In this document: one piece after another, positions 1 to 38,746 of the stretch | Position numbering within the stretch: position 1 is the stretch's first letter | Layout: each line of letters opens with the position of its first letter | IMG/VR virus record: IMGVR_UViG_3300049491_000214 | Location: 1 to 38,746 of that record | Strand: one strand, 5' to 3' | From: a virus | Length of the DNA: 38,746 nt | Position numbers and translations under genes: made by a program | Notes under the pieces: model-generated | The model's input: the letters and a program-made list of their open reading frames with translations, nothing else | Database searches by the model: none | Told to the model about the DNA's origin: nothing

Positions 1-7
1 CAATCAG

Positions 8-133
8 TCCGCGGCATACCTAATCCAAGTGTCATGGATGACCGAGCAGTCGTCTCGAATCAGTTCGACGACGTGCCGAACCGCTTCCAAGGCCGCGGAC
101 TGATTGAGAAGGCGTTCAACTCGCAGAAAGGGC
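8..133. repeat. Direct terminal overlap (copy 1) marking a circular or circularly permuted genome
   Basis: These 126 bases recur exactly at the contig end (38621-38746). The portal reading frame continues in phase through the junction, so this is the same locus sequenced twice and not a duplication. The unit length is 38,613 bp. The first seven bases of the window do not match the sequence before the second copy. Together with the following CCGCGG they are the reverse complement of 93-106, which looks like a fold-back assembly artefact. Confidence 0.93.
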
Positions 134-1080
134 TGGACACCGAACTTCGCGCCCGCGCCGATGCGCTCGCCTGGGTTAATAATCCGATGATGGCGGGCGA
201 CATTACCCGCATGGCGCCGAAGCAGGACTTGAACGTCTGGCCGGGCAAATTCTTCGGCACGCGAGGCCCGCCCGGCGAAGTGTTGTCTGAGTTCCGGTTC
301 GGCGACGTGAACATGAGCACGTTCCAGCAGTCGCAGGAATACGAGCGCATGATCGCGCAGGCGACTGGCGCGACTGACCCCGCGGCGCTGCGCGACGGCG
401 TGCGCGACGAGTCTGCGATGGGGAGCGGTATCGCCGCATCCGGCATGATTAAGCGCAGCCGGCGAGCGATGTTCAACATCGAGTCGTTTATGAACACGCT
501 GCTCCGGCGCATCATGTGGCGCAAAATGCAGTTTGAGCCGGATCGCTACCCGCAAGACTTCGAGTTCAACGTCAAGGGCACTATCGGCATCATCGCGCGC
601 GAAGTCGAGATGCAGCATTTGACTCAGATGCTCCAGTACGTCCCGCCCGGCAGCCCGCCGCAACTTCTGATCTTGAAGAACATCTTCGATCAGTCGTCGT
701 CGCCTGGCAAGGGTGAGATGGTCAGTGCGATCGAAGGGATGCTGAAGCCGGACCCGCAGCAGCAACAGATTCAGTCGCTTCAGCAGCAGTTGGCGATAGC
801 CCTGCAACAAGCGCAGATCAATAAGCTCCAGTCAGAGGCTGCGCTGAATACCGCCAAGGCCGGAGGCGAGCAATCAGCAGCGCTCGTCGCGCAGATCGAA
901 GCCAAGATCAAGATGGACAATGCGAAGCTGGAGCACATCAATACGCTGATTGAGGCGCAGTTCGCCGCAGTTGCAATGAAGCAGACGCAGCAAGAGGACT
1001 TGAGCCTTGCGCTGAAGAACAAGGAACTCGACATCAAAGCCCGACTAGGAGCATTGAAGAGTGTCAGAACTGCTCAGTGA
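8..1080 (+). CDS. Portal protein, C-terminal part (5' end at 37720-38746)
   Basis: This is the 3' part of the portal gene. In the circular genome it starts at 37720 and encodes about 657 residues. The portal is the dodecameric ring at the capsid vertex through which DNA is packaged and ejected. The last 100 or so residues (about 750-1080) are rich in Gln, Ala and Lys and predict long helices, as in the barrel or crown of large podovirus portals. The internal ATG at 34 is a Met inside the protein, not a start. The gene lies immediately after terminase large subunit and before scaffold and capsid, which supports the call. No catalytic motif is expected in this family, so assignment rests on size, position and helical C-terminus. 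Confidence 0.88.
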
Positions 1081-1345
1081 CGACGAGAAGAGCTACTTCA
1101 TGGATATGGAGTCGCTCTTCAACCACCCAGGCTGGACGCGATTGACGACCGAGATGCGGAAAGAGCTAGAGCACATCCCGCAGGAAGTCTTCACCCATGC
1201 AAAGACCTGGGAGACTATCTTAGAGGCTCGCGCACGCGAGTCGGTGCTGCGCACCTTTGTCGAGTACCCGGACGCCATCGAACAGCGCCGAGCGGCACTC
1301 GAAGACATGAAACGACAGCAGATCGAAGAAGTGAGCACGCTATGA
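1061..1345 (+). CDS. Hypothetical protein between portal and scaffold
   Basis: A 94-residue acidic, helix-rich protein with no motif I recognise. It starts with GTG, preceded by AGGAG at 1047-1051, and overlaps the portal end by 20 bases. Its own stop overlaps the next ATG in ATGA, so the three genes are probably translationally coupled. Small proteins in this slot are common in podophage structural modules, but their role is unknown to me. A virion assembly role is inferred from position only. Confidence 0.75.
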   Translation: MSELLSDDEKSYFMDMESLFNHPGWTRLTTEMRKELEHIPQEVFTHAKTWETILEARARESVLRTFVEYPDAIEQRRAALEDMKRQQIEEVSTL

Positions 1346-1632
1346 AGTGGATCATGTTTGATTGGGTCTGCGATACTTGTGGTGAAGAGTACAGTGATTT
1401 AGCCAAGCCGGACACGCATCAGCAGATGCATGATCTGTGCGGCGGGATGGCGAAGCGCATTTTGTCTGCGCCCCACTTCGACATCCGCATGGGAGTTGAC
1501 CCGACAGGGAATCCTACCATGGCACGCAAATGGGCGAGACAACACGAACAGTCCAGAAAAATCGAAGAGAAGCGCGCACGGGAACACGGCCCGAACGCAT
1601 GGGGCTCCAACGGGGCCGACATACGTCGATAA
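1342..1632 (+). CDS. Small zinc-ribbon (FmdB-like) protein
   Basis: A 96-residue protein whose N-terminus has a CxxC pair (Cys10, Cys13) and a second His/Cys pair (His30, Cys33). This is the spacing of a short zinc ribbon of the FmdB type. The C-terminal half is basic and charged with no recognisable domain. The ATG overlaps the previous stop (ATGA). Similar zinc-ribbon proteins sit beside portal or scaffold genes in other phages; their function is not established. DNA or protein binding during assembly is inference. Confidence 0.72.
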   Translation: MKWIMFDWVCDTCGEEYSDLAKPDTHQQMHDLCGGMAKRILSAPHFDIRMGVDPTGNPTMARKWARQHEQSRKIEEKRAREHGPNAWGSNGADIRR

Positions 1633-1713
1633 GCCGAGACCGCGCTGATCTGCCGATCTGGATTGCCGGACAACTGCCGTGCGCGGCAGCCGGATTAACC
1701 GAAAGGTGTAAGA

Positions 1714-2529
1714 ATGTCCCAAGAAACGATTGTTGTTGAATCCGCCATCGCAAAGGCCACTGAAGACTTGAAGGGCGCTATGGGCATCGTAGCAGAACCC
1801 GAAAAGAAAGCGGTGAACGAGGACGAAGGCTTAGACCCGAAGTATCAAGGCAAGACCAAGGCCGAAATTGTTGAGATGCACCGCAATGCGGAAGCTCGAC
1901 TCGGCGGCATGGGCCAAGAACTCGGCGTCTGGCGCGGACTTGTGTCTGACCTGAGCGCTAAGGTGGCGGCTCCAGCAGCGACGATCAAAGAGACGGCGCC
2001 GAAGATTACTAGCGACGAACTCTTGACCGACCCTGAAGACTCTATCTCGAAAGTCGTACGGCGAGAACTTGAAGCTGCGCTGAAGCCTGTGCATGATCGA
2101 CAGGACTTAAGTGCGAGAGAGAGTGATCTTGCCGCCTTGAACCGCGACTTCCCTACGATGAACCAGATCGGCGACGATCCTCAGTTTCGTACGTGGGTAA
2201 CAGGTGCTCGCGGCCGTTCGGCCGATGCAGCGCTCGCGGCGAAGGGTGACACAAACGCGGCTCGCCGGCTCCTTGAGAGCTGGACCGACCGCCAGTCATT
2301 TGCGACGAAGGCTGCTGACACGACCGACACAAGCAAGAAGACAGGTATTGACGGCGCCCGCGCCGCTGCTACCGAGTCGGGCGGCTCAGGCGGTCGCGGC
2401 ACGCCGTCAGGCAAGATTTTCCACAAGTCCGAAGTTGTGGACCTGATTATCAAGAACCCTGACCTGTACAACAGCGACGGGTATCAGAGAGAGCTTCTGT
2501 TGGCCGCGAAAGAAGGCCGTTTGCAGTAG
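1714..2529 (+). CDS. Capsid scaffolding protein
   Basis: A 271-residue, highly charged protein directly upstream of the major capsid gene, the usual place and character of a phage scaffold. Scaffolds fill the procapsid interior, template the shell and leave before DNA packaging. Residues 50-130 predict long helices. A Gly/Ser-rich linker near residues 215-232 precedes a short basic helical C-terminus ending in KEGRLQ. In P22-type scaffolds the C-terminal basic helix-turn-helix binds the coat. AAAGG before ATG at 1714 serves as ribosome site. No protease motif is visible, so it does not look like a protease-scaffold fusion. Confidence 0.82.
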   Translation: MSQETIVVESAIAKATEDLKGAMGIVAEPEKKAVNEDEGLDPKYQGKTKAEIVEMHRNAEARLGGMGQELGVWRGLVSDLSAKVAAPAATIKETAPKITSDELLTDPEDSISKVVRRELEAALKPVHDRQDLSARESDLAALNRDFPTMNQIGDDPQFRTWVTGARGRSADAALAAKGDTNAARRLLESWTDRQSFATKAADTTDTSKKTGIDGARAAATESGGSGGRGTPSGKIFHKSEVVDLIIKNPDLYNSDGYQRELLLAAKEGRLQ

Positions 2530-2532
2530 TTG

Positions 2533-2544
2533 CCTGGCGCCAGG
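2533..2544. repeat. Perfect 12-bp palindrome upstream of the capsid gene
   Basis: CCTGGCGCCAGG lies in the 49-base gap between scaffold and major capsid genes, shortly after the scaffold stop. It has no T-run, so it is not a classical terminator. It could protect the capsid message or be a protein site. Its core resembles the terminator stem after the capsid gene at 3564-3589. Confidence 0.35.
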
Positions 2545-2578
2545 TAATACCACTTTCAGTTAACCCTGGTGAATCCAC

Positions 2579-3556
2579 ATGGCAAATAGCATTTCCTACG
2601 CCAATTCGGTAGACGTTACCGATGCGGCAACTTTCATCCCGACTGTCTACTCGCTCGAAGTTCTGGCCCCGTACAAGAAAAACGTCGTCATGGCGAACCT
2701 TGTCACGAGCCTGAACCACAAGGGCAAGAAAGGCAACTCGATCGTGATTCCGGTTCCGGTGCGCGGCACGGCGTCGGCCAAGACGGCCAACAACGTCGTG
2801 ACTCTCATCACGAACACGGAAAGCTCTTCGACTATCTCGCTCAACCAGCATTGGGAGTATTCCCGAGTGATTGAGGACATCGTTGAGTTCCAGGCGCTGC
2901 CGTCGATCCGTCGTTTCTACATGAACGACGCCGGCTACGCCCTCGCCCGTAAGGTTGACACGCTGCTCTTGCAGCTTGCCGCGACCTGGGGTGGCGCGAC
3001 TGCGTACTTGCAGGCGACGACCGGCGCCGTGATCGGCTCGGACGGCGTGACGCGCTGGGACCCGACTGCGAACGCGAACACCGGCAACGGTGCAGCGATC
3101 AGTGACGCCGGTATGCGCGCCTTGATCCAGGGTCTGGACGACACGGACACGCCGACGCGTGACCGCTACCTCGTTCTTCCCCCGGTTGAGAAGCGCCGAT
3201 TGCTGGCTGAGCCGCGCTTCACGGAGCAGGCTTTCGTCGGTGAGCGTGGCCCTGACAACGCGATCCGCAACGGCTTCGTGATGCCGCTGTATGGCGTTGA
3301 CGTGTACGTGTCGAGCAACGTGGAAACGCTGCTCGCGACGGACGCTGCGACCTCATATCGCCCGTGTCTGCTCTTCCAGCGTGAAGCCCTGGTCCTCGCT
3401 GAGCAAGTCGCTCCGCGCGTCCAGACGCAGTATAAGCAGGAAGCTCTCGGCACGCTCGTGACGGCTGACACCATCTTCGGTGTGCAGACGGTGCGCGGCT
3501 TGACGGGTGCGCAGAACTTCATCGGCTGTAAGGCCGTGATCGTTCCGACCCTGTAA
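2579..3556 (+). CDS. Major capsid protein (HK97-fold)
   Basis: A 325-residue protein, the expected length for a podophage coat protein, directly after the scaffold gene. It forms the icosahedral shell. The sequence shows the usual mix of an N-arm, a beta-rich region with a polar loop (about 60-95), a long helix region beginning near IEDIVEFQALPS (about 98-120), and a compact C-terminus ending in VIVPTL. The codon use is very regular and G+C-rich, as expected of a highly expressed gene. A strong hairpin terminator follows at once, so its transcript can be accumulated separately. I recognise it by context and overall character rather than a diagnostic motif. Confidence 0.9.
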   Translation: MANSISYANSVDVTDAATFIPTVYSLEVLAPYKKNVVMANLVTSLNHKGKKGNSIVIPVPVRGTASAKTANNVVTLITNTESSSTISLNQHWEYSRVIEDIVEFQALPSIRRFYMNDAGYALARKVDTLLLQLAATWGGATAYLQATTGAVIGSDGVTRWDPTANANTGNGAAISDAGMRALIQGLDDTDTPTRDRYLVLPPVEKRRLLAEPRFTEQAFVGERGPDNAIRNGFVMPLYGVDVYVSSNVETLLATDAATSYRPCLLFQREALVLAEQVAPRVQTQYKQEALGTLVTADTIFGVQTVRGLTGAQNFIGCKAVIVPTL

Positions 3557-3563
3557 TCGACTT

Positions 3564-3594
3564 GGCTGGCGCCTTTCGGGGCGCCAGCCCTTTC
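3564..3594 (+). terminator. Rho-independent-type terminator after the capsid gene
   Basis: A perfect 10-bp G+C-rich stem (GGCTGGCGCC at 3564-3573 pairing with GGCGCCAGCC at 3580-3589) with loop TTTCGG is followed by CTTTC. It lies 7 bases after the capsid stop. The T-run is short, so partial read-through to the tail genes is likely. This would make capsid mRNA the most abundant late message. Confidence 0.68.
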
Positions 3595-3626
3595 TAATCA
3601 TCTTCGCCTAGGAGGCGATCAGAAAG

Positions 3627-4904
3627 GTGAGTAACCAGAAACGCTTCGCGCTGCTCGGCAGCGGCATCGGCAAGGTTGACAAGTCTGACGTTCTCGCCGA
3701 TGGCGATTTCCTCGTCTACAACGCCACTACTACGAAGTGGGAGACGAAGCAGTTGAGCGCCATCACGGCGTTCGTTGAGGCTGCGCAGGACGCCGTAGGC
3801 GCGATGCTCGTAGACTCGTCTGAGATAGACTTCACGTACACAGACGCGACGCCCGCACTGACGGCGACGCTCATCAACGCCAGCATCGCCTATGCGCGCA
3901 TCGCCAACGCCTCGGCGCTGTCGGTGCTTGGCCGATCGGCGAACAGCAGCGGCGTACTCGCCGACATCGCAGCCGGCAGCGATTTCCAAGTCCTGCGACG
4001 CAGCGGAACGGTAATCGGGTTCGGCGCAATAGACCTCTCGCAGTCCGCTGCTGTGACTGGTGATCTGCCGTTCGCCAACATTGCACAGCTCGCCGGCTTC
4101 TCTGTCGCCGGACGATCGGTGACGGGCACAGGTGACATCGCGGCAATCACAGCCGGCACAGATGACCGCGTGCTTCGCCAGACTGCAAGCGCGCTGAACT
4201 TCGGGCAACTTACGGCAGGCATGTTCCCGGCTCTCGTGGTGCCAGATGCAGCGCTTTCAGCTAATGTGCCGTTACTTAATGCCTCAAATATTTTCCTTGG
4301 CGTCGTTCAAAGGATATCAGGCACTAGCGCAGCAATTCAATTTGAAGAAACAGACCAGGCTGCTGACGAGAAGGTTTGGAGATTTGTAGCGAGCAGCGGC
4401 TCCTTTGCGATTGGGACTTTGAATGATTCGTTTGGCGGCGGCGCTAATGCATTAGCTGTTACTCGTAGCGGTACAACAATTCTGAGTTTATCGTTATCAG
4501 CAACTACATTGTCATTATCGGCGACTACGCTGTCGTTTACAGGCAGTGTAACAACGCCCGGTAGTTCAGCTTCCGAAGTTGGGTATCAAGGGAACCCAAT
4601 TAATCAGCCGTCTACTAATTATCAAATCCTTGCAACAGACCAAGGTAAAACTATATACGCAACAGGAACTTGCACACAAGTAACAAATATAGCAAATGCG
4701 ACAGCTCCGGTCGGCTTCTCTTATGAAGTTGTTGCAAATGGTGGAGGGTCTTGCACACTTGTTCAGGGGACAGGTAATACTATGTACCTAGAAAATACCT
4801 CTTTTGCAACAACGGGCGATCGAACCGTTCCGGTAGGGTCAAAGGCTTATATTTTGAAACTCTCAAATGGCACATGGCTTGTTGGCGGCTCAGGAGTTAC
4901 CTAA
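3627..4904 (+). CDS. Tail fibre / appendage protein with A+T-rich tip
   Basis: A 425-residue Ala/Ser/Thr-rich beta protein typical of phage receptor-binding fibres. GTG start at 3627 follows AGGAGG at 3610-3615. The N-terminal part (about 1-60) probably anchors to the tail. Residues about 88-205 carry two imperfect repeats with the pattern GRS..(N/T)G..A.I.AG(S/T)D..VLR, usual in fibre shafts. From about base 4255 the DNA drops sharply in G+C (about 70% in 3901-3960, about 40% in 4261-4320 and 4621-4680, counted by hand). The C-terminal 200 residues, probably the receptor-binding tip, therefore look acquired by recombination. Position directly after the capsid, before the adaptor and nozzle, supports a virion role. 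Confidence 0.75.
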   Translation: MSNQKRFALLGSGIGKVDKSDVLADGDFLVYNATTTKWETKQLSAITAFVEAAQDAVGAMLVDSSEIDFTYTDATPALTATLINASIAYARIANASALSVLGRSANSSGVLADIAAGSDFQVLRRSGTVIGFGAIDLSQSAAVTGDLPFANIAQLAGFSVAGRSVTGTGDIAAITAGTDDRVLRQTASALNFGQLTAGMFPALVVPDAALSANVPLLNASNIFLGVVQRISGTSAAIQFEETDQAADEKVWRFVASSGSFAIGTLNDSFGGGANALAVTRSGTTILSLSLSATTLSLSATTLSFTGSVTTPGSSASEVGYQGNPINQPSTNYQILATDQGKTIYATGTCTQVTNIANATAPVGFSYEVVANGGGSCTLVQGTGNTMYLENTSFATTGDRTVPVGSKAYILKLSNGTWLVGGSGVT

Positions 4905-5083
4905 TGCTCACCGTACAGGACATGCAAAATCTGCTAGCTATCATTGTGAGCGATCGACTTACGCTGCGAGGCAATGAAGCGGCTGGAATTGCCGACCTGC
5001 AACGCAAACTCGCCGCTGTGATCGAGGCCGCGAAGCAACCCTCCAAGGACCAAGATGGCGACGGCGCAAGACCTACTGAATAA
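4904..5083 (+). CDS. Small hypothetical protein between fibre and tail adaptor
   Basis: A 59-residue protein. I chose ATG at 4904 (TAATG overlap with the fibre stop) because AGGAG at 4892-4896 sits seven bases upstream. An in-frame upstream start at 4874 lacks such a site. The N-terminal half predicts a helix (MQNLLAIIVSDRL) and the C-terminus is acidic and polar. It overlaps the next gene by 29 bases. No function recognised. Confidence 0.6.
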   Translation: MLTVQDMQNLLAIIVSDRLTLRGNEAAGIADLQRKLAAVIEAAKQPSKDQDGDGARPTE

Positions 5084-5813
5084 CGTGCTGCGCGGGCTGC
5101 GTCGCGACATCATAAGCACGACGAGCACGACGAATAGCTACCACCTACTGCTACTCCTGTACCTCAATCTCGCGAAGGACAGGATCGAAGAGCAGTGGGA
5201 TTGGCACGCATTGCGCACGACAGTGACGTTGACGCTCTCGGCCGCTACAACTTCCTACTCGCTGACTGGTTCAGGCGCGTCGGACGTAGCTGTCAGCGAC
5301 AAGTCGCGCCTGCTCTATGAGCGCCCGGCGCGCTTCTCTGAAGAGTCTGGCGGCTCCAGCATGGAGACGACCGACCGCATTGCCGGGTCTGTCCCGCAAG
5401 TGTTCGATGTCACCGATGCCGCAGAGTATCGGCTCGACGAGATTAGCCCGGAGCAAATGGAGCGGCTGCACTTCACGGACAACAACGAGACAAACCTTCC
5501 AGCGTACTTCTCCCTGTCACGCAGTGGTGGCGTCATGACGGTGCGAATCTGGCCGACGCCATCCGCTACGCGCACACTCAAACTCCGATTCGTCATCCCG
5601 CAAGCCGTCATACCGAGCACTGGCATGACGGCCTACACCTTGTCAATCCCTGACCGACCGGTATGGCTTGCGGCGCTGATGAAGGCAACAGAGGAGCGCG
5701 GCGAAGAGGCCGGCCGCTCGCTGCAAACTATCGAGCGCGACTACAACGACGCTTTGTATATGGCTCTTGATCGCGAGCGGCTTGATTCGGACGACACTGG
5801 GTACCCCATCTAG
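5055..5813 (+). CDS. Head-tail adaptor (gatekeeper, tail tubular protein A-like)
   Basis: A 252-residue protein with an N-terminal helical segment containing a hydrophobic run (LLLLLYLNLAKDRIEEQWDW, about 31-50), a beta-rich middle, and a C-terminal helix pair (about 205-240). This arrangement and its place just before the nozzle gene match the podovirus gatekeeper family (T7 gp11-like), which forms a dodecamer between portal and nozzle. There is no catalytic motif, and the call rests on size, domain feel and order. It ends with TAG immediately followed by the ATG of the nozzle gene. Confidence 0.62.
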   Translation: MATAQDLLNNVLRGLRRDIISTTSTTNSYHLLLLLYLNLAKDRIEEQWDWHALRTTVTLTLSAATTSYSLTGSGASDVAVSDKSRLLYERPARFSEESGGSSMETTDRIAGSVPQVFDVTDAAEYRLDEISPEQMERLHFTDNNETNLPAYFSLSRSGGVMTVRIWPTPSATRTLKLRFVIPQAVIPSTGMTAYTLSIPDRPVWLAALMKATEERGEEAGRSLQTIERDYNDALYMALDRERLDSDDTGYPI

Positions 5814-8309
5814 ATGTCATTGATTCCCTACACCATGCACTCGCCCGGTAAGTGGGGCGTGAACACGCAGGAAGCTAATCAGCAGCTCGTGCCGTTCTGG
5901 GCAACGGTTGCCGATAGCTTGGTGCTGACCAATTCGCGACAGCTAGGTTGCCGTGGTAACGTCTCGATCTTGACGACTGTGCCGGCGAGCGCCGAACTTC
6001 TGCGCATATTCGATTACGTGGACACTGCCGGCGCGGAAATCGTGCTGACTACGACAGCGACGAAGATTCTGAAAGGCACGACCGACCTTACAGCGGGCGG
6101 CGCGAACATCACGTCAGCCACCGCGCCGACGAACGGCTATTGGCGCTTCCAGAACTTCAATGGCAAGGTAGTCGGCTGGCAGGCGTCGCATACGCCCATC
6201 CGTTCTACTGGGGCGCAGTTCACTGACATCGTTGCGGCGTCTGGCTCAATCCCTACCGGCGACGCAATGGTTGCGGCCTTCGGTCGGATATGGGCAGTTG
6301 ATAGCGACGGCCAGACGATCAAATACTGCGCCTTGCTCGATGAAACGAAGTGGGCGACAGCAGATGGCGCAGGGTCGATTGACATGCGCAACGTCTGGAC
6401 TAAAGGCATGGATCGCGTCACGGCGCTTGCGGCGTTCGGCTCGAATCTCATCGTCTTTGGCCGTAACCACATCATCTTCTACACAGACGGCCAGGGATCG
6501 GCGCTCGGCATGGACCCGACGCAGATGTTCGTTGTAGACACTATTGAAGGTACAGGCTGCGTCTCGCGCGATACGGTCGCTTCCATCGGCGAAGGTGACA
6601 TAGTGTTCCTCGCCTCGGTAGGTGTGCAGTCGCTTGGCCGCATCCTCGCGCAAAAGGACAACGCGCTCACTTCCGTATCGTGGCAAATTGCTGACCGCCT
6701 GAGCACGGCGATCAACACTGAGCTTGTCTCGGCAACCGATTTGCGGACGTGGACAGGTTCACACGACTTGGCGACCGGGCAGTACAAACTCGTTCACCGC
6801 ACGACGGGCGACGTGTATGTGTTTCACTTCAAGAATCGCACGCAAGACGACAAAGGCCGAGACGTAATCCCGATTACAATCTGGGACACTGCAATCCTGT
6901 CCAACATTCGCCAGTTCGTCACGATGCGTACAGGTGTGCAGTACGTCATCGGCGGCGACTTCAATCACATCAACACCTACGACCCGACCGGCACGCTGGA
7001 CAATGCGCTTAGCCCGATCGCGACGACGTGGGAAAGCGGATGGGTTGACTACAGCAATCCTGACATTGAGTCACTCACCAAAGTGCTCAAAATGGCCCAG
7101 GTCGCGGTAGCTAATCCTTCGGGCATTACGTCGCAGACGACTTTCAAGCACTGCACAGATTACGCATCTACGTTCAGCACGGAAGCGTCTAGCAGCGCGG
7201 CGGTGCTTGTCCGTTCTGTATACGACCCGATGGGCGATACCGAAGGCAAGGTTCAGAAGTACGGGCTAGTCGAAGTGAGCGGCGGTGGGCGGTCTATCCA
7301 GGATGTGCTGGTCCACATGAAGATCGGCCGCATCGCCTTCGACCATGATATTGACGGGCAGGCTGTAGTGGCCGGCGTTACGCCTAACGCTAACTTGCAG
7401 TTGCTAGTCGCCGTAGCTAGCAACGGCTCAAGCGCGAATTGCGTTGCTACGAGCATGGACGGCACGACGTGGACTATACGCACTGCAATCAATCAAGTCT
7501 GGCGCGGCGTCTGCTGGTCTAAGTCATTAAAGTTGGTTGTCGCGGTCGCTAGTAATGCGATTATGACTTCGCCTGATGGCATTAATTGGACTTCGCGCAC
7601 GTCTCCTGGCGCGGGCGGCTGGTGGGATGTTTGCTGGTCAGAGGATTTACAGAAGTTCATCGCTGTTGGCAGTGGGCTGACGACGCAACGGGCGATGACC
7701 TCGACAGACGGCATTACATGGACGCTTGTCACGACGCCTGTGAGTTGTGACAAGGTTTGGGTAAGTGTCAAATGGTCTAGCCGCTTACGGGCTTTTGTTG
7801 CAGCCGCATCAGGCGGAACAAACGGGATTATGACCTCGCCTGACGGCGTAACTTGGACACAGCGTTCAGTTTCGCTCGCTGTTGGAGAGCTTGCCGAATC
7901 GCCTGATATGTTCATCGCGATTGACGAGAACACTTTTACAAGCTGCTCGTACAGTTCTGATGGTGTGAATTGGGTTCCTGACAGCTCTATTTCCGCCTTC
8001 AACGGCGCGGCGCTCTGTGCAACATATAGCCCGTCTCTTGGGCTATTTGCCGCCGGGAGTGGCGCTACGAACGACATCTCAACTGCGCCGACAAAGAGCA
8101 CCAAGCCAATACCTTTGACGTGGACAAACCGCACAACGCTTGCTTCGATGGTTAGCTGTTGCTGGTCTACCTATCTCGGTAAGTTCTTCTTTGTAGGTGC
8201 GGGCGGGGTTAACGGCGGCAAGTACAGCTCAAACGGCACATCTTGGACATCTTTTGATACTCCCGCAGGCCAGACATGGGCTGCGGTGACTGAAACGGAG
8301 ACAGTGTAA
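5814..8309 (+). CDS. Tail nozzle (P22 gp10 / T7 gp12-like) fused to a C-terminal beta-propeller
   Basis: An 831-residue protein. Residues about 1-530 resemble podovirus nozzle or DNA-stabilisation proteins: an N-terminal segment (PYTMHSPGKWGVNTQEANQ), WAVDSDGQTIKYC, then a propeller-like beta region with GSNLIVFGRNHIIFYT. Residues about 545-831 are different. They carry about seven repeats spaced 36-45 residues, with cores such as TSPDGINWTSR, TSTDGITWT, TSPDGVTWTQR and YSSDGVNW (near 550, 586, 630, 674, 715, a degenerate one near 760, and 805). This pattern suits a seven-bladed propeller of the Asp-box/BNR kind. The fused domain may bind host surface glycans; that is inference. Start directly abuts the upstream stop. 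Confidence 0.72.
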   Translation: MSLIPYTMHSPGKWGVNTQEANQQLVPFWATVADSLVLTNSRQLGCRGNVSILTTVPASAELLRIFDYVDTAGAEIVLTTTATKILKGTTDLTAGGANITSATAPTNGYWRFQNFNGKVVGWQASHTPIRSTGAQFTDIVAASGSIPTGDAMVAAFGRIWAVDSDGQTIKYCALLDETKWATADGAGSIDMRNVWTKGMDRVTALAAFGSNLIVFGRNHIIFYTDGQGSALGMDPTQMFVVDTIEGTGCVSRDTVASIGEGDIVFLASVGVQSLGRILAQKDNALTSVSWQIADRLSTAINTELVSATDLRTWTGSHDLATGQYKLVHRTTGDVYVFHFKNRTQDDKGRDVIPITIWDTAILSNIRQFVTMRTGVQYVIGGDFNHINTYDPTGTLDNALSPIATTWESGWVDYSNPDIESLTKVLKMAQVAVANPSGITSQTTFKHCTDYASTFSTEASSSAAVLVRSVYDPMGDTEGKVQKYGLVEVSGGGRSIQDVLVHMKIGRIAFDHDIDGQAVVAGVTPNANLQLLVAVASNGSSANCVATSMDGTTWTIRTAINQVWRGVCWSKSLKLVVAVASNAIMTSPDGINWTSRTSPGAGGWWDVCWSEDLQKFIAVGSGLTTQRAMTSTDGITWTLVTTPVSCDKVWVSVKWSSRLRAFVAAASGGTNGIMTSPDGVTWTQRSVSLAVGELAESPDMFIAIDENTFTSCSYSSDGVNWVPDSSISAFNGAALCATYSPSLGLFAAGSGATNDISTAPTKSTKPIPLTWTNRTTLASMVSCCWSTYLGKFFFVGAGGVNGGKYSSNGTSWTSFDTPAGQTWAAVTETETV

Positions 8310-9502
8310 TGGGATTTCTTGATTCTCTGACAGACTTGATGGGCTGGTCGAACAGCAACGCACAAGAGGCTTTGAACGGCGCCACCGTCAAAGAAAATCT
8401 AGGCAACGTGTATTTGCCTGGCGGCGTGCAAGGCGGCAGCGTTAACACTTCGCCATTCGCTAATATGGGTGGCGCTGGTGGCGGCTACGGCAACTCGCCG
8501 CTGAGTCAAGCCGATTGGCAGGCTATCAACCCTATTTGGGGTAACATACGACGCGCGGCAAATTACAACGACATCAACTGGAAAGACCCTTCCTTGAAAG
8601 GCGCTTCGCTGTCTCCTGAAGCCTCGCAGTACCTTCAGAATAACTGGGGTAATGTGCGGCGCGCAGCCAACTTCGGCGACATCAACTGGAAAGACCCTTC
8701 GTTAGTTGGCTCGCCGGGATACAAACAGGCTCCGGGTGGGGCAGGCGGCGCGACGGCGGGGCAAGGTATGCCTGGCTCGTCGGGCGGGTCTCCGAGCACT
8801 CTAGGCGATTTAGAGCCAGGGCGCGCCGCATTTGCCGGCGCCGTAGCGCCTAACGTCGCCGATTCGATGACCAATAACCAGCCCAACATACTCGCAGCTA
8901 TGCGCGCCTCTGCGGCTCCCGGCGAGCAGCGCGCATGGAATAGCACCAATGATAATCTCTTCAGCCGTGGCCGTCTCGGCGCGAATGACAGCGCCACTGG
9001 TGAGGCGTATCGCGGTTACCAAGAAGGTGTTCAGAACGCCGATCTTAACCGACAAGTAGCATCTTACGGACTTGGTGACCAGCTTCAAACTGATGCACTG
9101 AATCGCGGCCTCGGCGCGGCAGGCGGGGCAGGTGGCTTGACTCAACTTTCAACGCTGCCATTTCAACTAGCGCTTCAACTTGCGCAGGCGAATGCGTCGT
9201 CACAACAAGGCATTGCCGGATCGGCGGCTAACCAGAATGACAATATCATGGACTCATGGTCTAAGTTTTGGGGTGGGTCTGGCGGCAACAAAGGCAGTTC
9301 GACGGGCGGATTCTTTAGCAACATGAGCGATTACCGACTGAAGAAAAATGTCGAGTACGTAGGCAAGCGTCGCGGCCGTAACTGGTACACATGGGATTGG
9401 ATTGACGGCGGAAAAGGTCAAGGCGTAATGGCGCATGAGAATCTTGACATAGCTGAAGTTCATCCGAGCGGCTTTTTGGCTGTCGATTACAGCAAGGTCT
9501 AG
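8309..9502 (+). CDS. Virion protein with S74-type intramolecular chaperone-like C-terminus
   Basis: A 397-residue Gly/Ala/Asn-rich protein. Residues 77-96 and 113-132 are near-identical repeats containing the core INWKDPSL. The C-terminal 58 residues (from Ser340) begin SDYRLKKNVEYVG, contain WYTWDW and end GFLAVDYSKV, the pattern of the Peptidase_S74 intramolecular chaperone domain that trimerises and cleaves itself from tail spikes. In podophages proteins in this slot are often internal or ejection proteins, and S74-like ends occur on these too. It is therefore either an ejection protein with such a tail or a second spike. The ATG at 8309 overlaps the previous stop in TAATG. Confidence 0.62.
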   Translation: MGFLDSLTDLMGWSNSNAQEALNGATVKENLGNVYLPGGVQGGSVNTSPFANMGGAGGGYGNSPLSQADWQAINPIWGNIRRAANYNDINWKDPSLKGASLSPEASQYLQNNWGNVRRAANFGDINWKDPSLVGSPGYKQAPGGAGGATAGQGMPGSSGGSPSTLGDLEPGRAAFAGAVAPNVADSMTNNQPNILAAMRASAAPGEQRAWNSTNDNLFSRGRLGANDSATGEAYRGYQEGVQNADLNRQVASYGLGDQLQTDALNRGLGAAGGAGGLTQLSTLPFQLALQLAQANASSQQGIAGSAANQNDNIMDSWSKFWGGSGGNKGSSTGGFFSNMSDYRLKKNVEYVGKRRGRNWYTWDWIDGGKGQGVMAHENLDIAEVHPSGFLAVDYSKV

Positions 9503-9505
9503 CAC

Positions 9506-10831
9506 ATGGGAATATTCAGCGGACTTTCACAGCCCCAAGCTGATGAACAGGTGATGCAAGATCAGCCGCGAAACGGCTTCTTCCGTCAGATGTTTGCTAA
9601 TCGTATGGGCGTAGAGATAAGCCCAAAAGCTCAGAAACAGCAAGACCTTGCTAGCCGCATCATGAACGAGGAGACGCAAACTGCGCTCACAAGTCAAGGC
9701 GACAGCGTTGATTTAGCTGCCGTACTGCCGAGCGTATTTTTCAATGCGGCGAAGCGGATTACAGCGCTCGGCAACCCTGAGATGGGTCAGCAGCTCTACG
9801 CCAAAGGTCTCGAAGCGACGGACAAAATGCAGCAGTCACAGGCGAAGCTCGATCTGATGAAAGCTCAGACGCGTAACGCGGACGAGCAGAAGACGCCGTA
9901 TTTGGAGACGTTGAAACAGTTGACGGACGCGCAAGATCAAGTTCAGAAATTCCCTGAAGGCTCGCCGACGCGCGTGGCACTCGAAGGCAATATCAATCGT
10001 CTGAATGAACAGCTCGATAAGCTGAACACAGAGAGCAACAGCGCCGGTCAATCAGAGTTGAATAGCCTCGATCAGTCGCATTATCGCGAGACTGGGCAGC
10101 ATCTCTCGTATGACGAGAAGCTGACCTATCTGCAAAATAAGCAGATGACCGCCAAGAATCCGCAGGATTATAAGCTCTACGTGCGACAAGAGCAAGACGC
10201 CGGGCGCAAGCCCGCGTCATACGCGGATTGGCTGCCGTCGCATGTGACGGAAGTAGGTGCGGCGACGAAGACCGGCGAGACAGTGCCTGTGCGCCTTGAC
10301 GCGCTAGAGGAAGAGGCGCAGCTCGCGAGCCGTGACAAGGCATCGGTGCAATACGCGTTGAACTTCCTGAATAAAGGCATCAATACCGGGACTGGTGCAG
10401 AGGCTCGAACTTGGCTCGCGCGCGCGATGGATACTTTCGTCGGCAAGCCGACCGACAACAATGCTGTTGTCTCTGACACGGCAGGCTACATCGCAGCGAC
10501 TACGCCTCTCGTGCTGAACCGAATTCGCGCCTTGGCGCCCGTGACGGAAGACGACCGCAACTACATCGCCAAGGTTAGCGGCGGCGATATCAGCTTGGAC
10601 GAAGAGTCCTTGCGCCATACGTTGGAGATTGCCGCGAAGACAGCGGACAGCCGTATCGCACGCTACAATACGCGGCTCAGCAACCTCGGCCCGGAGTACG
10701 CGACAGTGCAAGGGGCAGGCTACAAGCCTGTTCCCGTCACGCCGCTTGACTTCACGAAGCCGAAGATGTCACGCCCGCCGCCTGGCTCGTCACCTGACGC
10801 CTTGGCGAAGTTCTACCTTCAGCATAAGTAA
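9506..10831 (+). CDS. Internal virion (ejection) protein 1
   Basis: A 441-residue, largely alpha-helical, Gln/Ala/Lys-rich protein without a signal peptide. Residues about 100-190 (MQQSQAKLDLMKAQTRNADEQ and on) predict coiled coil. The N-terminus MGIFSGLSQPQ resembles those of other podophage internal proteins. Position after the nozzle and before another large helical protein and the lysis genes is where T7 gp14-16-type and P22 ejection proteins are encoded. These exit the capsid ahead of the DNA and form a conduit across the envelope. No enzymatic motif seen. Confidence 0.65.
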   Translation: MGIFSGLSQPQADEQVMQDQPRNGFFRQMFANRMGVEISPKAQKQQDLASRIMNEETQTALTSQGDSVDLAAVLPSVFFNAAKRITALGNPEMGQQLYAKGLEATDKMQQSQAKLDLMKAQTRNADEQKTPYLETLKQLTDAQDQVQKFPEGSPTRVALEGNINRLNEQLDKLNTESNSAGQSELNSLDQSHYRETGQHLSYDEKLTYLQNKQMTAKNPQDYKLYVRQEQDAGRKPASYADWLPSHVTEVGAATKTGETVPVRLDALEEEAQLASRDKASVQYALNFLNKGINTGTGAEARTWLARAMDTFVGKPTDNNAVVSDTAGYIAATTPLVLNRIRALAPVTEDDRNYIAKVSGGDISLDEESLRHTLEIAAKTADSRIARYNTRLSNLGPEYATVQGAGYKPVPVTPLDFTKPKMSRPPPGSSPDALAKFYLQHK

Positions 10832-12490
10832 ATGGCAACTAAAGAAGAGTACGGCCGGGCACTCCAAGCCGCGCACGACGCTGGCGACGAAGAAGCCGCA
10901 GCGACGCTCGCGGCTGCGTACACTTCTGCGTCTGATGAGCCGCAGTTATCGACATTTGACAAGGTAGCTAACACGCTTCGCGGCGTGGATGACGTAGCGC
11001 TGGCAGCGGCGCGCGGCACGGCACATCAGCTCGTCGGTACGGCGTTCGGTATCGGCGGCGCCATTCACCAGGGTCTCGGTAAGCTCGGCCTTGGCGATGC
11101 GAGTGACCCGAACAGCATCATCCGTCCGAACATGTCCTACATGAAGGGCAAGGCGGCGTATGACCTTGCCGCGTCGAGTGATGAGTTGCCGATTAAAGGC
11201 GGGCAGCTCCGCACGCCAGAAGGTGCGAAGGTAGCGCAAGCCATCAGCGATACTGGCGTTGATATACCTTTCGCCGGTCACTATACAGTCGGCGACTTAG
11301 GGAAAGGCATCGAGAACGTAGGGCAAGGTGTTGAGAATATTGCCGGCCCTGAAGCGCGCGACGCTCTTGGTTCTCTCATTACGGTCGCAACGATGCGCTC
11401 GCCTGCGAAAGTTGCGCCTGCTACTGACGCCGCTAGAGCCGTGCGTGACATGCGCAACGCCGGATACATCACAACGCCGACCGCGCCGATTGGTGGTGGA
11501 AAGTACGCGGGCACAGTTGCCGAGCGCAAACTTGCATCGCTTGTAGACGCCGACTCGCTCATTGCTGTGAAAAATCAAGAGAAGACTGATCGCTTCGGCG
11601 CTATCGCCGGCAACTTGCCGGAGGGTACGACCACGGCAGGCGGCGTTGAAGCTGCTACGCAAGCGGCGACCAAGGACTACGAGGCTATCAAAGCGGTCAA
11701 GGCGCCTATCAAGCTGCAAGCCGACGCTCAATTTATACAAGGCATTCAAGACATCGGCAAGCGAGTCATCGGCTCGAATGAGCCTGTAGACGCCTCTATT
11801 GCGCGTATGCAAAGCCGACTGCTCGCGTCAAATATGGACGTGTCAGGCGTCGTGGATCGTGTTGGCGAGCTGCGCAAGAGCAGCTACACCAACATCACGA
11901 AAGGTACGACGGATGAGGCGCGACGGCTCGGCCTTGCGCAGCGCGAGGCGGCGGACGTGCTTGAAGGCTCGCTAGATCGATTCTTCCAGCGAGCCACAGC
12001 ACGCAGCAAGCCCGGCTCGCCTGTCGGCGTGCTATACGACAACTGGGTCAAAGCTCGTTCGCGGCTCTCGACGCTCCACATACTTCGCGACTCGATGAAC
12101 GAGACAACCGGCACACTTGACGCAGCGAAGGTTGCGAAGGAAGTGGTGGATCGCGGCTTTGATAAGGTGAACCCGGCGCTTAAGGTTATCGCCCGCGCCT
12201 ATCAAACTGACCCTAATGCTTTGCGCAATGTAGCGCGGGCCGCCAAACGCGGCAGCGCAGTCCCTATCAGCCTCGTCGGCTCGTCCGTCGCGGGCGGTGT
12301 ACTTGGCAGTTACCTCGGCACGCCTGGCATGATAATCGGGGCGCTTGCACCGGTTGTCTCCCGTGAGCTGGCCCGCCAGTTCATCGCTCGTGGCAAGACT
12401 GCCCGGCTGACACAGCGCGCCGTTGGTCAGGCGAACCGCACCGTTGCGCGCGGTGTCGTAGGCGCGGAGAATATAGATGAGCAGCCCTGA
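10832..12490 (+). CDS. Internal virion (ejection) protein 2, membrane-interacting
   Basis: A 552-residue Ala/Gly-rich helical protein. An amphipathic region lies near residues 40-90 (VDDVALAAARGTAHQLVGTA, then FGIGGAIHQGLGKLGLG). A glycine-rich hydrophobic hairpin lies near 480-515 (ISLVGSSVAGGVLGSYLGTP, then GMIIGALAPVV), likely to insert in membrane. The middle is helical and charged. This combination suits a large ejected channel protein. It starts directly after the previous stop and its end overlaps the lysozyme start by 14 bases, so it belongs to the late operon. I see no transglycosylase motif (no SLT-type ES..NP). Confidence 0.65.
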   Translation: MATKEEYGRALQAAHDAGDEEAAATLAAAYTSASDEPQLSTFDKVANTLRGVDDVALAAARGTAHQLVGTAFGIGGAIHQGLGKLGLGDASDPNSIIRPNMSYMKGKAAYDLAASSDELPIKGGQLRTPEGAKVAQAISDTGVDIPFAGHYTVGDLGKGIENVGQGVENIAGPEARDALGSLITVATMRSPAKVAPATDAARAVRDMRNAGYITTPTAPIGGGKYAGTVAERKLASLVDADSLIAVKNQEKTDRFGAIAGNLPEGTTTAGGVEAATQAATKDYEAIKAVKAPIKLQADAQFIQGIQDIGKRVIGSNEPVDASIARMQSRLLASNMDVSGVVDRVGELRKSSYTNITKGTTDEARRLGLAQREAADVLEGSLDRFFQRATARSKPGSPVGVLYDNWVKARSRLSTLHILRDSMNETTGTLDAAKVAKEVVDRGFDKVNPALKVIARAYQTDPNALRNVARAAKRGSAVPISLVGSSVAGGVLGSYLGTPGMIIGALAPVVSRELARQFIARGKTARLTQRAVGQANRTVARGVVGAENIDEQP

Positions 12491-12893
12491 ACTCGTCGCG
12501 TCAACCAAAGTGCACGAAGGTAAGCGCCTGACGGCGTACCTCGACACCAAGAACATTTGGACAATTGGCTACGGCACGAACCTGCAAGACTTGACCATCA
12601 CAGATGAGCTTGCAGAGGCACTACTGAAGTTGAAACTTGATGAAGCTGAGAAAGTCACGAGTATATTTTCCTGGCTAAGCGCACCGCGGCGCGACGCCTT
12701 AACTGAAATGGTGTACAACCTCGGACCGACGCGCTTCGCCGGCTTCAAGAAGCTGCACGCCGCGCTCTCAGCGATGAACTGGGAGAACGCCGCATATGAG
12801 ATGCTTGATAGTGACTGGCGCAAACAAGTAGGCAAGCGCGCGGAGCGCCTTGCACAGCAGATGCGCAGTGGGGAGTATTGGAGTGTTACCTGA
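12477..12893 (+). CDS. Endolysin: T4-type lysozyme (GH24 muramidase)
   Basis: A 138-residue lysozyme cleaving the MurNAc-GlcNAc bond of peptidoglycan. The catalytic triad Glu14, Asp23 and Thr29 is visible in HEGKRLTAYLDTKNIWTIGYG, with the same 9 and 6 residue spacing as T4 lysozyme Glu11/Asp20/Thr26. A family helix with MVYNLG also follows. There is no N-terminal signal or anchor segment, so it needs the downstream membrane proteins (holin) for release. The start overlaps the ejection-protein gene and its end overlaps the next small gene. Confidence 0.95.
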   Translation: MSSPELVASTKVHEGKRLTAYLDTKNIWTIGYGTNLQDLTITDELAEALLKLKLDEAEKVTSIFSWLSAPRRDALTEMVYNLGPTRFAGFKKLHAALSAMNWENAAYEMLDSDWRKQVGKRAERLAQQMRSGEYWSVT

Positions 12894-13104
12894 ACTGGAC
12901 GCTTATATGGCAGCCGGAACAATTATTGGCAGCGGCGGTGTAGCGTGGGGGATGGTCAAGGCCACCTTGAACGGCACTAAGGATCGCGTCGTGCGGATCA
13001 GCGACATGCTTGACGAGCATGTCAAAGCCGACACCAAGGCACAATTTGAGTTGATTGACCGGCTCGCGAGAATCGAAACCAAACTAGACGACCTACGAGG
13101 GTAG
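12883..13104 (+). CDS. Small membrane protein of the lysis cassette (holin- or spanin-like)
   Basis: A 73-residue protein. I prefer GTG at 12883 because GGGGAG lies about eight bases upstream; ATG at 12907 is an alternative. A short hydrophobic Gly-rich segment (MAAGTIIGSGGVAWGMV) is followed by a charged coiled-coil tail (VKADTKAQFELIDRLARIETKLDDL). One membrane span plus a coiled coil could suit a holin partner or an inner-membrane spanin. The sequence does not decide between these. Confidence 0.6.
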   Translation: MLPELDAYMAAGTIIGSGGVAWGMVKATLNGTKDRVVRISDMLDEHVKADTKAQFELIDRLARIETKLDDLRG

Positions 13105-13108
13105 TATC

Positions 13109-13186
13109 ATGCCGTTTGAACTGATTGCTGTGTTCATGTTGATTGCCGGGATTCTAGGCTACTTGCTCGGTCGAGACCGTAAGTAG
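13109..13186 (+). CDS. 25-residue single-span membrane microprotein
   Basis: ATG at 13109 opens a 25-codon frame encoding MPFELIAVFMLIAGILGYLL plus GRDRK, a single transmembrane helix with a positively charged C-terminus. GAGG at 13097-13100 gives a good ribosome site with eight-base spacing, and the next gene starts two bases after its stop. Tight packing between lysis genes makes it likely to be expressed. It could be a pinholin-like or holin-regulating peptide; this is inference. Confidence 0.62.
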   Translation: MPFELIAVFMLIAGILGYLLGRDRK

Positions 13187-13187
13187 C

Positions 13188-13457
13188 ATGGGCGCGTTTG
13201 GCTTGCTGAAATTGTGGCTTGCCGTGCGACCCATCAAGCGTTTCCACCAATGGCGCGAAGATCGCAAAGCGCCGCCTACTGACGAGGCTCCCGTGTTCAA
13301 AGGTAAACTAACCTACACCGCCATCGGCGCTATCGCCATTGGCACCGTCGCGAAGCTGTTCGGCGTTGACATCGCTGGCCAGGAAATTGACACGCTGATT
13401 CAGGCTGTTGCTGTAGGCGTCGCCGTTTATGGACGTTGGCGCGCCACGAAGGTCTAA
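13188..13457 (+). CDS. Putative holin
   Basis: An 89-residue protein with an N-terminal hydrophobic stretch (MGAFGLLKLWLAV), a basic linker, then two hydrophobic segments (about 42-62 KLTYTAIGAIAIGTVAKLFGV and 67-82 IDTLIQAVAVGVAVYG) and a basic C-terminus RWRATKV. I recognise this arrangement as common in phage lysis cassettes. A holin makes the timed membrane lesion that releases the cytoplasmic lysozyme encoded upstream. Which of the three small membrane proteins is the actual holin is not settled. Its stop overlaps the stop of the convergent gene. Confidence 0.6.
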   Translation: MGAFGLLKLWLAVRPIKRFHQWREDRKAPPTDEAPVFKGKLTYTAIGAIAIGTVAKLFGVDIAGQEIDTLIQAVAVGVAVYGRWRATKV

Positions 13458-13867
13458 CGCCGTCTTCCCCAGTGAAACGTGTGCGTCGCGCACAGGCAGT
13501 TCAACGCAACTTCATTCTGATGGTTGAATGGAGGTCCGCTCGCCAAATGCGAGAGATGAAACCACCCTATCCGAGTGTTACGATTAGCCGACTCCCAAGC
13601 TATCGGCCAGCCGATGAATAAGGCTCGGCCGCCGCAACTCACCGTCTTCTGCCTTCCCTGCGCGTCATACGCGAAGTCACTCAGCGGGTCAACGATCAGC
13701 ACTGAGTGACAGCGCGCGTCCATCACTTCTGAACTTGGCAACTTGTAGCCGCCGCCAATCTCCGAGATGATATCAGCGTGTGCCTTCAGACTCGCCAACA
13801 TCACCAGAAGCAAGAGTAGGAACCCGACCGCTGCGCCTAACAAGAATTCCCTGATCCATTTCAGCAC
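13454..13867 (-). CDS. Exported or membrane-anchored protein at the end of the leftward operon
   Basis: A 137-residue protein with a long N-terminal hydrophobic segment (residues about 8-27) ending SLKAHAD, which could be a cleaved signal peptide. The mature part has cysteines and a motif FIGWPIAWES..NRNTRIGWFHLSH that I have the impression of seeing in other phage proteins without known function. GTG at 13867 is preceded by GGAG with seven-base spacing and overlaps the stop of the 64-residue gene. As the last leftward gene its stop shares two bases with the holin stop. A role at the envelope, for example against superinfection, is a guess. Confidence 0.62.
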   Translation of the reverse strand: MLKWIREFLLGAAVGFLLLLLVMLASLKAHADIISEIGGGYKLPSSEVMDARCHSVLIVDPLSDFAYDAQGRQKTVSCGGRALFIGWPIAWESANRNTRIGWFHLSHLASGPPFNHQNEVALNCLCATHTFHWGRRR

Positions 13868-14009
13868 GGTGTTTCTCCACTATCAGGCACTTCGGTTTCG
13901 ATCCGGCCGTATACGGTAACGTCTCGCACGGCATCGTTGAGTCTCGCTCGTCGCACGCTGTCAGCGTCATCGCGGCGAGCAGGACCAAAGATGCGATCCC
14001 AATTTTCAC
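13773..14009 (-). CDS. Nested lipoprotein ORF (lipobox LTAC)
   Basis: A 78-residue frame starting GTG at 14009 with an excellent ribosome site (GGAGG at 14016-14020, six-base spacing). It encodes MKIGIASLVLLAAMTLTAC, a textbook lipoprotein signal peptide with the lipid-modified Cys at 19. It lies wholly in another frame of two better-supported genes (13861-14055 and 13454-13867). Small lipoproteins overlapping another gene recall outer-membrane spanins (Rz1). Here, however, the lipoprotein lies in the leftward operon, away from the lysis genes. The signal peptide and SD argue that it is real; the double overlap argues caution. Confidence 0.5.
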   Translation of the reverse strand: MKIGIASLVLLAAMTLTACDERDSTMPCETLPYTAGSKPKCLIVEKHRAEMDQGILVRRSGRVPTLASGDVGESEGTR

Positions 14010-14055
14010 GATACGCCTCCAGGTCGCCGGGGCGACGCTTGCTACCTTTGCTCAT
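13861..14055 (-). CDS. Small conserved phage protein (MSKGSKRRPGD...NWDRIFG family)
   Basis: A 64-residue basic protein starting ATG at 14055, coupled by ATGA to the lipoprotein gene upstream. Its N-terminus MSKGSKRRPGD followed by ENWDRIFG is a pattern I recognise from small proteins in many unrelated phages. The function is unknown. The remainder is charged and may be disordered. The nested lipoprotein ORF overlaps it in another frame. Confidence 0.7.
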   Translation of the reverse strand: MSKGSKRRPGDLEAYRENWDRIFGPARRDDADSVRRARLNDAVRDVTVYGRIETEVPDSGETPC

Positions 14056-14297
14056 TTGCACTCACACAATAAGTCTTGCCCGTGGCTTGTACAGACCATG
14101 AGCGCCTTGTCGCCACATTTGTAATCGTCGATTGACGCGCCTTCACGCGTCCGGTGTGTCATCAGGTTGACGACAAGTTGCCGATTGCCGAGCACAACGC
14201 GGTTATCCGGCGGTGCTCGTCGCGCCATCATATTGTCAATGAGCGCGCAGCCTGTGACAAAGCACATCAAGCTGGCGAGAACGAGCAGTTTACCCAT
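14052..14297 (-). CDS. Small lipoprotein
   Basis: An 81-residue protein with N-terminal MGKLLVLASLMCFVTGC, a lipoprotein signal whose lipobox FVTGC gives a lipidated Cys17. The mature part is polar and holds four cysteines (CGDKALMVCTSHGQDLLCEC), suggesting disulfides in the periplasm. ATG at 14297 overlaps the metallophosphoesterase stop; a GTG at 14306 is possible. Possible roles include superinfection exclusion at the envelope or a spanin subunit. Neither is shown by the sequence. Confidence 0.7.
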   Translation of the reverse strand: MGKLLVLASLMCFVTGCALIDNMMARRAPPDNRVVLGNRQLVVNLMTHRTREGASIDDYKCGDKALMVCTSHGQDLLCECK

Positions 14298-15453
14298 TGA
14301 AAGCACTCTGTGCGGCGTTGACCATCTCAGGGTTAAACGACAGCCGGCTTACTTCGCCGTGCTCTTTGTCGTACACGATAACCGACGCGCGGCGCGAGCT
14401 TAGATAACCGTGGCGCGATGCGTAGGCGTCAGCCGCCGTCATCGTCGGGTGTTGCTCCAGAAGCATCAACGACGACTCGATGACCTTCTGGTGGTGCATA
14501 TGCCCAAGGTGCCCGTAGACATGCTCACAGGCGCCGTACATCTCTCGGAACTTGCGCGCGAACACGCGATCAACCTGTTCCGGCTTCTTCAAATGCCCGT
14601 GATGGAAAAACAGCGCCGTCTTGCCCCACTGCACCGCGTAGTAAGGGTCCGGGCTGACTTCCACCGTCACTCGCGGCTCATTCTCATAGAAAATCTTGAA
14701 TGCCTCTCGCAGCCACACTGACGAGATAATGTCATGGTTGCCTTCAGCCATGAGCACGACTACATGGTCGTGCTTAATGAGCAGCATATTCACGACGCGG
14801 CGCAAGACGCGTAGTCCGACGCGGATCATCTTCTGCGCACGCGTATCGGCGTCGAGCGTGTTCTTGGCGGTCGGCGTCACGGCTTCGAGCGTATCGTAAT
14901 GCAGGAAGTCGCCGAGCTGCGCCAGAATGCCGGTGTGCGAGTTCGGACCGCTCTCGATGGCGAGTTTGAACCAGTTGACGAGCAAGTCCTCGGCGATATT
15001 CATGTCCCAATCGTCGCCCGTCTCTTCCTTCCAGGCGTACATGCCAAGGTGGTAGTCGGTCAGCACGTAGAGCGACGCGAGACGCGCGTAGTTCAGATTA
15101 GGGTCGCCATACGTCAGCTCGGCGCGCGGAATTTCTGACTTCAGCGCATCGAGCGCCGTGCGGAGATTAAGCTCCACATTCTCCGCATCTTTTGCGGATT
15201 TCACCCACTGCATGACCGTTTCGCCAGTCTCAGGGTCGTGGACCTTCTGAAGCGACGAGACGCCTTTCAGATGGTGCCCGGCCGGGATGACCGGAAAGAC
15301 ATTGCCGACGAAGCCTTTGTCGCGCGCCTCCATTCGGCGCACGCGGCGCTGCAAGCTGCGATGATCTACACCTAACAACTTCGCTGCCGGCCTAATCCCG
15401 CCAGCTTGGACTATGGCTGCGTTAATTTCCTCGTCGGTGTGCTTCGCATTCAT
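14290..15453 (-). CDS. HTH-metallophosphoesterase (calcineurin-like)
   Basis: A 387-residue protein. Residues about 7-41 form a helix-turn-helix resembling Fis/resolvase types (IRPAAKLLGVDHRSLQRRVRRM). The calcineurin-like metallophosphoesterase core then shows its motifs in order: DYH (133-135), GDFLHYD (181-187), GNHD (238-241), HHGH (284-287) and GHLGHMHH (314-321). These bind two divalent metals and hydrolyse phosphoesters. Phage homologues with an N-terminal HTH are common, but their substrate is unknown. It is ATGA-coupled to the dNTP diphosphohydrolase-domain gene, which suggests a nucleotide substrate. Confidence 0.88.
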   Translation of the reverse strand: MNAKHTDEEINAAIVQAGGIRPAAKLLGVDHRSLQRRVRRMEARDKGFVGNVFPVIPAGHHLKGVSSLQKVHDPETGETVMQWVKSAKDAENVELNLRTALDALKSEIPRAELTYGDPNLNYARLASLYVLTDYHLGMYAWKEETGDDWDMNIAEDLLVNWFKLAIESGPNSHTGILAQLGDFLHYDTLEAVTPTAKNTLDADTRAQKMIRVGLRVLRRVVNMLLIKHDHVVVLMAEGNHDIISSVWLREAFKIFYENEPRVTVEVSPDPYYAVQWGKTALFFHHGHLKKPEQVDRVFARKFREMYGACEHVYGHLGHMHHQKVIESSLMLLEQHPTMTAADAYASRHGYLSSRRASVIVYDKEHGEVSRLSFNPEMVNAAQSAFNG

Positions 15454-15890
15454 CGGACACTCCCAGGCAGGCAGTTACAGGGGTCGCATTTGCAATAAGG
15501 GCAGCGCGGGTGCGGGTAGCCTTCCTTGTGCTCCGTCTTAGCGCCAGGCGCCAAGGGTGCCCCGTCCCGCTGCTCGTGGATGATCTGCGACAGGGCGAGC
15601 GCACGCCACGCGAGGCTATTTGCCTCCTCGATCAATCGCGCGACGTTGTATTCGGTAGGCTCGCGCCATTCCAAGTCGGCAATGTCCATGAGATGGCGCA
15701 AGATGCAATCGGCGTGGTCAGCGCTCTTGCCGCGCGAGTGGTGCATCGGCTCGCCCGGATTGTGCTTGTCGTTCCCGCGCTTCGAGTGGCCGGCGACGCC
15801 TGCAAGCGCGGCCGGGAAGTAGCGCCAGAGGCCGTGATAGAGAGGGTATTCTTTGCGCTCGTTGCTGTCGGTCGGGAGTGTCAGGTTCAT
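15450..15890 (-). CDS. dATP/dGTP diphosphohydrolase-domain protein (DUF5664/MazZ-like) with Cys-rich tail
   Basis: A 146-residue protein. ERKEYPLYHGLWRYFPAALA (11-30), HNPGEPMHHSRGKSADHADC (43-62), RHLMD and the later AWRALAL helix match the phage family annotated as dATP/dGTP diphosphohydrolase N-terminal domain (former DUF5664). Members in 2-aminoadenine phages (MazZ) strip dATP or dGTP precursors, but most members occur without that pathway, and no PurZ is present here. The tail has five cysteines (130, 133, 135, 138, 140) in a CxxCxCxxCxC pattern, probably metal-binding. It is coupled by ATGA to genes on both sides. Family membership is from memory of the motif. Confidence 0.7.
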   Translation of the reverse strand: MNLTLPTDSNERKEYPLYHGLWRYFPAALAGVAGHSKRGNDKHNPGEPMHHSRGKSADHADCILRHLMDIADLEWREPTEYNVARLIEEANSLAWRALALSQIIHEQRDGAPLAPGAKTEHKEGYPHPRCPYCKCDPCNCLPGSVR

Positions 15891-16345
15891 TGTGCGTAGT
15901 CCCCTAAGATGCCGGTGACGATATCGACACCTTCATCAAGCGTCGAAACGATCCAGCCCGCGTTGGCTTGCACCACCGGGTGGTCGATGACGAACGGGTA
16001 GTCGCTCACGAGAATTGTCGGCTTGCGCAAGGCGTGCGCCCACGCAAGTTCGATAATGGTGCCGATTGAAAGCCGGCGCTCGTTGATATACTTCGGCAAA
16101 TAGCAGAGTGTCATATCGCACATCTGCACGTCCAGGAAGTTCTTCGAGGCAATCGCACGCGGCACGCCGAATCGCGGGTCGGGCGTGCCGAGTGTATAGC
16201 GCTCACCGTGCAGCGGCTCACAGCGCAACGGAGAGATGCCGCGAATATTCCAGCGGCCTAGCTCCTCTGACATAACGGCGCGCCAATCGTTGGCTTCGAC
16301 GTTGTTGCAGTCGGTAATTGGGCCAGCCAAATAAACAGTTTTCAT
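15887..16345 (-). CDS. Nucleoside 2-deoxyribosyltransferase-like protein
   Basis: A 152-residue Rossmann-like protein starting MKTVYLAGPIT, the signature nucleotide-binding N-terminus of the nucleoside 2-deoxyribosyltransferase / DUF4406 group. It is followed by SIGTIIELAWAHALRKPTIL (about 93-112), whose Glu is in the position of the catalytic nucleophile region of that family. Such enzymes swap bases on deoxyribonucleosides or cleave the N-glycosidic bond of dNMPs. It is coupled by ATGA on both sides, directly ahead of the diphosphohydrolase-domain gene. The two together suggest dNTP pool reshaping. Confidence 0.75.
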   Translation of the reverse strand: MKTVYLAGPITDCNNVEANDWRAVMSEELGRWNIRGISPLRCEPLHGERYTLGTPDPRFGVPRAIASKNFLDVQMCDMTLCYLPKYINERRLSIGTIIELAWAHALRKPTILVSDYPFVIDHPVVQANAGWIVSTLDEGVDIVTGILGDYAQ

Positions 16346-16503
16346 TCGCCGTCCTCAGAGTATGGAACCTGTTCTAGCGCCTCGCCACAATAGCAGCAGA
16401 ACAGCATTTTGTTATCTTCAGGTGTTCCGTCTGTAATTTGAAAGTATTTACGGCATTGAGTTGCCCATACTCCGGAGTCACCGTCTTCGTACCATTTACA
16501 CAT
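16342..16503 (-). CDS. Small zinc-ribbon protein
   Basis: A 53-residue protein (MCKWYEDGDSGVWATQC then DGTPEDNKMLFCCYCG) with paired cysteines (2, 17, 36/37, 39) fitting a treble-clef or ribbon. This is a pattern I recognise as a small conserved phage protein. ATG at 16503 is chosen because GGAG at 16510-16513 gives six-base spacing; a second ATG at 16509 sits too close to it. The end is ATGA-coupled to the deoxyribosyltransferase-like gene. Function unknown. Confidence 0.68.
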   Translation of the reverse strand: MCKWYEDGDSGVWATQCRKYFQITDGTPEDNKMLFCCYCGEALEQVPYSEDGE

Positions 16504-16747
16504 ACACATCTCCGTTCTCTTCGCACTTTTGATCCTCGTACGGCGCAACCGCTCGCCGGTACAGCTCCAGCTTCGCGCACTCCAGCACGCCGATAACTTC
16601 GTTCAGCGCCGTATACGAGATGCCGCGCTTATCAAGGTACGCAACGACGAGCGACGTTATCTGGTAATTCAGCTCGCCGGGCGTGCTGGCCTCGTAACCG
16701 CTAAGAGGCTGGACAAGTTGCCGCTGAGCTTGCTTGATATACGGCAT
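16496..16747 (-). CDS. Conserved phage protein (MPYIKQ...PYEDxKxxENGDVY family)
   Basis: An 83-residue protein that I recognise as a widespread phage family of unknown function (I believe DUF6899). It has MPYIKQ at the start, TPGELNYQITSLVVAYL, LNEVIGVLECAKLELYRRAV and PYEDQKCEENGDVYV. ATG at 16747 overlaps the previous stop (TAATG) and has GGAGG upstream with about eight-base spacing. It usually sits among early metabolic genes, as here. Confidence 0.8.
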   Translation of the reverse strand: MPYIKQAQRQLVQPLSGYEASTPGELNYQITSLVVAYLDKRGISYTALNEVIGVLECAKLELYRRAVAPYEDQKCEENGDVYV

Positions 16748-16911
16748 TAGTGAACCCTCCGAAGCCAATCCCAAATGAACCCGCAATTTGCTGCAGCGTA
16801 GGCGGCGAAGATGATGGCGTTAGGCCACTCCCGCCGCATGAGGTATTCGCCAGTCTGCCACAAGTAGAGCAGCGTGGCGAGTAGCAAAGGGGTATAGCCG
16901 GGAAGTTTCAA
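16747..16911 (-). CDS. 54-residue membrane protein, TTG start
   Basis: A short frame of 54 residues fills the gap between the helicase and the MPYIKQ gene. TTG at 16911 overlaps the helicase stop (TTGA) and its TAA overlaps the next ATG (TAATG). It encodes KLPGYTPLLLATLLYLWQTG, then EYLMRREWPNAIIFAAYAAA and NCGFIWDW, two hydrophobic segments joined by a charged turn. Similar small phage proteins with YAxANxGF are known to me by pattern only. The coupling on both sides supports translation despite the rare start codon. Confidence 0.65.
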   Translation of the reverse strand: MKLPGYTPLLLATLLYLWQTGEYLMRREWPNAIIFAAYAAANCGFIWDWLRRVH

Positions 16912-18287
16912 AGTGTGATCCTCTTCATTCGTGAAATTAGCATGTCTTGAACAGTGCGTTTGCTCGTGAGCCGGGCTACTACGTCTTCGTCCATTGTATT
17001 CTGTGCGACGAGATGATGCAAGAACACTGGCCTATCCAAGCCATGCTGAGCTTGCCGCGTAGGGCCAAGCCGCTCGATGACTTGCAAGTAGTTCTCAAGG
17101 CTCCAGAAGAGTGAGTAGAACACGAGAATATTCCCTCCCTTCGCTAAGTCGATGCCATGCCCTGCGCTCGCAGGGTGGATCAGTCCGAGTTGGATTCGTC
17201 CGTCATTCCACGCATCAATCTGGTCGGGAGTTCGGATGTCAACAGCTCCGGGGAATCGCCGCTTGATTCGAGCCACATCAAATTTCCATTGGTACGCAAC
17301 GAGTACGGCTGCTCCGGCCTCAGCAACGATACTTTCGAGAGCGTCGAGTTTTGAGTCATCAAATTCTTCATACTTGCCTTCCTCTGTGTAGACAGCCCCG
17401 CTTGCCATCTGCAAGCACTTCATCGTCATGACTGCGGCGTTTGGCGCTTCGGCGATCTTGTTGCCGAACTGCAAAAACATGTCCCGCTCCATCTGACGGT
17501 ACATTGCCATAGCTTCGTCGGACATGTCAACAGCTATGTGATTCACGATCAACGGCGGCAAGTCGAAGTAGTCCTTGGCCTCGATGCTGAGCGTTATGTC
17601 GGCTATCTTCGCAGCTATCTGCTCTGAGGCGCCGGGGCGCGGCGTTATGGCTTGGGAGTAAGGGTCTTCGTCGAAATACCGCTTCTTGAACTCCCCGTAA
17701 GTTCGGCCGAGCCGCTCGCCTCGATCAAGGAACCAGCACTGACCCCAGAGGTCAAGGAGCCCGTTAGGGGATGGCGTGCCTGTAAGGTTAACCCAGCGAC
17801 CAACATGCTTCTGTATTCGAGCCAGCGCCGTCGCACGCTTGCCGCCGTTACGAAGCCGAAAGTTCTTGAGCTTGGTGCTCTCATCTGCAATCACCGCTTT
17901 GAAAGGCCATTCGATTTTCTTCTCGTCAAGGTACGTGACGAGCCATTGGATAAGGTCGTAGTTCACGACATAGATGTCCGCGCGTCGCCGCAAGTGCTCA
18001 AGGCGCTGCGCCGCTGTCTCGTGCCCGGCAAGCGTCACGACTCTTAAGTCAGAAAACTGCTGCCACTTCGCCTGCTCGCGCGGCCAGACATGCTGCGCCA
18101 CCTTCTTCGGTGCGATGACGAGGACAGGGAAGAACTTCGAGCCGAGCACCTTGAGGATATCGAACGCAGTAAGCGTCGCGCCTGTCTTGCCTGTGCCGGG
18201 ACTGGCCCATATGTTGCAACGGTTATGATCGAGTATCCAGTCTCGCATCATTTCCTGACAGTGGCGCAGCTTCAGGTCAGCGGGCAT
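16908..18287 (-). CDS. SNF2-family DNA helicase/ATPase
   Basis: A 459-residue superfamily 2 ATPase of the phage SNF2 type. Motif I is SPGTGKT (29-35), motif Ia VLVIAPKKV (55-63), motif II ADESTKLKN (134-142), motif III LTGTPSPN (168-175), and the C-terminal lobe has PASAGHGIDL and motif VI QVIERLGPTRQAQ. It translocates on double-stranded DNA and probably serves replication or recombination. ATG at 18287 is preferred; TTG at 18305 would add six residues. It follows the small 69-residue gene with overlap and precedes a TTGA-coupled membrane gene. Confidence 0.88.
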   Translation of the reverse strand: MPADLKLRHCQEMMRDWILDHNRCNIWASPGTGKTGATLTAFDILKVLGSKFFPVLVIAPKKVAQHVWPREQAKWQQFSDLRVVTLAGHETAAQRLEHLRRRADIYVVNYDLIQWLVTYLDEKKIEWPFKAVIADESTKLKNFRLRNGGKRATALARIQKHVGRWVNLTGTPSPNGLLDLWGQCWFLDRGERLGRTYGEFKKRYFDEDPYSQAITPRPGASEQIAAKIADITLSIEAKDYFDLPPLIVNHIAVDMSDEAMAMYRQMERDMFLQFGNKIAEAPNAAVMTMKCLQMASGAVYTEEGKYEEFDDSKLDALESIVAEAGAAVLVAYQWKFDVARIKRRFPGAVDIRTPDQIDAWNDGRIQLGLIHPASAGHGIDLAKGGNILVFYSLFWSLENYLQVIERLGPTRQAQHGLDRPVFLHHLVAQNTMDEDVVARLTSKRTVQDMLISRMKRITL

Positions 18288-18486
18288 TTGCCGAGCCGCC
18301 GCCAAGAGTTATTTTGTGATGTGCCTTCTTGTGTGAGATATCGTTAGGCTCGTAGACGAACGGCTTACGGGCTAGCTTGCGAGCGCGGATACGCAGACGG
18401 CGGTGCCAGTCTTTGCCAAACGCCTTCCAGCGTGCGGCGACGCTTATATCCGTCACAGTCGCGCCGAGCGGGAGGTCAACAGACAT
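18277..18486 (-). CDS. Small basic hypothetical protein
   Basis: A 69-residue, Lys/Arg-rich protein (WHRRLRIRARKLARKP) with no recognised domain, possibly nucleic-acid binding by charge. ATG at 18486 lies immediately after the TAG of the methyltransferase-tail-like ORF, with AGGG nine bases upstream. Its end overlaps the helicase start by 11 bases. The role is unknown. Position between two DNA-acting genes suggests DNA metabolism. Confidence 0.6.
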   Translation of the reverse strand: MSVDLPLGATVTDISVAARWKAFGKDWHRRLRIRARKLARKPFVYEPNDISHKKAHHKITLGGGSANAR

Positions 18487-18780
18487 CTAAATAAGCCCTG
18501 ATAAACTCTTCCGCGAGCGGCGCGACAATCGCGTTGCCGTAGGCGCGCAGGCGTCCCATTCGGCTGGCAACCCCATGAGCCAGCGGGAATGTGCCGGGTT
18601 CAACTGGCCGGGCTTTTCCGTCGGTGCAGGCGAGCCATTCGGAATCACTCCAGAAACTTGATGCGCCAGCATTGTTGAGGTCGGCTTGATTCCTGCGCAT
18701 ATCTTGCGTGCCATAGCTTGCTCTACTGTTCCGCCGAATTGTGCTGCGGTCGGGGTGCCCCAGCTCGCGAGCCACACCAC
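18487..18780 (-). CDS. Small methyltransferase-tail-like protein ([17 protein letters not shown] motif)
   Basis: A 97-residue frame with WGTPTAA near the start and [20 protein letters not shown] (about 58-77) followed by CAPTAT. I recognise this sequence type at the ends of phage site-specific DNA methyltransferases and as short free-standing phage ORFs. No SAM-binding or PCQ/DPPY catalytic motif is present, so it cannot be an active enzyme alone. GTG at 18780 overlaps the VRR-NUC end by 58 bases and its TAG abuts the next ATG. A second frame over the same DNA (18476-18805) reads like a cytosine methyltransferase C-terminus, so this locus may be a methyltransferase remnant. Confidence 0.55.
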
Positions 18781-19052
18781 TCGTCCACGGCCAAGCGCGA
18801 GTCAAGAACGCTCACAGTAAAGCCTAACTTGCGCAGCTTCTCGTGCTCGTGCATTTGCTGAAGCGTCGCCTTCTTACCTGGAGCCTTCAGCTCGACGAAT
18901 TCCGTCAAGCCTTTAGGCCAGAGCACCAAACGATCGGGTACGCCCCTATGCGATGGGCTCACGAACTTATAAGCTCGGCCGCCCATCTCCGCGACTCGCT
19001 TCACGAAGTAAGCTTCAACGGCCGATTCGCGGATGATTCTAGCTAACCGCAC
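18723..19052 (-). CDS. VRR-NUC domain nuclease
   Basis: A 109-residue single-domain nuclease of the VRR-NUC (PD-(D/E)XK) superfamily. [17 protein letters not shown] precedes the catalytic core [10 protein letters not shown] (Asp), [12 protein letters not shown] (Glu-x-Lys) and [20 protein letters not shown]. Phage members cut branched DNA and act in Holliday junction or replication-fork processing. I chose GTG at 19052 because AGGAG lies six bases upstream and the family normally starts a few residues before RESA; ATG at 19082 is possible. It overlaps the primase-helicase stop. Confidence 0.9.
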
Positions 19053-20706
19053 TAAACTCTCCTGCCTTGTACACCTTGCCATCGCGCACTTCGAGAATGC
19101 CCTTAGCGACGAGACTCTTCACGCCCCGGTCATTCGCTTCGCAAGTGCCTTCCACCAAAGCGTCAAGACATTGCTGCTCGGCTGCGCTGAGCTTAGGGCC
19201 GGGGTCTTGGTAGATGGTGGATTCAAGGACAACTGACTGAACAGCTCGGCCAACTCGCGTTGAATCTGTTCGCGCGTGCGCAAGGATAAAGAACTGTTTG
19301 GCACAAGTCTCGCCGTCTTTTTGCTTCGTGTTCTCGAAGACGCGGATTTCCGTGCCGTCTTTGATGCCGGCGACGAACTCTGTGTCAACGGCCTGTTCCC
19401 ACGCACTAGTTCCTCGGCCACGGGTAGCGTCGCCATGTCCAGTATGGTGTACCACAAGGAGCGCAGCGCTACCTCGGCAAGCGGAAGCGGCGCGGAAGAA
19501 TCGGTAGAGGTCTTCGGCAGCATTTTCTTCTCCTCCGGAATATCGGCCGTACGTATCGATGATGAGTAAGGCCAGCTTACGCTCATAGAGTTTCTCCGCT
19601 TCGGCTATGTGGTTCTTCACGAGCTGTACGCCTTCCGGCGTCGGCAAGGCCAATGGGCGAGGCAGCACGACGAAAGGTGCTTCCGAGAAATCGAGACCGC
19701 GCGCATAGCGCAGCGCTTGAAGCCGGTGACGCAAACTGCCAGCGCCTTCGCCACACAGGTACATGACTAGCCCTTGCTGAGCCTCACGCCCGAAGAACGG
19801 CGCTCCCGTCGCCACGCTAACGCCTAGCTCAAGTGCCCATAGCGACTTGAACGACTGCGACGGGCCTATCAGCGACGCCTCGGCGCCGTGCTCCAACAGC
19901 CCGTCCACAAGGTACGGTGGCGAGTCGTGTGGCGCGAGTAAGTCTTTGGCGGTCCACAAAGAGACAACATTTTTGGCCTCTTCCGTGGCCGCTTCGATTG
20001 GCACGACTGGGAAGTCGTCCGGCGCGGCCTGCTCAAGCTGAAGCAAAGAGAGGCCAGTGATTCCCCCGCCCGGAGTGAACGATTGCCAATGGCTGCGAAC
20101 GTCGCCAATGCTCTTGAATTTTGCACCTTGAGCGGACCAGTCAAGCCATGTTTGAAATCCGGCCTCAGAGCCGCCGTACTCATGGTGGAGTGCCATGCCG
20201 ACGCGGCACCACTCGTCGTACCCTACGTCTGGGCTGATAGTCTCCAGCGCCTCAGCCAAGCGTTCTTTATCAACGGTCGGCTCGGCAGTGTACTCGCGCG
20301 GCGCTTCGACAGGTGGGATGAGCCAGTCAGGCGCAACCTCAAGCGCCGGAAAGTTGAAATCTGGCAATCGCCAGATGATATACCCGCCGTCGCCGCGGGT
20401 GTCCACGCCAGGCGCTAGGCGCCCCGCAGAGCTTCGCACGGGCTGAGTGTAGGCATAGAGCAGGTGCCAGCCGCCGCGCGGCGTAGGGATGCGTACAGGC
20501 TGTCCGATGCGGTGCTCGTTGGCTGCGAGCCAAGGCAACCCTTCCGGGTCCACGTCCACGACCCAGAAGCCGTTAACGGCGCCTGTCGGGGCGCCCCAGC
20601 TCGGCGGGTCACCATAAATGCTTCTCGCGAACTCGGCTTCAAGGGCGTCCTTGAAGCCGCGAGTTGTGAGTGGTCGCTTATCGGCAGAGCAAGGGAAGAT
20701 CAGCAT
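19039..20706 (-). CDS. Bifunctional Prim-Pol primase / RepA-like helicase
   Basis: A 555-residue replication protein. Residues 1-140 are an archaeo-eukaryotic Prim-Pol domain (IFPCSADKRPLTTRGF; catalytic VVDVDP with Asp51 and Asp53; PTPRGGWHLLYA 75-86). Residues about 145-215 resemble a primase C-terminal module (DEWCRVGMALHHE). Residues 250-480 are a RecA-like hexameric ATPase with Walker A GPSQSFKS (281-288), Walker B ALLIIDTYG (379-387) and a sensor-like LLVVHHTGH. It would unwind and prime at the fork, working with the polymerase encoded immediately upstream. ATG at 20706 abuts the polymerase stop. Confidence 0.9.
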   Translation of the reverse strand: MLIFPCSADKRPLTTRGFKDALEAEFARSIYGDPPSWGAPTGAVNGFWVVDVDPEGLPWLAANEHRIGQPVRIPTPRGGWHLLYAYTQPVRSSAGRLAPGVDTRGDGGYIIWRLPDFNFPALEVAPDWLIPPVEAPREYTAEPTVDKERLAEALETISPDVGYDEWCRVGMALHHEYGGSEAGFQTWLDWSAQGAKFKSIGDVRSHWQSFTPGGGITGLSLLQLEQAAPDDFPVVPIEAATEEAKNVVSLWTAKDLLAPHDSPPYLVDGLLEHGAEASLIGPSQSFKSLWALELGVSVATGAPFFGREAQQGLVMYLCGEGAGSLRHRLQALRYARGLDFSEAPFVVLPRPLALPTPEGVQLVKNHIAEAEKLYERKLALLIIDTYGRYSGGEENAAEDLYRFFRAASACRGSAALLVVHHTGHGDATRGRGTSAWEQAVDTEFVAGIKDGTEIRVFENTKQKDGETCAKQFFILAHARTDSTRVGRAVQSVVLESTIYQDPGPKLSAAEQQCLDALVEGTCEANDRGVKSLVAKGILEVRDGKVYKAGEFSAVS

Positions 20707-22758
20707 TCAGCCCTTCCTGTAACGCGCAGTCGTGTAGCCTGCCGCCGTCAACGGCAAGCCTGCTAGATACGTCGGCAGTTTCGTCATCTCCTCAATCATA
20801 GACTCGTGTGTCCTCACGTCGGTTTGCGACACTTCGGCAATCACTTCGTCATGTATGTGAAGCACGATCGGATACCCTTGCGCGTCAAGACGCAGCATTG
20901 CATCGACGAGTATATCACGACATCCGCCTTGCGTGATGGCGTTCGCCAGAAGTCCGCCATACAGCCCTTCACGATACCACTGCGGCGACTTGAGTGCCGT
21001 GAGCTGCGTGCGGAAGGTCTCTTTGCCTTTGGCGTCGCGCGTCACTACTGTCTCGATTTTCGGCTTGGCGAACATCACGCGCCGGCCGCTCGGAAGTTGA
21101 ATGGCGAGCCAGTCAGCGGTAGCTGCCATCTTGACCTTGCCGACGACAAACAGCTTGCCGGGATTACTAACGGCTTCTTTCGCCGCCGTGATGAGCGTCT
21201 CCCAAAGCTGCGTCGTCGCGGGGCATCCGTCGCGCCATGAGTGCTTGTATGCTGCGCACGCCGCGTAGATGTCGGGCGGCAAGTCGTGCGTGTTGTCAGT
21301 CTTGACAGCCCACTCGTACTCGCTGCGCCCGCGCTCGATGTACTCGGCCGACAGCGTGCGCGGCGCGTCCTGCGCCAGCTTCTTTAAGTCAAGGCGGTAG
21401 CTGTTCGCGATGTTGATATATGCGCCGACGCCGCCTTCATACCCCATGCTTAACTCGCAGCCTTTCATTTGCTGGCGTTCGGCATCGGTGAACGACTCAG
21501 GATCGCGACCTGTCATCTTCTGACCTAGTAGCCGATAGAAGTCTGCGCCGCGCCCGGCGTCTTTGTCGTGGTACGCCTGAAGTTTCCACTCTTCTCCTGC
21601 ATACCACGCAAGCATCCGGCCTTCGATATTAGACCAGTCGGCAACGAGCAGCTTGTGACCGGGCGCGGCAACGATGAGGCCGCGCAGCGCGTCGGCGCAT
21701 ACGGCCATTGCTTCGTCGCCCCAGATAACGTCTAGGCAGCCGATCTGGAGCGCCTCGATGGCACACGCCACGACATCGGCTTTGCGCTCAGGGCGGGGCA
21801 TGTTGCCCGGCTGGAAGCCTTTGTGACTGAATCGACCGATCCGACCGGCACCGCCGTATGTCACCGTATAACGGATTCGTCCGTCGTGCGCAGTATTGAT
21901 AGCTGTCTGACATTTCGCCGTGCTCGACTTCGCCGTGAGCAGGCGAAGCTCGATCATCTCGCGTTGCTCAGGTGTCAGCGTCGCCTCGCGCAGCGCCTTG
22001 CGCAACGTCTCGGCTCTCATGTCAACGAGCGCAAAGGTGTCGCTTGCAATCCAGTCCTTGACGGCGGCGCGCTGTGTGCCCTTCTTGATCGCTCCATCGG
22101 TGAGCGCCTGCACGCGCGCGTCAAGCGAGACGCGCGCCTTGGCGCTGGCGTCGATCATCTTCTGTGCAAGATCAAGGTCAACGGCGAAGCCGCGATCGTT
22201 GATGCGCTGGTCAAGGTGATACACGCGCTGCTCATATTCGCCAAAGTTCCAGTCGGGCAGGCGCTTGCAGAGCTGGCGCAGCGCTTCCACGTCATGGATC
22301 GCATAGTCAACAAACATGAGCCACTCGACAGGATAGGCGTCAGGGTCGGAGCCTTGCTCGCAGAATAGCTCGATCAGCGCCGTGCCGTCTTTCTTGGCCG
22401 CGTCGCCGAGCTTGTATATCCGGGAAAGGTCTTCGAGCGAGCCAGGGAGGCCGTGCGCGTAAGCGCGCGCCCTGGTGCAATACCAACGGTCGATAGGGAC
22501 GTCGATGAGCTTATGACGGATAACGACGCGATCGAACTGCGCGTTCTGAGCTGCAACGGTAATCTTCGGATCGCGCAGCGCGTCAAACAAATCGGCCGGG
22601 CGCCGCTCGCGAGTATCCCAGACTTGCACCGGATCGTCGTCAACGGCCCATGTCACGAGCAGCAATGCTGTGTCAGGGTGCCGCGCGTAGTTGTCAAGTC
22701 CGAGAGTGTTGAGTGCGTTCTTAAACGGCGCCTTGACTTCAGTGTCGAGATGTATCAC
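20707..22758 (-). CDS. Family A DNA polymerase with 3'-5' exonuclease
   Basis: A 683-residue replicative polymerase. The exonuclease domain has DTE (Asp5, Glu7), NAQFDR (72-77) and YAIHD (152-156). The polymerase domain has motif A ADWSNIEGR (373-381), a motif B helix with Lys432 and GYEGG, and motif C HIHDEV (634-639). There is no 5' nuclease domain. The motif B aromatic of E. coli Pol I is Leu here, as I recall in other phage polymerases of this branch. GTG at 22758 is chosen because it forms GTGA with the upstream stop; GTG at 22773 is possible. Confidence 0.94.
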   Translation of the reverse strand: MIHLDTEVKAPFKNALNTLGLDNYARHPDTALLLVTWAVDDDPVQVWDTRERRPADLFDALRDPKITVAAQNAQFDRVVIRHKLIDVPIDRWYCTRARAYAHGLPGSLEDLSRIYKLGDAAKKDGTALIELFCEQGSDPDAYPVEWLMFVDYAIHDVEALRQLCKRLPDWNFGEYEQRVYHLDQRINDRGFAVDLDLAQKMIDASAKARVSLDARVQALTDGAIKKGTQRAAVKDWIASDTFALVDMRAETLRKALREATLTPEQREMIELRLLTAKSSTAKCQTAINTAHDGRIRYTVTYGGAGRIGRFSHKGFQPGNMPRPERKADVVACAIEALQIGCLDVIWGDEAMAVCADALRGLIVAAPGHKLLVADWSNIEGRMLAWYAGEEWKLQAYHDKDAGRGADFYRLLGQKMTGRDPESFTDAERQQMKGCELSMGYEGGVGAYINIANSYRLDLKKLAQDAPRTLSAEYIERGRSEYEWAVKTDNTHDLPPDIYAACAAYKHSWRDGCPATTQLWETLITAAKEAVSNPGKLFVVGKVKMAATADWLAIQLPSGRRVMFAKPKIETVVTRDAKGKETFRTQLTALKSPQWYREGLYGGLLANAITQGGCRDILVDAMLRLDAQGYPIVLHIHDEVIAEVSQTDVRTHESMIEEMTKLPTYLAGLPLTAAGYTTARYRKG

Positions 22759-23081
22759 TCGACAGCGACCCACAACTCAGCCGGCGCAGTCGGGAAGTAG
22801 TGGAACAGAGCGGGGCAGAGCCACAGCACGAGCTTCGTTTGCACGTCACAATAGACTGTGCCGCCGTACTGCGCACCAACGCGCAGAAGCTGCCGGGCCT
22901 CGGGGAATTGGCTCGCCGAGAAGAGTAAACGGACAGACTCTTGCTCAGGTCGTGCAAGGCGCGACAGGAGCGTGTCCGCGCCCGATACGAATGCCTCACG
23001 TACTAAGCCAACGCGCGCGTCGTCAAAGGCCCAGCCGCCGTTCGCTGTGCGGTACGGTGCAAGCTCCATGATGCTGTTCAC
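22755..23081 (-). CDS. Conserved phage protein (DUF6717-like)
   Basis: A 108-residue protein with ELAPYRTANGGWAFDDARVG (6-25), REAFVSGADTLL, FSASQFP and LWLCPALFHYFP..P..L. I recognise it as a conserved phage family of unknown function (DUF6717, from memory). GTG at 23081 is preceded by GGAGG at 23087-23091 with five-base spacing, which decides against the later in-frame ATG. It lies between the ssDNA-binding protein and polymerase genes and is GTGA-coupled to the latter, which hints at a replication-associated role. Confidence 0.78.
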   Translation of the reverse strand: MNSIMELAPYRTANGGWAFDDARVGLVREAFVSGADTLLSRLARPEQESVRLLFSASQFPEARQLLRVGAQYGGTVYCDVQTKLVLWLCPALFHYFPTAPAELWVAVE

Positions 23082-23149
23082 TGTTGCCTCCAGGCTTGTG
23101 ATAAAAGTGCGGGTTACTTTTCAATCGCGACCCGCGGCGCGATAGGTCA

Positions 23150-23743
23150 TTAGGTGCCGAAGATGTCGCCGAACTCGCTGCCGGCCTTTGCCGAGTCAGC
23201 CACTTCGCCGAAGTCTTCCGCACTCGCCGATCCGCCGCCGCTGAACGGCTCGCCATCACGGACGAACTGAACGCCGGTCAACTGCGCGTTGATGCGCCGA
23301 CCGTGGCTGTTCTGCTGCGCCCAGATGGAAAGTCGCGCGTTGACGTAGCTACCGCTATACGGCTTGCCGCCTTCTTGGCTGAGCGGCTGCCGGTTCTGAT
23401 CGACTACCAACGGTCGGGTAGGGCTGCGGGCAGAGACAAAGAGATTGCCCGGATACCCTTCAATCTCAGGCTTGCTGTTCCCGTCGCGCAAACAAACGCG
23501 ACCGCCAGCAACGAGACCCTTCAGCACTTCGGCGCCTTGCGCGCCCCACTTGGCGTTCGCCACTTCGAGCATCGCCTTTTGCACAACGGCAATGCTCTTG
23601 TGACCAGGCTTGAGCAGGAACGAGGCCGAGAAAGCAGCCTTGCCCGTGCTGCCTTGCACGACGCTGGCGGTCCACAGACCGTGGGCGAAGGCAATTCGCA
23701 CGTCTTCAATCATCACAATACCGGTCGTCTTGATCTGAGTCAT
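23150..23743 (-). CDS. Single-stranded DNA-binding protein (DUF2815, T7 gp2.5-like)
   Basis: A 197-residue OB-fold-type protein of the DUF2815 family. It has an N-terminal beta barrel region (VRIAFAHGLW, ASFLLKPGHK), GRVCLRDGNSKPEIEGYPGN (about 85-104), YVNARLSIWAQQN and GRRINAQLTGVQFVRDGEPFSGG. It ends in an acidic, flexible tail with a terminal FGDIFGT, as in ssDNA-binding proteins where the acidic tail recruits partners. AAGG lies upstream of ATG at 23743. A possible promoter lies upstream, which suits its need for high expression. It works with the polymerase and primase-helicase downstream. Confidence 0.88.
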   Translation of the reverse strand: MTQIKTTGIVMIEDVRIAFAHGLWTASVVQGSTGKAAFSASFLLKPGHKSIAVVQKAMLEVANAKWGAQGAEVLKGLVAGGRVCLRDGNSKPEIEGYPGNLFVSARSPTRPLVVDQNRQPLSQEGGKPYSGSYVNARLSIWAQQNSHGRRINAQLTGVQFVRDGEPFSGGGSASAEDFGEVADSAKAGSEFGDIFGT

Positions 23744-23773
23744 GAGCTATGAGTTTCCTTGTGTTGAGCTATG

Positions 23774-23802
23774 AGAATTTGCTCGTCTCTCCGAGCCGTC
23801 AA
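23774..23802 (-). promoter_or_regulatory. Candidate sigma70-like promoter upstream of the SSB gene
   Basis: On the minus strand TTGACG (23802-23797) is followed after 17 bases by AATTCT (23779-23774). It lies in the 115-base gap between the DUF2800 and SSB genes. The -10 box is weak. The sequence CTCATAGCTCA occurs twice between it and the SSB start and may be a regulator site. Confidence 0.32.
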
Positions 23803-23858
23803 ATTTAGATGGGCAACCACATCGGAGGCGCGCAGGTTGCCGAGTCTCGCGTCCCGCT

Positions 23859-25001
23859 TTAACCCGCGGGCGGGCCGTCAATGTTTTTAAAGTCCTTCAG
23901 CGCTTTGTTCTCGCTAGTGCCGCGGACGATTTTCATGCTCGGCGCGGCGCGTTCTATTTGCTCAGCCAGCAGTGAGTACTTCTTAGCTGGCAGTATCTTC
24001 TCAGCTTCAGTCGGGGAAAGCAAGCGGAATTTATACATCTCGTCTTGCTTCATGCGCCACGCTTTGAAACAAGCCTCAACGGCGCTTTCATCTTTCCACT
24101 TCCTATTACCTTGGCGACCTTCAACGAGACACCAGCCAGGGATAGGGTGCCCCGCCCCCAGTGTAGCACGCGCCGCGGCCTCGATGCCGGCAACCCAGGT
24201 CTTGACAAGTTCCAATTTATCAAGCGCGCCGGCCAGACCGTGCTCTGTCATGTCAGGCACATTGGCGAAGTCAACAAGCGCAGCGTCCATCGCTTCTTGT
24301 CTCAGTGCCGGACACTTTGCCTTAGCCGGGCACCAACGGCACGCGTCATCGCTGGGCGCTAATGTCGCCGCGCCGGCTTCTATGGCATTGACGCAAGGCT
24401 CAACGGTGCCGCTATGCCATTCGCGAAGCTCAACGGCGCTCAATGGTTCGTGATCGGTATGATCGCAGCGCGGCTGCACGATGTGCAGCTCGACGCGTTC
24501 AGGGTCGGCGAGAATAGCAACGGCCTCTAGCGCATGGTAGCCGTACAGTCGCAGCTGTGGATTGTCAGCAGCCACGACGACATGCCCGCGCCCGTACTTA
24601 AGGTCGAAGACCTTGAGCACGGCAGGGGATACGACAATCGCGTCGGCCGTGCCGCGTGTCGGCGCGTCGCCGCCGACTTGCTGCTCAACGAGCAGCACGG
24701 CATCAGGCGTCAAAGCATCGCGAACGGTATCTAAGTAGACTTGAATGAAGCTCGCCATATCTGTGTCTACAGTGAATCGCGAGCGCACACTGCCGTCATC
24801 ATTCTTGACGAGCAGAATATAGCCTATATAGTTCGCAGCGTCGTTGCCGTCGCGCAATGCCATCGCCGCCAGCTCGTGCGCCGCTGTGCCTTCGTCGGCG
24901 TGCTCACTGCTGGTGTTTGGCTCGTTAGCGCTCAACGCGACGGAGCCAGGGCAGACTAGCCAACGATGGGCACTCGACGGGGAAAGTTTTGCATGGCTCA
25001 T
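23859..25001 (-). CDS. DUF2800 Cas4-like PD-(D/E)XK nuclease
   Basis: A 380-residue protein of the DUF2800 family. LSPSSAHRWLVCPGS (6-20) supplies the first cysteine and CRWCPAKAKC (about 241-250) the other three of a Cas4/AddB-type Fe-S cluster. RGTADAIVV...LKVFDLKYGRG (about 115-138) contains the Asp and Asp-x-Lys of the nuclease core, and QLRLYGYHAL matches the motif IV helix. Phage members are thought to process DNA ends during recombination beside a ssDNA-binding protein, as here. The ATG is ATGA-coupled to the 60-residue gene upstream. Confidence 0.9.
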   Translation of the reverse strand: MSHAKLSPSSAHRWLVCPGSVALSANEPNTSSEHADEGTAAHELAAMALRDGNDAANYIGYILLVKNDDGSVRSRFTVDTDMASFIQVYLDTVRDALTPDAVLLVEQQVGGDAPTRGTADAIVVSPAVLKVFDLKYGRGHVVVAADNPQLRLYGYHALEAVAILADPERVELHIVQPRCDHTDHEPLSAVELREWHSGTVEPCVNAIEAGAATLAPSDDACRWCPAKAKCPALRQEAMDAALVDFANVPDMTEHGLAGALDKLELVKTWVAGIEAAARATLGAGHPIPGWCLVEGRQGNRKWKDESAVEACFKAWRMKQDEMYKFRLLSPTEAEKILPAKKYSLLAEQIERAAPSMKIVRGTSENKALKDFKNIDGPPAG

Positions 25002-25180
25002 GAAAGTCTCATTGCGCGAACACGCGCTAAGTGAACTTCACTCTTCGCCAAGTCATTGCACGGCTGCAAACCTCGTGCGCTGCACACCGGGCAGTTTGTG
25101 CCGCGATCATTGTCATGACTTTTAGTCAAGGCAAAATGCGCCTTGCCGTCCGCAACGGCGTGAATATTATCCGGACTCAT
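24998..25180 (-). CDS. Small Cys-containing hypothetical protein
   Basis: A 60-residue protein with CPVCSARGLQPC in the middle, a possible metal-binding knuckle. Its ATG at 25180 overlaps the stop of the 26-residue frame (ATGA) and its own stop overlaps the DUF2800 start (ATGA). The run of three couplings is the main support. No function recognised. Confidence 0.6.
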   Translation of the reverse strand: MSPDNIHAVADGKAHFALTKSHDNDRGTNCPVCSARGLQPCNDLAKSEVHLARVRAMRLS

Positions 25181-25257
25181 TTCTTTAACTTCACGTCAAA
25201 GAAGTGAAGCATCCCGACAACGCCGACGAGTACCCCGCAGACAAATGCAAAGAGCAT
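25177..25257 (-). CDS. 26-residue single-span membrane microprotein
   Basis: ATG at 25257 (TGATG overlap with the upstream stop) opens 26 codons encoding MLFAFVCGVLVGVVGMLHFF then DVKLKK. This is one hydrophobic helix with a Gly-zipper-like pattern and a basic end. The TGA overlaps the next ATG. Its position fully inside a chain of coupled genes supports translation. Function unknown. Confidence 0.55.
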   Translation of the reverse strand: MLFAFVCGVLVGVVGMLHFFDVKLKK

Positions 25258-25589
25258 CACAGCGCCGCCTTAGCGATTGCCTCAGCCCAGCGATCTTCGG
25301 CAATCCCGACGACGGTCTTGGCGCCTAGTTCAGCGACAAGCGCCTTGATAGCGTCAAGCCCTTTCACTTTTGCATACGCCGTTAGCGCATCGATTACGTC
25401 TTTCTGTTGGATTGGCGCGGCAGGCGCAGTCTCAGCGACGATAGGCGCCGCTACCGCTGCTTTCTTCGGTGCTTTCGGCTTGGCTTCTGTCACAACGGGG
25501 GCTGTGACGAGCGCGCCGCGCTCGGCGACGGCCGTAGTCAAACGGTCAACGGCAGCGGCTAAGGCTTCAAGGCTTGTTTCAAGGCTCAT
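25257..25589 (-). CDS. Conserved phage protein with Ala/Pro linker
   Basis: A 110-residue protein. An N-terminal helix (LEALAAAVDRLTTAVAERGA), an Ala/Pro/Lys-rich linker (about 28-60) and a compact C-terminal helical domain (VIDALTAYAKVKGLDAIKAL then VAELGAKTV) are visible. The C-terminal pattern (two helices, then a GAK turn and a short helix) is common in small phage proteins near SSB or recombination genes; I do not know its activity. GGAG precedes the ATG. The TGA overlaps the microprotein ATG. Confidence 0.68.
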   Translation of the reverse strand: MSLETSLEALAAAVDRLTTAVAERGALVTAPVVTEAKPKAPKKAAVAAPIVAETAPAAPIQQKDVIDALTAYAKVKGLDAIKALVAELGAKTVVGIAEDRWAEAIAKAAL

Positions 25590-25662
25590 GGTTATTGCTC
25601 CAGGTAAGGGTTAGATAAGGCTGCGCACACTATCACAAGCGCGAGCCAACACGCAAGCAAAA

Positions 25663-26232
25663 TCATCTATTCCGCAGCCAAATGGTTACAAAGGCCGGCG
25701 CCACAGCGCGCTGATAGTCGGCCCGTGCCGTCGCCCGAGCGCGATCATAGTCGGCCTGTGCCGGCGCCACAGCGCGCCGATAGTCGGCCCCTGCCGGCGC
25801 CGTAGCGCGCTGATAGTCGGCCCATGCCGTCGCCGTAGCGCGATCATAGTCGGCCCATGCCGGCGCCTCAGCGCGCTCATAGTCGGCCTCTGCCGATTCC
25901 ATAGCGCGATCATAGTCGGCCAATGACGGCGCCAGAGCGCGCTGATAGTCGGCCTCTGCCGGCGCCACAGCGCGCTGATAGTCGGTCCATGCCGTCGCCA
26001 CAGCGCGCTGATAGTTGGCCTGTGCCGGCGCCACAGCGCGCTGATAGTCGGCCCGTGCCGTCGCCGATAGAAGATGCTCAGCGGCCCAACTCCAATCAAA
26101 AGTGCTGACGTGCTCGGCCGCTAGCTCAAGCGTAGGGACAACGCCGCGCGGCCACAGGGCACGGAACGCTTGGACTTGTTCATCACACGCGCCGTGGGCG
26201 CGGAGTAATCGAGCGGTTATTCGGTTAGTCAT
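25663..26232 (-). CDS. Hendecapeptide-repeat protein A (11 units of ADYxRAxAPA type)
   Basis: A 189-residue protein. Residues 1-56 are a conserved-looking domain (ITARLLRAHGACDEQVQAFR, FDWSWAAEHLL). Residues about 60-180 are eleven units of exactly 11 residues, D/N-Y at 62, 73, 84, 95, 106, 117, 128, 139, 150, 161 and 172, with consensus ADYQRAVAPA. The C-terminus is FVTIWLRNR. An 11-residue period means three helical turns, as in hendecad coiled coils or membrane-binding amphipathic helices, though the frequent Pro would kink it. A paralogue lies at 27486-27992 with an identical 5' end. I cannot assign a function. Confidence 0.8.
   Translation of the reverse strand: MTNRITARLLRAHGACDEQVQAFRALWPRGVVPTLELAAEHVSTFDWSWAAEHLLSATARADYQRAVAPAQANYQRAVATAWTDYQRAVAPAEADYQRALAPSLADYDRAMESAEADYERAEAPAWADYDRATATAWADYQRATAPAGADYRRAVAPAQADYDRARATARADYQRAVAPAFVTIWLRNR
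25680..26073. repeat. 33-bp tandem repeats (array A)
   Basis: About eleven 33-bp units coding for the 11-residue repeats, with recurring GCGCGCTGATAGTCGGCC and GCCGTCGCC/GCCGGCGCC blocks. Units differ mainly at a few positions. The array is expected to expand and contract by slippage or recombination with array B (27509-27835). Confidence 0.85.
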
Positions 26233-26238
26233 GGCTTG

Positions 26239-26691
26239 TTACCTTACCCAGTAAGTTATACCGTCAAACTCGACGGCAGTATAATCCATTTGCAGCTCGC
26301 GCGCCGCTTGCTCCCAATCGATGCAAGTGTTTGGCCAGCTTGCTTCGCTGTTCACGGCGCCGATATCATCGGCGAATTGCTGCGCGTACTCGACGAAATA
26401 GCTGCTACGGATCAGCGTGGCTCCATATGCCCAATCTTCTGAGTAGCCTTGCGCCTCGGCTGCCAGCTTCTTAAGGGTTATCAGCTCTTCTCCATTCTCA
26501 TAACACCAATCAGCTAACGCTTGTTGCGCAGACTCGCACGCGTCGCGCGCTTCCTCGTCCCGGTCAATTTGCTCTTCGTTGCAGGCTTCATTTGCTGCAT
26601 CCATTAACTCCGCGTGCTCGGTTTCAAGCTCTTCTATGCGTGCTATCACGTCGCGAGAATCAATCATGTCGTCATACTTGGTGATGTTCAT
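26239..26691 (-). CDS. Acidic conserved phage protein of unknown function
   Basis: A 150-residue acidic protein. The N-terminal half is helical and Glu-rich (RIEELETEHAELMDAANEAC). The C-terminal half has EDWAYGATLIRSSYFVEYAQ, DDIGAVNSEASWPNTCIDWE and DYTAVEFDGITYWVR. I recognise this C-terminal module from phage and plasmid proteins of unknown role. Its acidity and YF..YA / FDG.TYW pattern are somewhat like ArdA antirestriction proteins, but that is only a resemblance. The start is preceded by AAGGAG within the shared junction also used by the next gene upstream. Confidence 0.72.
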   Translation of the reverse strand: MNITKYDDMIDSRDVIARIEELETEHAELMDAANEACNEEQIDRDEEARDACESAQQALADWCYENGEELITLKKLAAEAQGYSEDWAYGATLIRSSYFVEYAQQFADDIGAVNSEASWPNTCIDWEQAARELQMDYTAVEFDGITYWVR

Positions 26692-26697
26692 TGTCGG

Positions 26698-27102
26698 TTA
26701 CTCCTTGAGTTTCGCTAATATTCTGTGACCAGCTTCGACGGCTTCGGGTAGCAGCTCGTTTGCTATCTCAGTCAGGTAGCTGTTATTGCCGCTCGGATAG
26801 TTGCATTCAATCCCCCACAGCGATACAGCGTGTTTGTCGAGCATGACATCGTTCTTGGCTACAGCTAGCACGACGCCACAATAAAACCATTCACTCTTTG
26901 CCCACGCGTCGCGAGCAGCGAGCAACGCGACTTGCTGTGAGTCATTGCAACCGGTTACTTCTTGATTGACGTTATGCGAATCATCATCGTCTATTCCATA
27001 CGCATCGTCATATACGATGCGCGCGACGATATCAAACCCGTCGGCTTGACATTCGATAGCGTCACCATCACACGCGTAAGCGTCAAAACTTTGCTTGAAC
27101 AT
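26698..27102 (-). CDS. Conserved phage protein of unknown function
   Basis: A 134-residue acidic protein: FDAYACDGDAIECQADGFDI, ARIVYDDAYGIDDDDSHN, WFYCGVVLAVAKNDVMLDKH and LWGIECNYPSGNNSYLTEIA. I recognise it as a recurring phage and mobile-element family without known function. It is preceded by the same AAGGAGTAACCGACA leader as its downstream neighbour. Lack of Lys-rich or membrane segments suggests a cytoplasmic protein, perhaps a DNA mimic; that is a guess. Confidence 0.72.
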   Translation of the reverse strand: MFKQSFDAYACDGDAIECQADGFDIVARIVYDDAYGIDDDDSHNVNQEVTGCNDSQQVALLAARDAWAKSEWFYCGVVLAVAKNDVMLDKHAVSLWGIECNYPSGNNSYLTEIANELLPEAVEAGHRILAKLKE

Positions 27103-27108
27103 TGTCGG

Positions 27109-27489
27109 TTACTCCTTCAGTCCTGCCATTGTGTTTTCAATCCACGCGCGGATACCGGGCTGGTGCTCGGCAAGTAATGCCGAGTCCTTACCGCGCGCAA
27201 GCCGACGCTCGGCTCGGCTCCAGCTAAGCCAATAGTTAGCTTTACTCGGCGCTCCTGGCAGTATCACCAGTTTCAAATTTCGCCAGTTGTCTGACAACTG
27301 CTTGTCAAGCCCGTACTCCCACAGCTCCCAGGTAATCTCGGCGTCTGGCTTATGTGACGCAATAAGGAAACTCTTCGCGGCTTCTGGCTGATTGCCTGTA
27401 TAACGCAATTCTTGACGTTGCATAGCCCATGCCTTTTTGTTCAGTTGACTTTTTTCCGTTTTCGTCTCTTCGCGCTCTGTTTTGTTCAC
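27109..27489 (-). CDS. Hypothetical early protein
   Basis: A 126-residue protein. I use GTG at 27489, which overlaps the stop of repeat protein B (GTGA) and has GGAG about seven bases upstream. The longer frame upstream only reads through the repeat array in another phase. The N-terminus is charged (KTEREETKTEKSQLNKKAWA). The remainder contains LVILPGAPSKANYWLSWSRA and ERRLARGKDSALLAEHQPG. No domain recognised. It ends LKE-stop, and that GAG TAA doubles as the ribosome site of the next gene. Confidence 0.62.
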   Translation of the reverse strand: MNKTEREETKTEKSQLNKKAWAMQRQELRYTGNQPEAAKSFLIASHKPDAEITWELWEYGLDKQLSDNWRNLKLVILPGAPSKANYWLSWSRAERRLARGKDSALLAEHQPGIRAWIENTMAGLKE

Positions 27490-27992
27490 AGGTTCTCTCC
27501 CAGCCAAATGGTTACAAAGGCCGTCGCCCGAGCGCGCCGATAGTCGGCCCCTGCCGGCGCCACAGCGCGCTGATAGTCGGCCCATGCCGTCGCCCGAGCG
27601 CGATCATAGTCGGCCCCTGCCGGCGCCGTAGCGCGCCCCAAGCTATCGGCCCGTGCCGTCGCCGTAGCGCGATCATAGTCGGCCAATGACGGCGCCAGAG
27701 CGCGCTGATAGTCGGCCCATGCCGTCGCCAGAGCGCGCTGATAGTCGGTCCATGCCGGCGCCACAGCGCGCCGATAGTCGGCCTCTGCCGGCGCCACAGC
27801 GCGCTGATAGTCGGCCTGTGCCGTCGCCGATAGAAGATGCTCAGCGGCCCAACTCCAATCAAAAGTGCTGACGTGCTCGGCCGCTAGCTCAAGCGTAGGG
27901 ACAACGCCGCGCGGCCACAGGGCACGGAACGCTTGGACTTGTTCATCACACGCGCCGTGGGCGCGGAGTAATCGAGCGGTGATCTTACGCAT
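27486..27992 (-). CDS. Hendecapeptide-repeat protein B (paralogue of A)
   Basis: A 168-residue paralogue of protein A. The N-terminal domain (residues 4-58) is identical in sequence to A's, and the DNA at 27831-27981 matches 26070-26220 exactly by eye. Nine 11-residue units follow (DY at 61, 72, 83, 94, 105, then 128, 139, 150). One altered unit near 116 (ADSLGRATAP) is a residue longer, through a three-base insertion. The C-terminus FVTIWLGENL again matches A before diverging. It lies three genes upstream of A in the same operon. The near-identity indicates recent duplication or gene conversion. Confidence 0.8.
   Translation of the reverse strand: MRKITARLLRAHGACDEQVQAFRALWPRGVVPTLELAAEHVSTFDWSWAAEHLLSATAQADYQRAVAPAEADYRRAVAPAWTDYQRALATAWADYQRALAPSLADYDRATATARADSLGRATAPAGADYDRARATAWADYQRAVAPAGADYRRARATAFVTIWLGENL
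27509..27835. repeat. 33-bp tandem repeats (array B)
   Basis: About nine 33-bp units, same family as array A. One unit near 27630-27650 contains CCCCAAGCTATCGGCC in place of the usual block and is three bases longer, keeping frame. The flanks (AAATGGTTACAAAGGCCG on the 3' side of the gene) are shared with array A. Confidence 0.83.
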
Positions 27993-28170
27993 TGTGTGCT
28001 CCCTCGTTGCAAGCTTTCAAAAAGCGTTCGCGGTCGAAGCGCGGATTGGTACCGGCCAGCTCGTCAGCTAGCGCATCAGCGGCGCGCTTAAGTGTGATGT
28101 AGTCGCTGCCGTCGAGCGAGTGCGTGTAGCGGATTGCAGCGGCGATCAACTCAAAGTCTTTGCGTGTCAT
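27985..28170 (-). CDS. Small conserved phage protein (MTRKDFELIA family)
   Basis: A 61-residue protein: MTRKDFELIAAAIRYTHSLD at the start and NPRFDRERFLKACNEGA at the end, a pattern I recognise as a common small phage protein. I chose ATG at 28170 because GGAG lies nine bases upstream, inside the longer frame that would begin at 28185. It is the first gene after the candidate leftward promoter at 28202-28231 and overlaps the repeat protein B start. Confidence 0.75.
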   Translation of the reverse strand: MTRKDFELIAAAIRYTHSLDGSDYITLKRAADALADELAGTNPRFDRERFLKACNEGAHNA

Positions 28171-28201
28171 TTTGCGGGTCTCCATTGGTGTTCAGGATTG
28201 C

Positions 28202-28231
28202 AGGGTAACCGAAAAGGCGCGGCGGTGTCAA
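28202..28231 (-). promoter_or_regulatory. Candidate strong leftward early promoter
   Basis: On the minus strand a consensus -35 TTGACA (28231-28226) is separated by 18 bases from TACCCT (28207-28202), with initiation expected about 25 bases before ATG at 28170. It would drive the whole leftward chain of early genes. GAAGACACTCC directly upstream of the -35 is repeated at 28335-28325. Confidence 0.55.
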
Positions 28232-28417
28232 GGAGTGTCTTCTACCGTGGTCTAGGGTAGTTAAGTACTCTAGGGGGGTAAAGCGGCTAGCGAGGGGCGG
28301 CGCCTTTCGGCCAAACCCCTATAGGGAGTGTCTTCACACGCGCGTACCCGCCATAGGCGGTACTGCGCCTGGAAGGGTTGGCCGGATGCGCCGCTTCGAG
28401 CCGGAGAAATTCGGTTA

Positions 28418-28519
28418 ATGAGAATTGTTCTCATATCTGTTTTTCTTTTCGCTGATTGGGCGGGAGGGTTATGCGTGGTGCTTGGCATTATGCTTGTGGC
28501 TGCGTGTATTGCTATATAG
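28418..28519 (+). CDS. Possible 33-residue membrane peptide
   Basis: ATG at 28418 opens MRIVLISVFLFADWAGGLCV then VLGIMLVAACIAI, a strongly hydrophobic 33-residue peptide with one or two spans. GGAG lies 11 bases upstream, which is rather far. It is the only plus-strand frame in an otherwise minus-strand region, so it may be a toxin-like peptide or simply chance. Confidence 0.3.
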   Translation: MRIVLISVFLFADWAGGLCVVLGIMLVAACIAI

Positions 28520-28563
28520 GCGTGGATCGCAGAGTACCCGCTACCCTTGCTAGGGGTATTAGC

Positions 28564-28983
28564 TCAAAGTCTTAGCAGCGGGCAATAGGAGCGGAGCTTA
28601 CGGCGCGGTTTGGCCGCACCGTTATCGTAGATCACGCCATCAATCACAGCGAAATAGTGGTTAGTGCATTCGACAAGGAACCAGCCGCTATGTGGCAATA
28701 GGTCTAGGACGCGGCCAACTGTAGGGAACTTGAGCAGTCCGCGCCGATCAAAGCCTAGGTTATTGAATAGCTTCGGCCGCTCGTCGAGCAATACTCCGCT
28801 TCGGCTATCTATCACGGCATGCATCATTTGTTTGAAGAATACTCCGCGCCGCTCTTTGCGACCTTGCAAAGCTAGCAGCCTATGCGCTTCAGAGTACTCG
28901 ACGCATAAGAGCGCCGACAGTGCCAGCACTCCGCAGTCGTTTGTTTCGTGTGCGTAGCCTTTAGGTGTTTCGAGCTTGATCAC
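28564..28983 (-). CDS. Papain/C39-like cysteine peptidase domain protein
   Basis: A 139-residue protein with ETNDCGVLALSALLCVEYSE (13-32), the active-site Cys17 context of papain-like and C39-like folds. About 90 residues later NHYFAVIDGVIYDNG has His109 and Asp115/Asp119, which fit the His and Asp/Asn of the triad and the usual H(Y/W)..V.DG pattern. It probably cleaves peptide or isopeptide bonds, though it could be a degenerate binding domain. GTG at 28983 is preceded by GAGAGGA. As one of the first leftward genes it may act on host proteins early in infection; that is inference. Confidence 0.65.
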   Translation of the reverse strand: MIKLETPKGYAHETNDCGVLALSALLCVEYSEAHRLLALQGRKERRGVFFKQMMHAVIDSRSGVLLDERPKLFNNLGFDRRGLLKFPTVGRVLDLLPHSGWFLVECTNHYFAVIDGVIYDNGAAKPRRKLRSYCPLLRL

Positions 28984-28985
28984 GG

Positions 28986-29129
28986 CTACTTCCTCTCGAC
29001 AGTTACGGACAGTGCGCCACAGGTAATGGCGTGGCGCTCCAAGGCCAGTGCGCCGCGCTCGCTGCCAGCTCGGTATTGCGCTGATATCAGCTCGCCGCGC
29101 ATTAGGTAGACAATGGTTAATAGGTACAT
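28986..29129 (-). CDS. 47-residue first ORF of the leftward operon
   Basis: ATG at 29129 opens a 47-codon frame (MYLLTIVYLMRGELISAQYR then AGSERGALALERHAITCGAL) with a strong ribosome site GAGGAG five bases upstream. Its TAG is two bases before the GTG of the peptidase gene. The short N-terminal hydrophobic stretch may be a membrane helix. Too short for family recognition. Confidence 0.55.
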   Translation of the reverse strand: MYLLTIVYLMRGELISAQYRAGSERGALALERHAITCGALSVTVERK

Positions 29130-29222
29130 GTCAGCTCCTCTTCGTTACGGTCAGGTGAGTTGTGCAGAATGCCAGCCAAGAAAGCCCCTGGTGAATCTAT
29201 CGAGTAGCCAGTATCTACTAGA

Positions 29223-29239
29223 AGAGACCACTTGTCTCT
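29223..29239. repeat. Short inverted repeat upstream of the leftward operon
   Basis: AGAGAC and GTCTCT flank CACTT, about 95 bases before the first leftward ATG and next to TCTATAGA. It may be an operator or part of the leader RNA. The 29130-29291 gap holds no convincing gene. Confidence 0.35.
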
Positions 29240-29291
29240 ATAGATTTCTCAAGTTAACTGTTATTCTCACTACCTGTTTGCGTATCGGCAT

Positions 29292-29330
29292 ATTGCTCGC
29301 AATCAATGCTTAATGTTGATTGCGAGCAAT
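29292..29330. repeat. Perfect 15-bp inverted repeat beside the iterons
   Basis: ATTGCTCGCAATCAA (29292-29306) and its exact reverse complement (29316-29330) flank the nine bases TGCTTAATG. The right arm runs directly into the first iteron. Such a hairpin next to iterons suggests part of a replication origin or a dimeric regulator site. Confidence 0.8.
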
Positions 29331-29438
29331 GCCTATCGGTTCGAGGCATCGATGCCTATCGGTTCGAGGCATCGATGCCTATCGGTTCGAGGCATCGATG
29401 CCTATCGGTTCGAGGCATCGATGCCTATCGGTTCGAGG
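29331..29438. repeat. Iteron array, 23-bp unit, 4.7 copies
   Basis: Four exact 23-bp copies begin at 29331, 29354, 29377 and 29400, and a 16-base partial copy ends at 29438. The array alternates a perfect palindrome GGCATCGATGCC with TATCGGTTCGA. It lies between the leftward and rightward operons, followed by A+T-rich direct repeats. This is the classical build of an initiator-bound origin, although a partition or operator array would look alike. Confidence 0.85.
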
Positions 29439-29610
29439 TGTATCTCCATATGGCAGCAATTTCCCCTCTGCCCTGCTCCCGACCGCGCGATGCAAATGGC
29501 GGCCTATGCGTAGTCTACAACGCATGAGGCTGCAAGCCAGCAGCGGCGCGGGCCGCAGAGGGGAGGCACACCCCCACCGGGCTAAGCTAATGGCGCGGCT
29601 GCCGATGGCC

Positions 29611-29668
29611 CTTACGAGAAAAATTTTGAGAGCTTTTGCCTTACGAGAAAAATTTTGAGAGCTTTTGC
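29611..29668. repeat. Two exact 29-bp A+T-rich direct repeats
   Basis: Copies at 29611-29639 and 29640-29668 are contiguous and identical, each with an AAAAATTTT core. A related ACGAGAAAA follows near 29686. Together with the A+T-rich run to about 29770 they make the lowest-melting stretch seen in the window, a candidate duplex-unwinding element. Confidence 0.8.
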
Positions 29669-29754
29669 AAAAACACAGAGCCTCCACGAGAAAAGCTGCA
29701 AGAAATTACAAATTTGCGATTTTCAACAAACTAACCGCTTGTAGAAAAAAGCAG

Positions 29755-29774
29755 ATGTCAAAAATCTTTGACAT
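29755..29774. promoter_or_regulatory. Inverted-repeat operator upstream of the rightward promoter
   Basis: ATGTCAAA and TTTGACAT flank AATC, a perfect 8-bp inverted repeat ending 14 bases before the -35 box of the rightward promoter. The spacing suits a dimeric activator or repressor. No obvious regulator gene was found in the window apart from HTH-containing enzymes, so a host protein may bind here. Confidence 0.5.
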
Positions 29775-29788
29775 GATGTACGAAAGGC

Positions 29789-29818
29789 TTGACACGGCAA
29801 AACCGCTTGTGTTATGGT
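29789..29818 (+). promoter_or_regulatory. Candidate rightward promoter
   Basis: TTGACA (29789-29794) and TATGGT (29813-29818) are 18 bases apart, giving a start about 20 bases before ATG at 29846. It is the only convincing sigma70 promoter before the long rightward operon. A second TTGACA at 29768 belongs to the inverted repeat. Confidence 0.58.
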
Positions 29819-29845
29819 GCGCCGACTCTCCACACAGGAACGAGA

Positions 29846-30028
29846 ATGATTCGCAACTTGATTCTAAAATGGCTCGGCTTGCAAGCGGCTCACGCCGCGC
29901 TGGCAATGCAGGCGCACAACTTGACAGTGGTCGCTGAGGCGCATAACGAATTAGAGCGGCGCCTGCTTATTCTCGAAACCTTCTTGGCTAGCCAACACGA
30001 TCGCCTGCCCGGCGAAAAGGTACACTGA
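29846..30028 (+). CDS. First gene of the rightward operon, small helical protein
   Basis: A 60-residue protein from ATG at 29846, with AGGAA five bases upstream. The longer frame from 29789 would start inside the promoter. The N-terminus MIRNLILKWLGLQAAHAALA is an amphipathic or hydrophobic helix, followed by a helical charged part (EAHNELERRLLILETFLASQ). It may be peripheral to membrane. Function unknown. Confidence 0.62.
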   Translation: MIRNLILKWLGLQAAHAALAMQAHNLTVVAEAHNELERRLLILETFLASQHDRLPGEKVH

Positions 30029-30031
30029 CAA

Positions 30032-30223
30032 ATGATCTGTCCGCGATGCGAAGCCCGTGCCGTTTACCCAGAGCACGGCGCGCTGTGCCTGAGCTGTCTT
30101 CAGCGTGAGCTGAAGAGTTTTGGTGAACGGAACGACGACAACCCCGGCGCGCAGTCGAGCGAGTTGAAGCGCGGCGGATGGCGCACGCATCCGCACGGCA
30201 ACTCGGACGGAGATAAGTCTTGA
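30032..30223 (+). CDS. Small zinc-ribbon protein
   Basis: A 63-residue protein with CPRCEARAVYPEHGALCLSC (3-22), a classic four-cysteine zinc ribbon (Cys3, 6, 19, 22). The tail is polar. It follows the previous gene by three bases. Such ribbons often bind nucleic acid or proteins. The role here is unknown. Confidence 0.65.
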   Translation: MICPRCEARAVYPEHGALCLSCLQRELKSFGERNDDNPGAQSSELKRGGWRTHPHGNSDGDKS

Positions 30224-30311
30224 CAGATTCAAAATTGCATGGGAGTCTGGAGGCAGGAAGAACCTAAATAACTTTCGCCTCGTGAGACCGGCCTTCGAGC
30301 CGACAGTCGTT

Positions 30312-30330
30312 CCGCGGAGAGACACCGCGG
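30312..30330 (+). other. Stem-loop in the leader of the decoration-type gene
   Basis: CCGCGG (30312-30317) and CCGCGG (30325-30330) pair around AGAGACA in the 132-base gap after the zinc-ribbon gene. There is no T-run. It may be a weak terminator or an mRNA-stabilising hairpin. The rest of the gap shows nothing convincing. Confidence 0.35.
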
Positions 30331-30355
30331 CGGGGCGTCCAACTGAAGGACCGGC

Positions 30356-30679
30356 ATGTCACCAGATCGCGACTTGAAGTTCGTAGCGAACGGCGGGCGG
30401 TTGATTGCCGTTGCAGCGGCAGCGGCAGCCGATACCGGCTTTCGCACCGGCCGGTTATACCTCATCTCGTTGATGGGCGCCGCAGGCGTTGGCGCGATGG
30501 CAGCTTGCCGCTGGGGCGCGAATGACCCGACTGTCGCCGACGCCGGCTTCGATTTCACTGTTTCGATCGGCGAGCCAATTTTAATTCGCGTACCGGCAGG
30601 CGTCACAGAGCTGCGTGCAATTCGCGTCGTTGCGGTTGATGCAACGCTTATGGCCTCGCTGGTTGACGAAGGCGCCTGA
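30356..30679 (+). CDS. Small virion (decoration-type) protein, hypothetical
   Basis: A 107-residue Ala/Val/Gly-rich, mainly beta protein (LISLMGAAGVGAMAACRWGA; FDFTVSIGEPILIRVPAGVT). AAGGA precedes ATG at 30356. It resembles, with its neighbour at 30741, small outer-capsid or tail-decoration proteins rather than enzymes. The operon context (upstream of terminase) supports a structural role. No specific family recognised. Confidence 0.55.
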   Translation: MSPDRDLKFVANGGRLIAVAAAAAADTGFRTGRLYLISLMGAAGVGAMAACRWGANDPTVADAGFDFTVSIGEPILIRVPAGVTELRAIRVVAVDATLMASLVDEGA

Positions 30680-30744
30680 TGATTGTCGCGCTGTTCGTCT
30701 TAGGCTTGATGATATGGCTATTCGCCGATGAACTGCGAGCATGA
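30679..30744 (+). CDS. 21-residue membrane microprotein
   Basis: ATG at 30679 overlaps the preceding stop (TGATG) and its TGA overlaps the next ATG (ATGA). It encodes MIVALFVLGLMIWLFADELR plus A, one transmembrane helix. Double coupling makes translation plausible. It exactly bridges two genes and may serve only for coupling. Confidence 0.5.
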   Translation: MIVALFVLGLMIWLFADELRA

Positions 30745-31079
30745 CAACGGAACTCGCCGGCAAGGATACGCAACTTCCGCGTGATCGCAGCAATCAGTCA
30801 ATGCAAGTGCTGGGGCAAAGCAGCACGGAAGTAGTTGCGATGACGCTGGCCGGAACAACGGCCCAGGTTACGATCCCGGCAGGCTCGGAGATTGTTGAAG
30901 TGGCAGCGCTTGCAGACTGCCACATATCGTTCGGAGCGAATCCGACCGCGACGACGAACAGCCCCGCTTTCCCGAAAGGTTGTGTAGTGTACAAACTGCT
31001 ACCAGACCAAACGAAGCTGGCCGCCATCTTGGCGTCTGGCGCATCTGCCGCACAACTGACCGTGACCAGGCTCAAATAA
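30741..31079 (+). CDS. Small virion-type protein, hypothetical
   Basis: A 112-residue beta-rich protein (VVAMTLAGTTAQVTIPAGSE; DCHISFGANPTATTNSPAFP). It is similar in character to the 107-residue protein upstream: a short jelly-roll-like sequence with VTIPAG...V near the centre. I infer a decoration or minor virion role. The stop overlaps the next start in TAATG. Confidence 0.55.
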   Translation: MTTELAGKDTQLPRDRSNQSMQVLGQSSTEVVAMTLAGTTAQVTIPAGSEIVEVAALADCHISFGANPTATTNSPAFPKGCVVYKLLPDQTKLAAILASGASAAQLTVTRLK

Positions 31080-31462
31080 TGGGATTTTTCAGCAAGTCGA
31101 AAGAGCCGGCCCGGTCACACACGGTGATCGTAGCAGGCGGCGTGCGCATCCCGGCGCACATCGCGGCGGTATCTCCGCTGCATCGTCGTCCGACAACGAC
31201 GGCCGCGATCTACCAGCCGCCTAAGCGTGGTATGTGGGTCTTCCATCCCGACCACGGTGTTGGTGTGCTGCTGAACATGCACGACGGGAACTCCGCTCTT
31301 GTCATGTTCACGGACGCGACGGAAGGGTTGAACAGAATCGAGGCGACGGTGCCGGCGACGAGTTTGCGGCAAGCGTGGTACGAAGAGATACCCGCAGGGC
31401 GACGACCGACGATCGAGCGCGCTGAGAGCATGGGCTATCACAACCGACCGGCGTGGACCTGA
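31079..31462 (+). CDS. Phage protein with SH3/KOW-like segment
   Basis: A 127-residue protein starting MGFFSKSKEPARS at 31079; the longer frame from 30980 overlaps the previous gene without support. RGMWVFHPDHGVGVLLNMHD (about 50-69), SALVMFTD and later LRQAWYEEIPAGRRP match a small phage family of unknown function. The G(M)WV..DHGVGVL pattern resembles SH3/KOW or CarD-type barrels. It could bind nucleic acid or be a virion part. Confidence 0.6.
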   Translation: MGFFSKSKEPARSHTVIVAGGVRIPAHIAAVSPLHRRPTTTAAIYQPPKRGMWVFHPDHGVGVLLNMHDGNSALVMFTDATEGLNRIEATVPATSLRQAWYEEIPAGRRPTIERAESMGYHNRPAWT

Positions 31463-31463
31463 G

Positions 31464-31868
31464 ATGACAATACTCGTTCCTAACGTCGGCGAGAATATCG
31501 CGTTGTCCTACCTGATCGGGAAGACGACGACAGTGCGCGATCTTGTGTACCGGCTCTTTGCGACGAACGTCACGCCTGCCGAGACCGATGTAGCGGGCAG
31601 CTACACGGAAGCGGCAGGTGGCGGATATGCTTCGAAGACGCTGACCGGCGCGAGCTGGACAGTGACGAACGGCGCGCCGACTGATGCCGCGTACGCGCAG
31701 CAGACGTGGACCTTTACAGGCGCGCTTAGCACGAACCCGACCGTTTACGGGTATTACGTTACGCGCGTGACCGATGCCGACCTCGTGTTGGCTGAGACCT
31801 TTTCGAGCTTCACGCCGGCCAACAACGGCGATCAGATTCTACTAACTCCGCACATTACCTGCGACTGA
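31464..31868 (+). CDS. Hypothetical virion protein
   Basis: A 134-residue Thr/Ala-rich beta protein (VGENIALSYLIGKTTTVRDL; EAAGGGYASKTLTGASWTVT; GYYVTRVTDADLVLAETFSS). The pattern (short N-terminal strand, YxEA..GGY..K.L, W.V) is familiar from phage structural proteins. No exact role. The stop overlaps the next ATG (TGATG). Confidence 0.58.
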   Translation: MTILVPNVGENIALSYLIGKTTTVRDLVYRLFATNVTPAETDVAGSYTEAAGGGYASKTLTGASWTVTNGAPTDAAYAQQTWTFTGALSTNPTVYGYYVTRVTDADLVLAETFSSFTPANNGDQILLTPHITCD

Positions 31869-32131
31869 TGGCCGAAGCATTCGTCCGACTTGCAGATGAT
31901 AGCGCCGTCACAGGCAAGCGGATGGCGACTGAGCAGGTGCTCAGCTCCATCGGTGACTTGCAGCATATCCAGAAGGCGACGCTCGTTGACAACTCAGGCG
32001 AGGCACTAGCTCAGCTCGTCGCGCTAAATTTTGCTCAACTGCGCGTGCTACGCGCGATTCTTGCTATTACGCAAGCTAATAGTTCGTCTCGGATAACCGA
32101 AGACGATTTCAACAACGCTTTGGAGATTTAG
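31868..32131 (+). CDS. Small helical protein, hypothetical
   Basis: An 87-residue protein with a helical second half (ALAQLVALNFAQLRVLRAIL). No domain recognised. It overlaps its upstream neighbour by one base and is followed after three bases by the next gene, so it belongs to the virion-type block. Confidence 0.55.
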   Translation: MAEAFVRLADDSAVTGKRMATEQVLSSIGDLQHIQKATLVDNSGEALAQLVALNFAQLRVLRAILAITQANSSSRITEDDFNNALEI

Positions 32132-32134
32132 TTT

Positions 32135-32824
32135 ATGCCGATGGTGCAGTCCTTGAAGAACCGCTTCGGCGGCTACATCGACCAACTTGCAGGCTCGTTG
32201 GGTGATTCAACAGTCTCCGAGCTGCACGGCCGGTACTTCGAGGCAGTGGCTCGCGGCAACGTGTACACAGGCGGTATGACGGCGATTACGTCGATCAGCA
32301 ATGCCACCTTCACGACGGCAACTACGGGCGCGACGGCGACGCCGATTGTTGGCGTATACAACCCGGTTGGCAACTCCAAGAGCGCAGCCGTGCTCGTCGC
32401 GACGATGAATGCAATCCTGACCGCACTACAGAATACTGGTCCTGGCGGCTTCGTGTGGATGGCATCGGCTGCGGCAGGTCCAATTTCCACGGGCAACAAC
32501 CCGATCAACGCAGCTACACTGGTCTCCGGCGGCTCGTCCATGAAAGCTCTGGCCGGTGCAGCGCTTACTGGCATGACTGGCACGCTCGCGGCTGTTCGCG
32601 CTTCGATGATGGGAGGCGGCAACGCTTACAACATCGCGTCGCTGAGTACCGCGGCCGGATTCACGACGCTGAATGCGGCAGGCTTTGAACTCGTGGATGG
32701 TGCGCTTATCGTGCCGCCGAACGCGGTGCTCGGCCTGTTTGCAACTACGACGCCTGTCGCCCATAGCGCAGTGTCGGGAATTTTCTGGGAAGAAGTGCCG
32801 AATAGCTTCGTCGCTGCGGCGTAA
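32135..32824 (+). CDS. Virion structural protein, Ala/Thr/Gly-rich
   Basis: A 229-residue protein rich in Ala, Thr, Gly and Ser. ELHGRYFEAVARGNVYTGGM (about 30-49) is followed by a beta-rich body (TFTTATTGATATPIVGVYNP) and an end with GIFWEEVPNSFVAAA. Low complexity and lack of Cys or charged active sites fit a capsid-surface or tail protein. I cannot name a family. Confidence 0.6.
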   Translation: MPMVQSLKNRFGGYIDQLAGSLGDSTVSELHGRYFEAVARGNVYTGGMTAITSISNATFTTATTGATATPIVGVYNPVGNSKSAAVLVATMNAILTALQNTGPGGFVWMASAAAGPISTGNNPINAATLVSGGSSMKALAGAALTGMTGTLAAVRASMMGGGNAYNIASLSTAAGFTTLNAAGFELVDGALIVPPNAVLGLFATTTPVAHSAVSGIFWEEVPNSFVAAA

Positions 32825-32827
32825 GCC

Positions 32828-33301
32828 GTGTGGCTAGACCTTCAGTCCCTTTGGCAAACGGTCACAGGCAGTAGTGCAAGTTACACTGCATCTGGTGGCT
32901 TGCAACTTGGAGGCGCGAGTTCATTCGCCAAGGGTGAGACGGTCGTAGCCTCGGGCGGCATTACGCTCAGCGGCACGAGTAGTGAGTTAAGGGTGCGGAA
33001 TGTGATCCCGGCAGGTGGATTGCAGCTTGGCGGGGCCGGACTTTACGCCAAGGGTGTAGCATTCGTGGCGGCGGGTGGACTGCAACTTGGCGGCGTCGCG
33101 GTAGAAGCGCGCGTCGCGAGTCGCACACCGGCAGGCGGGCTGCAACTTGGCGGGAGCGGCGCAACAGTCCGGGTACGAAGCCCGGCACCTTCGGGCGGTT
33201 TGATTCTTGGAGGACAGGGCGGTGTGGGCTTCTTTACCTTCGGTACTGAAACAACCCGCGCCCGTCTCAATCGCTTCTTGACCTACATCCGACGCCGATA
33301 A
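32828..33301 (+). CDS. Protein with six 20-residue GGLQLGG repeats
   Basis: A 157-residue protein with GG at 23, 43, 63, 83, 103 and 123. Six units have a perfect 20-residue period (GGLQLGG, GGITLSG, GGLQLGG three more times, GGLILGG). Each unit probably gives two short beta strands, so a beta-solenoid or beta-roll is likely. A C-terminal basic tail (TRARLNRFLTYIRRR) follows. GTG start at 32828. A virion surface role is inferred from its place among structural-type genes. Confidence 0.68.
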   Translation: MWLDLQSLWQTVTGSSASYTASGGLQLGGASSFAKGETVVASGGITLSGTSSELRVRNVIPAGGLQLGGAGLYAKGVAFVAAGGLQLGGVAVEARVASRTPAGGLQLGGSGATVRVRSPAPSGGLILGGQGGVGFFTFGTETTRARLNRFLTYIRRR

Positions 33302-33310
33302 AAGGACCAT

Positions 33311-33553
33311 ATGGTACGAACTAAGTTTCAAGCCGCACTCCTTCTGCGTGAATCGCCAGTTGATGCACTCGAAGTCTTGACGGAAATCAGCAACCGACTT
33401 CAGACCTACCAGACTTTCCCGCCCGGCCTGATTATTGCGATCGGCGAGTGTATTCGTGACGTGCTGCTCGAAGTTAACGACGTGAAGGCGCAGAAGGTTG
33501 CCGACGCCAAGCGCGCGGCTGACTTGCGAACGCTAACAGGTGAGTCGAAGTGA
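33311..33553 (+). CDS. Small helical protein, hypothetical
   Basis: An 80-residue helical protein (SPVDALEVLTEISNRLQTYQ; GECIRDVLLEVNDVKAQKVA). AAGGA precedes ATG at 33311. The end overlaps the next start in GTGA. No function recognised. Confidence 0.58.
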   Translation: MVRTKFQAALLLRESPVDALEVLTEISNRLQTYQTFPPGLIIAIGECIRDVLLEVNDVKAQKVADAKRAADLRTLTGESK

Positions 33554-33810
33554 CGGACTTCGTGCTCTCGCCTGCAAACGCCAGGCACCGCGCACTCGGT
33601 CTGATCTGCGCGGCGAAGCTCGGCATGAAGCAGCCGTGGTTCGTGTCGAAGCTGCTGGCTCGCGCCAAAGACTCGCAAGGGGCGATGAGTGTTGTAGTCG
33701 CGAAGGATCGCGGACGTTCGTTCAGATACTTCCGCAAGGCTGATAGACCTGATCGCGCTGGCCGTGAGGCACACAAGGACTTCGTTCGCCTGAACATGAG
33801 CGCCGCGTGA
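33550..33810 (+). CDS. Small basic protein, hypothetical
   Basis: An 86-residue basic protein (RHRALGLICAAKLGMKQPWF; AKDRGRSFRYFRKADRPDRA). GTG at 33550 overlaps the previous stop. The charge suggests nucleic-acid contact. No family recognised. Confidence 0.55.
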   Translation: MTDFVLSPANARHRALGLICAAKLGMKQPWFVSKLLARAKDSQGAMSVVVAKDRGRSFRYFRKADRPDRAGREAHKDFVRLNMSAA

Positions 33811-34148
33811 CGCTGTTCCTCAGCCTTGAGAGCGCTCTCGCCGATGCGCGAGCAGACGTTGAGAAGGCCGGCGAGTCACTGCACGACGCGGCGATCAAGG
33901 CCGCGCAGTTGAAGGCCGACTACGACATGAAGGCCGAACAAGTTCGCCGGCTCGAAGGTGCACTCAACGCTTTGCACGGCGCCACGACTGCGCCAGTTGT
34001 ACCAGCTGCCGTCCCGGTGCAGCGACCGCCGAAGGTCGCTGAACTAACCGGCCCGACGTGCATAGGCTGCGGAGAAGTTGGTAAGATCGTGCGCATCAAC
34101 AGCGCCATTTCAACCTGCTCGGCGTGCAATGCCCAATACGTCGGTTGA
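33807..34148 (+). CDS. Coiled-coil protein with C-terminal zinc ribbon
   Basis: A 113-residue protein. Residues about 5-58 predict a coiled coil (SALADARADVEKAGESLHDA; KAEQVRRLEGAL). A Pro/Val/Ala linker follows, then CIGCGEV..CSACNAQY with Cys85, 88, 104 and 107 as a zinc ribbon. GTG start overlaps the previous stop. It could be a DNA-binding accessory to packaging, given the terminase genes close by; that is inference. Confidence 0.62.
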   Translation: MTLFLSLESALADARADVEKAGESLHDAAIKAAQLKADYDMKAEQVRRLEGALNALHGATTAPVVPAAVPVQRPPKVAELTGPTCIGCGEVGKIVRINSAISTCSACNAQYVG

Positions 34149-34326
34149 TCTTCTTGCCCTACTCCTCGGTATGGTGCAAGACCTAGAACAGCTTCGCTCG
34201 ACGGCCGCGTACTATCAGCTTGACGCTATCCGCAGCCTCGAACACCGAATCAACGAAGGACTGCGTGCAATCCGTGACGAAGCCCGTAATGCAGAGCGAG
34301 CTGGACTCGATCCTCGGAACGACTGA
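34129..34326 (+). CDS. Small helical protein before terminase small subunit
   Basis: A 65-residue protein from ATG at 34129 (MPNTSVDLLALLLGMVQDLE then QLRSTAAYYQLDAIRSLEHR). It overlaps the zinc-ribbon gene by 20 bases and the terminase small-subunit gene by several tens of bases. It is helical with no known domain. Confidence 0.5.
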   Translation: MPNTSVDLLALLLGMVQDLEQLRSTAAYYQLDAIRSLEHRINEGLRAIRDEARNAERAGLDPRND

Positions 34327-34756
34327 TGAGTTCAGCGCCGGCAAGTCGCTCGTCGCTGTAGAGCCTCCGCACGACCACCTTGAGGCTCAGGCCAAAGGCC
34401 GTGGCGGACGCCCACGCGGGCGCGTTGACAATCGCGTAGAGTCAACGAAAAGCTCGGTTATGAAGCAGCGCCTCGCCCTTGAGGCCGGGCTGCGCGAGTA
34501 CATCGCCCATCCTAACCGCCGCAAGATGCTGCGCGATGCGCTCGATCGCATTATGCGCATCGCTGCGTACGGCATCGAAGACAAAGACGCCGTGCGCGCA
34601 TGGGCTGTGCTCAGCGATAAGCTGATGTCCACGGCGAAGCAAGAGGAAGAGGCGGGCTCGCAGAAGAATCAGGAAATCACGATCGTCATCGAGAACGCGA
34701 CGGTCAAGAAGTTACCCGTCATCGACGGGATATACACCGAAGTGAAGGAAGCATAA
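34265..34756 (+). CDS. Terminase small subunit (probable)
   Basis: About 163 residues. Start is uncertain: GTG at 34265 has AAGGA four bases upstream, while ATG at 34289 is the first ATG that fits. AKGRGGRPRGRVDN (AT-hook-like) precedes a helical core (MKQRLALEAGLREYIAHPNR; LRDALDRIMRIAAYGIEDKD) and a C-terminal strand region (ITIVIENATVKKLPVIDGIY). Small DNA-binding proteins of this size, with basic N-terminal and oligomerising helical parts, recognise the packaging site. TerL lies about 1.6 kb downstream. The call rests on position and build. Confidence 0.62.
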   Translation: MQSVTKPVMQSELDSILGTTDEFSAGKSLVAVEPPHDHLEAQAKGRGGRPRGRVDNRVESTKSSVMKQRLALEAGLREYIAHPNRRKMLRDALDRIMRIAAYGIEDKDAVRAWAVLSDKLMSTAKQEEEAGSQKNQEITIVIENATVKKLPVIDGIYTEVKEA

Positions 34757-34926
34757 TGGCAAACGAACTGAAGAACCAATCGACCGACGCTACGAATAGC
34801 GGGTTCGGTCTTGAAGGCTTGAGCGAGAACCAGGGCGAGCCGTTTGTCGCGGCGACGCTCGTGGACGGCGGCGACAGCCAGAAGGGCGCGAAGCAGCCGA
34901 ACAGCCCGCAGCATCAGGACGTGTAA
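34756..34926 (+). CDS. 56-residue polar protein
   Basis: ATG at 34756 overlaps the terminase stop in TAATG. It encodes 56 residues rich in Asn, Gln, Gly and Asp (MANELKNQSTDATNSGFGLE; GGDSQKGAKQPNSPQHQDV), probably disordered. It is the first of four similar small polar proteins in a row. Function unknown. Confidence 0.58.
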   Translation: MANELKNQSTDATNSGFGLEGLSENQGEPFVAATLVDGGDSQKGAKQPNSPQHQDV

Positions 34927-34928
34927 TC

Positions 34929-35180
34929 GTGGCGAAACTAGGCTACGAATCCGCGGCTGATGAGTCGAAAGGCCAGAGCAATCCCGGCGACGGGCTCTTT
35001 GGCATAGGCGACGAGTCAAACGCCGGCGTCGCTCCAGTTGGCAAGCAGACGAGCGTCCTTGACCTCTCTGCCGGCGCTAAGAATGGTGCTGGCCTCTGCA
35101 CGGCCGAAGGCCCGGAAGGCGGCGACTTGACGCTCGGCACTGAGCACGACGTTGACCCGTTCGCGCGGAACTTCTCGTAA
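34929..35180 (+). CDS. Small polar protein with GQSNPG motif
   Basis: An 83-residue acidic protein from GTG at 34929, probably disordered, with KGQSNPGDGLFG near residue 14. A related GQTNPG occurs at the ends of the next two proteins. The stop overlaps the following ATG (TAATG). No family recognised. Confidence 0.55.
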   Translation: MAKLGYESAADESKGQSNPGDGLFGIGDESNAGVAPVGKQTSVLDLSAGAKNGAGLCTAEGPEGGDLTLGTEHDVDPFARNFS

Positions 35181-35383
35181 TGGGCAACAAACGCTCGGAT
35201 GCAATCGACGCCGCGGTTGAGAACGCCGTTCGCGGCAAGCCGGCCCCTGTTGCGCCGCCCGCTGGCGTGAAGAAGCCGATCTGGGAGCGGATGGGCATGA
35301 CACTGGAAGAGTACCAACGCGCCCAAGCGCAGCGTGCGCAGGCTGACCGTGCCCGTGCTGGACAGACAAACCCCGGCAACTGA
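35180..35383 (+). CDS. Small protein ending GQTNPGN
   Basis: A 67-residue protein: MGNKRSDAIDAAVENAVRGK, Pro/Ala linker, IWERMGMTLEEYQRAQAQRA helix and terminal AGQTNPGN. The C-terminal motif is shared with the next protein. It is coupled to its neighbours by TAATG and TGATG overlaps. Role unknown. Confidence 0.55.
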   Translation: MGNKRSDAIDAAVENAVRGKPAPVAPPAGVKKPIWERMGMTLEEYQRAQAQRAQADRARAGQTNPGN

Positions 35384-35655
35384 TGGCTAATAACCCGTTC
35401 AGCGTCCTCGGCGCGGCTGAGAAGCTGCAAAATCGCGGCCGGCAGGTCGATTCCGCGGTCGAAAAGGCTGCGCCTGCCGCCAAGCCTGACTCAACTGTGC
35501 GCGATAACAAGGTTCGGCGGGTATACCCGTCGTCCTACGCGCCGCGCGCCGGCCAGAAGGCTGCCGAGTACGGCACGCCGATGGGCGTTGAGGCGCCGCA
35601 ACCCGAATCTGCCGCCGAGCGCGCTGCTCGCGGCCAGACAAACCCCGGCCAATAG
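35383..35655 (+). CDS. Small protein ending GQTNPGQ
   Basis: A 90-residue basic protein (MANNPFSVLGAAEKLQNRGR; KVRRVYPSSYAPRAGQKAAE) with terminal AAERAARGQTNPGQ. It shares the end motif with the previous protein. It is likely partly disordered. A minor virion or packaging accessory role is inferred only from its place between the terminase genes. Confidence 0.55.
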   Translation: MANNPFSVLGAAEKLQNRGRQVDSAVEKAAPAAKPDSTVRDNKVRRVYPSSYAPRAGQKAAEYGTPMGVEAPQPESAAERAARGQTNPGQ

Positions 35656-35693
35656 GCTGGTTAAACTAAAACTATACAAGGTAGGTTACTCTC

Positions 35694-36026
35694 ATGGCAT
35701 TTAACGCGAAGAAAGCGTCTCCTCGGATGTTTCACGGCATTTATGACGTGATTTTTGGCTCAGCGGTCGTTGATCCGGCCTCGGTTGCGACTGGCGCTGC
35801 CGGCCAAGGCTCCACTACTGTTACTGTGACGGGCGCAGTGCTCGGAGACTTCGTAATTTTCCATCCGGGCGTTGATACGACCTCGGTTCAGATTACGTGC
35901 TCGGTCACGGCGGCTGATACGCTGAAGATTATGATCCAGAACTTGAGCGGAGGCGCGATCGACTTGGCGTCAAGCACTTGGCGCTTCACGTTGCTCCGTC
36001 CGAAGAGCTTGCTCGCTGCGATCTAG
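35694..36026 (+). CDS. Decoration-type virion protein, hypothetical
   Basis: A 110-residue beta-rich protein. GSAVVDPASVATGAAGQGST then TVTVTGAVLGDFVIFHPGVD, and LASSTWRFTLLRPKSL at the end, resemble small trimeric capsid-surface or stabiliser proteins. AAGG lies upstream of ATG at 35694. It is preceded and followed by untranslated gaps, the second with a strong hairpin, so it may have its own transcript level. Confidence 0.58.
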   Translation: MAFNAKKASPRMFHGIYDVIFGSAVVDPASVATGAAGQGSTTVTVTGAVLGDFVIFHPGVDTTSVQITCSVTAADTLKIMIQNLSGGAIDLASSTWRFTLLRPKSLLAAI

Positions 36027-36033
36027 GTTATTT

Positions 36034-36088
36034 TCGATCGGCGAGCGCCAACGAGTCGCATAGCGCCTCCGCGGTCCTCGCCGATCGA
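36034..36088 (+). other. Long stem-loop between decoration-type and HExxH genes
   Basis: TCGATCGGCGAG (36034-36045) and CTCGCCGATCGA (36077-36088) are perfect 12-bp arms around 31 bases that can fold further. It lies 8 bases after one gene and 17 before the next ATG. There is no T-run, so it is more likely an RNA-processing or stabilising element, or a weak terminator. Confidence 0.55.
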
Positions 36089-36104
36089 CACTTAAGGGGT
36101 CAGA

Positions 36105-36380
36105 ATGAACTTCCGCATCCCTGACCGCTTCCAGATGGCGAACCGTAACTGGGTAGTTAAGTGGAAGGAATCGAAGAATTACTATGGCAAGACCGAAGGC
36201 GACAAAGCCCGCATCACGCTGGCTCATAAGATGTCTTCTGAGCTGGTACTTCAGACTTTCTTGCACGAGCTGCTGCACGCAGCGGCCGGCACAATGGGAT
36301 GGGATAAGGTCAACTCCGATGAGCATCGAATCGACGCTCTCGCCGCGCTGCTAGCGCAAGCTATCCAGACGGCTGAGTGA
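36105..36380 (+). CDS. Small HExxH putative metalloprotease-like protein
   Basis: A 91-residue protein. FLHELLHAAAG contains HExxH (His54, Glu55, His58), the zinc-binding core of gluzincin-type peptidases. DEHRIDALAALLA 13 residues on could supply the third ligand (Glu73 or Asp77). It is much shorter than SprT-type proteases. It may be a minimal protease acting in capsid maturation, or a zinc-binding remnant. Its end overlaps the TerL start (GTGA). Confidence 0.62.
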   Translation: MNFRIPDRFQMANRNWVVKWKESKNYYGKTEGDKARITLAHKMSSELVLQTFLHELLHAAAGTMGWDKVNSDEHRIDALAALLAQAIQTAE

Positions 36381-37720
36381 CAACGCTCAAGTTCTCTCTG
36401 CATCCTGCGCAGCAAGCAATCTACAACTCGCCTGCACGATTCAAGGTATGCGCCTGCGGCCGACAGTTCGGCAAGACGTATCTTGCCGTCGTTATGTGTA
36501 TCGTGAACGGGCTTGCGACGCACAACACGTACGGCGACGAGCTTTCGACTGACGCCGAAGTCGTGTACATCGGCACGACGCTGGAGCAAGCCCGACGAAA
36601 CGTCTGGAACTTGCTGAAGTCACTCGCCATGCCTGCCGTGATGATTGACGCGGCTGGCCGAGCGATGGTTCACGAGAACACGAGTGTTGTCACGCTCGCG
36701 AACGGCGTTCGTATCCGGCTTCTCGGCATGGACAATCCTGATGCAGGCCGCGGTATGCGTATTCGCTTCGCGGTGTTCGACGAGTACGCGCAGATGCCCG
36801 AGAACGCATTTCCGGAAATCATCCGGCCTGCGCTTCTCTCGACTCGCGGCGGCACGCTGTTCATCGGCACGCCGAAAGGGCGTAACCACTTCTACCGTCT
36901 CTTCCAGGCGGCAAAGCAAGGTGAGTTGAATGCCGACTGGGCGGCGTTTAACTACTCATCGTTTGAGAACTCGTTCTTGTCAAAGGACGAGCTTGTGCAG
37001 ACGGCTCAGGACTTGACTCGCGGCAGCGAGCACCTGAAGCAGCAAGAAATCAACGCGAGTTTCGTAGAGCCGGGCGGCGACATCTTCTCGCGTACAATGT
37101 TTCCGATCGTCGAGAAAGAGCCTCAGGATGGAGAATACTTCATCGCCGTTGACTTGGCCGGATTCTCGACAGAGGCTATGGACAAGACGCCGAAGCGGCG
37201 CGATAACACAGCCATTTCAGTCGTGAAGGTCCACCCTGTCTATGGCGGGAAAGGCAACGACGCGACCGGCTGGTGGGTCCGCAAAATAATTTACGGTCGG
37301 TGGGATGTGCGTACGACGGCGTACAACATCTTGAAGGCCGCGCAGGATGTCCGCTGCACGGAGGTCGGCATCGAGAAAGGCGCGCTGAAGAACGCGGTCG
37401 AAGGGTACCTCGAAGAGTACAAGACCGAGTACGGCGCCTCTTTCCGAATTGTCGAGCTGAGCCACAACAACCGCGCGAAGCAGCAGCGCATAGCCTGGGC
37501 GCTCGAAGGGCGTGCATCGAAAGGTCGCATCGCCCTTGCGCCCGGTGCGTGGAATGAAGCGTTTCTCGATGAGGCTTGCGGGTTCCCGTCACCGCTCGTA
37601 CACGACGACATGATCGATTCGCTGGCCTACATAGATCAGATGACCGAGCTGTCAGCTTATTCACTTGACGACTTTTCCGACATCCGTGCTGAGTTCACGG
37701 ATGATATAGCAGGTTATTGA
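36377..37720 (+). CDS. Terminase large subunit (packaging ATPase-nuclease)
   Basis: A 447-residue two-domain terminase. The ATPase has Walker A CGRQFGKT (27-34), Walker B AVFDEYA (132-138) and coupling motif GTPKG (164-168). The RNase H-like nuclease has IAVDLAG (Asp259), VGIEKG (Glu333) and HDDMIDSLAY (409-418) as its acidic residues. It translocates DNA through the portal and cuts it. GTG start at 36377 overlaps the previous stop. Its TGA overlaps the portal ATG by one base, so the two are coupled. Confidence 0.96.
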   Translation: MTTLKFSLHPAQQAIYNSPARFKVCACGRQFGKTYLAVVMCIVNGLATHNTYGDELSTDAEVVYIGTTLEQARRNVWNLLKSLAMPAVMIDAAGRAMVHENTSVVTLANGVRIRLLGMDNPDAGRGMRIRFAVFDEYAQMPENAFPEIIRPALLSTRGGTLFIGTPKGRNHFYRLFQAAKQGELNADWAAFNYSSFENSFLSKDELVQTAQDLTRGSEHLKQQEINASFVEPGGDIFSRTMFPIVEKEPQDGEYFIAVDLAGFSTEAMDKTPKRRDNTAISVVKVHPVYGGKGNDATGWWVRKIIYGRWDVRTTAYNILKAAQDVRCTEVGIEKGALKNAVEGYLEEYKTEYGASFRIVELSHNNRAKQQRIAWALEGRASKGRIALAPGAWNEAFLDEACGFPSPLVHDDMIDSLAYIDQMTELSAYSLDDFSDIRAEFTDDIAGY

Positions 37721-38746
37721 TGTCACTCGTCGTTGAAGCAAATGCCAAGCCCATGCGGCCGACCGGACGAGGGTCGGACCTCGTGTCATGGGTCATGGCG
37801 AATGTGCAGCGCAACCGACAAGACCGCGACAACGCCTACAAAGAGCGTTGGGACGAGTATTACAACATCTGGCGCGGGCGTTGGTCACCTACGTCACGCA
37901 CTCGCAAGAGTGAGCGCTCACGCCTCGTCTCGCCCGCTACGCAGACTGCGGTAGACACGATGCTGTCGGAGATTATCAGCGCGATCTTGAACAAAGATCA
38001 GTGGTTCGATATCTCGGATGACATCGCTGACGATCAGAAGCAAGACGCCATCCTCGCGCGCGATCGTCTGACGGAAGACCTGTACAAGGATGGCATCGTA
38101 GACTTCCTTGCGCAAGTGCTCTTGAACGGCTCGATGTACGGCCAGTTGAGCGCCAAGATCGTCGTAGACGTGAAGCAAGAAGCGATGCCGATCCGCGTTG
38201 GCGACAAGCTCGTCCGCGGCTACAAAGAGCGCGCGGCGATCTACCCCGTTGCGATGGAGCCGGGCCAGTTCGTGTGGGATATGAGCGGCGCGACGAAAGT
38301 CGATGACATGCTCGGCGTGGCGCACGAGTTTCGCCTCGGCCTGCACAAGATTCGCGAGCGCCAGAAAAGCGGCGTATATCTTCCCGGTGATATAGGCCCG
38401 TCGCCGGATGAGAAGTCCACCGCAGAACGCTCGGAAGGCGACAACCCTGCGCACCAGAACGACGCGGCATTCGTCACGGAGTGGCATGGTCTAGTCCCGA
38501 AGCAGATGCTCGCGCGAATTCGCGGCGGCGACGCCCCCGGACTGGATGCGATACTCTCTGACATTGGCAATGACGAAATGGTCGAGGCCATCGTCACAAT
38601 CGCGAACGAAGGCCAGCTTCTCCGCGGCATACCTAATCCAAGTGTCATGGATGACCGAGCAGTCGTCTCGAATCAGTTCGACGACGTGCCGAACCGCTTC
38701 CAAGGCCGCGGACTGATTGAGAAGGCGTTCAACTCGCAGAAAGGGC
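37720..38746 (+). CDS. Portal protein, N-terminal part (continues at 8-1080)
   Basis: Runs from ATG at 37720 (TGATG overlap with the terminase stop) to the contig end without a stop. It continues in phase at 8-1080 in the circular genome. The N-terminal part carries DNAYKERWDEYYNIWRGRWS and SRLVSPATQTAVDTMLSEII, typical of large podovirus portals, followed by DFLAQVLLNGSMYGQL and a mixed alpha/beta wing region. The acidic linker about residue 230-255 (SPDEKSTAERSEGDNPAHQN) is probably disordered. Confidence 0.9.
   Translation, partial: MSLVVEANAKPMRPTGRGSDLVSWVMANVQRNRQDRDNAYKERWDEYYNIWRGRWSPTSRTRKSERSRLVSPATQTAVDTMLSEIISAILNKDQWFDISDDIADDQKQDAILARDRLTEDLYKDGIVDFLAQVLLNGSMYGQLSAKIVVDVKQEAMPIRVGDKLVRGYKERAAIYPVAMEPGQFVWDMSGATKVDDMLGVAHEFRLGLHKIRERQKSGVYLPGDIGPSPDEKSTAERSEGDNPAHQNDAAFVTEWHGLVPKQMLARIRGGDAPGLDAILSDIGNDEMVEAIVTIANEGQLLRGIPNPSVMDDRAVVSNQFDDVPNRFQGRGLIEKAFNSQKG
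38621..38746. repeat. Direct terminal overlap (copy 2)
   Basis: Identical to 8-133; see the first copy. It should be trimmed when the circular unit is written. Confidence 0.93.

Follow-up and report, generated by a model that had tools for sequence, protein, structure and literature searches.

The cluster of repeats between 29.28 and 29.78 kb of this viral genome is probably the origin of replication of the phage, as a preliminary description made from the DNA letters had proposed. The stretch analysed, hereafter the window, is the whole 38,746 bp of IMG/VR record IMGVR_UViG_3300049491_000214, and the cluster lies in a 716-bp divergent gap, the longest non-coding gap of the genome in the ORF set used here, which we propose as origin and early control region. 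An origin is the best-supported reading of the cluster, well supported though unproven, and the new support for it is comparative, coming from repeat arrays in related phages. The features are as follows, by position in the window and with the strand where one applies.

16908 to 25001, minus strand: rest of the replication module, from profile matches and gene order
19039 to 20706, minus strand: gene for a protein with Prim-Pol, PriCT_2 and RepA-like AAA_25 helicase parts (Pfam, AlphaFold2, match to RSF1010 RepA), hereafter PrimPol
28986 to 29129, minus strand: 47-aa ORF with an AGGAG site, gene 1 of the leftward operon
29130 to 29845: divergent non-coding gap of 716 bp, from gap calculation; the bounding ORFs have ribosome-binding sites
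29188 to 29337: second least stable 150 bp of the genome, on the left flank (nearest-neighbour stability scan); probable leftward promoter region
29292 to 29330: hairpin, a 15-bp perfect inverted repeat ATTGCTCGCAATCAA/TTGATTGCGAGCAAT with arms at 29292-29306 and 29316-29330 and a 9-nt spacer
29329 to 29438: tandem array of 4.8 units of 23 bp, 100% identical (TRF score 220)
29461 to 29565: GC-rich imperfect stem-loop of about 105 nt, from folding z; a weak signal, rank 36 of 3864 segments
29610 to 29668: two identical 29-bp A+T-rich direct repeats (copies 29610-29638 and 29639-29667)
29620 to 29769: least stable 150 bp of the whole genome (nearest-neighbour stability scan)
29755 to 29774: operator-like dyad ATGTCAAA-N4-TTTGACAT, just upstream of the rightward promoter
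29789 to 29818, plus strand: strong sigma-70-like promoter TTGACA-18-TATGGT with an extended -10, for the rightward operon (promoter scan)
29846 to 30028, plus strand: 60-aa ORF, gene 1 of the rightward operon

The two ends of the contig have 126 identical bases in common (8-133 and 38621-38746), and the genome is therefore circular or terminally redundant. Window positions 1-7 lie outside this overlap, and positions 1-14 are the reverse complement of CCGCGGACTGATTG, located inside it, a match that looks like a fold-back artefact of the assembly. The placement of the cluster between a leftward replication operon and a rightward operon, noted in the preliminary description, was confirmed, and the cluster is the sole strong non-coding repeat cluster of the genome. 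Cumulative GC skew, which had been suggested as a check on the origin, reached its lowest point at 27956, some 1.3 kb to the left of the array, and its maximum at 13217; because both extremes adjoin switches of gene direction, skew cannot separate replication from transcription and gives no help to either side. No close relatives of the window phage were found in IMG/VR, and the long-range relatives retrieved by a terminase search, with the terminase alone in common, were of no help.

The perfect inverted repeat and the palindrome-bearing iterons were found where they had been described, the latter as 4.8 identical copies where 4.7 had been counted, and the hairpin runs straight into the array. 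The array can be read as TATCGGTTCGAGGCATCGATGCC at 29334, 29357, 29380 and 29403, plus 13 bp at 29426, each unit harboring the perfect palindrome AGGCATCGATGCCT (29344, 29367, 29390 and 29413), and a lone TATCGG, identical to the start of the 23-bp unit, stands at 29283 ahead of the hairpin. Across 100 dinucleotide-shuffled versions of the window, TRF scores rose no higher than 64, against 220 for the array, and neither the unit nor its palindrome occurs anywhere else in the window above chance. No other 110-nt segment of the genome folds as strongly as 29271-29380 once GC content is corrected for (-7.1 sd). With 4.8 copies of 23 bp, the array is in agreement with the tandem repeats of about 17-24 bp that iteron-type theta origins generally carry in non-coding DNA, and we propose the palindromic units as putative initiator binding sites. 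A coding reading of the ORF at 29320-29658 was rejected, as the 23-bp period is no multiple of 3, and so was GGTTCGA as a tRNA-like attachment site, there being no tRNA, no Rfam match and no integrase recognised among the larger ORFs searched.

The two A+T-rich repeats and the further inverted repeat of the preliminary description are likewise present (29610-29667 and 29755-29774), and we propose the two 29-bp copies as a putative unwinding element. The genome's two least stable 150-bp stretches flank the array on both sides, the one at 29620-29769 corresponding to the low-stability A+T-rich element that is a general mark of theta origins beside their iterons. With RNA parameters the stem-loop at 29461-29565 gave a z of -2.9 on the plus strand and +0.3 on the minus strand, and with DNA parameters 29440-29620 gave a z of -1.6; this folding is suggestive only, and the element is possibly a primase-loading or origin stem-loop. 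The dyad at 29755-29774 is expected 0.02 times per window at up to 3 mismatches, and no promoter of the leftward operon reached the threshold of the promoter scan. Among the observations that speak against an origin are the 23-bp spacing, a non-integral number of helical turns, and the presence of a strong promoter and an operator-like dyad in the same gap.

Besides PrimPol, the leftward operon encodes an SNF2-type helicase, a VRR-type endonuclease, PolA, a gp2.5-like SSB and a lambda-type exonuclease, and much of this module, including its order, is common to BPP-1, BcepC6B and about 80 IMG/VR contigs. In a Foldseek search the helicase part of the PrimPol model matched RSF1010 RepA (1g8y_A, E 4.8e-11, TMt 0.68), which provides the RepA-fold hexameric helicase characteristic of replication from RSF1010 oriV. 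No RepC-type initiator was recognised with Pfam or PHROGs in the ORFs searched, a set that holds part of the small ORFs, and we propose the PrimPol-RepA protein as the candidate initiator, primase and helicase. The C-terminal 120 residues of the relatives' PrimPols are predicted to form a winged helix (pLDDT about 90) with Z of 9-10 to DNA-binding and ORC/Cdc6 winged helices. For PrimQH primases, a winged helix has been suggested as the part that recognises the origin (PMC5862659); this fold is widespread, and sharing it does not demonstrate a function. In the AlphaFold2 model of the window PrimPol the C-terminal winged-helix-like part is shorter, with one helix fewer. As this part looks truncated in the model, PrimPol may not be the binder of the repeats; the shortened domain may still bind them, or they may instead be recognised by a small early protein. 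The array lies 8.6 kb from the PrimPol gene, and the 350 bp 3' of the PrimPol stop codon, where the next gene overlaps, have a repeat z of 0.

Several other genes of the window were noted. Two paralogous minus-strand genes (25663-26232 and 27486-27992) contain 33-bp in-frame tandem repeats in 11.3 and 9.3 copies, with an 11-aa, WADYQRAVAPA-like unit. Among relatives, in-frame tandem-repeat arrays of other kinds were present within the 2.6 kb preceding the exonuclease gene at 11 of 60 loci, BPP-1 bbp36 being one; the 3' sides of pol and of the helicase gene gave 1 of 75 and 3 of 30. The acidic protein encoded at 26239-26691 (minus strand) has a weak, sub-threshold match to the antirestriction protein ArdA (E 3e-4). 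In the structural region (3627-4904 and 5814-12490, plus strand), large ORFs of 831, 397, 441, 552 and 425 aa had no PHROGs or clear Pfam match.

The comparison covered 15 loci of relatives that share the replication module and have a PrimPol of the window's type, with a RepA-type helicase; merging the near-duplicate pairs L158/L159 and L004/L140 leaves 13 distinct loci. Clusters of 7-mers in direct and inverted orientation were scored over the 350 bp that follow the stop codon, with shuffled versions of each stretch as reference. Immediately 3' of PrimPol, z exceeded 5 at 11 of the 15 loci (10 of the 13 distinct ones; median z 10.4); by comparison, this value was passed behind pol in 2% of cases, behind ssb in 2%, behind exo in 1% and behind the helicase in 0%. 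The stretch 3' of PrimPol ranks within the top 0.3-4% of the windows of its own locus in all ten distinct positive loci; L004 is borderline, with a z of 4.2 and a rank at 15%. These arrays consist of 7-10 bp units, present in both orientations and usually placed around a central hairpin that is often of CCCTTTAGGG type; examples of units are CTACAAA in CRP-811 and CRP-823, GTATAAA in CRP-822 and CRP-831, GCGGAGAT in RHph_N65 and GGGAGTT in L151. Isolated phages are among the carriers (Roseobacter phages CRP-811, -822, -823 and -831 and Rhizobium phage RHph_N65; z 25-54), and iteron-hairpin arrays also lie 3' of PrimPol in contigs G003, G009-G012, G015 and G016. Three PrimPol phages at a greater distance (GB2A, ctyzp037 and Upyo) had no arrays, and among the BPP-1-type primases, which have another helicase, three of nine stretches exceeded z 5, two of these with simple A+T runs. 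A 45-bp inverted repeat (87%) was seen 3' of a BPP-1-type primase gene at L005:1245-1370. We found no paper on such arrays in the open-access literature. The remark that this plan is not typical of podophages of this size proved an unhelpful comparison, iteron-plus-hairpin arrays being common among the phages that share the module.

The window junction has the same ingredients, clustered repeats and a hairpin in non-coding DNA, with a z of 45 (29280-29630). Two loci with z about 0, L093 and L128, are the two in which PrimPol is on the operon strand, as it is in the window. L093 belongs to contig G001, which is 48 kb long with ends overlapping by 127 bp. Of the relatives found that have PrimPol in the same operon, G001 is the closest, and its divergent non-coding junction of about 730 bp (16740-17466) holds GGTAGC nine times (z 7.7), a GGTAGC-bearing hairpin in the CTACCGTAC-TTTA-GAGTACGGTAG region and, at 17103, the 150-bp stretch of lowest stability in that genome. 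This array is modest, with a score of 42 where the top-scoring 350-bp window reaches 66. Homologous phages without any repeats at this junction, named in the preliminary description as an argument against an origin, are thus not what G001 represents. In G006, the contig of L128, the strongest repeat cluster (z 22.6) lies in a 766-bp gap at 29791-30556, which is upstream of the exonuclease and is not divergent. Because the PrimPol-in-operon exceptions (two of three) hold repeats elsewhere, in long gaps, the window array looks like the origin of PrimPol, displaced in this phage. The G001 junction also carries, near the operon start, a 20-bp inverted repeat GAACTGACAAAAATTGTCAC/GTGACAATCTTTGTCAGTTC (95%; L170:16740-17466) that resembles the TGTCAAA dyad of the window and is not identical to it.

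The link between arrays and PrimPol in the relatives is one of architecture and association, not homology, because their iterons are 7-10 bp long and none has the 23-bp palindromic unit; by this association PrimPol is a candidate binder of the iterons. The search for the 23-bp unit in other phages, also suggested earlier, returned no exact match in the other IMG/VR or GTDB contigs searched, and the palindrome-spacing pattern had no match in IMG/VR. A TATCGG in common with the G001 gap at 21541-21568, which is not a divergent junction, was put down to chance.

The putative origin works like the origins of RSF1010, lambda or pRN1 and is a member of none of these families. With RSF1010 oriV, served by RepA, RepB' and RepC, it shares iterons, an A+T-rich element and stem-loops for the primase (PMC4234260), as well as a RepA-fold helicase, matched by the PrimPol of the window; unlike in RSF1010, primase and helicase are one Prim-Pol-type protein, the units are 23-bp palindromes and no RepC-like initiator was recognised in the window ORFs searched. 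Lambda ori likewise has about four palindromic iterons beside an A+T-rich stretch that melts, and these iterons are inverted repeats that bind O dimers (PMC5043065), but ori lies inside gene O, whereas the window array is non-coding, and neither lambda O nor P was found in the window phage. The pRN1 origin is a stem-loop 3' of a PrimPol-helicase-winged-helix gene that works when moved (PMC4234260); unlike the window it lacks iterons, and its helicase is of the SF3 type. For Bordetella phage BIP-1, which has the same exo-SSB-pol-helicase module, the proposed origin is a stem-loop located 3' of the primase gene, a position unlike that in the window, and the authors of the pRN1 paper dismissed the BIP-1 repeats as origins (PMC4234260); the arrays found here are a different feature, in other phages. 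SaPI Rep and SCCmec Cch2 are helicase initiators whose C-terminal domain binds iterons at an origin adjoining the gene (PMC7581432), and PLE RepA is a mobile-element initiator that binds iterons (PMC7145576); these belong to other initiator families, and the window array is far from the PrimPol gene. The closest architecture is that of the relatives' arrays, clustered non-coding repeats with a hairpin tied to a PrimPol-RepA gene, which differ in lying directly 3' of PrimPol and in their short units in both orientations.

The main rival to an origin is a transcriptional control region in which the units serve as operators, bound by a phage repressor or activator of the divergent early promoters, with replication starting elsewhere; we consider this unlikely. 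Perfect 14-bp palindromes are typical operator sites, and the divergent junction, with its plus-strand promoter at 29789 and the dyad at 29755-29774, also favours this reading; yet some 350 bp separate the array from the rightward promoter and 150 bp separate it from the first leftward gene, and the 23-bp unit is at no other promoter in the genome. A near-five-fold tandem array beside the least stable DNA of the genome fits an origin better, as do the PrimPol-linked arrays of the relatives, and origin and operator functions may coexist.

It is improbable that the array acts on DNA in some other way, at the start of packaging or in recombination, partition or integration, or that it is a recent slippage expansion of little function. 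The complete identity of the units, as after recent amplification, and the long non-coding gap would suit such an account, but the hairpin, the array and the weak DNA are all in one place, the large terminase gene (36377-37720) is 7 kb away and no integrase was recognised with PHROGs and Pfam among the larger ORFs searched. A structured RNA made from the region, with the hairpins acting as RNA, is very improbable: the whole region folds well on the plus strand (z -7.5) and the 29461-29565 stem-loop folds beyond chance on that strand only, but good folding is built into tandem palindromes, no match to an Rfam family was obtained, and no plus-strand promoter was found upstream of the array (28400-29280).

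Returning to the origin, we tentatively suggest, as a conceivable account somewhat short of a likely one, a fast-evolving cassette of iterons around a hairpin that normally lies directly 3' of the initiator gene in phages with a PrimPol-RepA-winged-helix protein; here it would have moved to the divergent operon junction, its units now 23-bp palindromes, coupling origin opening to early transcription. Beyond the existence of the repeats and their link with PrimPol in relatives, the steps of the mechanism are what we infer. An initiator, most likely the PrimPol-RepA helicase or else a partner protein, would bind the 23-bp units, probably as dimers, and the nucleoprotein complex would melt the adjacent A+T-rich stretch of two 29-bp repeats. 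A RepA-like hexamer would be loaded, the Prim-Pol domain would prime, possibly at the hairpins, and extension would follow by PolA with SSB, while transcription from the divergent early promoters probably assists opening.

To our knowledge, origins have been identified for few of the tailed phages that encode a Prim-Pol primase-helicase of their own. The combination of iterons, hairpin and A+T-rich element is of a known kind; what is new is the displaced palindromic version and the PrimPol-linked rule. According to this rule, the origin is the repeat array with a hairpin 3' of PrimPol or, when PrimPol is inside an operon, the repeat array in a long non-coding gap. The rule makes the origins of dozens of phages and prophages, isolated ones included, directly testable, and pairs each predicted origin with a candidate winged-helix reader.
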